Source of the DNA: Sphaerochaeta globosa str. Buddy
GTDB taxonomy: Bacteria; Spirochaetota; Spirochaetia; Sphaerochaetales; Sphaerochaetaceae
Direction of reading: 5' to 3'
Length of the DNA stretch: 64,000 nt
NCBI RefSeq assembly: GCF_000190435.1
Contig: NC_015152.1
Span: 378,458 to 442,457 of the forward strand
Made by a program: the position numbers and the translations under genes. Every line of letters begins with the position of its first letter. Position 1 is the first letter of the stretch. Shown here one piece after another: positions 1-64,000 of the stretch. The notes beneath the pieces were generated by a model. It saw only the letters and a program-made list of their open reading frames with translations. It did no database searches and had not been told where the DNA came from.

Positions 1-58
1 TAAAATTATATAATATAGAAAAATATAATACTTTTCGCAAAATGCTAATGTTTTTTTA

Positions 59-87
59 TTGACAATTACCGAAAATAGGGTTGAAAT
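59..87 (+). promoter_or_regulatory. Possible promoter of the glycan-utilisation operon
   Basis: A perfect TTGACA (59-64) is followed after 17 bases by TGAAAT (82-87), a 4/6 match to a -10 box. The surrounding 130 bases are very AT-rich and the first gene of the operon starts at 135. The -35 is convincing and the -10 is weak. A second candidate, TATGAT (89-94), would need a spacer that is too long. Confidence 0.4.
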
Positions 88-134
88 TATGATATATATA
101 ACAAAGCATGTAGCTGGTAGAAAAAGAAGGATTT

Positions 135-1172
135 ATGCAAGCAGTCCAGATTAGCGCACCTCATCTCGTAGAGCTTGTTACACAGATCATACCCAAGCCC
201 AAGCAGGGCGAAGCTCTCCTGAGAATTCTGTATGGAGGGATCTGTGGTAGTGACCTGGGCTCGTACCGCGGAACCTTTGCCTATGTGTCGTACCCGCGGA
301 TACCCGGGCATGAATTCAGTGCAGAAATCGTGGAAATCGGCCCGAATGAGTACGGATTGACTACAGGCATGGTAGTAACTGCCAATCCTTACTTCAATTG
401 TGGCCACTGCTATGCTTGCCGACATGGCTTGGTCAATGCTTGTATGGAAAATCAGACAATGGGCGTCCAACGTGATGGTGCTTTTAGTCAATACATCACG
501 ATGCCCATCAATCGCTTGTATCAGGGAAATGGTTTATCACCAACCACGCTTGCTATGGTAGAACCTTTCTGTATTGCCCATCATGGAGTGCGGAAAGCCA
601 ACGTGAAGGCAGGTGAAACTGTCCTAGTTATGGGTTCCGGAACGATTGGTATGCTTTGTGCCTTCACATTACGGGCGTTGAAGGCAAATGTCTGGATAGC
701 TGATATCGATCCTGTGAAGCTGCAATTTGCACAGTCGTTGGGGTTCAACCAGACGTTGCTCAACGACGATGCCGATCATTTCAAGGAACAGGTACAACAC
801 GTAACCAACCACAATGGCTTTGATGTCGTGGTAGAAGCTGTTGGAGCCGCCTCAACCTTTCTTGCCTGTATTGAATCTGCTGCATTTGGAGGACGAGTGA
901 TCCAGATAGGAGTAGGAAAGCAGGAAGCCTTGTTCAATTTTACACAAATTCAGAAGAAAGAGTTGCTCATCCATGGCTCTCGCAACGCTTTGGATGAAGA
1001 CTTTCGGAGCGTTCTGGCTATGCTAGGCCAAAACAATTTCCCCATCGAGGGGCTCATCAGCCGGATATATCCATTTCTGGAGGCTCCGAAGGCCTTTGAG
1101 TATTTCTCTCAAGGCACAGGAGTACGCATGAAGATACTATTGGACTTTACCAAGGAGAATCCAAATGAGTGA
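135..1172 (+). CDS. Zinc-dependent medium-chain dehydrogenase, L-galactonate/L-gulonate 5-dehydrogenase-like
   Basis: This is a 345-residue medium-chain NAD(P)-dependent alcohol dehydrogenase. Catalytic zinc ligands are visible at C37 (motif CGSD), H59-E60 (PGHE) and E143 (VEPF). The structural zinc lobe has C89, C92, C95 and C103, and the Rossmann glycine motif lies near 168-177. The pattern KKE...GSRNA near 275-290 and the overall layout resemble LgoD/YjjN-type dehydrogenases, which oxidise aldonic acids at C5. Its place as first gene of an operon with GH105 and GH28 fits processing of uronic-acid products in the cytoplasm. A sorbitol or threonine dehydrogenase of the same family cannot be excluded. 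An AAGGA ribosome site precedes the ATG. Confidence 0.8.
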   Translation: MQAVQISAPHLVELVTQIIPKPKQGEALLRILYGGICGSDLGSYRGTFAYVSYPRIPGHEFSAEIVEIGPNEYGLTTGMVVTANPYFNCGHCYACRHGLVNACMENQTMGVQRDGAFSQYITMPINRLYQGNGLSPTTLAMVEPFCIAHHGVRKANVKAGETVLVMGSGTIGMLCAFTLRALKANVWIADIDPVKLQFAQSLGFNQTLLNDDADHFKEQVQHVTNHNGFDVVVEAVGAASTFLACIESAAFGGRVIQIGVGKQEALFNFTQIQKKELLIHGSRNALDEDFRSVLAMLGQNNFPIEGLISRIYPFLEAPKAFEYFSQGTGVRMKILLDFTKENPNE

Positions 1173-2337
1173 CCAAACACATTCCTACGCTGAACGGATT
1201 GCACTGTCTTTGATGCAGAGATACGAAGCAACGGCCCCTGTGTGGCATTATGTCACAGCCCTTGGCCTGGAGTGCCTGTATAGAGCTGGGAAAGTTCTTG
1301 GGAAGCCGGATTGGCTTGCATGGGTGCAACACCAGTATGATGCGTTTCTGCATAGCGACGGCACCATTCATGGGTACAGTATTGACGAGTATAGTCTTGA
1401 TCAAGTGAATCCGGGTAAGGTGTTGTTTGATCTCTATGCTCGTACGGGTGAAGAGCGATATCGCACGTATCTGGATGTACTCTTTTCCCAATTAACAACG
1501 CAACCTCGAACCAAATCTCATGGATTCTGGCATAAGCAGATCTATCCCAATCAAATGTGGCTTGATGGGCTGTATATGCAAGGATCTTTCTACCTCCGCT
1601 ATGCGGTGTTGAACCATAGGGTGGGTGCATGTCTGGATGACTTGGTTTCGCAATGTGAATTGATATTCGAGAAAACACACGATCAGGAAACCGGGCTTCT
1701 GTTTCATGCATGGGATGAGTCGAAACAAATGGCATGGAGTGATCCAATTACAGGACTATCCCAATGCTTTTGGTCGCGTGCTCTCGGGTGGTATTGCATG
1801 GCATTAGTCGACATTGCAGACTTTATTCCTCAAGAGGCGATCTATGATTCCTATAAGAATCGATTACTGAATTTGGCTACAGCTTTGGTTCGTCCTTTAC
1901 TCTCTGTGCAGGATTGTGAAACAGGTCTTTGGTGGCAAGTGCTTGATCAGGGAGGTCGTGGGAAGAATTATCTGGAGAGTTCCGGTTCAGCGATGTTTGT
2001 CTATTTCTTATTGAAAATGGTACGCAAAGGTTGGTTGGACAGCAATCTTGCTAAGGATGCTCAAGCAGCGGGTCTAAAGGGCTTTTCGGGATTATGTGAG
2101 CATAAGGTGTATTCCGATGCAGATGGTCAGATGCATGTAAGGGATATTTGCAGGGGGGCAGGTTTAGGAAAGTATTACCCGGAGTGTCCTTTCAGGGATG
2201 GCAGTTTTGCCTACTATACTGAGCGGGAGCCCATCGTTGAAGACAACCTGCAAGGAGTTGGGCCATTCTTGCTGGCTTGTCTGGAAGCGGAGTATGCGGG
2301 GAAGCTGGAAGGCTCACCTGAGACGCCCTATTGGTGA
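1165..2337 (+). CDS. Glycoside hydrolase family 105, unsaturated glucuronyl/rhamnogalacturonyl hydrolase
   Basis: This 390-residue protein has the YteR/YesR-type (alpha/alpha)6 barrel signatures QMWLDGLYM (about 130-138, candidate catalytic D134), HAWDESK and FWSRALGWYCMALVD. Family members remove the 4,5-unsaturated uronic acid that polysaccharide lyases leave at the non-reducing end of oligosaccharides. No signal peptide is visible, so it should act on imported oligosaccharides in the cytoplasm. The gene overlaps the dehydrogenase by 8 bases, which implies translational coupling. No polysaccharide lyase lies in the window, so the lyase step must be encoded elsewhere or supplied by other organisms. 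Confidence 0.88.
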   Translation: MSDQTHSYAERIALSLMQRYEATAPVWHYVTALGLECLYRAGKVLGKPDWLAWVQHQYDAFLHSDGTIHGYSIDEYSLDQVNPGKVLFDLYARTGEERYRTYLDVLFSQLTTQPRTKSHGFWHKQIYPNQMWLDGLYMQGSFYLRYAVLNHRVGACLDDLVSQCELIFEKTHDQETGLLFHAWDESKQMAWSDPITGLSQCFWSRALGWYCMALVDIADFIPQEAIYDSYKNRLLNLATALVRPLLSVQDCETGLWWQVLDQGGRGKNYLESSGSAMFVYFLLKMVRKGWLDSNLAKDAQAAGLKGFSGLCEHKVYSDADGQMHVRDICRGAGLGKYYPECPFRDGSFAYYTEREPIVEDNLQGVGPFLLACLEAEYAGKLEGSPETPYW

Positions 2338-2466
2338 GTACATTGGGAATTGGTCGGATGGTGTGACCATGCATTACTAAGAAAATCATCAACAGCAATT
2401 TGAATGCAGCCCGAAAAAGCAAAAGCATGGTATTCTGCTTTTGATGTATACACCGAGGGGGCTGTA

Positions 2467-3717
2467 ATGGAATTGGACATCAGGGCATTTGGAGCAATTG
2501 GGGACGGAAGGACACTGAATACTCTTGCCATACAAGCTGCGATAGATGAGGCAGCTACCCAACAAGCGGTTGTTGTGGTTGCTGATGGAATCTATCTCAG
2601 TGGGGCATTGTTTCTCAAACAAGGCATGGCGTTGGAGATTCGCAAGGGTGCAACCCTCCTTGGCTCACCAAATCTTGCTGACTATCCCATCCAACAGACG
2701 CGTTTCGAAGGCAGACTCTGTACCTGGCCTGTAGGCTTTTTGAACGGTATGCATCTCTCGGATGTAAAGGTATATGGAGAAGGTACACTCGACGGGAATG
2801 GCTTTCCCTTCTGGGAACAGTTTTGGGATGCAAGGCAGGCTGCTATTGCAAGCAACGCTGCTTTCAGTAATCGTGACATCATGCGACCCAGACTTTGTTA
2901 CTTTGAGGATTGTGATCGCATACACTTGGAGGGTTTGACCCTACAAAACTCTGCGTTTTGGAATCTGCACCTCTATCTGAGCCACAATATCACCATCAAA
3001 GCTCTTACCATTCAAGCACCTCATGAAGGTGTCCGGGCTGCAAGCAGTGATGCAATCGACATCGATGCATGCTCGAATGTGACCATTTCCGATTGTACTT
3101 TTTCCACCGATGATGACTGCGTATGCATAAAAGGCGGTAAAGGGCCGCAAGCTCATAGAATAAATCTCCCAACTGAAAATATCGTGGTAGAACGATGCCG
3201 GTTTGGATTCGGACACGGTGTCATTACCCTGGGAAGTGAAGCTGCCTTGGTTAGCAATGTAGTGGTACGAAACTGCGTTGTTGAAGGAGAAAACAGTCTG
3301 GTACGCTGTAAGTTCCGTTCAGACACATACCAAAGGTTTGAGAATATTCTCTTTGAGGGAATTACCATGCAGGGAGGAGGATGGCTCTTCGACGTTCGTC
3401 CCTGGGTCAGCAGGCAGGATGAAATTCTAGGAGAGGGATTACCATCATGTCTTTCCAATCTAGTGGTCAGGAACATCAACGCTATCGATATGCAGTCACC
3501 AGGAGTATTGGGGAAAGGTTGTTCCGACCTTCTTCTGGAGGGGATCCGTTTGGAGCAGATTGTCTTTACTTCGAAGGTAGGAGCCACTGGTCGACTCATC
3601 AGAGCAGACGAAGTGGAAAAACAAGAGACTTTACCAGGCATCCTCGCGTATGAAACAAATGCAGACATCCGCTTTGTAGAGGTGCTGATCGATGGAGTTA
3701 AGCAAGGCAATGTCTGA
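2467..3717 (+). CDS. Glycoside hydrolase family 28 (polygalacturonase-type)
   Basis: This is a right-handed parallel beta-helix protein of about 416 residues. It begins LDIRAFGAIGDG, the usual start of the pectate-lyase-like fold. GH28 landmarks occur in order: SSDAIDID (equivalent of NTD), STDDDC (catalytic Asp pair), GFGHGVITLGSE (GHG) and VRCKF (RxK). Substrates are alpha-1,4-galacturonans or rhamnogalacturonan fragments. I chose the ATG at 2467 because GAGGGGG sits just upstream and the fold starts immediately; an in-frame ATG at 2404 would add 21 unconserved residues. No signal peptide is visible, which suggests a cytoplasmic exo-acting enzyme on imported oligogalacturonides. Confidence 0.87.
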   Translation: MELDIRAFGAIGDGRTLNTLAIQAAIDEAATQQAVVVVADGIYLSGALFLKQGMALEIRKGATLLGSPNLADYPIQQTRFEGRLCTWPVGFLNGMHLSDVKVYGEGTLDGNGFPFWEQFWDARQAAIASNAAFSNRDIMRPRLCYFEDCDRIHLEGLTLQNSAFWNLHLYLSHNITIKALTIQAPHEGVRAASSDAIDIDACSNVTISDCTFSTDDDCVCIKGGKGPQAHRINLPTENIVVERCRFGFGHGVITLGSEAALVSNVVVRNCVVEGENSLVRCKFRSDTYQRFENILFEGITMQGGGWLFDVRPWVSRQDEILGEGLPSCLSNLVVRNINAIDMQSPGVLGKGCSDLLLEGIRLEQIVFTSKVGATGRLIRADEVEKQETLPGILAYETNADIRFVEVLIDGVKQGNV

Positions 3718-5416
3718 GAAAGTCAATCTCGATGCGATGCGCAAGGTATTCTTTCGCAACAACCTGTTCGCCTTTCTTGCCTTGCTGTTTGTCCCTATCG
3801 TAGTTATGGGTTCGCTGTCCATGTACTTGCTGCATGGGTACATCCGCAAGAACTTGGACAAGGAGACACAAATTCTCCTGGAGCAACTGGTAAGCAAAGT
3901 AGCAACGGTAACCGACCAGTTCAACCCCCTCATTCTTACCGTCGATATCGACGGGCAGTCGTCTTACGTTGCCAGGAAACTGTTGGACTCAGTGGAAATG
4001 AGTTATACCGATATTTTCCTGCTCAACAACATCAAGGACCAGCTTTCCTCAATGCGCAATGCCCGCGAATATATTCATTCCATCAATCTCTATTTTACCA
4101 ACGATCATGGCTATTATCTCTCGGATACAGGCAAACACTCGCTTACCCCCAAGGACGACTACTGGTTCGACGCCTATGTTTCCCAGAAAGAAACACAAAG
4201 AAGCTGGACTCAGACCAACGAGCAGAGCCTTGCCGGTGGATTTTCTTTCAAGTTGCTCAGCATCTTTCATATCCTTGGCAATGGGGAAGGAGTGATTGTC
4301 TTTAATCTACGGATTTCCATGCTGGATTCTCTGCTCAACGCAGGTCTGTTGGCTGCAGGGCATCAAGCACTTGTTTCCGGTGTGGATGGCTCGGTGCTGT
4401 TCGGATCTGCTCCGGAACCAGAGACTCGTCAGCGGTACTCGGTTCGTACCGAGGTGGCAAAGCCGTCCGGGTGGACGTTGACCCTGTATTCAGACAAAGG
4501 GGTGATTTTTTTGGTGTATCGAAGGGTTCTCACGTTGATCATCCTGCTCTCATTGCTTTCGTTGGTCATCGGAGTCGTCTTGTCCATATGGCTGACACAA
4601 CGAAGAACACGGCAAATTAATGCAGTTATCCACTTATTGGAAGCAGCACGAGACAATGAGAGTCTTCCCCAGATCCCCAAGCGGCAAGGGCCTACGTACG
4701 GGTACATCATTCACCAAATCATCAATACCTTTTTGCAGCAATCGTACCTGCAAACTCAACTTGAAGCCCGCAAATACAAGCTGAAAACTGCCCAGTTGAT
4801 GGCACTGCAAGCCCAATTGAATCCACATTTTCTGTTCAATACGTTGGAAACCCTGAATTGGAAGGTCTACGAAATGACTGACAAGCCAAACCAAGTCAAC
4901 CAGATGATCGAGCATCTTTCCGATCTGATGCGATACAGCCTGAGTTCCATTGAGGATATGGTAAGCTTGGATGAGGAGCTGCAAAGCATCCGGAGCTATC
5001 TTGCGTTGCAGGCGATCCGATATCAGGACAAATTTGAAGCCGTCTATACTATTGCCCCTGAGGCGTTAGGCTTTCGAATGCCTAGGATGCTGCTGCAGCC
5101 TATCGTTGAGAATGCGCTGTATCACGGAATAAAAATGAAAAAGGAGCAGGGTACCATTACGATTGAAGCCCGAGTTGTTGCCGATGCTCTGGCCCTCAGC
5201 ATCTCTGATGACGGCGTAGGAATGGAGAAGCATGTGCTTGAAAGCCTGACCCAAAGTTTCAGTGATCCCGAGCAGGTGAGAACCGACCATATCGGCTTAG
5301 CCAATGTCAATGCACGCCTGTTCCTATTGTATGGGACAACGCTATCCCTCTGCAGTGAACCGACAGTCGGAACGGTGGTTACCATGACTATCCAAAAAAA
5401 AAACAAGGAGACGTAA
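3692..5416 (+). CDS. Sensor histidine kinase, YesM type
   Basis: This 574-residue membrane kinase has a first membrane segment at about 24-47, a large extracytoplasmic sensor region to about 280, a second segment at about 283-308, a HAMP-like linker, then the His_kinase motif NPHFLFN with phospho-acceptor H379. The N-box reads QPIVENALYHG and the G-box DDGVGM. It overlaps the end of the GH28 gene by 26 bases; an alternative ATG at 3710 also exists. It pairs with the next gene, and YesM/YesN-type systems usually switch on neighbouring sugar importers and glycosidases in response to extracellular oligosaccharides. Confidence 0.9.
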   Translation: MELSKAMSEKVNLDAMRKVFFRNNLFAFLALLFVPIVVMGSLSMYLLHGYIRKNLDKETQILLEQLVSKVATVTDQFNPLILTVDIDGQSSYVARKLLDSVEMSYTDIFLLNNIKDQLSSMRNAREYIHSINLYFTNDHGYYLSDTGKHSLTPKDDYWFDAYVSQKETQRSWTQTNEQSLAGGFSFKLLSIFHILGNGEGVIVFNLRISMLDSLLNAGLLAAGHQALVSGVDGSVLFGSAPEPETRQRYSVRTEVAKPSGWTLTLYSDKGVIFLVYRRVLTLIILLSLLSLVIGVVLSIWLTQRRTRQINAVIHLLEAARDNESLPQIPKRQGPTYGYIIHQIINTFLQQSYLQTQLEARKYKLKTAQLMALQAQLNPHFLFNTLETLNWKVYEMTDKPNQVNQMIEHLSDLMRYSLSSIEDMVSLDEELQSIRSYLALQAIRYQDKFEAVYTIAPEALGFRMPRMLLQPIVENALYHGIKMKKEQGTITIEARVVADALALSISDDGVGMEKHVLESLTQSFSDPEQVRTDHIGLANVNARLFLLYGTTLSLCSEPTVGTVVTMTIQKKNKET

Positions 5417-5419
5417 CGG

Positions 5420-6163
5420 GTGAATCACTCAGTATTGATTGTGGACGATGAGCCTTCTATTCGCAGCGGCCTTTCCTCCTATCATTGGGAAGCGGTGGGT
5501 TTTTCAGTAGCGGCTGCTTTGGCGGATGGGAAACAGGCTCTTGCCTATGTGCTTTCCCATCCGGTGGATGTCGTCCTCTGTGATATTCGCATGCCGGTTA
5601 TGGATGGACTTTCTTTTGCCAAGGAGGTCTGGGAGCGAAAGCTTGGCCTGACGATTATTTTCCTCACTGGATTCAAGGATATGGAATACATCCGCCTTGC
5701 CATGCGGTATGGCTGCCGTGATTACTTGCTCAAACCCACCCGATTTAAGCAACTGGAAGAGTTATTCAGCCACCTCAAGCATGAGTTGGACCAGAAACAA
5801 TCGGATGCCGGCCTAACACTCTCCGATGACGATGCAGTAATACGGACTGCTAAAAACTATATTCTCACCCATCTGGATTCGGTGAGCTTGGAATCGATTT
5901 CCTCGCATTTGCAATTGTCACCTTCGTATGTTTCCAAGGTGTTCAAGGACCGCACTTCGATGCATTTCTCAGACTATTGCCAACAGGAACGGATGAATCT
6001 GGCAAAACGCTTGTTATCTGATCATAGAACACAGATTCAAGATATTGCGCTCCAAACCGGCTACAGCAATGCTGCGAATTTTGCAAGGGCATTCAAGGCC
6101 CAGTTCGGGTATGCCCCTACAGAGTACCGAGAACAAGGAATGACTCATATTGATAAGAATTGA
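5420..6163 (+). CDS. Response regulator with AraC-type DNA-binding domain, YesN type
   Basis: This 247-residue regulator has an N-terminal receiver domain (DDE at 9-11, phospho-acceptor D55 in VVLCDIRMP) and a C-terminal AraC/XylS double helix-turn-helix at about 140-240, with IALQTGYSNAANFARAFKAQFGYAPTEYR-type residues. It starts at GTG 5420, supported by AAGGAG nine bases upstream, three bases after the kinase stop. It is the partner of the upstream sensor and very likely activates this operon. The linker is short, so total length is near the lower end for the family. Confidence 0.9.
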   Translation: MNHSVLIVDDEPSIRSGLSSYHWEAVGFSVAAALADGKQALAYVLSHPVDVVLCDIRMPVMDGLSFAKEVWERKLGLTIIFLTGFKDMEYIRLAMRYGCRDYLLKPTRFKQLEELFSHLKHELDQKQSDAGLTLSDDDAVIRTAKNYILTHLDSVSLESISSHLQLSPSYVSKVFKDRTSMHFSDYCQQERMNLAKRLLSDHRTQIQDIALQTGYSNAANFARAFKAQFGYAPTEYREQGMTHIDKN

Positions 6164-6230
6164 ATGTGGTGTTCTCTTTCTCGTGCAAGAGATACTGAAG
6201 GTGTATTGATTACTATCAAGGAGGAACCAC

Positions 6231-7565
6231 ATGAAAACACGTGCTTTTGCGCTGTGTCTCGTACTTGTATTGGTGGGAACGTTGGTCTTTGGAGCAGGGA
6301 CAAAGGAATCAGCTCCCGCTGGACCGCAATCCGTTACGCTGCGCTTTGGATGGTGGGGTGGCGACAGCCGCCATGAAGCCTATATTGCTGCTGCCCAGCG
6401 GTATATGGAATTGAATCCAAACATCAAGATTGTCAGTGAATATGGCGGTTGGGATGGCTATCGTGAGAAGTTGTACACCCAACTTGCTGGAGGAAATGCC
6501 CCTCACATTTTCCAGAACCATTTCACATGGCTGGGAGAGCAATCGGCATGGTCGGGGAAAGCTGTAGTCAAGGATTTGAAGCAGTATGGACAGTATCTTG
6601 ATATGAGCATTTTCCCTCAGGGCTTTTTGGAAAGCAATGTTATCTACAACGAACAACTCCTGGCTCTGCCCTCCTCGGTCAACACGGATGCCCTGATCGT
6701 CAACAAGGCTGTTTTGGACAAAATCGGCTTCGACTATGAGCAGAACTGGTCGTTCGAGGACTTCTTTGCGTTCAGTGCAGAACTGAGGAAGGTTGATCCT
6801 TCCCTGTACTTTGAGAATGGCATGGCTGCGTCCGATATTCATATGTACTGGTTCCTTGCCTATTTGGTACAGAAAACCGGTCTTCCTTACGCAACCGATT
6901 ATCAACTCAGCTATGACGAAGCCACGGTAACGGAAGCTTTCCGCTTCCTCAAGCGTTATTTCGATGAGAAGGTTGTAGAGCCGCTTGGGACGCTTGAACT
7001 GTATACCGGCAACTATCCCCAGAACCCCAAATGGGTTGGCGGTCAGACAGGCGTTATGTTCGGAATGCTCTCCACCTTGGAGAATTATGTGAATGCGATG
7101 GGCGATTACAAGAAGGATGCAACCGTCATTCGTCTTCCCATTCTTGAAGGTGCAAAAGATCCGTATTTCCAAACAAAAGTCGGTCAGATTTTCTCCATTG
7201 CAGCATCGGCAACAGAGGCTGAGGCAATCGAGGCTGCAAAATTCATCAATTGGATGAATACTGATATCGAAGCAGGAATTCTTCTCAAGCTTTCTCGTGG
7301 CATTCCTGTCAGTGAAGCACAGAACAAGGCGCTCAGCGATGCCGGCTTGCTCAGCCCGCTGGTAGTCAAGGCAATGCAGTATGCCAATGAAGCAGGCGAG
7401 GGAATCGGCCAAGGTACGCTCATCAGAAACAATGAGATTGCCAGAATCGGTGCCGATATGATTTCTTCAGTTGCATTCGGTAGAAGTACTCCCGAAGAGG
7501 CTGCCCAATCGTATGTCAAGCTTGTAAACAGGAAGCTCGGTGAACTGAAAGCAGCACAGAAATAA
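6231..7565 (+). CDS. ABC transporter sugar-binding protein (family 1)
   Basis: This 444-residue protein has an N-terminal signal peptide (K3, R4, then a hydrophobic stretch to about 23) ending in LVFGAGTKES. There is no lipobox cysteine, so signal peptidase I processing is expected. The mature part has the extracellular solute-binding family 1 layout, with RFGWWGGDSRH at the N-terminus and the YREKLYTQLAGGNAPHIF stretch. A strong AAGGAGG site precedes the ATG. It should deliver oligosaccharides, here probably pectin-derived, to the two permeases downstream. Its end is marked by an RNA hairpin. Confidence 0.9.
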   Translation: MKTRAFALCLVLVLVGTLVFGAGTKESAPAGPQSVTLRFGWWGGDSRHEAYIAAAQRYMELNPNIKIVSEYGGWDGYREKLYTQLAGGNAPHIFQNHFTWLGEQSAWSGKAVVKDLKQYGQYLDMSIFPQGFLESNVIYNEQLLALPSSVNTDALIVNKAVLDKIGFDYEQNWSFEDFFAFSAELRKVDPSLYFENGMAASDIHMYWFLAYLVQKTGLPYATDYQLSYDEATVTEAFRFLKRYFDEKVVEPLGTLELYTGNYPQNPKWVGGQTGVMFGMLSTLENYVNAMGDYKKDATVIRLPILEGAKDPYFQTKVGQIFSIAASATEAEAIEAAKFINWMNTDIEAGILLKLSRGIPVSEAQNKALSDAGLLSPLVVKAMQYANEAGEGIGQGTLIRNNEIARIGADMISSVAFGRSTPEEAAQSYVKLVNRKLGELKAAQK

Positions 7566-7586
7566 CTGGATAGGTTATCAGATTGT

Positions 7587-7610
7587 GGAGTGGGGGGTTC
7601 TCCCCACTCC
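7587..7610 (+). terminator. Intercistronic hairpin after the binding-protein gene
   Basis: GGAGTGGGG (7587-7595) pairs perfectly with CCCCACTCC (7602-7610) around a 6-base loop, only 22 bases after the binding-protein stop and 17 before the permease start. Only a short GTTT follows, so it is more likely a partial attenuator or an mRNA 3'-end stabiliser than a full terminator. Such hairpins commonly allow more binding protein than permease to be made. Confidence 0.75.
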
Positions 7611-7626
7611 GTTTAGGAATATTTGC

Positions 7627-8514
7627 ATGAAAAAGAGTATAAAATCACGGCAGACGCTCAATGAAGGGTATCTGTATGTATTGCCATGGGTAATTGGATT
7701 CTTGGTTTTTGGAGCCTACCCATTGCTTGCTTCGCTCTACTATTCGTTCACCAATTTCTCCATGTTCAACAGCCCCCGCTTCGTTGGGCTCGACAACTAT
7801 CTGTACATGTTTACTTCTGACAGGGAGTTTTTTCCTTCTCTGTTTGTGACGTTCAAATATGTGCTCTTTTCTGTTCCGATGAAGATCGTCTCGGCGCTGT
7901 TCTTTGCCATGTTGCTCAATCGCAATCTAAAGTTCATCAATGTCTTTACCACCGTGTACTATTTGCCCTCGATCCTGGGAGCAAGTGTTTCCATCTCCAT
8001 CCTCTGGAGGTTCATGTTTTCCCTCTCCGGCTTGGTAAATTCTCTGTTGGGAAAAGTTGGAATTCCCGCAATCCCCTTTCTGGAGCATCCTCGGTATGCG
8101 CTCTTTACCATCAGTCTTTTGGTTGTTTGGTCGTTCGGCTCATCCATGGTCATATTCTTGGCCGGCTTGAAGCAGATACCCAAGGAACTCTATGAAGCCT
8201 GTCATATCGATGGGGCAGGAAAAATGAAAGAATTCTTCTTTATTACCTTGCCTCTGATTACCCCAGCCCTATTTTTCAACCTTATTATGCAGCTCATCAA
8301 TTCATTTCAGTCTTTTACCAGTGCTTTTGTCATCACCCATGGCGGTCCGATGCGATCCACGTATTTATATATGATGAAGCTGTATGACGAAGCTTTTGCA
8401 AATTTCAAGATGGGGTATGCGTCAGCCCTCTCATGGTTCTTGTTTGTCATCATCCTCATCGCGACGATGCTGGTATTCAGAAAATCGGACAAATTTGTCT
8501 ATTATTTAGAGTAG
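7627..8514 (+). CDS. ABC transporter permease, MalF/UgpA type
   Basis: This inner-membrane permease of 295 residues has six predicted membrane segments. The binding-protein-dependent transport signature reads EACHIDGAGKMKEFFFITLPLI, the EAA loop that contacts the ATPase. I place the start at ATG 7627 because the in-frame upstream GTG at 7585 lies inside the intercistronic hairpin and would add non-conserved residues. It forms the importer with the preceding binding protein and the next permease. No ATPase is encoded nearby. Confidence 0.9.
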   Translation: MKKSIKSRQTLNEGYLYVLPWVIGFLVFGAYPLLASLYYSFTNFSMFNSPRFVGLDNYLYMFTSDREFFPSLFVTFKYVLFSVPMKIVSALFFAMLLNRNLKFINVFTTVYYLPSILGASVSISILWRFMFSLSGLVNSLLGKVGIPAIPFLEHPRYALFTISLLVVWSFGSSMVIFLAGLKQIPKELYEACHIDGAGKMKEFFFITLPLITPALFFNLIMQLINSFQSFTSAFVITHGGPMRSTYLYMMKLYDEAFANFKMGYASALSWFLFVIILIATMLVFRKSDKFVYYLE

Positions 8515-8522
8515 GGGTGACT

Positions 8523-9365
8523 ATGAATATACACAAGAAACGCAGTAATGCTATCACCTATCTCTTTCTCTCTTTGATGGGTTTTGTGATGATTTACCCC
8601 TTGATTTGGCTTTTTTTCTCATCATTCAAGTCCAACAAGGAAATTTTTACCAGCTTGAAGATGCTCCCTGAAGTCTGGAATTTCTCAGGATATGTGCAAG
8701 GCTGGAAAGGCACAGGTCAATTCAGTTTCGGCTACTTCTTGCTCAATACGTTCAAGATGGTACTTCCCACCGTCGTAGTAACCATGGCTTCTTCCACCTT
8801 GGTCGCCTATGGATTTGCCCGGTTCAATTTCAAGGGGAAGGGTTTACTGTTTGCTTTGATGCTCTCCACCATGATGCTGCCCAACGCGGTACTCATCATT
8901 CCCCGCTACTTGTTGTTCAGGGATTTCGGTTGGCTGGATTCCTATAAGCCTTTCATTATCCCTCAGTTGTTTGCCTTTACGGCTTTTTTCAACTACATGA
9001 TGATCCAATTCATCCGTGGAATTCCCCGGGAACTCGATGAGTCGGCAAAGATGGATGGGCTTGGTTCGTTCAGGATCTTGGTGTTGATTATCCTGCCGTT
9101 GTGCAAATCAGCGTTGTTTTCCGTTTTTATCTTTCAATTCATGTGGACTTGGAATGATTTCTTCAATCCTTTGATCTACATCAATAGTATTGCCAACTAT
9201 CCGGTTTCCCTGGCTTTGCGTATGTCCATCGATGCCCAGGCAGCTATAGAATGGAACAAGATTCTGGCAATGTCGTTTGTTTCCATCATTCCGGTGGTTG
9301 CCCTGTTTTTCTCGGCGCAGAAATATTTTGTGGAAGGTATCGCAACAACCGGTCTCAAGGGGTAA
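8523..9365 (+). CDS. ABC transporter permease, MalG/UgpE type
   Basis: This is a 280-residue permease with six membrane segments and the EAA-type loop DESAKMDGLGSFRILVLIILP. AGGGGTG lies just before the ATG at 8523; an upstream in-frame start at 8433 overlaps the previous gene by about 80 bases and gives an N-terminus unlike the family. The C-terminus ends in EGIATTGLKG, as is typical of this subfamily. It is the second membrane subunit of the operon's sugar importer. Confidence 0.9.
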   Translation: MNIHKKRSNAITYLFLSLMGFVMIYPLIWLFFSSFKSNKEIFTSLKMLPEVWNFSGYVQGWKGTGQFSFGYFLLNTFKMVLPTVVVTMASSTLVAYGFARFNFKGKGLLFALMLSTMMLPNAVLIIPRYLLFRDFGWLDSYKPFIIPQLFAFTAFFNYMMIQFIRGIPRELDESAKMDGLGSFRILVLIILPLCKSALFSVFIFQFMWTWNDFFNPLIYINSIANYPVSLALRMSIDAQAAIEWNKILAMSFVSIIPVVALFFSAQKYFVEGIATTGLKG

Positions 9366-9368
9366 AGC

Positions 9369-10916
9369 ATGCAGGAAAAGCCAAACATTCTTATGATTTT
9401 CACAGACCAGCAACGGTGGGATACCTTGGCTGCATATGGTAATCAGAAAATTCATACACCGAACCTGGACAGGCTTGCCGCCCAAGGGGTGGTCTTTGAA
9501 ACAGCCATAACCCCGTGTCCTTTATGCATGCCTGCCCGTGCTTCAGTCATGACAGGTAAGAGCAGTTCAGCATTGCAATGTATGGAGAACTCCTATCCGA
9601 AGAGTGTGGATAACCGAGAAACCATAGCCGGTCTTCTTGCAGAAAGTGGATACCATTGCCAAGCTATTGGGAAAATGCATTTTTCCAACACACCCTATGA
9701 AGAGACGTATGGTATGCATCATATGATTCTTTCAGAGGAGACCCGTGGTGTTCGCACAGCAAAGAAAGCAGACGATATTGTACTCGATGATTATGACAAG
9801 TTCCTCGCTGAGCGCAAGCTGTGGGGATGGGACAAGCCCACGGAGATTGGATACAACGAGATTAAGCCCCTGGTTGCTCCACTTCCCAAGGAAACGCATG
9901 TCACTCAGTGGTGCGGAGACCAGACGGTAGCATGGCTGAAGGAGTGCAGGCCGAAGAATAAGCCGTTCTTTTTGTGGTCTTCCTTCGTAAAACCCCATGT
10001 CCCCTACGATTGCCCGCAACATCTGCTTGCTATGTATGACCCGGCCCAGATGGATGAGCCTTGGGTGTCTGAACAGGATGGCTGCTCTTTGAACCCCTAT
10101 TTTGCTTCGTATCGTAAAGCGAAGGAGTTCGACCTGTACTCCGAAGAAGCTGGAAGAAAGGCAAAGGCCTATTACTATGCAAACATTACGTTCATCGATG
10201 AGCAGGTAGGGAGAATTCTCGATGCTCTGGACGAGCAAGGGCTTGCTGATTCCACCTTGGTGATTTTCTCATCCGATCATGGAGATTTGTTGGGTGACCA
10301 TCGGCTGTGGTACAAGTGCTTTGGATTTGAAGGGAGCCTGCGTGTACCTTTGCTGATGCGCTTACCGGATCATTTGCATGCCGGCACCCGTTATGAAGGG
10401 CTTACCAGTCTGCTCGATCTGTTTCCAACCATACTGGATGCTGCTGGTCTTAATCATCGCTATACTGACCGTCCCGGAATCAGCCTTCTGGATATGCTTG
10501 AGGGAAAGGATGGACATGAGCGGGTTTTCAGTGAGGTGATGGACAGCCCGTATACCATGAGTCATGTGAGGACTGCTCAGTATAAGTATCTGTTCTATCA
10601 GAACGGGGCTTATGAGCAACTGTTCGACCTGGGAAAGGATCCGATGGAACTGCATGATCTTGCCGGGGATTCCCGCTATGAGCAGGTTCGACAATCTCTC
10701 AGAGACTGGGCTGAGTCCTATATAGCGGAATATGGCAATCCCAAGCTGCATCTGGATGAAAAAGGGAGCCTTCGTTCGGAGCCCTATCACGTGCATACCG
10801 AGCCAAAGCAAAGGCCCTTCTCAAGGATGCCATGGGATGGAAGGTTTCCTTCTGATGAGCAGACGTTGTTTTTCACCAAGGATCGAAGAGACTGGCTTGA
10901 TGCTCTGCAACCTTGA
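9369..10916 (+). CDS. Sulfatase (type I, formylglycine-dependent)
   Basis: This 515-residue alkaline-phosphatase-superfamily sulfatase starts three bases after the permease stop. The formylglycine motif is C-M-P-A-R with the modified cysteine at C53, followed by ASVMTGK. D13 (IFTDQQ) and the SSDHGDLLGDH motif supply metal ligands. There is no signal peptide, so it should desulfate imported oligosaccharides or sugars in the cytoplasm. It needs formylglycine-generating activity, for example an anaerobic radical-SAM maturase, which is not encoded in the window. Its presence suggests that the glycan used by this operon is sulfated. Confidence 0.88.
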   Translation: MQEKPNILMIFTDQQRWDTLAAYGNQKIHTPNLDRLAAQGVVFETAITPCPLCMPARASVMTGKSSSALQCMENSYPKSVDNRETIAGLLAESGYHCQAIGKMHFSNTPYEETYGMHHMILSEETRGVRTAKKADDIVLDDYDKFLAERKLWGWDKPTEIGYNEIKPLVAPLPKETHVTQWCGDQTVAWLKECRPKNKPFFLWSSFVKPHVPYDCPQHLLAMYDPAQMDEPWVSEQDGCSLNPYFASYRKAKEFDLYSEEAGRKAKAYYYANITFIDEQVGRILDALDEQGLADSTLVIFSSDHGDLLGDHRLWYKCFGFEGSLRVPLLMRLPDHLHAGTRYEGLTSLLDLFPTILDAAGLNHRYTDRPGISLLDMLEGKDGHERVFSEVMDSPYTMSHVRTAQYKYLFYQNGAYEQLFDLGKDPMELHDLAGDSRYEQVRQSLRDWAESYIAEYGNPKLHLDEKGSLRSEPYHVHTEPKQRPFSRMPWDGRFPSDEQTLFFTKDRRDWLDALQP

Positions 10917-10970
10917 GTTCATAGAGAATTGAAGTAGATTTAAAAAGTAAGACTGCTTCACGATAATGCT

Positions 10971-11020
10971 GGAAACGGTTTCCCTGTTTCTTGAACACCC
11001 CTTGCTCCTCTCGGTATGAT
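10971..11020 (+). promoter_or_regulatory. Promoter-like boxes with an inverted repeat upstream of the APC permease
   Basis: TTGAAC (10991-10996) and TATGAT (11015-11020) are separated by 18 bases and lie just upstream of the ATG at 11045. Immediately upstream is GGAAACGGTTTCC (10971-10983), a perfect 6+6 inverted repeat around one base that could be a regulator site. The promoter boxes are reasonable and the operator role is a guess. Confidence 0.45.
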
Positions 11021-11044
11021 GGCATTGAGCATAGGAGTGATGTG

Positions 11045-12379
11045 ATGGGTAGCAAAAACAGCAAGCTTGGACTCTTTGACAGTGTGCACCTTCTCGTTGG
11101 TGGAATGATAGGATCTGCCATCTTCTCGCTTTCGGGCATTACCATCCTGCAAGCCGGTCCTGCCTCCTTGCTTGCTTGGGTCCTCGGTGGACTCATTCTG
11201 CTTGCCTACGGGCTGCAGACAGCCGAGCTTGCCTCGCGCTATCCACAAAGCGGTGGTATATTCAACTTCCCTGCACAGCTCTTGGGAAAGACTCGTGAGC
11301 AAGGCAGACTCTGGGGCTGGATTTCAGCTTGGGCTTATCTTTTTGGATGTATTGCGGGTGCTGCCTTTTCCGCCATCTATATCGGCATTTATCTGGGAGT
11401 AGCATTTCCCGCTCTCGGTTCATTGCAGGTACCCCTTGGGCTGCTTGCAGTACTGCTCAGCGGTGGTTTGAACATTGCCCGGTTCAGAATTACCGGTCGA
11501 GCTACCACCGTATTGACGCTCTTTTTGGGTGGAACATTACTGCTGTTTGCCATTGCCGTATTCTCCAGTGGAAGCTGGGATGCTACACAATTTGTTCCTT
11601 TCTTCACCCAAGGCAGTGGAGGCGTTACCGGCTTTCTCGATGCTCTTCCTTTGGCTATGGTTGCCTATGGGGCTATCGTTGCTCTCTCCTTTTTGGTGGG
11701 AGAGGTGGAGAACCCTAACAAAACCGTGCCCAAGGCGATGGCAATCGCCATGGCCGCAGTGCTGGTTTTCTACCTGACAGTATTGGTTGCCACCCTTGGC
11801 TTGGTATCAGCGGGATTCCTTGAGGCTAATGAAGGACTACGGTACATACCTTTGTATGCTGCCGCGTCCTTTCTTCCCAAGCTCTCCTTTTTGACTCCCT
11901 TGATTTCCATCTCCGCAGTTCTTGCTTTGATCACCACCATGATCGTAACCATGGCCCTTGCCGCCCATACGCTGCTCTCCTGTGCAGAGAACGGGGTGTT
12001 ACCGCAGTTCTTAGCCAAAACAGGCAAGACTTCAGGGTCCCCTCTTACTGCTACCTTGGTAGTTGTCCTGGTCACCGGTTTGTTTGCAGCGTTTCCTCAG
12101 CTGACGAATATTCTGATAAACCTCGGAGCCCTGTGTAACGTCATTGTGGTTGCCATTGTCTGTATAACTGTGCTTGCTTCCCGCAAGAAATATCCCCTGC
12201 TTGAAGCCGACCATTTCAGATCCCCCGGCGGGAAAGTGCTTCCTGTGGTGACCTTGGCTATTTTGGTTGCAAGCTATGTACCCAGCATTCTGCAGGGAGG
12301 CTGGCAACTGTGGGCGGCCACAGTAGCCTATTACCTGCTGGGAATGCTGCTCTATCGAGGTCGGAGACAAGGCTTATGA
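11045..12379 (+). CDS. APC-superfamily amino acid permease
   Basis: This polytopic membrane protein of 444 residues has about 12 hydrophobic segments. The first helix reads LLVGGMIGSAIFSLSG, carrying the Gly-rich unwound substrate site typical of amino acid/polyamine/organocation (APC) transporters. AGGAGTG precedes the ATG at 11045; an upstream in-frame codon at 10991 would overlap the -35 box. It probably exchanges or imports amino acids; the substrate cannot be told from the sequence. Its last codons overlap the next gene (ATGA), so the two are co-translated. Confidence 0.85.
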   Translation: MGSKNSKLGLFDSVHLLVGGMIGSAIFSLSGITILQAGPASLLAWVLGGLILLAYGLQTAELASRYPQSGGIFNFPAQLLGKTREQGRLWGWISAWAYLFGCIAGAAFSAIYIGIYLGVAFPALGSLQVPLGLLAVLLSGGLNIARFRITGRATTVLTLFLGGTLLLFAIAVFSSGSWDATQFVPFFTQGSGGVTGFLDALPLAMVAYGAIVALSFLVGEVENPNKTVPKAMAIAMAAVLVFYLTVLVATLGLVSAGFLEANEGLRYIPLYAAASFLPKLSFLTPLISISAVLALITTMIVTMALAAHTLLSCAENGVLPQFLAKTGKTSGSPLTATLVVVLVTGLFAAFPQLTNILINLGALCNVIVVAIVCITVLASRKKYPLLEADHFRSPGGKVLPVVTLAILVASYVPSILQGGWQLWAATVAYYLLGMLLYRGRRQGL

Positions 12380-13068
12380 GCATTGTCTATGGAGTATTTG
12401 ACGGGGTGCATAGGGCTCATCAGGCTCTCCTCTCCCAAAAGCCCGCTATCGTGTACGTACTGCCACCCCAAACAAAGCAGGTGCTGACTACCCTCGAAGA
12501 GAAACAGGCTCTGCTCACAGCCTATGCCGGGCCAACGGCTCACATTGAGTTTGTTCAGCAGGTACCCAAACTTTCCTCCAAGAAGGTTCTTTCTCTCAAG
12601 CCGATGCTCTACGGCAACCTTCCTATCAGCAGCGAGCGTATTCAGACAGCCCTGCTTGCGGCACAGATTGAGGATGCCGAGGCCATGTTGGGCTATCCCT
12701 ATACCCTCAGTGGTGAGGTGGTCTATGGCAGGCAATTGGGAAGAACGGTGGGCATGCCCACCGTCAACCTGAAAATAGCCGACGAGAAACTCCTTCCAGC
12801 CCATGGGGTATATGGGACGATAACCATTGTAGATGGAGTGAGGTATTTGGGAGTTACCAGCATCGGCCTCAGGCCGACGGTGGACAACCTTCCCCACATT
12901 ACCATCGAAACGTTCCTATTGCATTTCAACAGAGACCTGTATGGACAGCACATAAGCCTGGAATTGAAAACGTTTATCCGTCCCATCACCAAGTTCGAGA
13001 GCCTTGAGGCTGTGAGGAAGAAGGTGGATGAGGATGTGCACTTTGTGATGGCGAAAAACCTGCTTTAG
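12376..13068 (+). CDS. RibF-like protein with riboflavin kinase domain and a shortened FAD-synthetase domain
   Basis: This 230-residue protein starts at ATG 12376, overlapping the permease stop. The C-terminal half is a good riboflavin kinase: GEVVYGRQLGRTVGMPTVNL, HGVYGTI and the ETFLLHFNRDLYG block. The N-terminal part keeps GVFDGVHRAH (nucleotidyltransferase HxGH-like site) and ISSERIQTALL. It lacks the segment that normally contains GxDFxFGxxRxG and is roughly 80 residues shorter than standard bifunctional RibF (about 310). It may be a monofunctional kinase, or an enzyme with altered adenylyltransferase activity. Coupling to an amino acid permease is unusual. Confidence 0.8.
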   Translation: MSIVYGVFDGVHRAHQALLSQKPAIVYVLPPQTKQVLTTLEEKQALLTAYAGPTAHIEFVQQVPKLSSKKVLSLKPMLYGNLPISSERIQTALLAAQIEDAEAMLGYPYTLSGEVVYGRQLGRTVGMPTVNLKIADEKLLPAHGVYGTITIVDGVRYLGVTSIGLRPTVDNLPHITIETFLLHFNRDLYGQHISLELKTFIRPITKFESLEAVRKKVDEDVHFVMAKNLL

Positions 13069-13130
13069 ACGCTTCTTTCTGGACGTATACCCATTCTCAT
13101 GATACCGTCTAGTGAGAGGTTTTGTGCAGA

Positions 13131-15272
13131 ATGTCAGATATGTATAATTATGGTTCTTTCACCATGCCGGGAGAATCCGGGTATGAAGTGCTGACTTTGC
13201 AGTTGGCTCAGAAATGGGGTTCCGATGTAATTCGCGACTGTGATGGAACCAAGCTCTCCGAGCAACTGCTTTCTGCAGGTATGGATGTTTACTCCACCAT
13301 CTGCATCATTCGTGAACACAATACGTTTATCAACAACCATCCGCAATACCAGCAACAAGTCTTTTTGGAAAGTGAGCGAGTGCTTGCTACCAATCAAGAC
13401 GTCTCAATTGCACTTTTCAATGGGTATTTTACGAGGCAGTTTTCAGTCAATAAGGACTCTGTTTCCTATTGGCAGGTTTTTGACAGAACTACCAATTGCG
13501 AGGTCCCTCGCAACAACTGGTCCTATTCCGATGAGACGAACAGCGTACGTATCCATGGGGCTGTTCTGTGGCATCACTACAGTGTGAACTTTTTGGCTTT
13601 CCGGATTTGGGAAGAGATCAACATGTACAACCATGTCACCAATAGCTGGGAGAAGGAGCCGCTGAAGCAGCTCGACCCTCGGTACCCTGAGGTACAAGCG
13701 TATTTACGCAATTGGTTGACTACATGGTGTGAAGAGCATCCCGAGACTGATGTGGTACGGTTCACCTCTTTGTTCTATAACTTCGTGTGGATTTGGGGTA
13801 GTGATGAGCGTAATCCCTTCCTCTTCACCGACTGGGCTTCGTATGACTTCACTATCAGTCCCCTGGCGCTCGAGCAGTTTGCTTCTGAGTATGGGTATAG
13901 ACTTACCAGTGAGGATTTCATCAACCAAGGGTATCGCAATCCCAACCATATCACTTGGAAGCAGAAGCTGATGGATTACCTTTGGTTCACCAATCGTTTT
14001 GTCTGTTCCTTTGCCAAGGAGCTGGTGGACATTGTCCACCGCTACGGTAAAAAAGCCTATGTGTTCTATGACGACAGCTGGGTGGGTATGGAACCTCAGT
14101 CTGAGGCCTTCGGTACGATTGGTTTCGATGGAATCATTAAATGTGTGTTTTCAGGTTTTGAAGTCAGGCTCTGCAGCGCAGTGCCTGGCAAGCTGACTCA
14201 TGAGTTAAGACTTCATCCCTATCTCTTCCCGGTAGGGTTGGGGGGTGCTCCAACCTTCAAGGAAGGGGGCAATCCCTCCCTCGATGCGCAGAAGTACTGG
14301 GTGCAGGTGAGAAGGGCACTGCTCCGTACTCCTATTGATCGTATCGGCTTGGGTGGTATTCTTCACCTCACCGAAGGCTTTCCTGACTTTGTCGATACGA
14401 TTGCCGATATTGCCAAGCAATTCAGGATGATCAAGGACCTGCATACACGGTCGTCGGTCTACAAGGTGAATCTGAAAGTGGGAATTCTGACCAGCTGGGG
14501 CAAGCTTCGGGCGTGGACCTGTGGCGGTCACTTCCATGAACATCCGGACTTGGATTTGATCAACATCCTGGAAAGCCTTGCAGGTCTTCCGTATGATGTT
14601 GAGTTTTTAAGCTTCGATGAGGTAACCAAAGACAACCTCGAAACCATTGATGTTCTCATCAATGCAGGCTTTGCCGGTAGCAGCTGGAGCGGGGGAGATC
14701 ACTGGAAGGACGACAAGATTGTAATGACGCTTACCGAATGGGTGCATGCCGGCGGTACTTTTGTGGGGGTGAATGAGCCTTCAGCGGTACAGGGCTATGC
14801 CAATAATCTCAGAATGGCTCCTGTGTTGGGCGTCGATGTCGATGATGGCAGGCGTTTGTGTCATGGCTTCTGGAAGGTTGGAGAGGAAGCATCAAAACTG
14901 AGACTGGATATCCGTAAGAAAGAAGGTGTCTACCTAATCGATGGAGAGACCAAGGTACTCCAAGCGGTAGATGATTTCGCGGTTGTGACGCAGCGGTCCT
15001 TTGGAAAAGGGAAGGGCGTCTACCTCAGTGAATATCGGTACAGTCCCTATAATACATTTGCGTTGCGTTCAATACTTGAACAGGGTATTATACAAGAGAA
15101 TCTTTTCTGCACAGACAACCCTCTGGTTGACTGTGCCTACTTCCCTGAAGCAAAGACACTGGTTTTAGTGAATGGAAGTGAAGAGAAACAGAGTGTGGAT
15201 GTTCGTATAACGAACGGAATGATTACTACAGAGGTGGAGGGATTTGCAACGGCTTTGATATCTTACGAATAG
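13131..15272 (+). CDS. GH112 1,3-beta-galactosyl-N-acetylhexosamine phosphorylase
   Basis: This protein of about 713 residues matches the lacto-N-biose/galacto-N-biose phosphorylase family from start (GSFTMPGESGYE, LAQKWGSDVIRDCDGT) to end. The DSIC-like segment is followed by QVFDRTT, FTSLFYNFVWIWG, and RIGLGGILHLTEGFPDFV. The enzyme reversibly phosphorolyses Gal-beta-1,3-HexNAc to galactose-1-phosphate and HexNAc in the cytoplasm, which saves ATP on mucin or milk glycans. ATG 13131 is preferred over TTG 13122 because GAGAGG lies upstream at normal distance. The usual neighbours (lnpB, lnpC, lnpD) are absent. Confidence 0.9.
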   Translation: MSDMYNYGSFTMPGESGYEVLTLQLAQKWGSDVIRDCDGTKLSEQLLSAGMDVYSTICIIREHNTFINNHPQYQQQVFLESERVLATNQDVSIALFNGYFTRQFSVNKDSVSYWQVFDRTTNCEVPRNNWSYSDETNSVRIHGAVLWHHYSVNFLAFRIWEEINMYNHVTNSWEKEPLKQLDPRYPEVQAYLRNWLTTWCEEHPETDVVRFTSLFYNFVWIWGSDERNPFLFTDWASYDFTISPLALEQFASEYGYRLTSEDFINQGYRNPNHITWKQKLMDYLWFTNRFVCSFAKELVDIVHRYGKKAYVFYDDSWVGMEPQSEAFGTIGFDGIIKCVFSGFEVRLCSAVPGKLTHELRLHPYLFPVGLGGAPTFKEGGNPSLDAQKYWVQVRRALLRTPIDRIGLGGILHLTEGFPDFVDTIADIAKQFRMIKDLHTRSSVYKVNLKVGILTSWGKLRAWTCGGHFHEHPDLDLINILESLAGLPYDVEFLSFDEVTKDNLETIDVLINAGFAGSSWSGGDHWKDDKIVMTLTEWVHAGGTFVGVNEPSAVQGYANNLRMAPVLGVDVDDGRRLCHGFWKVGEEASKLRLDIRKKEGVYLIDGETKVLQAVDDFAVVTQRSFGKGKGVYLSEYRYSPYNTFALRSILEQGIIQENLFCTDNPLVDCAYFPEAKTLVLVNGSEEKQSVDVRITNGMITTEVEGFATALISYE

Positions 15273-15581
15273 ACTTGGTATTTGGACATCTGACTAAAGA
15301 TTTTTCAATTGTCTGATATATTGCTTATATAAATGTCAATTAGCAAAGAAATCTAGTCAGTTGATATGGATTTATTCCTGAATCTAGTTTACAGGCTTGT
15401 GATAGAATGCTAGGCTACTATCTAGCCGTGGGATGGGATATATGAACGACAAGTTTGTCTCATTCCTTACCATCTTTTTTATGGGTTCGTCCCGAAAAAA
15501 GAGTGGCTGTATACACCCTGTTTCCAGAACTTTCTGGGTTGGGGAAGGTCTGTCCAAATTATTGATTGATTGAGGACTTGC
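15273..15581 (+). promoter_or_regulatory. Leader region of the polysaccharide locus
   Basis: This 309-base gap has no gene. It contains TGATAGAAT (15400-15408), an extended -10 box (TG-n-TAGAAT), inside a 14-base string shared with the gap before rmlD (see 32996). It also holds a 6+6 inverted repeat CCAGAA-CT-TTCTGG (15524-15537). A long untranslated leader of about 170 bases would run from the -10 box to the ATG at 15582. No recognised riboswitch or JUMPstart element is seen. Confidence 0.4.
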
Positions 15582-17396
15582 ATGGGTTCAACGGAACATT
15601 CACGATACAGAAAAACGCTGACATTACTTATCATTGATGCCATTCTATTCATTATTAGTGGGCTGATTGCTGATTGGATAGTATTTGGCTCTTTTCCTTC
15701 TAAGAGTTTTATCGTGATTGGCTTATCATCCCTTGTACTTTTGCAGACGCTTTATTTCAGTAAGTTTTACCATATTCGAGTAAGTGAAGGTTCTATTGAT
15801 CTCATTAACAGAAGCTTTATCAGCTTCTTTCCTCTCCTCTTTACCGGTGGTATCGCAAGCTTGATATTTACGGGGTATAATCCTCGGTGGATTCCCTTTT
15901 TCATTGTGTATTTTGGCTTCTCATTTCTTTTCATTATGGGAGTAAGGTTTACCTATCGTAATCTTCAAGCACAGAAATCTGTGCGCACAAGTTCCCAATT
16001 TCCACGTACTGTGGTGTATGGGGCCGGGGATCTTGGTAATACGCTGGTTAGGCAATACAAAAAAGGTAATTTACCGTATCACATCGCAGGATTTGTTGAT
16101 GACAATCCTTCCTTACGGGGAACCTACTTATTAGGGATAAAGGTATACGGGAACTTAGATAATCTTGCAGACACCATTACTCAAGTACAGGCGAAAGTAC
16201 TTATTATAGCAATTACTCATATAGACCAAGAGCAGATACTTAAGGCTGTCGATGCAGCAAGGGATGCAGGCTGTGACATCAAGGTCATCCCCTCGCTGTT
16301 TGAGATGCAGCAGGGTGCCAAGGAACTGGACCTCAGAAACCTCGACTACGGTGACCTGTTGGGCCGCTCGCTGATCAGCATCGACAAGGAGCCGATCAAG
16401 AAAATGGTCCTGCAGAAGCGGGTGCTCATCACCGGGGCCGGCGGCTCCATCGGCAGCGAGATCTGCAAGCAGCTGCTGACCTACGGACCCGCCCAGTTGA
16501 TCCTCCTGGATATCGACGAAACCGAGCTGCACGACCTGTCGCTGAGGCTTCACAACTACCAGAAGGAGTGGAGCGACCTGGTCGTCCCTGTGGTCTGCGA
16601 CATCAAGAACCGCAAGAAGATCGACAGGATCATGGAGCAGTACAAGCCGCAGCTGGTTTTCCATGCGGCTGCCTACAAGCACGTGCCGCTTCAGGAGCTC
16701 TATCCCGAGGAAGCCATCACGACCAACATCCTGGGCTCCTATGCCGTGCTCAAGAGCGCAAAGGAGCACCGGGTGGAGAAGGTGGTGGTCATCTCCACCG
16801 ACAAGGCGGTGAACCCGACCAACGTGATGGGCGCCACCAAGCGCGTGGTCGAGCTCATGGCTGGCATGCTCAATTCGTCCGAGACGGAAATGGTGTGCGT
16901 GCGCTTCGGCAACGTGCTGGGAAGCCGTGGGAGCATGCTGCCCCTGTTCATGGAACAGATAAAGGCGGGCGTCCCGATCACCGTCACCCACAAGGACATC
17001 ATCCGCTACTTCATGGCAATCCCCGAGGCCGTGGGTCTTGTATTCAAGGCGGCCTCGATGGCCAAGGGCGGGGAAGTCATGGTGCTGGACATGGGCCAGC
17101 CGGTGAGGATCTACGACTTTGCCGAGAAGCTGGTCAAGTACTACGGCGACGGCCGCAGCCAGGTGATCGTCACGGGTCTCAGGCCCGGAGAGAAGCTCTA
17201 TGAGGAGCTGTTGGCCAACAAGGATACGACCATAGCCACCGAGGACAAGCTGGTCTTCAAGGCGCAGGTGAGCAACCATGAGCTGTCCGAGCTCACCTTC
17301 CTCAACCACTACCTGACAACCTTCCAGAATGGAAACCCTGATGAGATGCTGGCGATGCTGCATCAGTTGGTACCGGAGTTCAAGGGTAGCAAATAG
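15582..17396 (+). CDS. Nucleoside-diphosphate-sugar 4,6-dehydratase, CapD/FlaA1/PglF type
   Basis: This is a 604-residue two-domain protein. Residues 1-130 hold four to five membrane segments. A first Rossmann domain (VYGAGDLGNTLV) follows, then the catalytic short-chain dehydrogenase domain (ITGAGGSIGSEI, AYKHVPLQE, STDKAVNPTNVMGATKR). Homologues convert UDP-GlcNAc to a 4-keto-6-deoxy sugar for bacillosamine, QuiNAc or FucNAc. ATG 15582 has a GAGGA site; TTG 15570 is less likely. Base use changes sharply near 16260 (residue about 227): AT-rich upstream, strongly GC-rich downstream. This suggests that the gene is a recombination mosaic at the edge of the locus. Confidence 0.9.
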   Translation: MGSTEHSRYRKTLTLLIIDAILFIISGLIADWIVFGSFPSKSFIVIGLSSLVLLQTLYFSKFYHIRVSEGSIDLINRSFISFFPLLFTGGIASLIFTGYNPRWIPFFIVYFGFSFLFIMGVRFTYRNLQAQKSVRTSSQFPRTVVYGAGDLGNTLVRQYKKGNLPYHIAGFVDDNPSLRGTYLLGIKVYGNLDNLADTITQVQAKVLIIAITHIDQEQILKAVDAARDAGCDIKVIPSLFEMQQGAKELDLRNLDYGDLLGRSLISIDKEPIKKMVLQKRVLITGAGGSIGSEICKQLLTYGPAQLILLDIDETELHDLSLRLHNYQKEWSDLVVPVVCDIKNRKKIDRIMEQYKPQLVFHAAAYKHVPLQELYPEEAITTNILGSYAVLKSAKEHRVEKVVVISTDKAVNPTNVMGATKRVVELMAGMLNSSETEMVCVRFGNVLGSRGSMLPLFMEQIKAGVPITVTHKDIIRYFMAIPEAVGLVFKAASMAKGGEVMVLDMGQPVRIYDFAEKLVKYYGDGRSQVIVTGLRPGEKLYEELLANKDTTIATEDKLVFKAQVSNHELSELTFLNHYLTTFQNGNPDEMLAMLHQLVPEFKGSK

Positions 17397-17527
17397 GATT
17401 AAGTTTTTTATCAATCTGTAGAAATTTTGGAAAACTACTAAAGGTGCTTTTAGGTGCTAGACTTCAATAGCATGTCAATTATTTTCTTTAAAAAAAATCA
17501 TTTCTAGGGAAATATCAGGATGAATTT

Positions 17528-18367
17528 ATGTCGTTAAGATTGATGTACATTACAAATAATCCCAAGATAGCATTGATCGCCGAGCAAAATGGTGTAGATA
17601 GAATTTGGATTGATCTTGAGACTCTTGGCAAAGAAGAAAGACAAAAGGGGATAAACTCTGTTAAATCAAATCATTCGATTTCAGACATATCATCTATTTC
17701 CAAGATTCTTACGTCATCAGAGTTGCTTGTCCGTGTAAATCCTTGGAATGAGGATTCTGTATTGCAAATTAATCAAGTAATCGATGCCGGAGCAGAGCTA
17801 ATAATGCTTCCCATGTGGAGAAGTCCTGAGGAAGTTAAGTCCTTTATTGAAGTAGTTTCTAATAGAACAAAAACGATACTTCTTTTGGAAACAAAAGAAG
17901 CTATTGATTGTCTGGACGAAGTCCTCAATCTTTCAGGAATTGACGAAATACATATTGGATTAAATGATCTTCACATCGCTTTAGGAAAGACTTTTATGTT
18001 TGAGTTACTTGCAGATGGTACTGTAGAGAGTCTTTGCAGAAAAATTCGAAAAGCTAGGATTCCTTATGGATTTGGTGGTATAGCAAAAATTGGTGATGGC
18101 CTTTTACCAGCTGAGAAGATAATATTGGAGCACTATCGTCTTGGCTCAACAAGAGCGATTCTATCACGTACTTTCTGTGATAATGCCCATATTCAGGATA
18201 TTGAAGAGATTCGCAAAGTGTTTGAATTGAATATGAAGAAACTTAGGACCTTTGAAGAGTATGCTGCGATACAGAATGAGGAAGCACTTTTGAAGAATAA
18301 GGAAGAAGTCTTGATTGGAGTTAAGGCAGTAGTTGAGATGATGAGGAAGGTTTGTATTCATGAATAA
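17528..18367 (+). CDS. HpcH/HpaI aldolase / citrate lyase family protein
   Basis: This 279-residue protein looks like a TIM-barrel aldolase of the HpcH/HpaI family. The likely metal ligands are the glutamate in LLLETKEAI (about 120) and the aspartate in IHIGLNDLH (about 145). Members cleave or form carbon-carbon bonds at 2-oxo acids. It overlaps the next gene, a PLP decarboxylase, by 8 bases, so both probably serve one small-molecule pathway that supplies a sugar substituent or acyl group for the surface polysaccharide. The substrate is unknown. Confidence 0.75.
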   Translation: MSLRLMYITNNPKIALIAEQNGVDRIWIDLETLGKEERQKGINSVKSNHSISDISSISKILTSSELLVRVNPWNEDSVLQINQVIDAGAELIMLPMWRSPEEVKSFIEVVSNRTKTILLLETKEAIDCLDEVLNLSGIDEIHIGLNDLHIALGKTFMFELLADGTVESLCRKIRKARIPYGFGGIAKIGDGLLPAEKIILEHYRLGSTRAILSRTFCDNAHIQDIEEIRKVFELNMKKLRTFEEYAAIQNEEALLKNKEEVLIGVKAVVEMMRKVCIHE

Positions 18368-19562
18368 GAAACAACTGTTCAAACTTCAAAAAGAATTCGG
18401 AAATGCTTTTTATTTGGTAGACTCTGCAAGGTTTAGAGAAAACTTTCGCGAATTACGGGATGCCTTTTCACTAATATATCCGAAATTCAACATTGCATAT
18501 TCATACAAGACGAATTACACGCCAAAGCTATGTAAGATTGTTAATGACCTCGGCGGTTACGCAGAAGTCGTATCTGATATGGAGATGGAAATTGCACTTC
18601 GAGTAGGTGTTAAGCCGGAGAAAATTATCTGGAATGGACCTATTAAGAATTATTCGAAAGTTGAAGGCTTTCTTCTGGCAGGAGGAAAGGTTAATCTTGA
18701 TTCCCTGTATGAGGTTCCACTCATCAAGACTATTGCCGATAAGCATCCAGAAAAAAAAATACAAATCGGAATTAGGGTAAATTTTGAAATCAATGATGGC
18801 GTTATCTCAAGATTTGGTTTTGATGTAGACTCCGATGATTTCAAGGAAGCTTTGGCACTAACCAAGATTCAAAATATCCATCTCTATGGCATGCAATGCC
18901 ATTTTGCAACAAGAAAACTGGAAACTTGGAAACCTAGGGCGGAAGGGATGATAAGACTTCTAGATTCTTTGAATATTATTCCAGAAATTGTTGATTTAGG
19001 TGGAGGCCTTTTTGGAAAAATGGCCGATTCCCTAAAAAGTCAATTTGACTCAGATATCCCAACGTACAATGAGTATGCGGCTGAAATCGCTCCATTGTTT
19101 GCTGAACGATACGGTAATGATGGGCCGATGCTTATTCTTGAACCAGGTAGTGCACTTGTTGGAGATTGTATGCAATTCGCAACTACCGTTGAGAATATCA
19201 AAAACATTCGAGGAAAGGCGATTGCGACTGTACTCGGAAGTATCTACAACATAAATCCAACACTGAACAAGAAGAATCCTCCCTTGGAAGTAGTTAGTTG
19301 TGGGATAGTTCAAGAATTTTTTCAGGACTTGGATTTTGGTGGATTTACTTGTATTGAGTCTGACTATATCTATCGTCACTATCAAGGTAATATTGCTGTT
19401 GGTGATATGGTAATATTTGGCAATGCTGGCTCCTATTCAATAGTTCTTAAGCCCCCGTTTATTCTTCCCAACTTCCCTGTACTGGATATCAGCGAAGCAG
19501 AGGTGGAAATCTTGAAGCGAGGTGAGGCCTTCGATGATCTTTTTCACACATTCACATTTTAA
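18360..19562 (+). CDS. PLP-dependent decarboxylase, DapDC/ornithine decarboxylase fold type III
   Basis: This 400-residue protein matches the Orn/DAP/Arg decarboxylase 2 family: PLP lysine K50 in AYSYKTNY, VSDMEMEIAL, FGFDVDS, the glycine-rich DLGGGLF motif and LEPGSALVG. It is not expected to be the housekeeping LysA, because it overlaps the aldolase gene and lies next to a sugar transferase and an aminotransferase in the polysaccharide locus. Related enzymes act on D-amino acids or carboxylated intermediates. Exact chemistry is unresolved. Confidence 0.82.
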   Translation: MNKKQLFKLQKEFGNAFYLVDSARFRENFRELRDAFSLIYPKFNIAYSYKTNYTPKLCKIVNDLGGYAEVVSDMEMEIALRVGVKPEKIIWNGPIKNYSKVEGFLLAGGKVNLDSLYEVPLIKTIADKHPEKKIQIGIRVNFEINDGVISRFGFDVDSDDFKEALALTKIQNIHLYGMQCHFATRKLETWKPRAEGMIRLLDSLNIIPEIVDLGGGLFGKMADSLKSQFDSDIPTYNEYAAEIAPLFAERYGNDGPMLILEPGSALVGDCMQFATTVENIKNIRGKAIATVLGSIYNINPTLNKKNPPLEVVSCGIVQEFFQDLDFGGFTCIESDYIYRHYQGNIAVGDMVIFGNAGSYSIVLKPPFILPNFPVLDISEAEVEILKRGEAFDDLFHTFTF

Positions 19563-19570
19563 AGGTATAT

Positions 19571-20248
19571 ATGATTAATCTTGCTATTAAACGCTTATTC
19601 GATATTGTTGGCTCATTCCTTGCTCTTGTTTTTCTTTTACCCGTATGGATTGTAATTCCGATAGCTATCAAGTTGGATTCGAGAGGTCCTGTTTTTTTTA
19701 GACAGAAAAGATTGACAAAAGATGGGCGTATATTCGAGATGTATAAGTTTCGTTCGATGATTGTAAACGCTGAGATAATGGATGCTGGTTTGTTTAATTT
19801 TGAGAATGACCCAAGAGTGACAAGATTGGGAAGGTTCTTACGTAACTGTAGCATTGATGAGTTACCGCAACTCATGAATATTCTTAAAGGTGATATGGCG
19901 ATTATCGGACCAAGGCCTAGTGTTGTGTATGAACTTGGAGAATTTGGAACCCTCAACAAGAAATATAAAAAGCGGTTTTCCATGAAAGCAGGATTAACTG
20001 GCTTGGCACAAGTAAAAGGTCGAAATGACATCAATTGGGATGAAAAAGTTACATTGGATAATCAGTACATTGATCTTTTCAACCAATATGGGGTTCTGAT
20101 TGATTTAAAGTTGATTATTCTTTCAATTTTTGCAGTGTTCAGGAAGGACGAAATCTACGAAGCAAAAGCAAATGAAGACTTGAGCGATGCTGAAGCAGCA
20201 AAATTTGCAGAAGAGGAAATTATTCGAATAGCCCATCTCCCGGATTGA
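19571..20248 (+). CDS. Priming sugar-1-phosphate transferase to undecaprenyl phosphate (PglC/WcaJ type)
   Basis: This 225-residue monotopic phosphoglycosyl transferase has a single N-terminal re-entrant hydrophobic helix (about 7-30) followed by GPVFFRQKR, EMYKFRSM, DPRVTRLGRFLR, DELPQLMNIL and GPRP. It moves a sugar-1-phosphate from UDP-sugar to the lipid carrier and so starts repeat-unit assembly. It is the only priming enzyme in the window, so both flippase/polymerase sets may depend on it. A dehydratase upstream and an aminotransferase downstream suggest an amino-deoxy sugar as first residue, but that aminotransferase is class IV rather than a DegT sugar aminotransferase. Confidence 0.92.
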   Translation: MINLAIKRLFDIVGSFLALVFLLPVWIVIPIAIKLDSRGPVFFRQKRLTKDGRIFEMYKFRSMIVNAEIMDAGLFNFENDPRVTRLGRFLRNCSIDELPQLMNILKGDMAIIGPRPSVVYELGEFGTLNKKYKKRFSMKAGLTGLAQVKGRNDINWDEKVTLDNQYIDLFNQYGVLIDLKLIILSIFAVFRKDEIYEAKANEDLSDAEAAKFAEEEIIRIAHLPD

Positions 20249-20269
20249 GTGTTCCTAAGGATGAAAAAT

Positions 20270-21187
20270 ATGAAGACAGATGTGAGTAATAGATTTATCT
20301 GGTTCAAAGGTGAAATCTTAAATGTCAATGATGCAAAGATTAATGTTCTTGCACCAACTGCGCAGTTCGGACTGAATGTATTTGAAGGAATTCCCTGTTA
20401 TTGGAATGATGAAAAGAAACAGTTATATGCCTTTCGGCTCCATGATCACTATGAGCGATTATTAAAATCTGCAAGGTTGTTGCAACTGGATTGCCCCTAC
20501 ACTGAAGAAGATATGAAGAAAGCTCTCATTGATGTCGTAATCGCCAATGAGTATTCAGAGAATCTCTCTGTTAGGCAGACATTGTTCGTTGATGGATTTG
20601 GTTCTTGGGGCTCTGAAGGCCCAGTTGATATGTTTGTTGCTCCTATTCCAAAAGGGAAAACTGGTTCCGAATACAATAAGAAAGGCTTAAACTGCTGCGT
20701 TACATCTTGGACACGGATCAATGATAACAGTCTTTCACCTAGGATTAAATGCGGAGCGAATTACATAAATAGCCGTATGGGACAGAGGGAAGCCATACGT
20801 AATGGTTATGATACCTGCATATTCTTGAATGAAGCAGGGAAGGTTTCAGAAGGTCCTGGTTCGTGTTTCTTCATGGTTAAAAACGACGTTCTTGTTACTC
20901 CCCCTCTGACGGATTCTGTACTTGAAAGTATAACGAGAGACACTGTTATCAAATTAGCAGAAAGGATTGGAATGAAGATTATTGAGAGGAGTATAAATCG
21001 AACGGAACTGTATGTTTGCGATGAAGCCTTTCTCTGTGGCTCTGCTATGGAAATAACTCCCGTTCTCAGTGTTGACCGATATGTTATCAATAGAGGGGAA
21101 GTAGGAAGAATTACGAATGCGCTTCATAAAGAATACTTAGTAGCTACAGTTAGCGGAACTCAAGAATGGAATACTCCAATTTATTGA
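20270..21187 (+). CDS. Class-IV aminotransferase, branched-chain-like
   Basis: This protein of about 305 residues is of fold type IV (BCAT/D-amino acid transaminase). It shows FEGIPCYW, the PLP lysine within PRIKCGANYINSRMGQREA, and the phosphate-binding VSEGPGSCFFMV. The start at ATG 20270 is chosen for a TAAGGA site eight bases upstream; GTG 20249 and ATG 20261 are alternatives. With the aldolase and decarboxylase upstream it could make an unusual amino acid for attachment to the glycan. A housekeeping leucine/isoleucine role is possible but the position argues against it. Confidence 0.82.
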   Translation: MKTDVSNRFIWFKGEILNVNDAKINVLAPTAQFGLNVFEGIPCYWNDEKKQLYAFRLHDHYERLLKSARLLQLDCPYTEEDMKKALIDVVIANEYSENLSVRQTLFVDGFGSWGSEGPVDMFVAPIPKGKTGSEYNKKGLNCCVTSWTRINDNSLSPRIKCGANYINSRMGQREAIRNGYDTCIFLNEAGKVSEGPGSCFFMVKNDVLVTPPLTDSVLESITRDTVIKLAERIGMKIIERSINRTELYVCDEAFLCGSAMEITPVLSVDRYVINRGEVGRITNALHKEYLVATVSGTQEWNTPIY

Positions 21188-21199
21188 TTTGAGGTAGTT

Positions 21200-21961
21200 A
21201 TGGAATTTATTAAGGATTTAGTTTCAGTCATAATTCCAGTATATAATGCGGAGAAATTTCTTGAGAATACTTTGTTTTCTGTAATCAATCAGACATACAG
21301 GAATATAGAAATTATTCTTGTAGATGATTGCTCCAAAGATAATTCTGCTGAAATAATTAATCGCTATACTTCTGAACAAATTAAGATTGTCTATTATTTG
21401 CAAGACATGAATAAAGGTGCTGGTGCTGCAAGGAATAAGGCTCTGGAACTGGCTAAAGGGCAATATGTTGCGTTCTTGGATAGCGATGATGTGTGGTTGC
21501 CTCAAAAGATTGAACGTCAGATTGCTCTCATGAAAGAGAAAGAGACTGGATTCTCTTATGCAGCAATTGAGATGATAGATGAGGATGGTAAGCTAATAAA
21601 ACCTAAACGACATATAAAGGAAGTCTGTGATTATAACTATCTATTGCATAATACAATAATTGCAACATCTTCTGTTGTGATTGATAGAAGTATTTTTGGA
21701 GATTTCCGCATGCCATTAAGAAGAGGAGGTCAAGACTACGCCACTTGGCTAATGCTTTTGAGAAATGGAGAAGTTGCATATGGCATCAATGAGGTTCTTA
21801 GCCAGTATAGAGTAGTCAGCGGATCGCTCTCTTCAAATAAGTTAAAAAGTATAAAGCAAGTGTGGGAAATTCAAATTCAAGATGAAAAGATAGGAAAGGT
21901 TTCTGCAACACTAAATGTCAGTCATTTTATTCTCAATGCATTGATGAAATATTTATTTTAG
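21200..21961 (+). CDS. Glycosyltransferase family 2
   Basis: This 253-residue GT-A protein has VSVIIPVYNAEKFL at the N-terminus, LVDDCSKDNS, GAGAARNKAL and the DSDDVW metal motif near 95. It adds a sugar to the lipid-linked repeat unit at the cytoplasmic face. It resembles WcaA-type transferases and its donor is unknown. A GAGGT site precedes the ATG. It is followed by a 432-base gap, so it probably closes the first transcription unit of the locus. Confidence 0.88.
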   Translation: MEFIKDLVSVIIPVYNAEKFLENTLFSVINQTYRNIEIILVDDCSKDNSAEIINRYTSEQIKIVYYLQDMNKGAGAARNKALELAKGQYVAFLDSDDVWLPQKIERQIALMKEKETGFSYAAIEMIDEDGKLIKPKRHIKEVCDYNYLLHNTIIATSSVVIDRSIFGDFRMPLRRGGQDYATWLMLLRNGEVAYGINEVLSQYRVVSGSLSSNKLKSIKQVWEIQIQDEKIGKVSATLNVSHFILNALMKYLF

Positions 21962-22393
21962 AAGAAAAATTGTATCTCGATAATGTTCTTTAGTGATTAT
22001 GCTAGCATTATGCGAAATGCGAATGATAGATTTATGTGATACATAGAATTGATGTTTGAAATTGCTTTTTCTGAAATTTTACTAAGTAATCAAGTTGCAT
22101 GAGAAGGTCCTTCTGAAGAATTGATAGTACGAATGAGTGATTTAAAAAAGGAAAATTTTATACTAATCGATTTCCCTTCATTTTTCCTTCTATCATAGAT
22201 TATCGGACAAATTGGACTAGAATTCGCCTTGTTATCATCGGAATGATGAAATTTGATTATTATTTTAAATTTTCTCTAATCTGAAGCTGTCGCTATATGC
22301 AGAGATATTTGGAATCACTCATGATACTTGCCTTGTCAGAGGTTTTTTTAAATCAAGTTTGTTTTACCGCAATAATTTGCAGGGGGATAATTT
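21962..22393. other. 432-base AT-rich gap without a gene
   Basis: I find no open reading frame with a ribosome site, no strong hairpin and no convincing -35/-10 pair. AT content is high throughout. Short TGATAGAT/TGATAGTA strings (near 22023 and 22122) recall the extended -10 seen elsewhere in the locus but are poor matches. The gap separates the glycosyltransferase from the Wzz-like gene, which has AGGGGG before its ATG. Confidence 0.5.
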
Positions 22394-23776
22394 ATGATTG
22401 AGAATGAATGTGTAGAGGCAATTTCTTTGAAGACATATTCGGGCTCTGATGGCATCAGTTTTGTATATGTTATTTGGAATCTGATAAGAAGATGGAGAAT
22501 ACTATTGTGTTTGATTCTTTCATTCGGAATCATTGGTGGTTTAGTTGGACTTTGTTCTACATATTTAGTTAAGCTAAAGCCTACACAGAAAAAAAATCTT
22601 GAAACCTTTGTAAAATACTATCATGAACTTGAGAGCCAGTTGGAATATAATAGAAATAATCCTTTGCTTCTTGCAAATGAGAATGATGTATATAAAGGGG
22701 TAGTGTCGTACAGCGGGTTTGTTGGAAATCAGCAAAAGTATGGATATGTGCACGACAGCATTGAGCTCTTTTTTCAGGATGAAGAACTTTGGAGAAAATT
22801 ATACAATATTGTAGGAATTAGTCAGATTGATGCAACATATATCAAAGATACCTTCTCAATTCTTGTAGAAAGTAATAACAATCCAGAAAATGCAGTATTT
22901 GATCCCAATTTCAAAGTGGTGATCAAACTCTATTTTCTGGGTAAAGATGAAACAAATGCGTTAATAAACAGTCTTTCTCAAGAATTTGAATCATTCATAA
23001 GTTCTATAGAATTTAATGGTGAACTAATAAAAATTGGTGCAAATGCTACAAATTCCGATACTTCAAGTATTATTGATTTAATAACTAGTATGAATGAAAA
23101 GAAAGAACAGCGTATTCTTTCGATTATGAATTCTTGTGTCAATCCAAATAGTGCTGTAGCAATTAGTGATTGGAGGAATATTCGGTTAAGCAATGCACAG
23201 AAGCATTACTTAAATACAAATTTCTCTGAATTTGGCCTTAAGATAAGTTATATAAATACAATAGCTGTTTTCAGTGTTATTGGTTTCTTCCTGGGCGTTT
23301 TTTTCCTAGTACTAGGTAGCCTTTTAAACTTTAAAGTAAGCTATCCAGAGTATATATCTTATGTTCTTGGTATGAAAGTAATAGCATGCTTGAAAAATCC
23401 TAAAAAGAAGTTTCTACTTGATAAACTCTTTTACTTGATGACACATACAAGTACTAATTATTCTGATTCAATTGAGTATGTTAAGGCTTGGATTCTAGCT
23501 GTTGATAATAAGAGTAGAATTATTATCTGTGGAGATCCTACTGATAAACTAGTTCGGATTAAGCAAGGTGAATTATTGACTGTTCTTGGCGAAGGGGCCT
23601 TTGGGTCAGGTCTATTTAGCAATAGTATTGAATCATTAGAAAAGCTAAACTCTTCAATGTCCGTTTTGTTTATGATTCATTATGATTATACACATGCAAA
23701 AGATTTGAAAAATCAAATTGATATTTGCAATGAGATGGGTATTAAAGTTATTGGTGCTATTACAATTGATAGTTAA
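22394..23776 (+). CDS. Wzz-like polysaccharide co-polymerase with a degenerate kinase-like tail
   Basis: This 460-residue protein has a membrane segment at about 35-58, an extracytoplasmic region rich in helices to about 290, a second segment at about 293-317, and a cytoplasmic tail of about 140 residues. This is the layout of tyrosine-kinase-type chain-length regulators. The tail (IIICGDPTDKLVRIKQGEL...VLFMIHYDYTHAKDLKNQ) looks like the P-loop fold of BY-kinases, but no Walker A GxxxxGKS/T is present and no tyrosine cluster ends it. I infer control of chain length or export without kinase activity. Confidence 0.65.
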   Translation: MIENECVEAISLKTYSGSDGISFVYVIWNLIRRWRILLCLILSFGIIGGLVGLCSTYLVKLKPTQKKNLETFVKYYHELESQLEYNRNNPLLLANENDVYKGVVSYSGFVGNQQKYGYVHDSIELFFQDEELWRKLYNIVGISQIDATYIKDTFSILVESNNNPENAVFDPNFKVVIKLYFLGKDETNALINSLSQEFESFISSIEFNGELIKIGANATNSDTSSIIDLITSMNEKKEQRILSIMNSCVNPNSAVAISDWRNIRLSNAQKHYLNTNFSEFGLKISYINTIAVFSVIGFFLGVFFLVLGSLLNFKVSYPEYISYVLGMKVIACLKNPKKKFLLDKLFYLMTHTSTNYSDSIEYVKAWILAVDNKSRIIICGDPTDKLVRIKQGELLTVLGEGAFGSGLFSNSIESLEKLNSSMSVLFMIHYDYTHAKDLKNQIDICNEMGIKVIGAITIDS

Positions 23777-23799
23777 CGAAATACTCTGAAGAGTTTCGT
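23776..23799 (+). terminator. Weak hairpin after the Wzz-like gene
   Basis: ACGAAA (23776-23781) pairs with TTTCGT (23794-23799), extended by CTC/GAG around a TGAA loop, with a two-base bulge. It begins at the stop codon. Only a weak pyrimidine-rich stretch follows, so termination would be partial. Confidence 0.35.
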
Positions 23800-23899
23800 C
23801 TCTTATGCTCATTTCTATGACAAAGACGGTAAGCAGTCCTAATAGAGTAACTGTAAATTTGAAAATTGAGTTGTTTGGCTTTTTCTTGTAAGGATAGAT

Positions 23900-24694
23900 A
23901 TGAAGAAATTTAGAGATATTTTCATAGTACTTGTGTACCGAAATATTGATGATTTGGTTGATTTTCTGAAAAGCATAAAGAATTCAGTTGCTGATTATCA
24001 TATTATTGTTGTTAATAGCTACTATGATCAGGACTCCATGTTACAGATTAAAAAAGTCGCAGAAAATTATGACTGCGATTTTGTAAATACGGAAAACAAA
24101 GGGTATGGCCATGGTAACAATGTGGGACTTCAATTTGCTAGGGATAACTATGATTTTGATCGGGTTGTCATATCAAATCCAGACATAATTATTAAAGAAT
24201 ACCATCAGGACGAATTAGATAAATTAGATTCTGCTGCCATTGGAGGCATAGTAGAAAATATTAATGGATCTTTTCAGAATCCTTTAGCTTACTTCAACAA
24301 TAAGTTTTCATCTTGGTTGATCTATAATGGGCTGAAATATAATCATAGAACACTATTTTCTATTGGATTAGCTATCAACAAAATTACTAGAATCTTTTGT
24401 ATGATAGGATTTAAAAAAGACTTCTTAAAGGTTTTTGCTGTTCATGGTTGTTTTTTTGTCCTTACATTAAAAGTGGTTGAATCTATCGATCAACTATTTG
24501 ATGAAAACATTTTTATGTTTGGAGAAGAGGTGGATCTTGGTTATAAATTGCAAGAATTGGGAATCCCTGTATATTTCACAAAGTGGATCTCGGTTTTCCA
24601 CAAAGAAGACGGATCCCAAAAATTCTCAAAACTAAATTCATCAAGCGAAATGAAAAAATCCAACATATATGTGTATGAAAAGCACAGAAAATAG
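23900..24694 (+). CDS. Glycosyltransferase family 2, rhamnosyltransferase-like
   Basis: This 264-residue protein has the GT-A pattern of WbbL-like rhamnosyltransferases: VLVYRNIDDLVDFL, VNTENKGYGHGNNVGLQFA, VISNPDI, HGCFFVL and FGEEVDLGYKL. The NPDI motif takes the place of DXD. It fits addition of rhamnose from dTDP-rhamnose, which the rml genes downstream supply. AAGGAT lies upstream of the ATG. Confidence 0.82.
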   Translation: MKKFRDIFIVLVYRNIDDLVDFLKSIKNSVADYHIIVVNSYYDQDSMLQIKKVAENYDCDFVNTENKGYGHGNNVGLQFARDNYDFDRVVISNPDIIIKEYHQDELDKLDSAAIGGIVENINGSFQNPLAYFNNKFSSWLIYNGLKYNHRTLFSIGLAINKITRIFCMIGFKKDFLKVFAVHGCFFVLTLKVVESIDQLFDENIFMFGEEVDLGYKLQELGIPVYFTKWISVFHKEDGSQKFSKLNSSSEMKKSNIYVYEKHRK

Positions 24695-24726
24695 TTTTTT
24701 TATCATATCATGATCGGGAGAATCAA

Positions 24727-26007
24727 ATGACGATAATTATCTCGATTATCATATTGTTCCTTATTCTCTACTTAAATTTTTCTTTGAAAAAGAACTTTTG
24801 GGATGCCTCGAGTTTGTTTCTTATCGAGAATTTATTTTTGGTTCTTGTTGCATTCCAATTCTTTTTTGGTGAATACCAGTTTGAAGGAAGTGTTTTTATA
24901 TGGCTTGATTTCGTGTGCTTAGTGTTTGTTTTGGGAACTCTTGCTGGAAATTCCATTTACATAAAGATTTGGCAGACTACCAATACAAAAGATGATTCTA
25001 CTATTGTGATTAAGCAACATACTTGCAATAGACGGTATTATATGTTTTTAGCAACATTTATTTGTTTGGGCATTATTGGTGCATTGTTACAACTTTTTTC
25101 ATATGGTTTTAACCTCTCAAGTTTTAGAAGTGTTGAATCTTTTCTTGCTATGAATGCCAAAGTCGCAAGTAATCGTTATAGTGGTTCTGAGAGTTCTGTC
25201 AGCACATTTACCCAGATTCTTCTGTGTTTTTCGTATGCATCCCCATTGCTAGGGGGTTATCTCCTTAGCATTTCAAAGGGGAAGTTTAGAAAAATGCTAT
25301 GCGTACTTTCCCTGCTTCCTATCGTTATCATCATGTTATACACAAATACGAAAGTAGGTTTTGTTGCTAGTGTATTTCTAATTGCTACAGGTTACATTGT
25401 TGGCTATCAAAGAAACTTTGCAACGTATCCTATAATTTCAGCAAAGACTATAGTTTTATTAATTTTTGGAGCTATGGCCTTTGTTGCTGTATTGATTCTT
25501 GTTATGTCAATCCGAATTGGAGAATTATCCTTTCAGACACTGCAAGTGGTGGTTGGAAAATTTATGGATTACGGCTTTGGGGAAATAAAGGCTCTTGATG
25601 TATGGTTTGCCAACTATAATGAAGGTGGGCATGATATGGGATATAATACCTTTATGGCTGTATTCAATTTCATCGGGATAGGTACAAAGAAACAGGGAGT
25701 GTATGAACTTCTCCCGGGAGCAACTAGTAATGTATTCACTGGATATAGAGGGGTGATTATGGACTTTGGGCTTATTGGAGGAATTATTTTCTATGCTCTT
25801 CTTGGCTTACTCAGTGGAATTGCATCAAGCAAAATTAAGTACTCGCAAAAAAGTCTTTTCTCAATGTTTTTCCTTATGTCCGTCTATTTTTTTAATTTCC
25901 ATAGTTTACTAATATCTCCTTGGGTTTATACCTCATATATTTTGGCATTTATTATTTGTATTTTTGCTGCAATCATTTCTGAGAAGGTAAGTTTTGCATG
26001 GGTATAG
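24727..26007 (+). CDS. Oligosaccharide repeat-unit polymerase (Wzy-like), first set
   Basis: This 426-residue integral membrane protein has about 11-12 hydrophobic segments and a large loop near 290-340 (AVFNFIGIGTKKQGVYELLPG, TNVFTGYRGVIMDFG). This matches the O-antigen polysaccharide polymerase Wzy family, in which overall topology rather than motifs is conserved. It would join lipid-linked repeat units at the periplasmic face. Its last 10 bases overlap the start of the interrupted flippase gene. Confidence 0.8.
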   Translation: MTIIISIIILFLILYLNFSLKKNFWDASSLFLIENLFLVLVAFQFFFGEYQFEGSVFIWLDFVCLVFVLGTLAGNSIYIKIWQTTNTKDDSTIVIKQHTCNRRYYMFLATFICLGIIGALLQLFSYGFNLSSFRSVESFLAMNAKVASNRYSGSESSVSTFTQILLCFSYASPLLGGYLLSISKGKFRKMLCVLSLLPIVIIMLYTNTKVGFVASVFLIATGYIVGYQRNFATYPIISAKTIVLLIFGAMAFVAVLILVMSIRIGELSFQTLQVVVGKFMDYGFGEIKALDVWFANYNEGGHDMGYNTFMAVFNFIGIGTKKQGVYELLPGATSNVFTGYRGVIMDFGLIGGIIFYALLGLLSGIASSKIKYSQKSLFSMFFLMSVYFFNFHSLLISPWVYTSYILAFIICIFAAIISEKVSFAWV

Positions 26008-26351
26008 GCAATTTCACGAAGGAGAAAGAATGGAATCATGATTTACTAGTAACAATAGTTGGCCAGCTTTTAGTTCTTGTAATTTCATTTGCTGTAAACA
26101 AGATTTTAGCAGTTCGCTATACAAACGAGGAGTATGCTGTATATGGAATTCTTAGGCGTTTAGCATCTGTGGTTACTTATGTTTCTTTGATGGCAATGGG
26201 GATTGCCGTTCCAAAATATTTAGCAGAATATAAAGAGAAGAAGGATGATGTTACTTATTCTCTTTTCCATATTTCATCCCTCTCAATTGTTGGGATTAGT
26301 ACCATTATAGTTTCTATTTTAGTTTATGGTTTTAGAGATAGTGCATCAGTT

Positions 26352-26359
26352 TTCTTTTT
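26352..26359. repeat. Target-site duplication, left copy
   Basis: TTCTTTTT directly abuts the left end of the IS; the identical 8 bases lie at 27554-27561 beside the right end. Eight bases is the usual duplication size for the IS1595 family. Confidence 0.93.
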
Positions 26360-27553
26360 AAACCCTCTTTTGCACAGTGTTGGTCGCCAACTGCAAATAG
26401 AGCGTTAGTTTGAGTATTTCTCTCTGTAACTGAGCGAAATAGGGTTTTCGAAAACCCTGTTGAGTAGAGTTTCAATCTTTTTGTACGGGTCGTTGGGAGG
26501 ATTGACAATAAAAGCAAAGAGGTTCAAGTAATCAGAGAGATTGGCTCTGTCAAAACCGGAATGCGAGTTCAGGAACTGCTTGAGCTGTCGACAGCGCTGG
26601 TTGATTTCGTTCATTGGATTTTCCTTGTCAGGCAAGCCTTTGAGCGACTTCGAGCTATGAGCTTCACTCACCAAGTGCAGGTCTTTCACCAGACTGTCAT
26701 GGCTTTTCTCTCTATCATGGACAAGGGTTGTCCCTGGCTCGATATGATGAAGGAATGCCTCCAACGTTTTCTTGGAGGATGTCTTTCCGTTCCCCTCGAT
26801 GGTACAGAAAACATGGCCGGAGAGATCGCATCCTATCCCCATGCAGATCTGGTTTCGTGATAGACCACGATACTGCAGCCCATCCTCCTTCATCTGGATA
26901 TCTTCTTTCCTCAGCTTGTAGAAGGTCTCATCGATGTAAGCTTTTCCCCTGAGAACAATAGTATCTTGGTATCCCCTGAGTGTAAGGCAGAGTTTGGATG
27001 TCCAGTAATTCGTTGTTGTGTCGCTGTTTCTGTTTGATTTCGATACTGAGTTGAAGCTCTGCATCCTGAACAAGCCGAGCAGATAATCCACCCATTCGCT
27101 TATGGGTATCTTGTGGTTGTCGAATATGGTGCCCGTTGTGACCGTGAAAGTCCTTTCGCAATCCGAACACCGGTAACGTCTGACATGGTTGCTCGTGAAT
27201 CCGTATTTCTGGATCTTGAGGCTCTGGCAATACCGGCACTCCTGGGGTGCATAGGAGTTGAGAAGCTCACTTTCTTCGGTGTCCGAAATTGAGGGATGCT
27301 TCTTCTTGTAGTTGGACAGATTGATTGCATCAATGAATGATTGCAACGGGGTCGCATCGTCCTTGCCGGTCCAGGGTGTCTCCTTCCTGGATGAAGTGAT
27401 ATGCTTGGGCATTGTGGTAGTCCTAAGCATTGGGAGAAGAAGGGGCATGTACTACCACATCTTCTGCTCCATCGCCCTCTCAATGCCTTATTACCTTACC
27501 ACTAATTTCAATATTTTGCTAACAGTTTACCAACACTGTGCAAAAGAGGGTTT
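26360..27553. mobile_element. IS1595-family (ISXO2-like) insertion sequence, intact
   Basis: This 1194-base element is bounded by perfect 25-base terminal inverted repeats (26360-26384 and 27529-27553, outer end AAACCCTCTTTTGCACAGTG). It is flanked by the 8-base direct repeat TTCTTTTT and holds one full-length transposase on the - strand. Its base composition is more GC-rich than the host flippase gene. Intact ends, target duplication and reading frame suggest an active or recently active element. Confidence 0.95.
26405..27412 (-). CDS. IS1595-family transposase with zinc ribbon and ISXO2-like domain
   Basis: This transposase is about 335 residues long from ATG 27412, where AGGA lies upstream; an in-frame start at 27448 is possible. 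The N-terminal zinc ribbon has the cysteine pairs CRYC and CSDC, followed by TGTIFDNHKIPISEWVDYL. The ISXO2-like catalytic domain shows YIDETFY (first Asp), LVHDREKSH (second Asp) and NEINQRCRQLKQFLNSHSGF (third catalytic position and conserved end). It catalyses movement of the element interrupting the flippase. Confidence 0.93.
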   Translation of the reverse strand: MPKHITSSRKETPWTGKDDATPLQSFIDAINLSNYKKKHPSISDTEESELLNSYAPQECRYCQSLKIQKYGFTSNHVRRYRCSDCERTFTVTTGTIFDNHKIPISEWVDYLLGLFRMQSFNSVSKSNRNSDTTTNYWTSKLCLTLRGYQDTIVLRGKAYIDETFYKLRKEDIQMKEDGLQYRGLSRNQICMGIGCDLSGHVFCTIEGNGKTSSKKTLEAFLHHIEPGTTLVHDREKSHDSLVKDLHLVSEAHSSKSLKGLPDKENPMNEINQRCRQLKQFLNSHSGFDRANLSDYLNLFAFIVNPPNDPYKKIETLLNRVFENPISLSYREKYSN

Positions 27554-27561
27554 TTCTTTTT
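27554..27561. repeat. Target-site duplication, right copy
   Basis: TTCTTTTT, identical to 26352-26359. Flippase coding sequence resumes at 27562. Confidence 0.93.
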
Positions 27562-28588
27562 AGGTGACAATAAATATTTTTCGTATATTCTTCCAGCTTT
27601 AGTTTTTGCTTGCGGGTCAACTTTTTTAACCTTCGTATACTCTTTCTTTCGAGGAGCAGGAAATTTCATTAGATATAGCACTTCTCAGATATTTACCCAG
27701 ATTCTTCTTCTTCTAGCCCTTTTTATTACAGGATCCAAAATCGAGAGTTTCCTTTTGTTAAGTGGCTTGATTTTTATTTTGTATTCTGCGTTAAGTCTAT
27801 TCAAACCGACTAAAAAAAGTCTTCATTTCATGAAGCATTCATCTGTTTCCGATTTTCGCGAATCAATGAAAGTACTTCTTAAGTATGGAGTACCTAGGGT
27901 TCCAGGTGAATTTGTATTATTTGCGTATAATCTAGTTCCGCTTTCTATCTGTGCCCATAAATTTGGTCTTGTCGAGACGTCGTATCTTTCTGCATCAATA
28001 ACTATAAATAATCTTATAACTCCTTTTTTTAGCTTTGCTGGAATCGTATTGCTTCCAATTGCGAGCAAGGTTTCTGTAAATAAAAAATATGACGATTTGT
28101 CAGAAAAGGTTAAAAACCTAGGAATAATCTATCTGTTCGTTGGTGTATTAGGGGTTGTTTTTGTCAATATTTTCGGAACTTCACTTATTAAGATAGTCCT
28201 TAGTGAAAGTTATTTATCTGCACTAAATATTATTCGCATTATGGTCCTTTCTGTTATTCCCTATTCAATATATTTACTGCTTCGAAATCCCATTGATGGG
28301 TTATCAATTTTCCCCTATAACACGATTTCGCTTTCTATTACATTCGCAATTACATGTATAATGATGTTTCTGTCCAGTTCAATACTGCAATGTGTTTGGG
28401 CCTTTTTTTTTGGATATGTAATCTTGGCCTGCTTGTCTTTCTTTTTCTGGAAGCTGGTGAAAAATGAAGATAAAAACAAGCAGGATAGGGATTAAGAAGA
28501 TGTATGTTGAGGGAGCTTCCTATTAGCGGTGAAGTGACGCTTACATCTATCATAACAAAGACTTGGATGAAAATGAATATTTCATGAT

Positions 28589-30649
28589 ATGAAAAGAATG
28601 ATACTTTTTCTCATAATTGTCCTGTGTGCACTAGTAGTCGTGATTCATTTGAATCAACTACATGAACACCTAAAATCTTATGAAGAAACATATTCAGGTC
28701 CTATTGAATATGGATATGATTCTCTTAACCAACTTGAAGATGAATTCCATTATTCAGAACAACTGGTAGAGAGTATGTATTTTGCCAAAGAAGTTAAAAA
28801 GACAGGCCCGTCAAGTTTTCTTGCATCCTTCGAGAAAACTTACTTTGGTACTGTGCAGATTCTATTTCCTGAACCACTTATAAATGACACTGAATTAGAA
28901 ATAACAATTGGTGAACAAAAAACAGATGATAAGGTTTGGGTAAGGGGATTGGAATCTCGGTTCGGATCTGCGGTTGGAATAAACTATTACCATCAATTGT
29001 TGACTTTGCCAAAAGGTTCTAAAACATACACTGTTATTCTTCCAGAGAGAACTAGGCCCTCGGAAAGGATTCTACCAACCTACTGGAAAGGTGGGGTTGC
29101 TCCGTTTTGTTATTGTGAGATTTCCGGATATCCTGGAGAACTATCAACAAGTAATTTTATTCAAAAGGCAGTTTTCCACCCATTTGATGATACATTAAGC
29201 AGTTTTGTTTCAGATAACGAAATCTTGAACGAAGTCTATCAACTATGTAAAGACACAGCGAAAGCTACTACTTATTCAGGATTATTTGTTGATGGATATA
29301 GAGAACTAACTCCTTATGAGGCAGATTCATACATAAACCAACTTAGTTGGTTTAGCGTTTCGAATGATGCCTCAATAGCAAAGAATACTCTTAATTGTCT
29401 TTTGCAGAACCATACATGGCCAACAGAATGGATTATTCAGACAATTTTTCTTGCGTATGAATACTACATGTATACTGGGGATTTGGAATATCTTCGGACT
29501 ATCTACCCTAATTTGCAAATGTGTACAATGAGTAACCTTGTAAATGAAATAGGGCTTCTTGATACTCAATTGCTTGATGAAAAGACAGAAAACAATCTTG
29601 GCGTCATTACAGTAAGAGATATAATTGACTGGCCGACGAGCGAGCGAGATGGATTTTCAAAAACTAGAATAGTAAGCCAACCCGAGTTCTGGTTATACAC
29701 AAAAGAAGGGATTAGATATAAATATACAAGTTTGTTGGCAAAACTATTTGGATTCGATTATGCATCTCTTCTCTATAGTGATTTAGCCGAAGATAAATTT
29801 TCAAGCAGATATAGATTGGCGTCACCAAACGCAGTCGTCAATGCATTTTTTTATCAGGCTCTACGATATATGGAGTTTATTAGTGCTGAAATAGGATTAT
29901 TGAAAGAATCTCATGAATACAAGCGGGAAGCAGATGAAACAAAAACGATATTCCAAAAGAGCTTTATAAACAGAAAAAGTGGATTGGTGAAAGATTCAGT
30001 AACGTCAAGGCATTCTTCTTTACACTCGAATATGTTCGCTTTGGACTTTGGATTAATCCCTGAAGATAGTATTGATAATGTAGTACTTTTCTTGAAATCA
30101 AAAGGGATGTCATGTAGTGTGTACGGTTCACAATTCTTAATTGAGAGTCTATTTAAGTATGAAGAGCAAGAGATAGGTTTATCCTTAATGACGGCAGAAC
30201 AGCAACCGGGTTGGTTGCATATGAAGTATGGTTTAAAAAGTAAGCTCACAACTGAAGCCTGGAGCTTTTACGCTAAACAAGATATGGATATTAATCATGC
30301 TTGGGGAACTTCTCCATTAAATCTTATTACCCGATATCTTATAGGAATTAAGCCCGCGAAACCAGGTTTTGTTGAAGTGAACTTTCGCCCGAAATTTGCT
30401 TCATTAAGGCGAATTCAGGCTAAGGTACCAACTGCCAAAGGTAGTATTCTTATAGATTATGAAAGACTTGAAAATGTTGTAAGTATTACTATTACAATTC
30501 CAGAAGGGGTGACAGTTTTTTTCACAATTCCATTAGAAGCTGACATTGCAACGTTTAGGCTTGATAAAAAGAATGAAATTTCAGCGAATTTTGACACAGA
30601 AATAACTATTAATAGTGGTCTACATGATATTTCTTATGAAATTGATTGA
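28589..30649 (+). CDS. Membrane-anchored GH78 alpha-L-rhamnosidase-like protein
   Basis: This 686-residue protein has one N-terminal hydrophobic segment (about 4-20) without a clear cleavage site, so it is probably anchored outside the cytoplasmic membrane. Beta-sandwich regions are followed by an (alpha/alpha)6 barrel. The motif VDGYREL-TPYEAD (D235, E239) resembles the catalytic acid loop of bacterial alpha-L-rhamnosidases, and TTEAW with E556, followed by NHAWGTSP, resembles the base region. It lies in a rhamnose-polysaccharide locus between the flippase and a transferase, so trimming or editing of the glycan is more likely than nutrition. No strong ribosome site is seen. Confidence 0.72.
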   Translation: MKRMILFLIIVLCALVVVIHLNQLHEHLKSYEETYSGPIEYGYDSLNQLEDEFHYSEQLVESMYFAKEVKKTGPSSFLASFEKTYFGTVQILFPEPLINDTELEITIGEQKTDDKVWVRGLESRFGSAVGINYYHQLLTLPKGSKTYTVILPERTRPSERILPTYWKGGVAPFCYCEISGYPGELSTSNFIQKAVFHPFDDTLSSFVSDNEILNEVYQLCKDTAKATTYSGLFVDGYRELTPYEADSYINQLSWFSVSNDASIAKNTLNCLLQNHTWPTEWIIQTIFLAYEYYMYTGDLEYLRTIYPNLQMCTMSNLVNEIGLLDTQLLDEKTENNLGVITVRDIIDWPTSERDGFSKTRIVSQPEFWLYTKEGIRYKYTSLLAKLFGFDYASLLYSDLAEDKFSSRYRLASPNAVVNAFFYQALRYMEFISAEIGLLKESHEYKREADETKTIFQKSFINRKSGLVKDSVTSRHSSLHSNMFALDFGLIPEDSIDNVVLFLKSKGMSCSVYGSQFLIESLFKYEEQEIGLSLMTAEQQPGWLHMKYGLKSKLTTEAWSFYAKQDMDINHAWGTSPLNLITRYLIGIKPAKPGFVEVNFRPKFASLRRIQAKVPTAKGSILIDYERLENVVSITITIPEGVTVFFTIPLEADIATFRLDKKNEISANFDTEITINSGLHDISYEID

Positions 30650-30709
30650 TTCCCGCAAAAATAGAGACGTATCATATAATATTTTTTTAAAAAAAACAGA
30701 AGATAGGTA

Positions 30710-31543
30710 ATGATTAATACTAAGATGGATGTTTCACTATTGATAATTGGTTTTGACCCTTACAAAGATGTTTGGGATGTATATTTCCAGCTTTTGGAAC
30801 AATACTATCCGGACAGACCCCAAACTTTTCTTGCAACTAATGGAATGCGTCCACAATATCCCAATGTTATAGTCATTCCTACTTCAAATGAATGTGAATG
30901 GAGTATGAAAGTAAATAAGTCTTTGGAGAAGATTGATAGTGAGTATATTGTATTACTTCTTGAGGATTTTTTTACTACAAGATCAGTCAATAATTATGAG
31001 CTCCAGGAGTTGGTAAGATTAATGGACAACAACTCTTTGAATTATTGCAAACTTCTTAATCAATCGAGAATTAAAGGGAAAAAGTATTTGGGTAAAGACT
31101 ATCTCAGGGTGATTGACACGAAAGATGAATATGGTATTAGCCTTCAACCTGCCATTTGGCGAAAAAGCTTCCTAAAAGAATTGATAGGTGAGGGAAACTA
31201 TAATGCATGGATTTTTGAGTTTCAACAAAATAAATATAAAAGACACAATCAAAATAGAATCGATTGTATTGCTGACAAACGGAATATTTTGCAGGTTACT
31301 CATGCAGTTGTTCAGAGTAGGTATCTCAGAAGTGCAATTAGAACATTTAGTAAGCAAGGGTATACGATTAAAACCACTCAAAGACCAATGCTATCAAGGA
31401 GAGACAATTTCAAATACTGGTTGAAACGTTTCGCTTCCGAGTATACTCCAAAACCATTCAGGATGATTTTGAAAGAAGCAGGTAGATTACTAAAAATCTC
31501 TTATGTATCTGATAGGACAGATATAAAGGATAAGCAAGAATGA
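30710..31543 (+). CDS. Unrecognised protein, possible glycosyltransferase
   Basis: I do not recognise this 277-residue protein with confidence. It starts MDVSLLIIGFDPYKDVWDVYFQLLEQYYP, followed by an FLATNG strand and a YIVLLLEDFF segment near 80-90. That LLLEDFF pattern resembles the metal-binding loop of GT-A transferases found in capsule clusters. The C-terminal 70 residues are basic, which fits attachment to the membrane face. It overlaps the next gene by four bases (ATGA). A transferase role is inferred from context and fold-like motifs only. Confidence 0.5.
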   Translation: MINTKMDVSLLIIGFDPYKDVWDVYFQLLEQYYPDRPQTFLATNGMRPQYPNVIVIPTSNECEWSMKVNKSLEKIDSEYIVLLLEDFFTTRSVNNYELQELVRLMDNNSLNYCKLLNQSRIKGKKYLGKDYLRVIDTKDEYGISLQPAIWRKSFLKELIGEGNYNAWIFEFQQNKYKRHNQNRIDCIADKRNILQVTHAVVQSRYLRSAIRTFSKQGYTIKTTQRPMLSRRDNFKYWLKRFASEYTPKPFRMILKEAGRLLKISYVSDRTDIKDKQE

Positions 31544-32367
31544 AGATATTGGTTACAGGTGCAAATGGTTATATTGGGCAAGGCGTCGTCAAGGAGCTTC
31601 TAGATAGTGGAAGTGATGTGATTGCTGCAGATTTATGTCTAGATAATATTGATTCACGTGCAACAAAACTAAATATTAATATTTTTAGTCCTAATGTTTC
31701 CTATGTGAACCTAGGGTCTCCTGAAGCAGTTCTTCATCTTGCTTGGCGCAACGGTTTTGTTCACAACGCAGCCTCTCATATTGAAGATCTTCCCCTTCAT
31801 TATTCATTTATAAAAAAAATGATTGACGGTGGAGTAAAGCAACTTGCTGTTATGGGGACTATGCATGAGATAGGTTTTTTTGAGGGTAGTATTAATGAGA
31901 ACACTCCGACCAATCCACAGAGCCTATATGGAATATCCAAAGATGCATTGAGGAAGATGACAGTTTTGATGTGTAGCCAAGAAAAAATTATTTATCAGTG
32001 GATTAGGGCCTATTACATTGTCGGTAACAGTGAATTTGGAAGCTCTATTTTCTCAAAAATCACTAAGGCAGAAAAGGAAGGGGAAGAAGAATTCCCGTTT
32101 ACGATGGGGCAAAACCAGTGGGATTTTATTGACTACGGAGAGTTTTGCAAACAGATTGTAGCAATTGTCTCTCAGAATAAAGTAAATGGAATCATTAATG
32201 CTTGTTCTGGATATCCTGAAAAACTTGGTACTAGAGTTCAGCAATTTATTGTAGATAATGGATATAATATTAAATTGAAGTATGGAGCTTTTCCTGAAAG
32301 GCCTTATGATTCCAAGGCGGTTTGGGGCGATAATGGTAAAATATTGCAAATATTGAAAGCTTTTTGA
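31540..32367 (+). CDS. NAD-dependent epimerase/dehydratase (extended SDR)
   Basis: This 275-residue protein has the N-terminal GANGYIGQGV nucleotide-binding motif, MGTMHEIGFFEG at the usual catalytic Thr/Ser strand and YGISKDALR supplying the YxxxK pair. It probably epimerises or reduces a nucleotide-linked sugar for the surface polysaccharide. It is distinct from the RmlB and RmlD copies downstream. Substrate cannot be deduced. It is translationally coupled to the preceding gene. Confidence 0.82.
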   Translation: MKILVTGANGYIGQGVVKELLDSGSDVIAADLCLDNIDSRATKLNINIFSPNVSYVNLGSPEAVLHLAWRNGFVHNAASHIEDLPLHYSFIKKMIDGGVKQLAVMGTMHEIGFFEGSINENTPTNPQSLYGISKDALRKMTVLMCSQEKIIYQWIRAYYIVGNSEFGSSIFSKITKAEKEGEEEFPFTMGQNQWDFIDYGEFCKQIVAIVSQNKVNGIINACSGYPEKLGTRVQQFIVDNGYNIKLKYGAFPERPYDSKAVWGDNGKILQILKAF

Positions 32368-32391
32368 TAGCTTTGAAGGGAATACTTGAAA

Positions 32392-32949
32392 ATGAGAGAG
32401 TTACTTAAATGGTTTTACATGATCTTTTTTCACCCAATACTACTTCTGGATAATCCTAGAAAGTCATTATTGGTAAGAAGACACTCAGATATAAGATATC
32501 ATAAGAAAATTGTATTTGGCCAAAATAATAGACTTGGTGAACATTTAAGGATTAATTTTTACAATTCCAATGCGAGATTGGTTTTTGGCAATAATGTTTA
32601 TATAGGAAATCGGAATTCGTTTCTGCTGGGAGGATCAATCTCAATTGGAAATAATACGATTCTAGCTTCAGATATTCTGATTACTTCTCAGAATCATGGA
32701 ATGGATCCTGAACATGAATTGCCTTATAGCAAACAAAATCTGACATGTTCTGAGGTAAGAATTGGTGAAGGGTGCTGGATAGGTGAGAAAGTTATCATAC
32801 TACCGGGGAGATCTATCGGCGATAAGTCAATTGTTGCAGCAGGAAGTGTTATTACAAAAGATATTCCTCCATATACAGTCGTTGCTGGTAATCCTGCAAT
32901 AATTAAGAAAAGATATGACTTTGAGAAACACGAATGGGTTCGCATATAA
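32392..32949 (+). CDS. Sugar O-acyltransferase, left-handed beta-helix (WbbJ-like)
   Basis: This protein of about 185 residues has hexapeptide repeats (VRIGEGCWIGEKVIILPG, SIGDKSIVAAGSVIT) and the active-site histidine in TSQNHGMDPE. The end, PYTVVAGNPAIIKKRY, is typical of maltose/galactoside acetyltransferase relatives. It should O-acetylate a sugar of the repeat unit. The ATG at 32392 is preferred; TTG at 32386 is closer to the AAGGG ribosome site and possible. Confidence 0.88.
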   Translation: MRELLKWFYMIFFHPILLLDNPRKSLLVRRHSDIRYHKKIVFGQNNRLGEHLRINFYNSNARLVFGNNVYIGNRNSFLLGGSISIGNNTILASDILITSQNHGMDPEHELPYSKQNLTCSEVRIGEGCWIGEKVIILPGRSIGDKSIVAAGSVITKDIPPYTVVAGNPAIIKKRYDFEKHEWVRI

Positions 32950-33269
32950 ATCAAATCTATAAATTTTTGTATTGATTTTTAAAATTCTTACAAAATGATA
33001 GAATGTTAGTATTATCCCAAATATAAAAATGGGAATTCAAGAATTGCTTAAAAAATACTTATTTGCATTTGATTGATTGCTGGACACTGGTGGTTGTCAT
33101 TTTGTAGATTCTTTTGATAAATAGTTACTTTCCAGTTTTGATTACTCTTTTACCAGATTTGAAACCGGTTCTTAGCGCTTTTACAAGAAAAGCGACGGAG
33201 CTCTTTTTACTCTATTAGGAAATCAAGAAACAGGTTGCACTGCATAAGATTCACTATTAGGAAGGTGGC
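32950..33269 (+). promoter_or_regulatory. Intergenic region before the first rml set
   Basis: This 320-base AT-rich gap lacks genes. TGATAGAAT at 32996-33004 is an extended -10 box and the string TGATAGAATG-T-TAG repeats that at 15400 with one difference. Immediately downstream, CTTACA (32988-32993) and TATTAT (33011-33016) with a 17-base spacer give a second possible promoter. CGCTTTT/AAAAGCG (33176-33194) forms a 7-base hairpin. A new transcript for the GC-rich rml genes probably starts here. Confidence 0.45.
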
Positions 33270-34169
33270 ATGACGATTCTGATAACAGGAGCCAAGGGCC
33301 AGCTCGGCAACGAGCTCTGCAGGATATTGGGGGAAGGTGTCTCCGAGAGGGGGGAACTTCCTCTTTTTTATGAGCGAAGCAGGATTGTTGCCGTCGACGT
33401 CGACGAGCTGGACATCACCACATCCGATGCGGTTGACTCCTTCTTCGCCCTGCACAAACCTAATCTCGTCTTCAACTGTGCCGCCATGACCAACGTGGAC
33501 GGCTGCGAAGGCAACGAGGATGCGGCATATCTTGTCAATGCCGTCGGGCCCAAAAACCTTGCCGTTGCCTGCGAAAGGCATGGGGCGCGTCTGATGCACA
33601 TCTCCACCGACTACGTATTCGACGGCCTTGGCACAAGACCCTACGTGGAGACCGACGAGCCGGCGCCCAACACCGCCTACGGGCGGAGCAAGCTGGCAGG
33701 CGAGCGGTTCGTGCTTGCCTCCTGCAGGAACAGCTGCATCTGCCGCACCGCATGGCTGTACGGCTATATAGGCAACAACTTTGTCAAGACTCTGCTTCGG
33801 CTTGCCAGGGAGAAAGGATCGCTGACGGTGGTGGACGACCAGGTGGGCAACCCTACCAGCGCCGTGGACCTCGCCTGGCAGCTGGCGCTGCTTGCGGCAT
33901 CGCAAGAGACCGGCATCTTCCACTGCACCTGCAATGGTGAGGCGGTGAGCTGGAATGCGTTTGCCAAAAGGATCATGGAGAAGGCGGGACTTGCCGTGGA
34001 GGTGAAGGCCTGCACCACAGCCCAGTTCCCCCGGCCTGCAAAACGACCTGCATATTCGGCACTTGAGAACAGACATCTCAGGGAAACGATAGGGGACAGT
34101 ATGCGTGATTGGAAGGAGGCTTTGGACAGCTTCCTTGTGAACTACCTAGAACAGGAGAGAAGGCAATGA
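33270..34169 (+). CDS. rmlD: dTDP-4-dehydrorhamnose reductase, copy 1
   Basis: This 299-residue short-chain dehydrogenase has TILITGAKGQLGNEL at the N-terminus, STDYVFDG, and the catalytic tyrosine and lysine in AYGRSK. It performs the final NAD(P)H-dependent reduction of dTDP-4-keto-rhamnose to dTDP-L-rhamnose. The gene is visibly GC-rich compared with its neighbours upstream. It overlaps rmlB by four bases. Copy 2 lies exactly 6654 bases downstream; from residue about 152 to the end the two proteins differ at a single position. Confidence 0.95.
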   Translation: MTILITGAKGQLGNELCRILGEGVSERGELPLFYERSRIVAVDVDELDITTSDAVDSFFALHKPNLVFNCAAMTNVDGCEGNEDAAYLVNAVGPKNLAVACERHGARLMHISTDYVFDGLGTRPYVETDEPAPNTAYGRSKLAGERFVLASCRNSCICRTAWLYGYIGNNFVKTLLRLAREKGSLTVVDDQVGNPTSAVDLAWQLALLAASQETGIFHCTCNGEAVSWNAFAKRIMEKAGLAVEVKACTTAQFPRPAKRPAYSALENRHLRETIGDSMRDWKEALDSFLVNYLEQERRQ

Positions 34170-35227
34170 GCAAGACCTACCTGGTTACCGGAGGGGCCGG
34201 CTTCATCGGCTCGAACTTCATCCACTACCTGCTGAAGAAGCATCAGGACATTCTTATCGTCAACGTGGACAAGCTGACCTATGCGGGAAACCTTGAGAAC
34301 CTTAAGTCGGTCATGAACGACAAGCGGCACGTATTCGTACAGGCCGACATCTGTGATGCACAGGCCATGCAGAAGCTGTTCGAACTATACACCATAGACT
34401 ATGTGGTGAACTTCGCTGCAGAGAGTCATGTGGACCGCTCCATCACCGATCCGGACGTGTTCGTCAGGACGAACGTGATGGGGACGCTGAACCTGCTGAA
34501 CATAGCCAAGGCCAATTGGACCATGGGTGATGACGCCTACCGCGAGGGTGTGAAGTTCCAGCAGGTCTCCACCGACGAGGTGTACGGCTCGCTGGGTCCC
34601 GAGGGCTTCTTCACCGAGACGACGCCCCTGGATCCGCACAGCCCGTATTCTGCCAGCAAGACCTCGGCCGACCTGTTCGTGAAGGCATATGCCGATACAT
34701 ACAAGCTTCCGGTTACCATCACCCGCTGCTCGAACAACTACGGGCCGTACCAGTTCCCCGAGAAGCTCATCCCGCTGATGATCAACAACTGCCTGAACAA
34801 GCAGAGTCTTCCGGTGTACGGGGACGGGATGCAGATCCGCGACTGGCTGTATGTTGAGGACCACTGCAAGGCCATCGACCTGGTGCTCCAGAAGGGAAGG
34901 GCAGGCGAGGTGTACAATGTGGGAGGGCATAACGAGCAGCCCAACATAGCCATCGTGAGGAGCATCATCGCCTATGTGGGAGAGAAGGTGGACCCAAGCA
35001 TCGACGAGAGCCTGATAAGGCATGTGACCGACAGAAAGGGACACGACCGGCGCTACGGCATCGACCCGAGCAAGATACGCGAGGAGCTTGGGTGGGAGCC
35101 GGAGACGATGTTCGCCGAGGGCATCGGGAAGACCATAGACTGGTACCTTGGGAACCGGCAGTGGATGGAGCATGTGACAAGCGGCTCCTACCAGAATTAC
35201 TACCAAGAGATGTACGCAAACCGATAG
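34166..35227 (+). CDS. rmlB: dTDP-glucose 4,6-dehydratase, copy 1
   Basis: This 353-residue extended SDR has GGAGFIGSNF, STDEVYGSLG, the catalytic YSASKTSAD with Tyr/Lys, and NNYGPYQFPEKLIPLMI. It converts dTDP-glucose to dTDP-4-keto-6-deoxyglucose, the second step of dTDP-rhamnose synthesis. ATG 34166 overlaps the rmlD stop and has AGGAGAGAAGG upstream; an in-frame start at 34109 lies within rmlD and is rejected. Copy 2 differs at only a few positions, such as T/A before TPLDP and AYVGEK/SYVSEK. Confidence 0.96.
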   Translation: MSKTYLVTGGAGFIGSNFIHYLLKKHQDILIVNVDKLTYAGNLENLKSVMNDKRHVFVQADICDAQAMQKLFELYTIDYVVNFAAESHVDRSITDPDVFVRTNVMGTLNLLNIAKANWTMGDDAYREGVKFQQVSTDEVYGSLGPEGFFTETTPLDPHSPYSASKTSADLFVKAYADTYKLPVTITRCSNNYGPYQFPEKLIPLMINNCLNKQSLPVYGDGMQIRDWLYVEDHCKAIDLVLQKGRAGEVYNVGGHNEQPNIAIVRSIIAYVGEKVDPSIDESLIRHVTDRKGHDRRYGIDPSKIREELGWEPETMFAEGIGKTIDWYLGNRQWMEHVTSGSYQNYYQEMYANR

Positions 35228-35243
35228 GCAAAGAGGAAAGCAG

Positions 35244-35786
35244 GTGGGACAATTCACATTCACCAAGACGGATATTGAAGGGGTGTTCGTCATCGAGCCG
35301 AGGGTGTTCGGTGATGAGAGGGGCTACTTCATGGAGACCTACAACAAGGCAGATTTCCACAAGGCCGGCATAAATAACGAATTCGTACAAGACAACCAGA
35401 GCAAGTCCAGAAAAGGAGTATTGCGAGGCTTGCACTTCCAGAAGCAGTATCCGCAGGCCAAGCTTGTGAGGGTGACCAAGGGCGAGGTGTACGATGTGGC
35501 CGTCGACCTGAGGAAGGACAGCCCCACCTATGGGAAGTATGTGGGGGTGCATCTCTCTGCCGAGAAGAAGAACCAGTTCTTCATCCCCCGGGGCTTCGCC
35601 CATGGATTCCTGGTGCTCTCGGATGAGGCCGAGTTCACCTACAAGTGCGACGAGTTCTACCACCCTGAGGACGAGGGCAGCATCAGGTGGGATGACCCGA
35701 TTATTGGGATTCAGTGGCCCGAGATTGGGATTCTTTTTTCATTGAGTGAAAAGGATAAAGCATTGGGTATTTTTCTTGAAAATTGA
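35244..35786 (+). CDS. rmlC: dTDP-4-dehydrorhamnose 3,5-epimerase, copy 1
   Basis: This 180-residue cupin starts with GTG and carries FGDERGYFMETY, SKSRKGVLRGLHFQ (catalytic His region), GEVYDVAVDLR and FIPRGFAHGFLVLSDEAEFTYKCDEFYHP. It epimerises C3 and C5 of the keto-sugar. The last 30 codons turn AT-rich and differ from copy 2 (ILFSLSEKDKALGIFLEN here), suggesting a recombination joint near 35700. Confidence 0.95.
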   Translation: MGQFTFTKTDIEGVFVIEPRVFGDERGYFMETYNKADFHKAGINNEFVQDNQSKSRKGVLRGLHFQKQYPQAKLVRVTKGEVYDVAVDLRKDSPTYGKYVGVHLSAEKKNQFFIPRGFAHGFLVLSDEAEFTYKCDEFYHPEDEGSIRWDDPIIGIQWPEIGILFSLSEKDKALGIFLEN

Positions 35787-35807
35787 ATTATATTAAAGGA
35801 GTCTTTG

Positions 35808-36560
35808 ATGATCTGCCTCATCCTTGCCGCCGGCTATGCAACCCGGCTCTATCCCCTGACCGAGAACTTTCCCAAACCCTTGTTGTCAGTACAGGGAAGG
35901 ACCGTTCTTGACTGGCTTCTCTCTGATGTTGATGGCATGGAAGAGATAGAGAAGCATGTAGTTGTTTCCAACCACAAGTTCTTCGATCACTTCTCTTCCT
36001 GGAAAGAGAATTCATCCCTTACCCATTCTATTGTCGTTCTCGATGATGGATCAACTGACAACTCCAACAGGCTCGGTGCGGTGAGGGACATCCTCTTTGC
36101 CATAGACGAGCTGGACCTCGACGAGGACCTGCTCGTCCTGGCAGGGGACAACCTCCTGGACTTCTCCCTCTCCGGTTTTGTCTCCTTCTTTAGGGAGAAG
36201 CAGGCCACCTGCATCATGCGCCACTATGAACCTTCCCTTGCAGCCTTGCAAAGGACAGGGGTGGCAACCATTGACTCAACGGACAAAGTATTGGTAATGG
36301 AAGAGAAACCCAAGGAGCCCAAGAGCAACTGGGCAGTCCCTCCTTTCTATGTCTACAAGAGGGAGGACCTTCCCCTCATACGCAAGGCCATAGAGTCAGG
36401 CTGCAATACCGATGCCCCCGGCTCCTTCATAGCATGGCTGTGCAACCAGACTTCAGTGTATGCCTATCCCATGCCTGGAAAGCGCTGGGACATAGGAAAC
36501 CTGGAAAGCTATGAGCAGGTCAAGCGGGAGTTTGACGGCTCGTATCTAGATACACAATAA
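35808..36560 (+). CDS. Sugar nucleotidyltransferase
   Basis: This 250-residue GT-A nucleotidyltransferase has LILAAGYATRLYPLTENFPKPLL at the N-terminus, VLAGDNLLDF as metal/base loop and VMEEKPKEPKSNWAVPPFYVY. It activates a sugar-1-phosphate. With the GHMP kinase after it, it may form a salvage pair that phosphorylates a sugar at C1 and then makes the nucleotide sugar. AAAGGAGT precedes the ATG at 35808. Neither sugar nor nucleotide can be fixed from the sequence. Confidence 0.87.
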   Translation: MICLILAAGYATRLYPLTENFPKPLLSVQGRTVLDWLLSDVDGMEEIEKHVVVSNHKFFDHFSSWKENSSLTHSIVVLDDGSTDNSNRLGAVRDILFAIDELDLDEDLLVLAGDNLLDFSLSGFVSFFREKQATCIMRHYEPSLAALQRTGVATIDSTDKVLVMEEKPKEPKSNWAVPPFYVYKREDLPLIRKAIESGCNTDAPGSFIAWLCNQTSVYAYPMPGKRWDIGNLESYEQVKREFDGSYLDTQ

Positions 36561-36573
36561 TGTTGGTTTATCT

Positions 36574-36630
36574 GCAACGCCCGGTTTTGGTGATACAAGA
36601 CCGGGCGTTGCTGTTCTCTCTATTTTTTGT
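36574..36630 (+). terminator. Strong Rho-independent terminator
   Basis: GCAACGCCCGGT (36574-36585) pairs with ACCGGGCGTTGC (36600-36611), extended inward by four further pairs to a 16-base stem with a 6-base loop. T-rich DNA follows (36614-36639). It lies between the nucleotidyltransferase and the GHMP kinase, so the kinase needs read-through or its own promoter. Confidence 0.9.
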
Positions 36631-36690
36631 TTTTTTGTATTGCTTTTGTGCCCTTGGTCTTCTGATTCTTGAAAAAAGGAATTTCTATAG

Positions 36691-37875
36691 ATGCCGCAGA
36701 CACTGGAAAAACTCTTCAAATCACTCTATCCCTGGGCTGAAAGCTCGGATATCCATACCTCCTATGCACCCTACCGTGTGTGTCCCTTGGGAGCCCATAT
36801 CGATCACCAATACGGCATCATCACCGGCTTTGCCCTGGACAAGGGAGTAACCCTTCGGTTCCTGCTTTCTACCGATGGGGCGGTCAACCTCGACAGTTTG
36901 AACTTCCCCGAGCATGTTTCCTTCGATCTGGGAAACATCGGGGAGAAGCAGGGCAACTGGGGAGACTATGCAAAGGGGGCAGCCTTTGCATTGTCTCAGA
37001 AGTACCAGCTGCGCAATGGCATCAAGGGAGTGGTGAGGGGAACCCTCCCGGTGGGAGGCCTCTCCTCTTCTGCTGCCGTGGTGTTGTGTTACCTCAATGC
37101 CCTTTGCCTTGCAAACAGTATTTCCCTGACTCCCTCCGAGCTGATCAAGACAGCCCTGTTCGCAGAGAATGGGTATGTAGGAATCAATGTGGGGAAGCTC
37201 GACCAGTCGTGCGAGGTGCTCTGCAAGAAGCAGCACCTCCTCGCCCTTGATACCAAGGATGATTCCTACACACTCATTCCTGCTCCTGATACCCTCGGCA
37301 GCTTTGAGATAGCGATATTCTACTCCGGAGTCTCCAGGGTACTGGGCAGTGGATACAACACCAGGGTGGATGAGGCAAAGAGTGCTGCATACAACCTGAA
37401 GGCTCTTTCGGGTATGGAGTATGGTTTGTACAAGGATACCAGGCTCAGGGATGTACCGCCTCAGGTGTATGAAGAGTACAGGGACAGGCTTCCTGAGGTA
37501 TTTGCCAAGAGAGCCCAGCACTACTATACGGAGATGGACAGGGTAGAGAAGGGTATAGAGGCATGGAAGAGGGGAGACCTGAAAGAGTTTGGAAAGCTGG
37601 TGTTTGCCTCGGGGTATAGTTCCATCCATGCATGGGAAACCGGCTCTGCTGAGCTGAGAGCCATCTATGAGATAACAGAGCATGTGCAGGGCATTTATGG
37701 ATGCAGGTTCAGTGGAGCAGGCTTTAAGGGATGCTGCATGGCTCTTATAGATCCTGCTTGTAAGAAAGAGATAGAGGAGCAGGTGACCAGAGAATACCTA
37801 GAGCAGTTCCCCCAATACAAGGGCCTGTTCTCCGTCCATTTCTGTAATGCTGATGATGGTGTGAGGGTGGAGTAG
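36691..37875 (+). CDS. GHMP kinase, galacturonokinase/galactokinase-like
   Basis: This 394-residue kinase has three GHMP motifs: APYRVCPLGAHIDHQ (27-40), GTLPVGGLSSSAAVV (about 113-128) and SGAGFKGCC near 345. The first motif reads R-x-C-P-L-G-A-H-I-D-H-Q, the form known from plant galacturonokinases, rather than R-x-N-L-I-G-E-H-T-D-Y of galactokinases. I infer phosphorylation of a uronic acid or related sugar at C1. AAAGGAA lies 11 bases before ATG. Its partner is probably the nucleotidyltransferase upstream. Confidence 0.8.
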   Translation: MPQTLEKLFKSLYPWAESSDIHTSYAPYRVCPLGAHIDHQYGIITGFALDKGVTLRFLLSTDGAVNLDSLNFPEHVSFDLGNIGEKQGNWGDYAKGAAFALSQKYQLRNGIKGVVRGTLPVGGLSSSAAVVLCYLNALCLANSISLTPSELIKTALFAENGYVGINVGKLDQSCEVLCKKQHLLALDTKDDSYTLIPAPDTLGSFEIAIFYSGVSRVLGSGYNTRVDEAKSAAYNLKALSGMEYGLYKDTRLRDVPPQVYEEYRDRLPEVFAKRAQHYYTEMDRVEKGIEAWKRGDLKEFGKLVFASGYSSIHAWETGSAELRAIYEITEHVQGIYGCRFSGAGFKGCCMALIDPACKKEIEEQVTREYLEQFPQYKGLFSVHFCNADDGVRVE

Positions 37876-38050
37876 CCAATGGTTTTCTAGAAGGCTGGAG
37901 ATTTTTTTAATGCATTTTGGAACTTGGACACTTTTGGAATCGATATCAACTTTAAAATTCTCAAGATGAATATTAATTGCAAGGCTTTGACAATTTCTCA
38001 CTATAAGTATATTTCATTAAGTACATCATATTGTCATCAAAGGAAATTGA

Positions 38051-39019
38051 ATGAGTTCTCAATACAGAATTTCTGTTGCTTTAACAACATTTAATGGTTC
38101 TCAGTATATTTATGAACAACTTTTCTCTTTACTTAATCAAACCAGACAACCTGATGAAGTAGTTATTTGTGACGATTGTTCTATCGATAATACAGTAGAA
38201 AAAGTAAATCTGTTTATTCAAGAGCATTCCCTTTTTGATAGATGGACTTGCTATATCAATGTGAAGAATCTTGGATATGTTGAGAACTTTCTTGGATGTG
38301 CTCAGAAATGCACAGGTGATATAATTTTTTTTAGTGATCAGGATGATGTGTGGGTACATGACAAGGTTGAGATAATTGAAAAAGTGTATCTAGAGCATAA
38401 TCCATCCGCTGTTGTATCAACCTATAGCATGATCAATTCGGAAGGGGGAAAGTATATAACGCTCTATTCATTATATAAAAACTTTCCTAGTTTGATAAAG
38501 CTGAGAAAAGTAAGCCTACCAACCTATCTGCGTCTACTTGGTAGCTCAGGAAAAGCTTTAAGCTTTAGGAGTGAAATGCTTGAGGAGATAATGCAAAAAG
38601 TGCATGCATACAATCTAACATATGATACTCCTATTGGAGCTATTGCATTATTTCATGATGGATTTTATCTTCTACACAAGCCACTAGTGAAATTCAGAGT
38701 GCATGCTTCAAATACCTCTGCTCCTTCAACCAAGCTTTCACATCGTACTACAGATGTTGGTCATCTTATTACAAGTATTCAACATATTCTAAAAATGCAT
38801 AGTTTTGTGTACAAAGAGTATGGAGACAGACTTTCTGAGTCAAGAATCAGTTTTCTAAGGAAATCAATTTCCATGCAAGAAAAGAACTTGGTGGCTTTAC
38901 AACAGGGGAAGATTAATAAGGCATTTATTCATAATAATCTCACACTGAATCCACTTACAAATAAAATATTTGCCTTGGTGCTTATATTGTATGGTATAAG
39001 GAATTTGAGAAACTGTTAG
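38051..39019 (+). CDS. Glycosyltransferase family 2
   Basis: This 322-residue transferase has [38 protein letters not shown] (metal motif, about 95-105) and HDGFYLL. It resembles rhamnosyl/galactosyl transferases such as RfbF-type GT2 enzymes. It is AT-rich, unlike the rml genes on both sides, and lies inside the 6654-base block bounded by the rmlDBC repeats. AAAGGA precedes the ATG. Confidence 0.88.
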
Positions 39020-39029
39020 AGGAGTAGCA

Positions 39030-39914
39030 ATGAAAGGAATCATCCTCGCCGGCGGAGCCGGCACCCGTCTTTATCCGTTGACCATGGTCACCAGCAAGCA
39101 ATTGCTTCCCATCTATGACAAGCCGATGATCTATTATCCCCTGTCCACCCTGATGCTTGCCGGCATCAAGGACATTCTGATCATCTCTACTCCCGATGAC
39201 ACCCCTAGGTTTGAGCATCTGTTGGGTGACGGCAGCCAGTTCGGGATTCATCTCTCGTACAAGGTCCAGCCCTCTCCCGATGGCCTTGCCCAGGCGTTTC
39301 TGTTGGGTGAGGAGTTCATCGGCTCCGATACCTGTGCCATGGTGCTGGGTGACAACATTTTCTACGGCAACGGGTTTACCCCCTTGCTTAGGAAGGCTGT
39401 CTCCGATGCCGAGCAGGGAAAGGCCACCGTGTTCGGCTACTATGTTCTGGATCCCGAGCGTTTCGGGGTGGTTGAGTTTGATGAATCCGGCAATGTGGTC
39501 TCGGTTGAGGAAAAGCCCAAGCAGCCGAAGAGCAACTACGCCATCACCGGCCTGTATTTCTACGACAACCGGGTGGTCCAGCTTGCCAAGCAGGTCAAGC
39601 CCTCCGCCCGCGGCGAGCTTGAGATCACCGACCTGAACAGGCTGTACCTGGAAGCCGGGGACCTGAAGGTACAGCTGCTTGGTCGTGGTTTCGCTTGGCT
39701 GGATACCGGTACGATGGACAGCCTGGTGGATGCAGCAGACTTCGTGCGCATGATCGAGAAGCGGCAGGGCATAAAGATTTCCGCCCCCGAGGAGATATCA
39801 TTCCGTAATGGATGGATATCCCGGGAGAAGTTGCTGGAGAGTGCCTCCCGTTATGGCAAGAGTCCCTACGGGGAACACCTGAAAAGGGTTGCCGAAGGAA
39901 GGATTCAATACTAA
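39030..39914 (+). CDS. rmlA: Glucose-1-phosphate thymidylyltransferase
   Basis: This 294-residue enzyme has [61 protein letters not shown] and the end [14 protein letters not shown]. It makes dTDP-glucose, the first step of dTDP-rhamnose synthesis. It is the only rmlA in the window and lies just before rmlD copy 2, so this set (A-D-B-C) is complete while the first lacks A. AGGAG precedes the ATG. Confidence 0.96.
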
Positions 39915-39923
39915 GATGCAGGC

Positions 39924-40823
39924 ATGACGATACTCATTACTGGTGCTCATGGCCAGCTAGGAAATGAATTACAAAAAATACTAGAGGAAGCAACCTCCGA
40001 GAGGGGGAAGCTTCCTCTTTTTTATGAGCGAAGCAGGATTGTTGCCGTCGATGTCGACGAGCTGGACATCACCTCATCTGATGCTGTTGATGCTTTCTTT
40101 TCCGTCCACAAACCTAACCTTGCCTTCAATTGTGCCGCCATGACCAACGTGGACGGCTGCGAGGGCAACGAGGATGCGGCATACCTGGTCAACGCCGTCG
40201 GGCCCAAAAACCTTGCCCTCGCCTGCGAGAGGCATGGTGCTCGTCTGATGCACATCTCCACCGACTACGTATTCGACGGCCTGGGCACAAGACCCTACGT
40301 GGAGACCGACGAGACTGCACCCAACACCGCCTACGGGCGGAGCAAGCTTGCAGGCGAACAGTTCGTCCTTGCCTCATGCAGGAACAGCTGCATCTGCCGC
40401 ACCGCATGGCTGTACGGCTATATAGGCAACAACTTTGTCAAGACTCTGCTTCGGCTTGCCAGGGAGAAAGGATCGCTGACGGTGGTGGACGACCAGGTGG
40501 GCAACCCTACCAGCGCCGTGGACCTCGCCTGGCAGCTGGCGCTGCTTGCGGCATCGCAAGAGACCGGCATCTTCCACTGCACCTGCAATGGTGAGGCGGT
40601 GAGCTGGAATGCGTTTGCCAAAAGGATCATGGAGAAGGCGGGACTTGCCGTGGAGGTGAAGGCCTGCACCACAGCCCAGTTCCCCCGGCCTGCAAAACGA
40701 CCTGCATATTCGGCACTTGAGAACAGACATCTCAGGAAAACGATAGGGGACAGTATGCGTGATTGGAAGGAGGCTTTGGACAGCTTCCTTGTGAACTACC
40801 TAGAACAGGAGAGAAGGCAATGA
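39924..40823 (+). CDS. rmlD: dTDP-4-dehydrorhamnose reductase, copy 2
   Basis: This 299-residue protein is near-identical to copy 1. Differences cluster in the first 150 residues (for example QKILEEATSERGK against CRILGEGVSERGE). The first 90 bases are AT-richer here. From base 40377 the DNA matches copy 1 with one mismatch to the gene end (E/K in LRxTIGDS). It follows rmlA by nine bases and overlaps rmlB by four. Confidence 0.95.
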   Translation: MTILITGAHGQLGNELQKILEEATSERGKLPLFYERSRIVAVDVDELDITSSDAVDAFFSVHKPNLAFNCAAMTNVDGCEGNEDAAYLVNAVGPKNLALACERHGARLMHISTDYVFDGLGTRPYVETDETAPNTAYGRSKLAGEQFVLASCRNSCICRTAWLYGYIGNNFVKTLLRLAREKGSLTVVDDQVGNPTSAVDLAWQLALLAASQETGIFHCTCNGEAVSWNAFAKRIMEKAGLAVEVKACTTAQFPRPAKRPAYSALENRHLRKTIGDSMRDWKEALDSFLVNYLEQERRQ

Positions 40824-41881
40824 GCAAGACCTACCTGGTTACCGGAGGGGCCGGCTTCATCGGCTCGAACTTCATCCACTACCTGCTGAAGAAGCATCAG
40901 GACATTCTTATCGTCAACGTGGACAAGCTGACCTATGCGGGAAACCTTGAGAACCTTAAGTCGGTCATGAACGACAAGCGGCACGTATTCGTACAGGCCG
41001 ACATCTGTGATGCACAGGCCATGCAGAAGCTGTTCGAACTATACACCATAGACTATGTGGTGAACTTCGCTGCAGAGAGTCATGTGGACCGCTCCATCAC
41101 CGATCCGGACGTGTTCGTCAGGACGAACGTGATGGGGACGCTGAACCTGCTGAACATAGCCAAGGCCAATTGGACCATGGGTGATGACGCCTACCGCGAG
41201 GGTGTGAAGTTCCAGCAGGTCTCCACCGACGAGGTGTATGGCTCGCTGGGACCCGAGGGGTTTTTCACCGAGGCTACGCCCCTGGACCCGCACAGCCCGT
41301 ATTCTGCCAGCAAGACCTCTGCCGACCTGTTCGTGAAGGCGTATGCCGACACCTACAAGCTCCCGGTTACCATCACCCGCTGCTCGAACAACTACGGGCC
41401 GTACCAGTTCCCCGAGAAGCTCATCCCGCTGATGATCAACAACTGCCTGAACAAGCAGAGTCTTCCGGTGTACGGGGACGGGATGCAGATCCGCGACTGG
41501 CTGTATGTTGAGGACCACTGCAAGGCCATCGACCTGGTGCTCCAGAAGGGAAGGGCAGGCGAGGTGTACAATGTGGGAGGGCATAACGAGCAGCCCAACA
41601 TAGCCATCGTGAGGAGCATCATCTCCTATGTGTCCGAGAAGGTCGATCCGAGCATCGACGAGAGCCTGATCAAGCACGTGACTGACCGCAAGGGCCATGA
41701 CAGGCGCTACGGCATCGACCCGAGCAAGATTCGCGAGGAGCTGGGCTGGGAGCCTGAGACGATGTTCGCCGAGGGCATCAGGAAGACCATAGACTGGTAC
41801 CTTGAGAACCGGCAGTGGATGGAGCATGTGACCAGCGGCTCCTACCAGAATTATTACCAAGAGATGTATGCAAACAGATAG
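40820..41881 (+). CDS. rmlB: dTDP-glucose 4,6-dehydratase, copy 2
   Basis: This 353-residue enzyme has the same motifs as copy 1 (GGAGFIGSNF, YSASKTSAD, NNYGPYQFPEKL). Amino-acid changes are few: EATPLDP for ETTPLDP, SYVSEK for AYVGEK, LIKHV for LIRHV and GIRKTIDWYLENR for GIGKTIDWYLGNR. It should be fully active and redundant with copy 1. ATG 40820 is coupled to the rmlD stop. Confidence 0.96.
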   Translation: MSKTYLVTGGAGFIGSNFIHYLLKKHQDILIVNVDKLTYAGNLENLKSVMNDKRHVFVQADICDAQAMQKLFELYTIDYVVNFAAESHVDRSITDPDVFVRTNVMGTLNLLNIAKANWTMGDDAYREGVKFQQVSTDEVYGSLGPEGFFTEATPLDPHSPYSASKTSADLFVKAYADTYKLPVTITRCSNNYGPYQFPEKLIPLMINNCLNKQSLPVYGDGMQIRDWLYVEDHCKAIDLVLQKGRAGEVYNVGGHNEQPNIAIVRSIISYVSEKVDPSIDESLIKHVTDRKGHDRRYGIDPSKIREELGWEPETMFAEGIRKTIDWYLENRQWMEHVTSGSYQNYYQEMYANR

Positions 41882-41896
41882 GGAAGAGGGATACAG

Positions 41897-42448
41897 GTGG
41901 GACAGTTTACATTCACCAGGACGGATATAGAAGGGGTGCTCATCATCGAGCCGAGGGTGTTCGGTGATGAGCGTGGCTACTTCATGGAGACGTACAACAA
42001 GGCCGATTTTTACAAGGCGGGCATCACGTGCGAGTTCGTGCAGGACAACCAGAGCAAGTCACGCAAGGGCGTACTTAGGGGGCTCCATTTCCAGAAGCAG
42101 TATCCACAGGCAAAACTTGTGAGAGTGACTAAGGGCGAGGTGTACGATGTTGCGGTGGATTTGAGGAAGGAAAGCCCCACGTATGGAAAATATGTAGGAG
42201 CTACACTTAGTGCTGAATTAAAAAACCAATTTTTCATTCCCCGGGGCTTCGCCCATGGATTCCTGGTGCTCTCCGATGAGGCCGAGTTCACCTACAAGTG
42301 CGACGAGTTCTATCACCCCGAGGACGAGGGTGGCATCAGGTGGGATGACCCGAGTATTGGGATTCAGTGGCCGGAAATTGGGATTGAGTATTGCTTGAGT
42401 GAGAAGGACAAGGCTTTATCCACTTTGATGGGAAGAAATGATGACTAA
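41897..42448 (+). CDS. rmlC: dTDP-4-dehydrorhamnose 3,5-epimerase, copy 2
   Basis: This 183-residue epimerase starts with GTG and shows SKSRKGVLRGLHFQ and FIPRGFAHGFLVLSDEAEF. Base composition is mosaic: GC-rich to about 42110, an AT-rich stretch to about 42240 (encoding YGKYVGATLSAELKNQFF), then GC-rich again. The C-terminus (GIEYCLSEKDKALSTLMGRNDD) differs from copy 1. The end overlaps the next gene by 11 bases. Confidence 0.95.
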   Translation: MGQFTFTRTDIEGVLIIEPRVFGDERGYFMETYNKADFYKAGITCEFVQDNQSKSRKGVLRGLHFQKQYPQAKLVRVTKGEVYDVAVDLRKESPTYGKYVGATLSAELKNQFFIPRGFAHGFLVLSDEAEFTYKCDEFYHPEDEGGIRWDDPSIGIQWPEIGIEYCLSEKDKALSTLMGRNDD

Positions 42449-43592
42449 TCTATCCATCGCTTATATAGATTTTGGTGATCGCTTCGATCCAAATGGAACA
42501 AGTGGAATTGAGCGAAAAAAACTATCACAAATATTTGAACTTGAGAAATTAGGCATTGTAAAACGACTGGCATTCAGCCCAAAACACAAGAAGACTATGT
42601 TTGGGAATTTGTCTAGGCTGCTTCCCTTTTTCCCAAGTACATTTTTCTTTACCTGTGATGTAAAACAGCTTGAGGGGCTTGATGTTGTATATTTTAGGAA
42701 GCCTTCATATGTAGATAGATATACGATTAATCTATTGAAAGATATAAAGAAGCAAAATCCAAAATGCGTAATTCTATTTGAGATTCCCACATATCCATAT
42801 GACAAAGAAAAGGCAGGGTTAATCAAATACCCATTATTGGTCAAGGATCGTTGGAATAGAAGAATGCTCCAAAAATATGTGAATCGAATTGTTCTGGTTA
42901 CTTCCAAAGAACGGACCATTTTCAACATTCCCACAATATGTACGATGAATGGAATTGATTTTGAGAACACTCTTTTAAGGGAAGTATCACCAATTGAACA
43001 TAAGAATATTCATGCAATCATCATTGCCAATTTTGAATTTTGGCATGGTCTAGATAGAATAATTGGTGGCTTAACTCAGTATTATTCCGCTTGGAATGAA
43101 GAGAAGCCAAAGTTCACTCTACATATCGTTGGAGACGGCCCTGGGATAGAGAAAATAAAACAGCAATGCAAGGAAAACGTAATAGAAAAATATGTTTTGC
43201 TGCATGGTAGTCTCTCCTTTACCGAAATTTCTAAAGTGTATAATCAGGTTTCACTAGCAATAAATAGTATTGGGAGACACCGGATAACGGGAACAAGAAT
43301 CGATTCCTCAATAAAATCACGGGAATATGCTGCTAAAGGCTTGCCCATTATTACAGAAAGAGGGATTTCTATCGATTATGTTCCAGAAAATTATCCCTAT
43401 GTATTGGAGATTCCTGCTGATGAATCTTTACTGGATATAGAATCTGTTATTGCTTTTCATGATAGGATATATTCAGGAAATGATCCTGTGGTTATAGCAG
43501 ATACTATTCGTGCTTTTGCTAAAGATAGATGTAGTTCAGAAGCAATGATGCGACCTGTTCTCACATATGTTCGCGAGATGCTTTTACAATGA
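42438..43592 (+). CDS. Glycosyltransferase family 1/4-like
   Basis: This 384-residue GT-B protein has an N-terminal domain with YFRKPSYVDRYTI and a nucleotide-sugar domain with LHIVGDGPGIEKIK, YVLLHGSLSFTEISKVYNQ and KSREYAAKGLPIITERG. It transfers a sugar to the growing repeat unit. The gene is AT-rich and overlaps rmlC copy 2; GGGAAG lies directly before the tandem ATGATG start. Confidence 0.83.
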   Translation: MMTNLSIAYIDFGDRFDPNGTSGIERKKLSQIFELEKLGIVKRLAFSPKHKKTMFGNLSRLLPFFPSTFFFTCDVKQLEGLDVVYFRKPSYVDRYTINLLKDIKKQNPKCVILFEIPTYPYDKEKAGLIKYPLLVKDRWNRRMLQKYVNRIVLVTSKERTIFNIPTICTMNGIDFENTLLREVSPIEHKNIHAIIIANFEFWHGLDRIIGGLTQYYSAWNEEKPKFTLHIVGDGPGIEKIKQQCKENVIEKYVLLHGSLSFTEISKVYNQVSLAINSIGRHRITGTRIDSSIKSREYAAKGLPIITERGISIDYVPENYPYVLEIPADESLLDIESVIAFHDRIYSGNDPVVIADTIRAFAKDRCSSEAMMRPVLTYVREMLLQ

Positions 43593-43644
43593 ATTATTCA
43601 TGTATTGGCCGAGTGAGCTTTCTCCTATTGAAGGATTATAAAGT

Positions 43645-44544
43645 ATGAAAATTTTAAAGAAAGTGAAATTGTTACTTGCCTACATTTTCTTTGAGCTGAG
43701 ATATAGACAAAAAAAAAGAACGTTAGAATTTCCTCATGTCCTAAGCGATGAAGAGACTATTGAATACATAGTTAGTCACAATGCTTCTATGAGTCGATTT
43801 GGTGATGGAGAAATGCGTTGGATTATGGGAATGAACAAGAACACTTTTCAGGATAATTCGGCTCTACTTTCTCAAAGACTGCAAGAAGTTCTTTCAAGTG
43901 ATGATGGAAATGTCCTCATCTGTATCCCTAACGTATTTGAGGCAGTTGGTTTCTTGCAATTGAGTTCAAGAGTTTTCTGGCGTAGTCATTTAGATAAAAC
44001 TCGAGAATATTGGATGAATTCACTCATCCCCTATAAAATATATGGAGATAGCCTCCTGACTAGGCCCTATTTTATCTATAAAGATAAAAGTGGTGCAGGA
44101 AAAAGGTTCAAACATCTAGTTAGTATTTGGGATAAAAAAGATTTGCTGATAGTCGAAGGAGAGAAGACTCGTCTTGGGGTTGGTAATGATCTTTTCGATA
44201 ATGCAAAGTCAGTAGCAAGACTGCTCTGTCCATCGGAGAATGCATTTGCAGTATATGATTCCATTTTAAGTACAACGATACAGAATTACCAAGGAAGGTT
44301 GGTTCTTATTGCATTAGGACCAACAGCAACAATTCTGGCATATGATTTATCGAAACGAGGTATTCGTGCTCTCGATATCGGACATATTGATGTTGAATAT
44401 GAATGGTTTCTCCGTAAGGTGAAAGAACGAATAGCAATACCGGGGAAATATGTGAATGAAAGTGAACAAAAGTATATAAATGAAGAGTCTGTTTTATCTG
44501 GACAGCAAGAGTATCTGAACTCGATAGTAGCTAGAATTCTCTGA
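43645..44544 (+). CDS. GT-D fold glycosyltransferase (DUF1792 family)
   Basis: This 299-residue protein carries the features of the DUF1792/GT-D fold: SRFGDGEMRWI (about 49-60), IWDKKDLLIVEGEKTRLGVGNDLF and the C-terminal ALGPTATILAYDLSKRGIRALDIGHIDVEYEW. GT-D enzymes were first described adding glucose to glycosylated serine-rich repeat proteins of streptococci; here the position implies a role in polysaccharide assembly. AAGGAT lies nine bases before ATG. Confidence 0.87.
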   Translation: MKILKKVKLLLAYIFFELRYRQKKRTLEFPHVLSDEETIEYIVSHNASMSRFGDGEMRWIMGMNKNTFQDNSALLSQRLQEVLSSDDGNVLICIPNVFEAVGFLQLSSRVFWRSHLDKTREYWMNSLIPYKIYGDSLLTRPYFIYKDKSGAGKRFKHLVSIWDKKDLLIVEGEKTRLGVGNDLFDNAKSVARLLCPSENAFAVYDSILSTTIQNYQGRLVLIALGPTATILAYDLSKRGIRALDIGHIDVEYEWFLRKVKERIAIPGKYVNESEQKYINEESVLSGQQEYLNSIVARIL

Positions 44545-44668
44545 TTCATACAGGTTTTTCACAATGAGTTGAACGATTTCGTCAGAATTCCTTCGGTTGT
44601 TCATGGTATGGCAGAGAAGAGTAAATTATAGTGTTTGTAAGTATTTTGAGAACGAAGCAGGCAGAAAA

Positions 44669-45814
44669 ATGAACAAGAAAATTCAAGCGATAGCAATTAT
44701 TACATTGAACGGATACAGCAATTATGGAAATAGATTGCAAAACTATGCCCTTCAGCAAGTCTTATTAAGATATTCAAATACTGTCGATACTCTTCTATTT
44801 GAAAAGCGTGCTGCATCAACGCATAATACAAGCAGTAATTCTATTCATGAGTTACTTGAAAGGCTTCAAAAGTTTTCATTTTCTAGATTGAACAAAAAAG
44901 TTTCTACCAAGGTACATTCTGTACTCTTCGCCAAACAAATTCAGAAAAATACCAACAGAAGAATCGCTAATTTTAAAAAGTTCTCAGAAACTTACATTCA
45001 TGAAAAAAACTTGAGGAGTACACCTGGTAGAATGGGCGATTCTCTTGAAAGTCAGTATGAGTATTTCGTCGTAGGCAGTGACCAAGTATGGAACCCAAGA
45101 TTCTCTGAATTCTCTGAGGCTTTCTTTCTTACATTTGCTCCACCTAGGAAGCGGGTTGCCTATGCGCCAAGTTTTGGCATCGAGAAAATTCCTGTCGAAT
45201 TTCAATCTGCTTTTTATACTTGGTTGAAAGATGTACCGTTTTTATCGGTAAGAGAGAATTCTGGAGCAAAAATTATTAAGGATTTAATTGGTATCGACGT
45301 TCCGGTGCTACTTGATCCCACAATGTTATTAGCTAAAGAAGATTGGCTGACCATTGCCAAACAGCCATCCTTTGCTCCTACTAGTGCGTATATTCTGGTT
45401 TATTTTTTAGGCCACTTGCCGAAAGACTATGAAAGAGATATAAAGCGATTTGCGAAAAAAAACGAGATGGAATTGGTTTTTATCAACGATATGAGGTATC
45501 AGGAACTGTATTCGATTGATCCGAGTGAATTTGTATCTCTAATTTACAATAGTTCATTTGTCTTTACTGACTCTTTTCATGGAGTGGCGTTTTCTTTAAT
45601 TCTGGAACGACCCTTTCTACCTTACCGAAGAATCGGGAAAACAAATACATTTTCTCGAATTGAGACTTTATTGGGTAAGTTTGCACTTGCTGAAAGGATA
45701 AGTATGCAGCTTGAGAACGACAACATTTGGGATATTGATTTCGATAAAGTAAGAGGAGTTTTGCTCAATGAAAGAAACTGTTCAGCTTCATTTCTCGATG
45801 CTTGTTTGACATAA
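44669..45814 (+). CDS. Polysaccharide pyruvyl transferase family protein
   Basis: This 381-residue protein has NGYSNYGNRLQNYALQQ at the N-terminus, VGSDQVWNPRF and FTDSFHGVAFSLILERPF, the usual markers of the family. Members add pyruvate from phosphoenolpyruvate to a sugar as a ketal, giving negative charge. I chose ATG 44669, where homology begins; ATG 44597 would add 24 unconserved residues. The FrhB-like protein at 48490 is a frequent genomic companion of this family. Confidence 0.88.
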   Translation: MNKKIQAIAIITLNGYSNYGNRLQNYALQQVLLRYSNTVDTLLFEKRAASTHNTSSNSIHELLERLQKFSFSRLNKKVSTKVHSVLFAKQIQKNTNRRIANFKKFSETYIHEKNLRSTPGRMGDSLESQYEYFVVGSDQVWNPRFSEFSEAFFLTFAPPRKRVAYAPSFGIEKIPVEFQSAFYTWLKDVPFLSVRENSGAKIIKDLIGIDVPVLLDPTMLLAKEDWLTIAKQPSFAPTSAYILVYFLGHLPKDYERDIKRFAKKNEMELVFINDMRYQELYSIDPSEFVSLIYNSSFVFTDSFHGVAFSLILERPFLPYRRIGKTNTFSRIETLLGKFALAERISMQLENDNIWDIDFDKVRGVLLNERNCSASFLDACLT

Positions 45815-45938
45815 TGCGAAGTATAGTACGGTTATAATGGATTAAGTTGGCATGAAATTGATGAGATACAATAGGATAGGATTCTTTCGGCTTTGTGTAT
45901 TTTTTAAAGGATGTGTTGTACATGACTGAGGTTCCAAG

Positions 45939-47471
45939 TTGAGTAGAATAGCAAATGCAAAACGTAATATTAGGTATGGCTATATCAATACCTTAGTTTC
46001 TCTATTTTTAAAGTTCCTAACAAGAACAGTGTTTATCTATACAATTGGAGTCACGTATTTAGGTGTAAATGGCTTATTTACTAATATATTGTCAGTCTTA
46101 TCACTAGCAGATCTTGGAATCTCAACAGCCCTAAACTTCAGTCTCTACAAACCTGTTGCTCAAAAAGATATCCAAAAGATTAAAGCATTAATGCAGATTT
46201 TCAGGAAAGCGTATAGCATCATTGCTATAGTCATTGCAATCCTTGGCTTAGCACTTCTTCCGTTTCTTTCAATATTTATCAAGAATCCAATTGGGATAAC
46301 ACATTCTGAGCTGGTTCTATACTACTTGCTTTTTCTCTTCAATACGGTAAGTACATATTTTGTATCCTATAAATACAGCCTTGCGAATGCAGATCAAAGG
46401 AATTACATCGAGACAAATTTTCAAACAGCCACCATTCTCGTTACTTCTCTTGTTCAAGTGGCAGCCCTACTGATTTTTAAAAGTTTCCTTTTTTATCTCT
46501 TATCAGCGACAGTAATCGAGCTGTTTCATAAAATTCTAGTAAATATATATCTAAATAAGCGTTACCCTTACCTCGCTGAGCAAGTTGAAGGTACCCTAAC
46601 TAAAGAAGAATTAATCCCGATCAAACGCAATATCAAAGCATTGGTTTTTCATAAGATTGGGACGGTGGCTGTCCATCAGACTGATAACATTCTTATTTCC
46701 ACATTTATTGATGTTTCCACTGTTGGTATTGTTTCAAATTATGTTCTCGTAATGCATTCAATAACGTCTTTCATAAATATTGCGTTCAATGCTTTGGTTT
46801 CGGGATTAGGCAATCTAGTGGCTACTGAAGACCTTGAAAGGCAGTACACGATTTTCAAAGTATATCGATTTGTTGGATTTTGGTTATATGGTTTTTTCTC
46901 AATCTCTTTTGCACTTCTCTTAAGCCCATTTATACACATTTGGCTTGGAAAGGAGATGGTTCTAGCAAGTGGCGTAATCTATGTGATTCTTATAGATTAC
47001 TATATTAAGGGACATCGAATTGTAGTGAATAATTTTAAAACTGCCGCTGGAGTTTTTGACCAAGACAAATATATCTCACTACTTCAGGCCATCGTTAATC
47101 TAGTTGTGTCTATCGTATTGGTCTTGAGAATTGGATTGATAGGTATATATATTGGTACGGTCGTACAGGGGCTGATATTCACATTTTCTAGGCCGGCAAT
47201 TTTGTATAAGCATGTATTTAAAAAGAAAGCTTACTTATATTATAAAGATTCATTGTTCTATGTTGTTGTTTTGGCAATACCTCTTGTAGCATTGTTCTGG
47301 ATACAGAAACAGTTTTTTTCTACAATCTCCATTCTAAACTTTCTCCTATTTGGTATGATAGACGTGGTCGTTGTTAATGGTGCATTTCTCTTTTTGCTCC
47401 ATAAACGAGAAGAGTTCAGCTATCTTAAAAATTTATTTATTAAAAAATTGGGACGGAAATCGCATGTCTGA
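45939..47471 (+). CDS. Wzx-like polysaccharide flippase, second set
   Basis: This 510-residue membrane protein has 12-14 segments and begins SRIANAKRNIRYGYINTLVSLFLKFLTRTVFIYTIGVTYLGVNGLF, the family's N-terminus. Start codon is TTG at 45939, with GAGG seven bases upstream; the N-terminal match supports it. It is intact, unlike the flippase at 25998, and belongs to a different subgroup. It probably moves lipid-linked repeat units across the membrane for the downstream set, and may cover for the broken one if specificity allows. Confidence 0.9.
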   Translation: MSRIANAKRNIRYGYINTLVSLFLKFLTRTVFIYTIGVTYLGVNGLFTNILSVLSLADLGISTALNFSLYKPVAQKDIQKIKALMQIFRKAYSIIAIVIAILGLALLPFLSIFIKNPIGITHSELVLYYLLFLFNTVSTYFVSYKYSLANADQRNYIETNFQTATILVTSLVQVAALLIFKSFLFYLLSATVIELFHKILVNIYLNKRYPYLAEQVEGTLTKEELIPIKRNIKALVFHKIGTVAVHQTDNILISTFIDVSTVGIVSNYVLVMHSITSFINIAFNALVSGLGNLVATEDLERQYTIFKVYRFVGFWLYGFFSISFALLLSPFIHIWLGKEMVLASGVIYVILIDYYIKGHRIVVNNFKTAAGVFDQDKYISLLQAIVNLVVSIVLVLRIGLIGIYIGTVVQGLIFTFSRPAILYKHVFKKKAYLYYKDSLFYVVVLAIPLVALFWIQKQFFSTISILNFLLFGMIDVVVVNGAFLFLLHKREEFSYLKNLFIKKLGRKSHV

Positions 47472-48444
47472 TATACGTACTCCATTAGTCAGTATTATCA
47501 CTCCTTGTTATAATGGGGTTTTATATCTCTCTCAGTTTTTAGAGAGTATACTTCATCAGAGTTATACAAATATTGAATTTATTCTCGTTAATGATGGATC
47601 AACCGATGGAACAGAAGAAGTAATACTCAGGTATAAAGAAAAGTTTGATAAAGCTGGTATTCGGTTTATCTATCTTCGGCAAGAAAATAAGGGACAAGCT
47701 GCAGCACTTAATCAAGGGCTCTTAAAATTCTCTGGAGAGTATCTTACATGGCCGGATGCTGATGACATTCTTGACGTACATAACATAAAAAAGAGGGTTG
47801 AATTTCTTGAAAGTCATCCGAAGTACAATGTTGTGTTATGTGATAGTGTAGTTATTGATCAGAGTCATACCATTATTCGACCGTATAAACGAATTCCTCC
47901 AAAAGGAAAGGACGCAATATTCTTAGATTTAATACTACAGAAAAATGTTTATTATGCGGGTGGGGCATATATGTTTCGAACTAGTACATTCATAGAATGT
48001 GTCCCTTCAAGGCAAATTTACGAGTCTCGAGGAGGCCAGAATTGGCAAATGTTACTGCCAGTTCTATACACTAATGCATGCGGGTATCTTCCTGAAACTT
48101 TGTATTATATCGTTGAACACAACGACAGCCATTCAAGAAATCTGGAAACTTTCCAACAGAAGGTAGACCGTACATTCGAGCATGAAGCTATTCTGGCAAA
48201 TACAATTTTTGGCATTCCTGCTATGTCAGAAAAAGAAAAAATCTACTATCAGAAAATTGTTGAATGTAGGTATTCTAGGAAGAGGTTTAAACTCGCAGTA
48301 GTTGCAAAAAAGAAATTGGAAGCAATGGAATATTATCAAATATTGCGAAGTCGGAAGCAAGCAAGAATTAAAGAAAGAATCCTCTATGCTAGCCTTAATA
48401 ATAAATTATTAGCATCAATATTCTCTTCAAAGATTAAAGGCTAA
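47464..48444 (+). CDS. Glycosyltransferase family 2
   Basis: This 326-residue GT-A enzyme has VSIITPCYNGVLYLSQFL, LVNDGSTDGTEE, GQAAALNQGL and WPDADDIL as metal motif. ATG 47464 overlaps the flippase stop by eight bases; the in-frame start at 47371 lies within the flippase gene and is rejected. The last 60 residues are basic. Donor and acceptor are unknown. Confidence 0.88.
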   Translation: MSDIRTPLVSIITPCYNGVLYLSQFLESILHQSYTNIEFILVNDGSTDGTEEVILRYKEKFDKAGIRFIYLRQENKGQAAALNQGLLKFSGEYLTWPDADDILDVHNIKKRVEFLESHPKYNVVLCDSVVIDQSHTIIRPYKRIPPKGKDAIFLDLILQKNVYYAGGAYMFRTSTFIECVPSRQIYESRGGQNWQMLLPVLYTNACGYLPETLYYIVEHNDSHSRNLETFQQKVDRTFEHEAILANTIFGIPAMSEKEKIYYQKIVECRYSRKRFKLAVVAKKKLEAMEYYQILRSRKQARIKERILYASLNNKLLASIFSSKIKG

Positions 48445-48489
48445 GCTATAGGGCTCTCAGTTTTATTTGGAATATAAGGTGGCGTTGAT

Positions 48490-49869
48490 ATGGATAAATC
48501 TTCAATTGAAAAAGTAATTGCTGGAGGATACTGCATAGGGTGCGGAGTGTGCACTGCAATCAAGGATTCTCCTTTTTTAGTGCAATACGATGAAGAAGAG
48601 AAATATCAAGCAAGAATTGTAGACAGAAAAGAAATCTCTTCGGCTGTACTTCAAAAGGCAGAGAAAGTCTGCCCATTTGCTTATGGTATACCCAATGAAG
48701 ATGAGTTAGGTGCGACTCTTTACAGCAATGAAGCACGAATGCAGCACAATGAGTATTTAGGCTATTTCTTCTCTACCTATGCTGGCTATGTCGAAAAGCC
48801 TTTCTATCGCTCGAAGGGAAGTTCAGGGGGTATGGGTTCTTGGTTGGCCTGTACGATGCTCGAAGCTAAACTTATAGATTATGTTATTCATGTTCGGCAT
48901 ATGGAAGGATCTGATAAGTTGTTCTCCTATACCATTTCTTCGCGAAAAGAGGAGATTGAGCAAGGGGCGAAGTCAAAATATTATCCGGTAGAATTGTCGA
49001 GTGTACTTGAATATGTTCGAGATAACCCTGGGAAGTATCTATTGATAGGAGTCCCTTGTTTTATAAAAGCTGTTCGATTGTTATCAGAACAAGAGAAAAT
49101 ATTCAAAGAACGTATCGTATTTACCATGGGGTTGGTCTGTGGGCATCTGAAAACTGGAAGATTTGCCAAAGCTATCGGATGGCAAATGGGGATACATCCA
49201 GACAATCTGGAATCGATTGATTTTCGTGTTAAGTTGGATGGCTCAACTGCAAATGCTTACGGGGTTTCCGCGAAAGGGAAAGCAGATGATGGGCTGAAAT
49301 CTTCAAGTATGAAAAATATCCTTATTAATAATTGGGGATATGGAATATTCCGTTATAATGCTTGTGATTATTGTGATGATGTGTTGTCAGAGACTGCAGA
49401 TGTTACCATAGGGGATGCTTGGCTCCCAGAATTTGTTAATGACAACCTAGGTACTAATGTAATCATCATTAGGAATCCTCATATAGATGCATTAATCAAC
49501 GAGCATATTCAAGAATTACATATCCAGCCACTATCTGCAGACAAGGTATTTCAATCACAGGAAGGTGGATTCAGACATAGAAGAGAAGGGCTTGCATATA
49601 GACTTTTCTTAAAGGACAAGGAACAAGAATGGAGGCCGAAAAAGCGAGTTGTTGCTAGTAATGCAATTTCTAGCAAACGGAAAAAGATTTATGAAATGCG
49701 TATACCTCTTCTGGGTAAGGTGAATGAGGCCTATGAACTAGCTTTAACAAATAATGATTTTAAAAAGTTCGAGCAAACTATTAAGCCTTACCTTTCAGAG
49801 TATAATACGGTGTATCGGAAATCATTTCTTGAGCGTTTACTTAGGAAACTAAAGAAAGTATTTAATTAG
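48490..49869 (+). CDS. FrhB-like coenzyme F420 hydrogenase/dehydrogenase beta-subunit family protein
   Basis: This 459-residue protein has an N-terminal iron-sulfur motif C-I-G-C-G-V-C (15-21) with a further CP near 61, GSSGGMGSWLA, VGVPCFIKAVRLL-like IGVPCFIKA, and the later CDYCDD and GDAWLPEF elements. In polysaccharide loci such proteins accompany pyruvyl transferases and are thought to be flavin/Fe-S reductases of unknown substrate. The stop codon TAG forms part of the target duplication of the IS that follows. Confidence 0.85.
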   Translation: MDKSSIEKVIAGGYCIGCGVCTAIKDSPFLVQYDEEEKYQARIVDRKEISSAVLQKAEKVCPFAYGIPNEDELGATLYSNEARMQHNEYLGYFFSTYAGYVEKPFYRSKGSSGGMGSWLACTMLEAKLIDYVIHVRHMEGSDKLFSYTISSRKEEIEQGAKSKYYPVELSSVLEYVRDNPGKYLLIGVPCFIKAVRLLSEQEKIFKERIVFTMGLVCGHLKTGRFAKAIGWQMGIHPDNLESIDFRVKLDGSTANAYGVSAKGKADDGLKSSSMKNILINNWGYGIFRYNACDYCDDVLSETADVTIGDAWLPEFVNDNLGTNVIIIRNPHIDALINEHIQELHIQPLSADKVFQSQEGGFRHRREGLAYRLFLKDKEQEWRPKKRVVASNAISSKRKKIYEMRIPLLGKVNEAYELALTNNDFKKFEQTIKPYLSEYNTVYRKSFLERLLRKLKKVFN

Positions 49870-49870
49870 G

Positions 49871-51350
49871 GAGGCTCTTGGAAAATGAGGATTCATTGAG
49901 AATTTGAATCCATCCGACGATACTAATACCATTGATTAAGAGGAGCGAACCGTCCAATCAAGGGCTTCAAACGAGTAAATACGCCCGGTCCATCGATAAT
50001 CGAGTGCAAGAAGACACACCTACCCCACGATAGGCGAATGCATCATTGCTCTTTGTGGTGTTACGCAGTTTTCTGGATGCCCGGCAGGATGCAATACTGC
50101 AGTATCATGATTGCAGCAAGGCACAGCACGCCGGTCATCAGGCAGTGGGAGACCTTCTCCGTCCCCCTGACCATGATCTTCGGCGGAATAAGCCAATCCT
50201 TGAGGTGGGAGTTGGATCGTTCGACGGTCGAACGGATCCTGAACCGCTGCTTTTCAGAGGGGGAGAGGACCCGTTGCTGCTTGCGCCGCTTGTTCGGGTC
50301 GATGATGGGCATCCTGCCGTTTCCGATGATGAAGTCCTTGATGGGCTTTGCATCGTAGGCGCTGTCCATCAGCGAGTACAGGTGTTTGATCCGCTGCCCG
50401 GTCATCCGCTCCAAGGGAATCGCCGCTTGGCTGTCATGTACGTTGGCACCCGTGACGATGGTGCTGACGGGAATGCCGCTGTCGGTGACATCCAGGTGAA
50501 GCTTGTAGCCCTTCCAATAGTTGCGGTTGGCCCTGGCTGTTGCGCTTGCATCCCCAGCTGCACTGGGAGTTCAATTCTTCGAATGCCTGTTCGGCAGTCT
50601 GGCCAAGTTGCTTCTGCAGAACGTTTTGCTTCTTGGTTTTCGACTCAGAGCTTTCTGGGCCTGCCGGGTTTCCCCCTCGGGATCACTTCCTTCTTCTTGT
50701 TCACGGCCTTCTCGCGCGCCTCGATGGCTGTGGAGTCCCCGGCTGGCATGACCCACGATGCGGCCGTCCAGATAGGAGCTTACCAGGGGGCCCAGCGCCT
50801 TCTCCATGAGTTTTGGGCGTGCATGGGATGCAAATTTCCTGCTGAAGGTGGCCTCACTCGGTACGGAGGTGAACCCGCAGACCTGCCGCAGCGACGGATC
50901 GCTGAGCAGGCGGTTGCGAAGCGAGGTGACGGTGGGAATCTTGAAAAACTGCTTGGCCAGGGCCGAACGGATCATCGCCGTCTCATCATAGCCTTTGCGC
51001 CCAAGCAGGCTTGCCTTGCCGTCGCACGCCGGCAGGAATTCCTCTAGCACCTGCAGCATCTGGATGAACGTACGGTGTTCGGCGGTCACATACCCTTCGA
51101 AAACCTCTTGGATGTCGAAAGAAATTCCGAATACCATCTGGCAACCGCCGAGGATTTCTGCTATGCTTTTCATGGACCTGCTCTCCTTCTAATTGTTTGT
51201 AGTTAATCATATTATAAAGGATTGTCAGGTCCATTTCTATACAAATATCCAAATAACGTGCTTGTTTGCAGCAAGGATGAGCTTCTGAAGCTGCCTCAAG
51301 TAGCTCAGAAGAATGAAAATATCAGGCATTTGCTATTTTGCAAGAGCCTC
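49871..51350. mobile_element. Degenerate IS5/IS1182-like insertion sequence
   Basis: This 1480-base element has imperfect inverted ends: GAGGCTCTTGGAAAAT at 49871 and, at the right end (51335-51350), the complement GAGGCTCTTGCAAAAT, 15 of 16 matching. It is flanked by TAGG on both sides (49867-49870 and 51351-51354), read as a 4-base target duplication. It carries one frameshifted transposase on the - strand. It sits exactly at the stop codon of the FrhB-like gene without altering its protein. Confidence 0.85.
50061..51173 (-). pseudogene. Frameshifted DDE transposase (DUF772 + DDE domain)
   Basis: Translation from ATG 51173 gives an InsH-like N-terminal domain (LLGRKGYDETAMIRSALAKQFF, PSEATFSRKFA) and GRIVGHASR. 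Reading then needs three one-base corrections: an extra base in CCCC 50737-50740 restores SRDSTAIEARE, one in GGG 50657-50659 restores KTKKQNVLQKQLG, and one in GG 50529-50530 restores NRNYWKGYKLHLDV. The C-terminal part (LMDSAYDA, RSTVERSNSHLKDWL) is intact. All three are +1 changes in homopolymers, so sequencing error is possible as well as decay. Confidence 0.88.
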
Positions 51351-51407
51351 TAGGAAGTATTATTTTGGTATCTGGATGCTTTGACCGAGGTTTCTAGATG
51401 CTATTAG

Positions 51408-51416
51408 TGATATAAT
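51408..51416 (+). promoter_or_regulatory. Extended -10 promoter element
   Basis: TGATATAAT (TG-n-TATAAT, perfect -10 hexamer at 51411-51416) lies in the gap between the broken IS and the next gene, about 90 bases before its start. There is no good -35 at 17 bases, as expected for extended -10 promoters. It would give the last two genes their own transcript. Confidence 0.55.
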
Positions 51417-51505
51417 CAATTACTCTATGCCATTGATGTAACTCAGACTTTTTTGAATTGTGATCAGGTTATGTATCAAATAGGCAAGAAGGAATGTATT
51501 TATAT

Positions 51506-52660
51506 ATGGAATTAGCAGAAACAAAGCGGAATCTCATATGGCTTATTCAACTAGTGCTTATTGCACTCTTATCCACCTATATATATTCGAGTTTTTTTGT
51601 TCTCCCATATCGAAAAATTATCCAAGTTGCTCTTGCTGCAGTTCTTTTGATTCTTACTATTTGGGAATTGAGAAAACAGTTGGTAACTCAGGATTTGCTC
51701 ATTGGGATACTTTTGCTGTCTAGTTTATTATATTTTCGCTTTGTTTCTCATGCAGGATACGCCTCTATTACAACAGGTTTTCCAATTATCTGTATAAGTT
51801 ACTCTTTCGGTTTGTTATTGCGATACTCAAGACTGAACGAGATGCTTTTTAATTTGTTTTCAATATTTTTAGTGATACCTTTTCTCTATGCTTTTTTGAT
51901 TCTTAAGTTCAGCCCAGAAGGCCTCTTTTATCAAATCAGTCGAAATGGAGTAGGGTATTTATTAGTTTTTTTTATTTCATTTCAGCTTTTGACGTATGTA
52001 AAACAGCAAAAACGTTATATACCGATGATACCAGTTTTTGGAGTATTAATTTCTTCATTCTACTCTCAAAGTAGAACGGGTTTTGCGATGGCTATATGCC
52101 TTCTTCTGCTAGTATTACTATACAATGTAAGTAAGCGTATCTCGCTCGTACAAAGCCAGCAAGGTTGGAAGTCTAAGATATTATGGCTTTGGGTAGTTGT
52201 GGGTATTTTGTTTTTGATTGGGATTGTAAATATAATATGGGAAATGCTTATGCATTCAAGATTTAATATTCTTGGATTCTATAGTTCTGGGAGAATTCAG
52301 TTATATCGACAATACTTCTCGGATCTAGATTTACGTACATTTCTAATGGGGCATAGACCTGATCCCGAGAATGTTACTAAATGGCACAACACCTACGTAA
52401 CAATGCTGTCGTACTTCGGGGCTATTTCCTTAGTTTTCTTTCTTGCCGTAATTGTTGGATTCTTTCGCTTATTGAAACAGTCTTGGATGTTAGCTGGTTT
52501 GATGCTGATATGGATAGTATATTCACTGCCAGAATCAGTATCCCCATTTAGATATGGTGATTTTTTAATTATACCATTGCTCATGTTGGCGTTTCCCCCT
52601 CATCATTTCAATAAACCAATTTTTCCATTCTTGGTAAGAGAAAGGGATGTTAGCATATGA
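51506..52660 (+). CDS. O-antigen ligase/polymerase family membrane protein (WaaL/Wzy-like), second set
   Basis: This protein of about 384 residues has roughly 11 membrane segments. SQSRTGFAMA (mid-protein) and HNTYVTMLSYFGA near 300 are the signatures of the O-antigen ligase domain. It either polymerises repeat units or ligates the finished chain. AAGAAGGA lies 12 bases before ATG 51506 and directly abuts ATG 51494, so the later start is preferred. It overlaps the next gene by four bases. Confidence 0.83.
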   Translation: MELAETKRNLIWLIQLVLIALLSTYIYSSFFVLPYRKIIQVALAAVLLILTIWELRKQLVTQDLLIGILLLSSLLYFRFVSHAGYASITTGFPIICISYSFGLLLRYSRLNEMLFNLFSIFLVIPFLYAFLILKFSPEGLFYQISRNGVGYLLVFFISFQLLTYVKQQKRYIPMIPVFGVLISSFYSQSRTGFAMAICLLLLVLLYNVSKRISLVQSQQGWKSKILWLWVVVGILFLIGIVNIIWEMLMHSRFNILGFYSSGRIQLYRQYFSDLDLRTFLMGHRPDPENVTKWHNTYVTMLSYFGAISLVFFLAVIVGFFRLLKQSWMLAGLMLIWIVYSLPESVSPFRYGDFLIIPLLMLAFPPHHFNKPIFPFLVRERDVSI

Positions 52661-53769
52661 TAGCTTCGAAAATACTCATACTTACTAACGACGTTGACTA
52701 CCTCTATACACTGCGTTTGGAGACCATTGAAAAACTTCTCCAATCAGGGGCCTCTGTAGCTCTTTCGGCTCCTTCCAATGACCGAGTTGCATTCTTTGAG
52801 AAGTTGGGATGTACGTTCCATCCCATCGAATTTTCCCCACGGGGAAAGAACCCTTTCTCCAATCTGGGAGTCTTGCTGAAGTATTTTAAGCTTGTAAAAA
52901 AGATAAAGCCTGATGTTGTTCTGACCTATACCATAAAGTCAAATATTTATGGGGGATTGGTCTGCAGATTGCTCAAAGTTCCCCAAATAGCAAACATGAC
53001 AGGGTTGGGCAAGGCCCTGATGGATGATAATCTCATCCAAAAAGTGGTGCTCTCGCTGCTTCGCATTGCATTCAAGAAAACTCGGACAGTATTCTTACAG
53101 AACACAAGAGATCTGCAATATTTCTTGGACCATTCCATTACAACCAAAGAACAATCAGTCCTCATACCTGGCTCAGGAGTGAATCTATCACGCCATCCCT
53201 TGGAACCCTATCCTCAAGATGATGGAACAGTTCGTCTCATCTATATTGCTCGTATTATCAAGGACAAAGGCATTGAAGAGATGATGGCAGCTGCAAAAGC
53301 TGTTCATCATAAGTATCCTTTTTTTACGTGTGATATTGCAGGTTTCATCGGCGAAGATGTGTATGAATCACAGCTAGCAGAATATTCAGCATCCGGAGCT
53401 GGAACCTATCTTGGTTTCCAAAAAGACATTCATAGTCTGATCAAGAGAAGTCATGCAGTTGTGTTACCTTCTTACCACTTGGAAGGTATTGCCAATGTTC
53501 TTCTGGAAGGAGCTTCTGCTGGGAGGCCGGTACTTTCTACCGATCATATTGGCTGTCGTGATACATTCGACGATGGAATATCTGGAATTATGTTTGCACC
53601 TCGATCGGTAGATGCTCTCATAGAAGCTCTCGAGAAGTTCATCAATCTTCCCTATGAACAGAAAATTGCAATGGGGCTAGCGGGAAGAAAGAAAGTTGAA
53701 CGAGAATTTGACCGCGAGATTATTGTGAATGAGTACATGAAGGCTGTCGAAGTGATAGTAGGCAAGTAG
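52657..53769 (+). CDS. Glycosyltransferase family 4 (PglA/WbpH-like)
   Basis: This 370-residue GT-B enzyme shows TYTIKSNIYGGLVCRLLKVPQIANMTGLGKAL, IPGSGVNLSRHP, IYIARIIKDKGIEEMM and the E-x7-E motif HLEGIANVLLEGASAGRPVL. Homologues add the second sugar, often GalNAc or fucosamine, onto an undecaprenyl-linked amino sugar, which fits the single priming transferase at 19571. It is the last gene of the polysaccharide locus and converges on the LacI gene nine bases away. Confidence 0.87.
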   Translation: MIASKILILTNDVDYLYTLRLETIEKLLQSGASVALSAPSNDRVAFFEKLGCTFHPIEFSPRGKNPFSNLGVLLKYFKLVKKIKPDVVLTYTIKSNIYGGLVCRLLKVPQIANMTGLGKALMDDNLIQKVVLSLLRIAFKKTRTVFLQNTRDLQYFLDHSITTKEQSVLIPGSGVNLSRHPLEPYPQDDGTVRLIYIARIIKDKGIEEMMAAAKAVHHKYPFFTCDIAGFIGEDVYESQLAEYSASGAGTYLGFQKDIHSLIKRSHAVVLPSYHLEGIANVLLEGASAGRPVLSTDHIGCRDTFDDGISGIMFAPRSVDALIEALEKFINLPYEQKIAMGLAGRKKVEREFDREIIVNEYMKAVEVIVGK

Positions 53770-53778
53770 ACGATATTT

Positions 53779-54777
53779 CTACCCCTTGCTGCTCTGCCTG
53801 GGAATCAACTTCGACTGCAGTACATGCTGTGTCTTGGAGTAGTTGCCCGTATGTATCACCTGTTTGAGCAGACTCACTCCCAACATACCCATCTCCTGCA
53901 GCGGTAGTTCAAAGGTGGTAATCGGAGTTTGCCAGAACTCTGAGAAATCTCGGTTGTCAAAACCAACCACTCGTACCTGGCTTGGAATATCGTAGTGCAA
54001 GTCCTTGAGAGCTGAGATTGCTCCTGCAGCAATATAGTCATTGGCACAGAAAATCCCATCGGTTTGGGGATAGCCTTTCATAAGCTGTTTAGCAGCCTCA
54101 TACCCATGGTTGAAATCGTAGTTGCCATAGTAGCTGTCGCTTGGCATCTGCAGATTCAATTCTTTGGCTCTCTGTGAAAACCCCTTCAGACGGTCTTGTA
54201 CACTCAACCGGTCCTCAGGACCGCAAATCATTGCAGGATGGCGCATCCCGCAGCCATACAGATGCTCTGCCGCCTGATAACCTCCGGTAGTATTATCCAC
54301 CACCACGCTGGTCATTTCCTGGGCCGCCATATTGATCGAAACAATAGGAATGTCAGGATTCTGCGTATCCAGATTGAAGTCCTTCCAAATTGGAATATGG
54401 TGACAGAACAGAATGCCCTCCACCTTATGACTCTTAAGAAAATTATACGCCTTCTTCAAGTCATTGCCGAACTCAACGCCGCTGACGAAGAAAAGGGAGT
54501 ACTGTCCACCGGACAGGCCATGTTCAATACCCCGTACTATCTGGTTGACGAATGTCTCGGTAATATCAGCCGCCAAGCACCCGATAATCCCCGAATTCCC
54601 CCGCTTCATACGCGAAGCATTCCACGAAGGAACATAGCCAAGCTGCTCGATCGCCTCCAGCACCTTCTTGCGGGTGGCCTCACCGACAGGTCTTTTCCCA
54701 TTGAGGGCATGCGTAACCGTAGCAGGGGAAACACCGGCAGCTTTCGCTACATCTACGATCGTCACTACTTCACGCAT
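53779..54777 (-). CDS. LacI-family transcriptional regulator
   Basis: This 332-residue repressor has an N-terminal helix-turn-helix (IVDVAKAAGVSPATVTHALNGKRPVGEATRKKV, about 6-38) with hinge helix near 50-58, then a periplasmic-binding-protein-like sensor domain (VVGFDNRDFSEFWQTPITTFELPLQEMG). It is the last gene of the GH31 operon and very probably binds the AAAACGTTTT palindrome at the operon promoter (60251-60260), giving autoregulation by an intracellular sugar. Confidence 0.93.
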   Translation of the reverse strand: MREVVTIVDVAKAAGVSPATVTHALNGKRPVGEATRKKVLEAIEQLGYVPSWNASRMKRGNSGIIGCLAADITETFVNQIVRGIEHGLSGGQYSLFFVSGVEFGNDLKKAYNFLKSHKVEGILFCHHIPIWKDFNLDTQNPDIPIVSINMAAQEMTSVVVDNTTGGYQAAEHLYGCGMRHPAMICGPEDRLSVQDRLKGFSQRAKELNLQMPSDSYYGNYDFNHGYEAAKQLMKGYPQTDGIFCANDYIAAGAISALKDLHYDIPSQVRVVGFDNRDFSEFWQTPITTFELPLQEMGMLGVSLLKQVIHTGNYSKTQHVLQSKLIPRQSSKG

Positions 54778-54819
54778 ATGCCCTCCTTGTCGCCAGTGTA
54801 AAGCCTCTTGTACCCTTTG

Positions 54820-57162
54820 TCACTTGCTTATTGCAATGACCAAGCTCTCTCCCTCTCCAAGCGCTTCAGGGTCGAACGATTGCTGGGATACTACGTAGCC
54901 TTGTGGAACCTTGAGCGTGAATGTCCGCTTCTTCTCAAGGGTCCCGACCAGCTTGGTAATCACCAGGGAATGGTCAGTCACCTTGAACTCCCATCTGTTG
55001 TAACCCTTGGTTGCCAGCTCAGTACTCCCATCGTCCTCAAAGTAGGAGGAAACTACCTCGTTCTCTGTGATGCAGGGATGGACCAGAAGCTCAACATGTT
55101 CGAACAAGCCGCTTTGCAAATGCATAAGGCCCGGAGCCGTCGGCAGTACCGACCCCTCCTTGGCAAAATAGAGCACCTGTCCATCTGCAGGGTAGGAGAG
55201 ACGAAGACTCGTTCCTCCCTCATAGGCTATGCCTTCCTTGCTATACCACCATACACCCTGAGGAAGGTACACATCAGCGCTGTTCTTCCCCTTCTCGGTA
55301 ACCAAAACCTTTAAGATATTCGGCCCAAACAGGGTATTGAGCTCATCACCCCTGAGTTTGGTGTCGTCTGGAAATTCCAAATACAGGGAGCGCTCGATCG
55401 GCTTGCCCTCGGTGGCCGCCTCGAAGGCACAGGTATAGAGATAGGGCATGAAGCGGTAGTGTTCCAATATCAAGGAACGAATATGAGGCAGGGCGCTCTT
55501 ATACGACCAAGGCTCTGTAGGATTGCCATCCTCCCTCCAGGAGTGGATCACAAACCTCCCCTGAAAGACTGCAGACTGGGCCGAGCGCACCAACAGCTCT
55601 TCCTCAGGAAATGCCCCAAAAAAGCCACCCAAGTCATGGCCGAAGTAGGGCAGACCCGAAAGACCAAACCCAAGACCCATGTACTGGTTGTACTTCAGCG
55701 TTTTCCAATCACTGACATTGTCCCCCGACCACGTCCTGGCAAACCGCTGCATGCCGGCATAGCCGCTGCGGCTATAAATCCAGGGTCGTCTGTCAGGTTG
55801 CTGCTGCTTGAACGCCTCATAGGAAGCCTCAGCCATCCAGATAGGGTAGAGCGTCTTGGTCTTGAATGCACCAAGCTGTACATCCTCCAGTTCAAGTTCG
55901 TTGTTGTCATTCCAGATACCGGTACACCCGTGGTCGAGGTATTGGGCTTTCAGCTGGCATTTCCACCACGCTTTGGCATCAGGATTGCTGAAGTCGATGA
56001 AGGAAGCCTCGCCACCCCAGAAAAACTCCTGATAGGGTTGTCCACTCTGATCCTTGATAAAGTAACCCTTTTCCTTCAGCTCCCCATACCAGGGATGGGA
56101 CGTAAGAATACCTGGTTTGATGTTCATGCATAAATTGTATCCACGCTCGGAAAGGGACGTCAAAAACGCCTTATGGTCGGGGAATTTCTGCTTGTTCCAC
56201 AAGAAGGCATAGCGCTTGCCCTCCGGACTCTTCAAGTAACCGGAGGAGACGTACATGCCCTCACAGGGAATTTTGTGCTCCTCGATGGTGGCAAAGTACT
56301 GCAGTATTCTCTGCTCGGCGTCATCAGGCTCTGCATAGTTCATGGAAGAGCCGAAGAACCCGAAGCTGAACAACGGAGGGAATGCAGGAAAGCCTGTCAC
56401 CTTGCAGTAATTCTTCAACACCTGGTGGTAGGTTCTGCCTAGGAATGTGAAATAGCTGTACGGACCGCCTTCCACCTCAACGGAAAAGAAGAACGGACTC
56501 TCGCGACCCAAATCGAAGAGCTTGATCAAGCTCTGGTCGAATAGAAGACCACACAGGGCTCCAGTCTGGGTATTGCGCTTGATCATAAACGGAATCGACT
56601 TGTACAGGGGATCGGAATTGGAGGCATCGTAGCCGAGGGAATCGCGGTTGTACATGGAGAACCGTCTTCCCCTCCTATTGGGAAACCCGCTCTTATCGCC
56701 AAGGCCGTAGAACTCATCGTCCTCCAAAAGCGGGAAGTTGAACCTGCTGAAAGAGTCCGGTGAGCCTTCTTTGGTGAAGCAACGTACCTGGTAGGAAGGC
56801 AGAACCGTGTCGGCTGTTCCCACCCGGCCGCCGTGCTGCAGAATCCCCTCATACCAGATGCTGATAAGGGCATAGCGTTTCTCAACCACCACCCGGCACT
56901 GGGCACAGGTGAGAATGAAGGCTTGCGGCTCTTCTTTCAGTACGATCACTTCATCCATAAAGAGGGTCTTGGACGGACTGGTGATGTAATCACTGGCCTT
57001 ACTAAATGTCTCATTGATGGATAGCTGGTCGAACTGATAGGAAACCTTCACAATTTCCGAACTGAAGAACTGAATATGGATTTCCCCCCCGACTCCTTTG
57101 GCTACAACCAAGGAAGGGGACTGAAAGCGGCATTCGAACAGAGAGTGAATGATATGTTTCAT
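54820..57162 (-). CDS. Glycoside hydrolase family 31
   Basis: This 780-residue enzyme has an N-terminal beta-sandwich, then a (beta/alpha)8 barrel. The likely nucleophile is D419 in GIWNDNNE, the acid/base D481 in WSGDNVSDW, and GHDLGGFFG follows. Most alpha-glucosidases read W-x-D-M-N-E at the nucleophile, so the WNDNNE form leaves specificity (alpha-glucoside, alpha-xyloside or alpha-galactoside) open. No signal peptide is visible; it should act on imported oligosaccharides. It starts four bases after the permease stop. Confidence 0.92.
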   Translation of the reverse strand: MKHIIHSLFECRFQSPSLVVAKGVGGEIHIQFFSSEIVKVSYQFDQLSINETFSKASDYITSPSKTLFMDEVIVLKEEPQAFILTCAQCRVVVEKRYALISIWYEGILQHGGRVGTADTVLPSYQVRCFTKEGSPDSFSRFNFPLLEDDEFYGLGDKSGFPNRRGRRFSMYNRDSLGYDASNSDPLYKSIPFMIKRNTQTGALCGLLFDQSLIKLFDLGRESPFFFSVEVEGGPYSYFTFLGRTYHQVLKNYCKVTGFPAFPPLFSFGFFGSSMNYAEPDDAEQRILQYFATIEEHKIPCEGMYVSSGYLKSPEGKRYAFLWNKQKFPDHKAFLTSLSERGYNLCMNIKPGILTSHPWYGELKEKGYFIKDQSGQPYQEFFWGGEASFIDFSNPDAKAWWKCQLKAQYLDHGCTGIWNDNNELELEDVQLGAFKTKTLYPIWMAEASYEAFKQQQPDRRPWIYSRSGYAGMQRFARTWSGDNVSDWKTLKYNQYMGLGFGLSGLPYFGHDLGGFFGAFPEEELLVRSAQSAVFQGRFVIHSWREDGNPTEPWSYKSALPHIRSLILEHYRFMPYLYTCAFEAATEGKPIERSLYLEFPDDTKLRGDELNTLFGPNILKVLVTEKGKNSADVYLPQGVWWYSKEGIAYEGGTSLRLSYPADGQVLYFAKEGSVLPTAPGLMHLQSGLFEHVELLVHPCITENEVVSSYFEDDGSTELATKGYNRWEFKVTDHSLVITKLVGTLEKKRTFTLKVPQGYVVSQQSFDPEALGEGESLVIAISK

Positions 57163-57166
57163 GCGA

Positions 57167-57991
57167 TCAACCTTTTACCGATCCTGCAGCGATACCGGAG
57201 AAGAAGAATCTCTGGAATGCCAGGAAAACGATGATGACGGGAATAATGGCAATGGTGGTCATGGCAAGCAAGTCCGACCAATTGATCTGCAGCTGTCCGA
57301 CGAAGTTCGCCAATGCCTGCTGAATGGTCTGTTTCTTATTGTCGGTGATGACGATCAAGGGCCACAGGTAGTCATTCCAACGCCACATGAAGCTGAAAAT
57401 GGCAATGGTCGCTACAATGGGCTTGCTCATGGGGAGGATCAAGCGGAAGAAAATGGTATGCTCCCGCGCCCCATCGATGCGGGCCGCTTCGATGAGCGAA
57501 TCCGGCAGCGTAACCAAATATTGACGGGCAAGGAATACTCCGGTAGGGGTAGCCGCCGGAGGAATGATGATTCCCCACAGTGAATTCAGCATACCCAGAT
57601 TCTTCAACTGCAGGAAAATTGGAATCATGATGACCTGCAAGGGAATCATGAGCGTGGCAATCATAATGGTGAAGATGAGGTCTCTTCCCTTGAAGATGTA
57701 CTTTGCCAAGGCATAACCTGCCATCAGGTTGATCAACACCGTCAGGGCAGTGGAAACCACTGCAACGAATACCGTATTGGAGAAGTAGATTGGGAAGTTT
57801 CCTGCCGCCAGACTGGAAACATAGTTCTCAAGCGTCCAATCCTTGGGAATAAAGGTCAGAGGGATCCTGAACAGCTCGCTCTGCGGCTTGAAGGAAGAGA
57901 GCACGACCCAAAGCACCGGAAGCAGCGTTGCAAGGGAAAGGAGTATCAGTACAGCATAATGCAATAGTGTTGAAACCTTTTGCTTATTCAT
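57167..57991 (-). CDS. ABC transporter permease, MalG type
   Basis: This 274-residue permease has six membrane segments and the EAA loop EAARIDGAREHTIFFRLILPMSKP. It ends FFSGIAAGSVKG as in other carbohydrate permeases. It overlaps the preceding permease by eight bases and is followed by GH31, so it imports the glycosidase's substrate. Confidence 0.93.
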   Translation of the reverse strand: MNKQKVSTLLHYAVLILLSLATLLPVLWVVLSSFKPQSELFRIPLTFIPKDWTLENYVSSLAAGNFPIYFSNTVFVAVVSTALTVLINLMAGYALAKYIFKGRDLIFTIMIATLMIPLQVIMIPIFLQLKNLGMLNSLWGIIIPPAATPTGVFLARQYLVTLPDSLIEAARIDGAREHTIFFRLILPMSKPIVATIAIFSFMWRWNDYLWPLIVITDNKKQTIQQALANFVGQLQINWSDLLAMTTIAIIPVIIVFLAFQRFFFSGIAAGSVKG

Positions 57992-58874
57992 GGTCCGACT
58001 CCTTTCCGCTGAGCTTGAATTGCAGAACGGTGAAGAGGGCGATGATGAGCATCAGGACAATCGACATCGCACTGGCATAACCCATGCGGTCCTCCAGGAA
58101 GGCCACCTGATAGACCTGCTGGACGATGAACTTGGTAGCATACCCCGGTCCTCCCTTGGTCATAACCGAAATCAACTCATAGGCCTTGAAGGAGGCGATG
58201 GTTGCAAGGACCAACACAACCAGCAGGGTGCTACGAAGCAATGGCAGGGTAATCGATGTAAAGGTCTTTGTCGTCGATGCCCCGTCAATTTTTGCTGCTT
58301 CGTACAGCTCGATGGGAATGGCCTGCAGCCCTGCAATGAGCACCACCATGTAGTAGCCGGCCTGTGCCCAGATGGAGACACCGATAATGGAAACCATGGC
58401 CAGTTTGCTGTCTGTCAGCCAGCGAATGCCATCCCCTCCCATACTGCGAAGCAGGTAGTTGACGATACCCATCTCGTCACCGAGGATGAAGCGCCATGCA
58501 ATACCGACGGTGATCATGCTTAAGAGTGAAGGGATATAGAAGAGGGAGCGAAAGATTTTCTCACCCTTCAGCGTATTCTTATAGAGCAGCAAGGCCAAGG
58601 CCAGTGCATAGACCATGATCAAGCTGACAGTGAAGAAGGAGTAGACGATTGTATTGCTGAAAGTCTTCCAAAAGACTTCATCACCGATAAGTTCAATGAA
58701 GTTGTCAAAGCCGATGAATACGGGAGTGGTAAACACTCCCCACTCGGTAAAGGACATTCGCAAGCCTTGGATGGCCGGGATAATGATGAACGTCCCAAAG
58801 ATGAGGATGTTGGGAAGCAGGAAGAGCAGCGGGGCTGCTGTCTGGTGAAAGTTTCCCTTGGTATGTCGTTTCAT
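57984..58874 (-). CDS. ABC transporter permease, MalF type
   Basis: This 296-residue permease has six membrane segments and the EAA loop EAAKIDGASTTKTFTSITLPLL. It lies 84 bases after the binding-protein stop. Together with the next gene it forms the membrane channel. As in region 1, no ATP-binding subunit is encoded nearby. Confidence 0.93.
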   Translation of the reverse strand: MKRHTKGNFHQTAAPLLFLLPNILIFGTFIIIPAIQGLRMSFTEWGVFTTPVFIGFDNFIELIGDEVFWKTFSNTIVYSFFTVSLIMVYALALALLLYKNTLKGEKIFRSLFYIPSLLSMITVGIAWRFILGDEMGIVNYLLRSMGGDGIRWLTDSKLAMVSIIGVSIWAQAGYYMVVLIAGLQAIPIELYEAAKIDGASTTKTFTSITLPLLRSTLLVVLVLATIASFKAYELISVMTKGGPGYATKFIVQQVYQVAFLEDRMGYASAMSIVLMLIIALFTVLQFKLSGKESDHE

Positions 58875-58958
58875 AGGAATCCTGAAAGGCAGGCAGCCCT
58901 GCCGATTGAAGAATCAGGCTCCTCCTCACTGAGGGGGAGCCGATATCCAAAGTAATTG

Positions 58959-60215
58959 TTATTTAAAGAATGATGCACCCTTGTTGTCAACATTGGCCAC
59001 AGCCTGTTCGGCGGTGATGTTGCCAAGCAGTACTTCAACGATCTGCTCGCGGATGTAGGTGGTAACCTTGCTCAGGCTGGTATTCTTCCACTCGTTGGCG
59101 GTATAGGCCGGGGTGACCTTCAGCTCTTCGAGGAAGACCTCAAAGTCGCCGCTGTTGGAAGGATAGGAAACCTGTGCATCGTTGCGTGAAGGAATGTTGA
59201 AGGTGTCGCGGCTGTACATCTCATTGTGAGCCTTGTCGGTAAATGCTGCCATCAACTTGAATGCCTCATCCTGGTTCTTTGCACCCTTGAAGGAGGCAAC
59301 GAACTTACCGCCGGGGACGGAGGAGTTAATCGCGCCCTTGGGCATCTTTACTGCTTTCCACTCAAAGTCTTTCACGTTCTTGTTGTAGGTGTTGATGTTC
59401 CAGCTGCCGCCGATATGACCGGCAACCAAGCCTGCCTGGAAAAGCTCAGCCGGGTTCTCGGAACCGAGCCATACGCTCTTGGGCAACAGACCCTGGTCAT
59501 GCAAGCCCTTGAACCACTTCAAGGTAGCAATGGTTCCGGGATTGTTGAACTTGATGTTCGACTGGTCCTCATTGAGGAAGCGGCCGTTCCACTGGTACAT
59601 GAGGGTGGAGAAGCGGTGCGGGGTGAAGTCGACTGCAAGGCCGTACTTCATACTCGGATTGGCTGCAACAACCTGCTTGATGATGGTTTCCCATTCACTC
59701 CAAGTCCAAGTCTTGCTGACCTTATCCACATCGATGCCGGCCTTGTCGAAGGCGGTCTTGTTGACCAACATGCCGTTTGCTGTAGCTTCAGTGGGGTAGG
59801 CAATGAACTTGCCTTCCTTGTTGGTGGCAAAGGCTACCATGGAGGGCAGGTACTGCTTCTTCACCGCCTCAACGTCAGCAACGTGGTTCTCAATGGGCTC
59901 CAGGCTATCGACGACCACCGAAAGGGTATTGGTGGTGATACGAGCGACATCGGGTGGATTGCCTCCGCTGATCATCAGCTTGAGCTTCTGGTCGTACTCA
60001 CTGTAGGCAACAATCTGTAGGTCCAGCTTCACATGGGGGTTGGCCTTCAGGTAGTCATCCATAGTCTTCAGAAAGACATCCGACTCATTGGCATCATTGA
60101 ACCAGAGTACCGAAAGAGTCACCTCTTTCTTTGCTCCCTCTTCCTTGGTTCCTGCTGCAAACACCATGGTTGTGGCGAGTAGCAGAATCATCAGGGATAC
60201 GATAATTTTTCTCAT
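58959..60215 (-). CDS. ABC transporter sugar-binding protein (family 1)
   Basis: This 418-residue protein starts at ATG 60215, where AAGGAGG lies upstream; an in-frame start at 60299 would overlap the promoter and is rejected. The signal peptide (MRKIIVSLMILLLATTMVFA) is followed by AGTKEE, without a lipobox. The mature protein shows LSVLWFNDANES and LMISGGNPPDVARI of family-1 solute-binding proteins. It is first in the LacI-controlled operon and captures the oligosaccharide for GH31. Confidence 0.93.
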   Translation of the reverse strand: MRKIIVSLMILLLATTMVFAAGTKEEGAKKEVTLSVLWFNDANESDVFLKTMDDYLKANPHVKLDLQIVAYSEYDQKLKLMISGGNPPDVARITTNTLSVVVDSLEPIENHVADVEAVKKQYLPSMVAFATNKEGKFIAYPTEATANGMLVNKTAFDKAGIDVDKVSKTWTWSEWETIIKQVVAANPSMKYGLAVDFTPHRFSTLMYQWNGRFLNEDQSNIKFNNPGTIATLKWFKGLHDQGLLPKSVWLGSENPAELFQAGLVAGHIGGSWNINTYNKNVKDFEWKAVKMPKGAINSSVPGGKFVASFKGAKNQDEAFKLMAAFTDKAHNEMYSRDTFNIPSRNDAQVSYPSNSGDFEVFLEELKVTPAYTANEWKNTSLSKVTTYIREQIVEVLLGNITAEQAVANVDNKGASFFK

Positions 60216-60250
60216 GCAGATCCTCCTTAATTGGATTAGCAAATTTACGC

Positions 60251-60299
60251 AAAACGTTTTTACTCGTTCAGTATAGGCCCACCTTTTATCATCTGTCAA
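60251..60299 (-). promoter_or_regulatory. Promoter and LacI-type operator of the GH31 operon
   Basis: On the - strand TTGACA (60299-60294) and TATACT (60275-60270) are separated by 18 bases, a strong promoter. Ten bases after the -10 box comes the perfect palindrome AAAACGTTTT (60260-60251), whose central ACGT core is typical of LacI-family operators. Its position across the start site would block transcription. The binding-protein ATG is at 60215. Confidence 0.85.
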
Positions 60300-60354
60300 G
60301 GATTGAATGCCGAAGAAGAAACGGGAAGAAATTCATAAAGGATCGGATACATAG

Positions 60355-60394
60355 ACCAAAGGGGAAGCCTTACCAGCTTCCCCTTTGGTGTTTT
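60355..60394. terminator. Hairpin between the M81 operon and the GH31 operon
   Basis: ACCAAAGGGGAAGC (60355-60368) pairs perfectly with GCTTCCCCTTTGGT (60376-60389) around a 7-base loop. It follows the end of the leftward M81 gene (60425) and should terminate that operon before the next promoter. The T-run (TTTT, 60391-60394) lies on the + strand side, so termination on the - strand relies on the stem alone. Confidence 0.7.
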
Positions 60395-60424
60395 ATCACA
60401 CAAAGAAATACAGGAGCAAATGCT

Positions 60425-61897
60425 TTATATCAGTTCCAACTCAGCCTCAAACTCCCCGTCCAAGGGATAGATGGGCCTGGGAAGGTTCCTGTAGGGAAGC
60501 CTTTCGAAGAGCTCGTCCGAGGAGCCCGTGGTGAGGGCCATCATCGAGCGCTTTGCGATACAGCGTATCTCCGGCTCCAGGTAGCCCAGCTTCACCACGA
60601 TGGCCTTCCTCTCTTTGGGCTCGGCCCCCAGGACCCTCATCATCTGTGGGTCGTAGCAGCCCACATGCTTGCTTGCCACCACCACATCAACACCCTCAAC
60701 ATCCAAGAGTGCGAGGTCGGCACCGTTTGCCCCCTCCCATTTGTTCTTTACGCTTCTGACCGTCACCCTTGCTTTGACAGGTTTGCTTTTGACGGCGTCG
60801 AACTTCGCACCGAGGAGGCAATCGAAGCTTGCACCAACACCCGTATTGAAAGCTTGCTTGACCACCTCGGGGTCGTAGAAACCCTGGTACAGCAGGGGAG
60901 GGTCGAGCTTGGAAAGGACGGGGTCGGAAAGGATGAGCGAGAGGAAGCTGGTGACATCGCCGCTGCTTCCCGCGGTGGGGTTGTCCCCGCTGTCGCTGAT
61001 GACCACCGGGTACACCCCCTGTTCAATCGACTCCCTGGTTGCCTTCAGGGCATCGGAGGGCATTCGTGTTTCGTTGTAGAAGCCGAACTCCTTCCTTCTG
61101 GACCAGAAGATCTGTGCAAGTTCCTTTGCAAGACCATCTGCCTGTGCTTGGTCGCCTTGGGTCACCACCACCGCATGCACCGCGTTCTCCCTCCCGTCGG
61201 CCCAGGGAAAGCCCAGAAGGTAGGAGCAGGCGAGTACGCCTTCCCTCTGTTCTCTTGTCCTCAGTTCCTGTATGAGGCTTTTCATCGGCTCCACCGAGGT
61301 CTCGCTCTGCTCCCCTGCGATGAGCATGGGGATGCGCACCGCCGCCATGGTGGGCTTCTTGTTTCCCCCCAGGGTGCGGATCACCATCAGGGCGGCATGG
61401 ATGCCCGTCTCGTAGGTGTCGGTGTGGGGGGCGCACTTGTAGCCGACGAAGCCGTCGGCGGCATGGCGCATCCTTCTGGTGAGGGTCGCGTGCATGTCCA
61501 GGCTCGTGAACAAGGGCGTGGTCGGATGCAGTTCCCTGATTGCCTGAAGCAGGTCCTGCTCGGCCTCTCCGATCCTGTCGACGCGCATGCTGCCGTGCAG
61601 CGACAGGCAGATGGCATCGATCGTTCCCGCTTCGGCGAGCCCCTGCAGCAGCTCGGCCTTCAGCTCTTGGTAGTACTCATGGTCCCACACCCCGTTGGGC
61701 ACCGCACGGGCGACCAGGGAGGGGACGACCTCGTAGCCTGCGGCGACCAGGGTGTTGATGATTCCGCTGGCCGAGCTCTCTCTCTTGGCGAACAGGTCCC
61801 GCCCCCTGGTTACCCAGATCTCCTCCCTTGAGGTGATGATGGGGTTGAAGGTGTCGCTCTCGTGGTGCAGCCCCCCTACGAAGACTCGCTTGCTCAT
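60425..61897 (-). CDS. M81 (MlrC/DUF1485) family protein
   Basis: This 490-residue protein begins VFVGGLHHESDTFNP and carries SLHGSMRVDRIGEAEQDLL, SLDMHATLTRRM, YKCAPHTDTYETG and DSGDNPTAGSSGD, all conserved in the microcystinase C family of metallohydrolases. Histidines and aspartates in these blocks are likely zinc ligands. Its natural substrate is unknown; in sugar operons it may act on amide or lactone compounds. It overlaps the CutC gene by four bases (ATGA). Confidence 0.9.
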   Translation of the reverse strand: MSKRVFVGGLHHESDTFNPIITSREEIWVTRGRDLFAKRESSASGIINTLVAAGYEVVPSLVARAVPNGVWDHEYYQELKAELLQGLAEAGTIDAICLSLHGSMRVDRIGEAEQDLLQAIRELHPTTPLFTSLDMHATLTRRMRHAADGFVGYKCAPHTDTYETGIHAALMVIRTLGGNKKPTMAAVRIPMLIAGEQSETSVEPMKSLIQELRTREQREGVLACSYLLGFPWADGRENAVHAVVVTQGDQAQADGLAKELAQIFWSRRKEFGFYNETRMPSDALKATRESIEQGVYPVVISDSGDNPTAGSSGDVTSFLSLILSDPVLSKLDPPLLYQGFYDPEVVKQAFNTGVGASFDCLLGAKFDAVKSKPVKARVTVRSVKNKWEGANGADLALLDVEGVDVVVASKHVGCYDPQMMRVLGAEPKERKAIVVKLGYLEPEIRCIAKRSMMALTTGSSDELFERLPYRNLPRPIYPLDGEFEAELELI

Positions 61898-62628
61898 AGC
61901 TTAGCCCCCACGATGGTGCTCACCCGGTTGGAATCGGTGTGGCTGATGCTGAACTCGGCCTGCCTGAGCATGCCGCCCATGTAGATGTGCTCGGGGCGGT
62001 AGGTCATCCTCGACTCGTAGGTGCCCGGGACGAACACATGGTACTCCTTGGCCCCCACCTGCTGCTGCAGGTAGGCGAAGTTGCGCTCGGTGATGCCGCA
62101 GCCGGGCATGACGATGATCCTGTCCCCGGCCTGCCTGACCAACATTTTCAGTGTCTGCAGCCCCTCGATGACCGTTGCCTCCAGGCCGCTGGTCAGCAGG
62201 CGGTCGACACCCAGGTCTATGAGCGTCTCAAGCGAGCGTGATGCATCCTTTGTCATGTCGAAGGCGCGGTGGAAGGTGACCGAGCAGGGCCTGGCGAGGT
62301 CGATGATTTCCTTGCTTCTCACTACATCAATCTCTCCGTCGGGAGTGAGGATGCCGAACACGATGCCGTCGGCCCCCGCCTCCCTAAAGAGCCTGACGTC
62401 CTCCTTCATGGCCTCGAACTCCAGGTCGCTGTAGCAGAAGTCACCGCCTCGGGGCCTGATCATGACATTCATGGCAATTTTACTGTGCTTTCTGGCTGTC
62501 TTGAAGGCTCCCAGCGACGGGGTCGTGCCCCCCTCGAAGAGGTCGGCGCAGAACTCCACGCGGTCGGCACCCCCGGCCTCGGCAGCCAGTACGCTCTCAA
62601 TCGATTCCAGACAAATCTCAATTTTCAT
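61894..62628 (-). CDS. CutC family protein
   Basis: This 244-residue TIM-barrel protein matches CutC: IEICLESIESVLAAEAGGADRVEFCADLFEGGTTPS, VMIRPRGGDFCYSDLE, VFGILTPDGEID, HRAFDM and LTSGLEAT. The family name comes from a copper-tolerance phenotype, but the structure is that of an enzyme and the biochemical role is unsettled. Here it is fused by overlapping stop/start signals to an alpha-fucosidase and an M81 gene, which points to carbohydrate catabolism rather than copper. Confidence 0.93.
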   Translation of the reverse strand: MKIEICLESIESVLAAEAGGADRVEFCADLFEGGTTPSLGAFKTARKHSKIAMNVMIRPRGGDFCYSDLEFEAMKEDVRLFREAGADGIVFGILTPDGEIDVVRSKEIIDLARPCSVTFHRAFDMTKDASRSLETLIDLGVDRLLTSGLEATVIEGLQTLKMLVRQAGDRIIVMPGCGITERNFAYLQQQVGAKEYHVFVPGTYESRMTYRPEHIYMGGMLRQAEFSISHTDSNRVSTIVGAKL

Positions 62629-63959
62629 TATTTTCCTTCCTTTCTCAGTACCAGTCGTAAGGTAGTATCGACAAGCTCAGGTCTTTTTAGCTCATCGCCG
62701 ATCGTATGCAAACAGATTTCATGCTTCCCTTTCTTCAGCTTGAGTGCAGTGATGAAGGTATCAGAGGTGCGACCCTTCTGCAGCGAACTGTAGTACTGCT
62801 TCCCCGCAATCTCAAGACAGAGTTTTTGCTCTCTGGCCAGTCCCTGATCGCTCTCCCAACCGATACAGATACTCGTATCCTCGTTCAGCTGCAGTGCCCA
62901 GCAAAGGGTAGTGGGGATGGGGCGGTAGGAGTAGTATTCAGTTCCCGTATAGCGATAAGCCACCAAGGGTTCAGCGCAGAGTTGGCCGGGTACTATCTTG
63001 GGGAGTATTCTCTTGTTCTGCTCTCTCTTCAGCGGATTCTTGGCAAGCACTGTTCCGATTCCTTCAAGCACTTCCTGCTCAAAGCTCTGAATGGCACCCG
63101 TTCCCATCAGGCCGATGTTGAGCAGGTAGTTGCCACCTTCTTGGACCACCTTTCTTGCTGTATCTGACAACTCTTGAATTTTCTCGTCCCTATCCCCTCG
63201 GACCTGCCAGCTGCGATACCCCCAAGTTTCCTTGTAAATGGATGCCGGCGTCTGCCACGGACAGTTCAAGGGAACCGCGGGAAGCTGGTTATCCCCCATA
63301 GTCAAAAAGTCCTGTTTGTCGTTCCAGATTCTTCCATTGACCATGCACTGGGGTTGCAAGCTCTGTACCAGGTCATAGACCTCCTGGCTCTGCTCTGCCG
63401 TGGGAGCGCCCATATCCATCCACAGCTCACACATAGGACCATAGTTGGATAATAATTCAGTCAACTGGGCGATGTTCAACCTCTGGTGGGAGGAGGGAAT
63501 TGGATCGCTGTTGTGACTGCTTATTGCAGCAGCCTCACTGAAGTGCCAGTCGATCCAGGAGAAATAGATGCCGAAGGCAAGCCCCTGTTTTTTGCACTCA
63601 TCACTCAGATCCTTAACAATATCGCGCTTGCAAGCGGCGTTGGTACTTTTATAGTCGGTCGTATTCGTATCGAAAAGGCAAAAACCATCGTGATGCTTGG
63701 TCGTTATGACCAAGTACCGCATCCCCGCCTGCTTTGCTGTAGTAACAATATGCTTGGGATTAAACTCAGGCAGACTGAACTGTTCAGTCAAAGCCTCATA
63801 GTCTGCCTGGGGGAGGTAACCGTGGGAGAGAATCTGCTCGGAATATCCGCGGGTAATTCTTTCGCCCTTCCACACACCGCCGGGAAGCGAGTAGAGCCCA
63901 AAATGAATAAAGAGGCCAAACTGAAGGTCGAGCCACTGTTGTACTGCTTCGTGTTTCAT
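62628..63959 (-). CDS. Glycoside hydrolase family 29, alpha-L-fucosidase
   Basis: This 443-residue enzyme has LQFGLFIHFGLYSLPGGVW at the N-terminus, ITTKHHDGFCLFDTNTTDY, and the nucleophile D182 in ELWMDMG. A C-terminal beta-sandwich follows from about 330. No signal peptide is visible, so it cleaves alpha-L-fucose from imported glycans in the cytoplasm. GGAGACACGG precedes the ATG. The stop overlaps the CutC start (TAATG). Fucose release fits with the GH112 phosphorylase, both being used on mucin or milk-type glycans. Confidence 0.93.
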   Translation of the reverse strand: MKHEAVQQWLDLQFGLFIHFGLYSLPGGVWKGERITRGYSEQILSHGYLPQADYEALTEQFSLPEFNPKHIVTTAKQAGMRYLVITTKHHDGFCLFDTNTTDYKSTNAACKRDIVKDLSDECKKQGLAFGIYFSWIDWHFSEAAAISSHNSDPIPSSHQRLNIAQLTELLSNYGPMCELWMDMGAPTAEQSQEVYDLVQSLQPQCMVNGRIWNDKQDFLTMGDNQLPAVPLNCPWQTPASIYKETWGYRSWQVRGDRDEKIQELSDTARKVVQEGGNYLLNIGLMGTGAIQSFEQEVLEGIGTVLAKNPLKREQNKRILPKIVPGQLCAEPLVAYRYTGTEYYSYRPIPTTLCWALQLNEDTSICIGWESDQGLAREQKLCLEIAGKQYYSSLQKGRTSDTFITALKLKKGKHEICLHTIGDELKRPELVDTTLRLVLRKEGK

Positions 63960-64000
63960 CGCCGTGTCTCCTTACTGGTAGTGTAGCCTGAGTATGAGAG

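Follow-up and report, generated by a model that had tools for sequence, protein, structure and literature searches.

We found that four consecutive genes in the window (the whole 64,000-nucleotide stretch of Sphaerochaeta globosa str. Buddy DNA analyzed here), encoding an aldolase (ALD), a decarboxylase (DEC), a priming phosphoglycosyl transferase (PGT), and an aminotransferase (AT), form a real, mobile cassette. On balance, we favor the view that this cassette provides a surface polysaccharide with a nonstandard building block that bears an amine. The cassette and its neighbors are arranged as follows.

15570..17396, + strand: CapD/PglF-like membrane UDP-GlcNAc 4,6-dehydratase, upstream of the cassette (PF02719, 363 bits, plus CoA_binding_3)
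17528..18367, + strand: ALD, HpcH/HpaI-fold (pyruvate-enolate-type) aldolase of a distinct subfamily (PF03328)
18360..19562, + strand: DEC, fold-type III PLP amino acid decarboxylase of a distinct subfamily (PF02784/PF00278)
19571..20248, + strand: PGT, small PglC-type priming phosphoglycosyl transferase (PF02397)
20249..21187, + strand: AT, class IV (BCAT-like) aminotransferase (PF01063, NCBIfam ilvE_I)
21200..21961, + strand: TuaG-like GT2 glycosyltransferase (NCBIfam TuaG, 265 bits, below the cut-off)

As an earlier note on this DNA had stated, the ALD and DEC genes overlap; the overlap is 8 bp (18360 versus 18367). The same note had placed three small-molecule enzymes around the priming transferase, which is right as to position, but the PGT is itself a member of the conserved unit. 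The start of AT is more likely ATG 20261 or 20270 than GTG 20249: position 20270 encodes the residue with which the close homologue in locus L013 begins, and ∼9 bases before it lies an AAGG motif.

The conservation of the cassette was assessed in 83 loci that had been recruited with ALD alone and in which gene presence was counted by tblastn. All four genes were present in 46 of them, and a further four had ALD, DEC, and AT, bearing out the co-occurrence of the three small-molecule enzymes in other polysaccharide loci that the earlier note had proposed as a check. The gene order was ALD-DEC-PGT-AT in every four-gene locus tabulated, and roughly half of the loci with all four genes continue directly after AT with a TuaG-like GT2 gene. 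The cassette loci are spread over Bacillota, Bacteroidota, Fibrobacterota, and Spirochaetota; carriers are gut and environmental bacteria, widespread in gut Clostridia and also including Prevotella, Fibrobacter, and spirochetes. Eubacterium callanderi, Blautia schinkii, and Anaerovibrio lipolyticus are culturable carriers. In an unbiased sample of 348 genomes from a single family, five DEC matches exceeded 600 bits, all five at most ∼35 bp downstream of ALD, and the housekeeping LysA proteins of cassette genomes scored below 80 bits. The recurrence of the order in about half of the 83 loci, together with the exclusive placement of DEC beside ALD in the 348 genomes, puts the gene set far from chance.

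ALD and DEC also occur as single-chain fusions in two loci from separate parts of the ALD tree (683 aa in L024 and 695 aa in L090). Mirror-tree correlations among the four genes were moderate (0.25 to 0.55), which indicates that the cassette has been partly reshuffled rather than strictly coinherited. A plasmid search with ALD recovered only relatives from Rhodobacterales (38%), encoded next to NeuB and AsnB, and weaker partial matches; a scan of viral contigs yielded no ALD relatives.

ALD (279 aa) matches PF03328 (HpcH_HpaI) with 47 bits (cut-off, 25). It has the features that define the HpcH/HpaI superfamily, namely, a metal-binding Glu and Asp on a TIM barrel and an enolate-stabilizing Arg: the metal ligands Glu121 and Asp147 as well as Arg69 are invariant in 64 sequences, aligned with paralogues. 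The AlphaFold model (pLDDT, 93.7) is closest in fold to HpaI aldolases and pyruvate kinase. We discarded a pyruvate kinase function, as this high structural ranking reflects the shared superfamily fold and not kinase activity. ALD falls below the HpaI, GarL, and RhmA-type equivalog cut-offs and far under every NCBIfam equivalog cut-off. Two features of HpaI-type enzymes, the catalytic “EH” His and the GIRG segment, are replaced or deleted in all aligned ALD rows shown, and because this His is absent, the chemistry of ALD may differ from that of HpaI.

DEC (400 aa) matches PF02784 (90.5 bits) and PF00278 and has the PLP Lys and active-site Cys/Asp of fold-type III PLP decarboxylases; PLP Lys50, Cys331, Glu333, and Asp335 are invariant in 50 sequences. 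The best PDB match in a profile search with DEC was 7kh2 (FslC, an N-citrylornithine decarboxylase; E = 5.6e-45), and the structural model is close to BtrK, DapDC, and FslC (Z of 36 to 40), with SbnH at a Z of 36. These similarities would suit a carboxylate-siderophore-like module of the SbnG/SbnH or FslC type, in which a citrate-type aldolase is paired with a citryl-amino acid decarboxylase. However, the IucA/IucC NIS synthetase was found in none of the 12 cassette genomes, with the control genomes of E. coli and H. volcanii being positive, and the PGT and glycosyltransferases provide a glycan context. We rejected the siderophore reading on the absence of IucA/IucC and regard it as exceedingly improbable.

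The arginines of the EPGR and LxRPxxY motifs are substrate-carboxylate residues in diaminopimelate decarboxylase (LysA). DEC does match the lysA model, but its 134.2 bits are under half of the cut-off of 297.9, and both arginines are missing (EPGS and NINPTLN in DEC versus ECGR and LMRPALY in the genome's LysA). AT matches PF01063 with 169.5 bits, passes the NCBIfam ilvE_I equivalog cut-off (274.5 versus 245.55), and shares 65 to 83% identity with its counterparts in the L013 and L014 cassettes. Taken at face value, the lysA match and the ilvE_I score would make these ordinary lysine and branched-chain enzymes that merely sit in a polysaccharide locus, a possibility raised in the earlier note. 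Yet the genome has its own lysA, beside the LL-DAP aminotransferase gene, and a full-scoring ilvE type II, both outside the cassette, and the cassette's gene order is fixed across phyla. Given the paralogues elsewhere in the genome, the three small-molecule enzymes are not housekeeping copies, and we consider an ordinary metabolic role highly improbable. The in vitro substrate of AT could still be branched-chain, as its ilvE_I score allows. PGT (225 aa) matches PF02397 (Bac_transf) with 208 bits and is of the small PglC type.

We also compared the genes that accompany ALD across the loci. AT and/or DEC were present in 54 ALD loci, a D- or L-type 2-hydroxyacid dehydrogenase was present instead in 17 (L036 and L070 among them), and no locus had both (P = 2.5e-10 by Fisher's test, with loci taken without correction for kinship); 12 of the 83 had neither within the DNA fetched. 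This fate changed at least six times on the ALD tree. A phylogeny-corrected test of the swap was underpowered, with two independent pairs on supported branches that were opposite whenever they differed. DEC was always found with AT, except where the contig ended inside DEC, and AT occurred without DEC in three loci. The swap and the dependence of DEC on AT point to ALD producing a 2-oxo acid with two fates: reduction, or amination that is usually followed by decarboxylation. As AT can also occur without DEC, the order aldol addition, transamination, decarboxylation is favored, and with decarboxylation last, most loci would yield an amine and not an amino acid or a hydroxy acid. The reaction types proposed in the earlier note fit, but the neighborhood data favor this order over its own, in which transamination came last; of its suggested products, the hydroxy acid would be that of the dehydrogenase loci. 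The steps could also run in reverse, with DEC acting first, followed by an amine transaminase and then the aldol step.

We infer the following route to the glycan. ALD, as a divalent-metal pyruvate-type aldolase, would condense a pyruvate-like donor with an acceptor (an aldehyde or a ketone), yielding a 2-oxo acid, which AT would transaminate to an α-amino acid. DEC would remove the carboxyl group to leave a primary amine, and PGT would commit to a lipid carrier either the sugar bearing this group or a glycan that is to bear it later. In the sister loci, a 2-hydroxyacid dehydrogenase would instead reduce the ALD product to a hydroxy acid.

As a special case of this route, the reactions may occur on the sugar itself: ALD would attach a pyruvyl unit to a UDP-sugar with a keto or aldehydo group (e.g., the 4-keto sugar made by CapD), AT and DEC would convert this unit to an aminoethyl branch, and PGT would load the branched sugar. 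We see this as a tentative option. In its favor, no amide or acyl ligase recurred in the 78 genes scanned (three per locus) on the downstream side of four-gene loci, and ALD of locus L036 is joined in one chain with the membrane module (transmembrane plus CoA_binding_3) that other proteins, PGTs and CapD dehydratases, have at their head. Two further loci, L047 and L048, were put in the same fusion class based on tblastn and open reading frame lengths, although the membrane module may serve localization only. PGT also adjoins ALD, in either order depending on the locus, and DEC is closest, in the profile search, to N-citrylornithine decarboxylase, whose substrate is a carrier-bound amino acid. 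Each of the 12 cassette genomes tested has a PF02719 dehydratase gene, but 81 of 120 background genomes (68%) have one at a stricter E value than that used for the cassette genomes, which makes the former count weak evidence. CapD is thus unproven as an obligatory acceptor source, and the CapD/PglF-like dehydratase might supply a 4-keto sugar as the acceptor, a link by association only. It seems rather unlikely, if worth stating, that the substrate of ALD is a keto-sugar, either nucleotide-activated or lipid-linked, on which it builds a 2-oxo acid arm to give a C-branched sugar; this arm would then become an aminoethyl arm by amination and decarboxylation or a hydroxy-acid arm by reduction. 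We know of no glycan with an aminoethyl-type C-branch; such a route to branched amino sugars would, as far as is known, be new to surface glycans.

HpaI-type aldolases classically act on free aldehydes. The cassette may, again tentatively, make a free γ-hydroxy amino acid or amino alcohol that is attached to the glycan later as an amide, ester, or phosphodiester. LicD and CTP_transf_like genes in some loci would fit such an attachment, although LicD is found in a minority and no recurrent ligase accompanies the cassette among the downstream genes scanned. There is a precedent in the Campylobacter jejuni capsule, with its ethanolamine/serinol modification and amine-amidated glucuronate (PMC12409886).

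If the cassette does supply an amine-bearing building block, its wide distribution in gut Clostridia and beyond suggests that this block may be a common component of surface glycans encountered by the immune system and by phages. For paired strains, the swap predicts that one glycan carries an amine where the other carries a hydroxy acid, both made with the same aldolase. The cassette enzymes are small, soluble, and assayable. The earlier note knew of no described pathway with this enzyme set, and our literature search, which covered few subscription papers, likewise found none, nor anything relevant among the titles listed on aldolase/HpcH in capsule, O-antigen, or exopolysaccharide pathways.

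Among known enzymes, the class II pyruvate aldolases HpaI, YfaU, and HKA resemble ALD in fold, the Mg-binding Glu and Asp, and the Arg after β-3. ALD is, however, only 16 to 20% identical to them, lacks the His and GIRG features described above, and has motifs of its own (GKExRQ and HIGLNDLH). DEC is a fold-type III PLP decarboxylase like FslC, SbnH, and BtrK and has the NGPxK motif in common with FslC, but the identity is ∼24%, no NIS synthetase or carrier protein is encoded nearby, and DEC lies in a glycan locus with PGT, always with an aldolase and nearly always with an aminotransferase. AT, for which 5ce8 and 6h65 are the nearest structures, has the class IV fold, PLP Lys, and conserved carboxylate Arg of IlvE type I, differing in being encoded in a glycan cassette in a genome with a separate full-length ilvE type II.

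At the level of gene arrangement, a close parallel is the bacillosamine cluster (PglF-PglE-PglD-PglC), where a CapD/PglF-like dehydratase and tailoring enzymes cluster with a PglC-type PGT as they do here; an aldolase, a class IV aminotransferase, and a decarboxylase take the place of the DegT aminotransferase and acetyltransferase. C. jejuni makes its capsule amines with fold-type I PLP enzymes and has a dedicated amide ligase, whereas the cassette encodes an aldolase, a class IV AT, and a LysA-like DEC, with no recurrent ligase among the downstream genes scanned. What the two would share is an amine-bearing surface polysaccharide (PMC12409886 for C. jejuni), predicted in our case from the cassette.

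Four genes lie head to tail in the glycan locus of the window, which belongs to a complete genome of 3,316,466 bases:

17528-18367: ALD, the HpcH/HpaI-fold aldolase gene
18360-19562: DEC, the LysA-like PLP decarboxylase gene, overlapping ALD by 8 bp
19571-20248: PGT, the PglC-type (Bac_transf) priming transferase gene, third of the four
end at 21187: AT, the class IV (BCAT-like) aminotransferase gene, fourth of the four

The family calls of the earlier note were borne out by Pfam and NCBIfam. ALD matches its family only distantly (47 bits in Pfam); by NCBIfam, DEC falls far below the lysA cutoff and AT lies above that of ilvE_I. A housekeeping role for the cassette was rejected, as the genome carries elsewhere an ilvE type II gene (437 bits against a cutoff of 307) and a second LysA-like gene (293 bits), the latter immediately following a gene for an LL-DAP-type class I aminotransferase.

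To find related loci, we scanned the aldolase alignment against 84,980 species genomes, which gave 289 relatives and 80 readable loci; two spirochaete loci and a locus from a Rhodobacterales plasmid brought the analyzed set to 83. By tblastn, all four genes were present in 46 of the 83, ALD-DEC-AT in 4, ALD-PGT-AT in 3, and ALD-DEC in 1, where the contig ends inside DEC. The order was ALD-DEC-PGT-AT at every locus with a clean open reading frame (ORF) map, and neighboring genes mostly overlapped or were separated by a few bases. DEC and AT were found together at loci in spirochaetes, Bacillota, Bacteroidota, Fibrobacterota, and one metagenome-assembled genome labeled Myxococcota. As an unbiased check, DEC and ALD profiles were run separately on 348 genomes of one family: all five DEC matches above 600 bits lay directly behind an ALD, and the next-ranking match scored 318 bits. 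The ordinary LysA proteins of cassette genomes scored below 80 bits on the DEC profile, which sets DEC apart as a distinct family. The gene group singled out by the earlier note is thus a real and widespread cassette, undescribed as far as the searched literature shows.

Among 100 family-level genomes, full-length ALD was found in a single congener (77% identity), the sole other match being 34 residues at a contig end, and the phylum sample added one further genome (59%). This pattern marks ALD as an accessory gene that is distributed horizontally. Two different Rhodobacterales plasmids (L016 and L017) share a polysaccharide locus that includes a consecutive run of DegT, asparagine-synthase-like, ALD, and NeuB-like genes.

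At 17 loci, a 2-hydroxyacid dehydrogenase stands in place of DEC and AT (eleven D-specific, PF02826; six Ldh_2, PF02615), whereas neither family was found in the 54 loci with AT or DEC (P = 2.5e-10 by Fisher's exact test, uncorrected for kinship). The ALD tree requires at least six state changes, compared with about 15 under shuffled labels, so the two states are clustered yet have switched repeatedly; a pair test on supported branches yielded two pairs only, too few for significance. D-type and L-type dehydrogenases and aminotransferases have in common a 2-oxo acid substrate, the kind of product made by pyruvate-type aldolases. We infer that the two states represent two fates of one intermediate of the 2-oxo acid type. 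Transamination most likely precedes decarboxylation, since some loci have AT but no DEC, while DEC is always accompanied by AT, except on the contig ending inside DEC.

In ALD, Glu121, Asp147, and Arg69 are kept and align with the metal ligands and enolate arginine of paralogues; the same alignment showed neither the His of the "EH" motif nor the GIRG segment. By its structural model (pLDDT 93.7), ALD resembles HpaI aldolases and pyruvate kinases. The PLP lysine and Cys/Asp pair of DEC are kept in 50/50 sequences, and DEC has lost the two arginines of LysA that are thought to hold the far carboxylate.

ALD and DEC form a single open frame in L024 (683 amino acids) and L090 (695 amino acids), a fusion that probably arose twice, since these loci fall in separate parts of the ALD tree. 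Another fusion joins ALD, as the C-terminal half, to an N-terminal half with a CoA_binding_3 domain, a membrane module found elsewhere at the head of membrane PGTs and CapD dehydratases; two further loci are candidates:

L036:7023-8837: CoA_binding_3-aldolase fusion (Pfam)
L047:6993-8831: candidate fusion, matching L036 in ORF size, cluster, and position
L048:7026-8837: candidate fusion, on the same grounds

Beside the L036 fusion, a VanZ domain is joined to the priming transferase (VanZ-Bac_transf). Because of the membrane-module fusion and the constant PGT neighborhood, chemistry on the nucleotide sugar is a live option, with about the same weight as synthesis of a free amine followed by its attachment. 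Glycosyltransferases and LicD recur among the 78 genes downstream of four-gene loci, and no recurrent amide or acyl ligase was found there. The PF02719 dehydratase, a candidate source of a 4-keto sugar acceptor, was present in 12/12 cassette genomes tested, which is weak evidence given its presence in 81/120 background genomes at a stricter threshold.

Elsewhere in the glycan locus, a flippase-like gene (25998-28495) is interrupted by an insertion element, and glycan assembly may therefore be altered in this strain:

26360-27553: IS1595-like element, with 25-bp perfect terminal repeats and an 8-bp target duplication (TTCTTTTT)
26405-27448, minus strand: its transposase
45939-47471: second flippase-like ORF

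Both flippase calls are made on sequence appearance, with no match in Pfam. An rmlD-rmlB-rmlC block (dTDP-rhamnose genes) occurs twice in near-identical form (33270-35786 and 39924-42448), about 6.6 kb apart. The ORF at 48490-49869 appears by eye to be of the FrhB/FdhB type; similar genes (FrhB_FdhB_C) are repeatedly found next to LicD in cassette loci (e.g., L022 and L038).

Other glycan loci contain remoter relatives of DEC (28 to 38% identity), some with a PylC-like ATP-grasp ligase as partner and some fused to a NeuA-type cytidylyltransferase domain that precedes the DEC-like part:

L112:5402-7435: NeuA-type domain, then DEC relative
L117:5394-7322: NeuA-type domain, then DEC relative

The latter two adjoin NeuB-like genes and an ATP-grasp gene and apparently represent another undescribed decarboxylase, in nonulosonic-acid loci. 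A DEC relative and a PylC-like ATP-grasp gene also lie among apparent prophage genes (L111:6419-8736). The proposal that the enzymes could build an unusual amino or hydroxy acid decorating the glycan is supported in part. As a profile, DEC most closely matches N-citrylornithine decarboxylase, and this likeness, together with the ATP-grasp and NeuA-type partners, suggests that decarboxylases of this group act on amino acids joined to larger carriers. The cassette is composed of known enzyme families, and in kind it belongs with the small-molecule tailoring modules of surface glycans.
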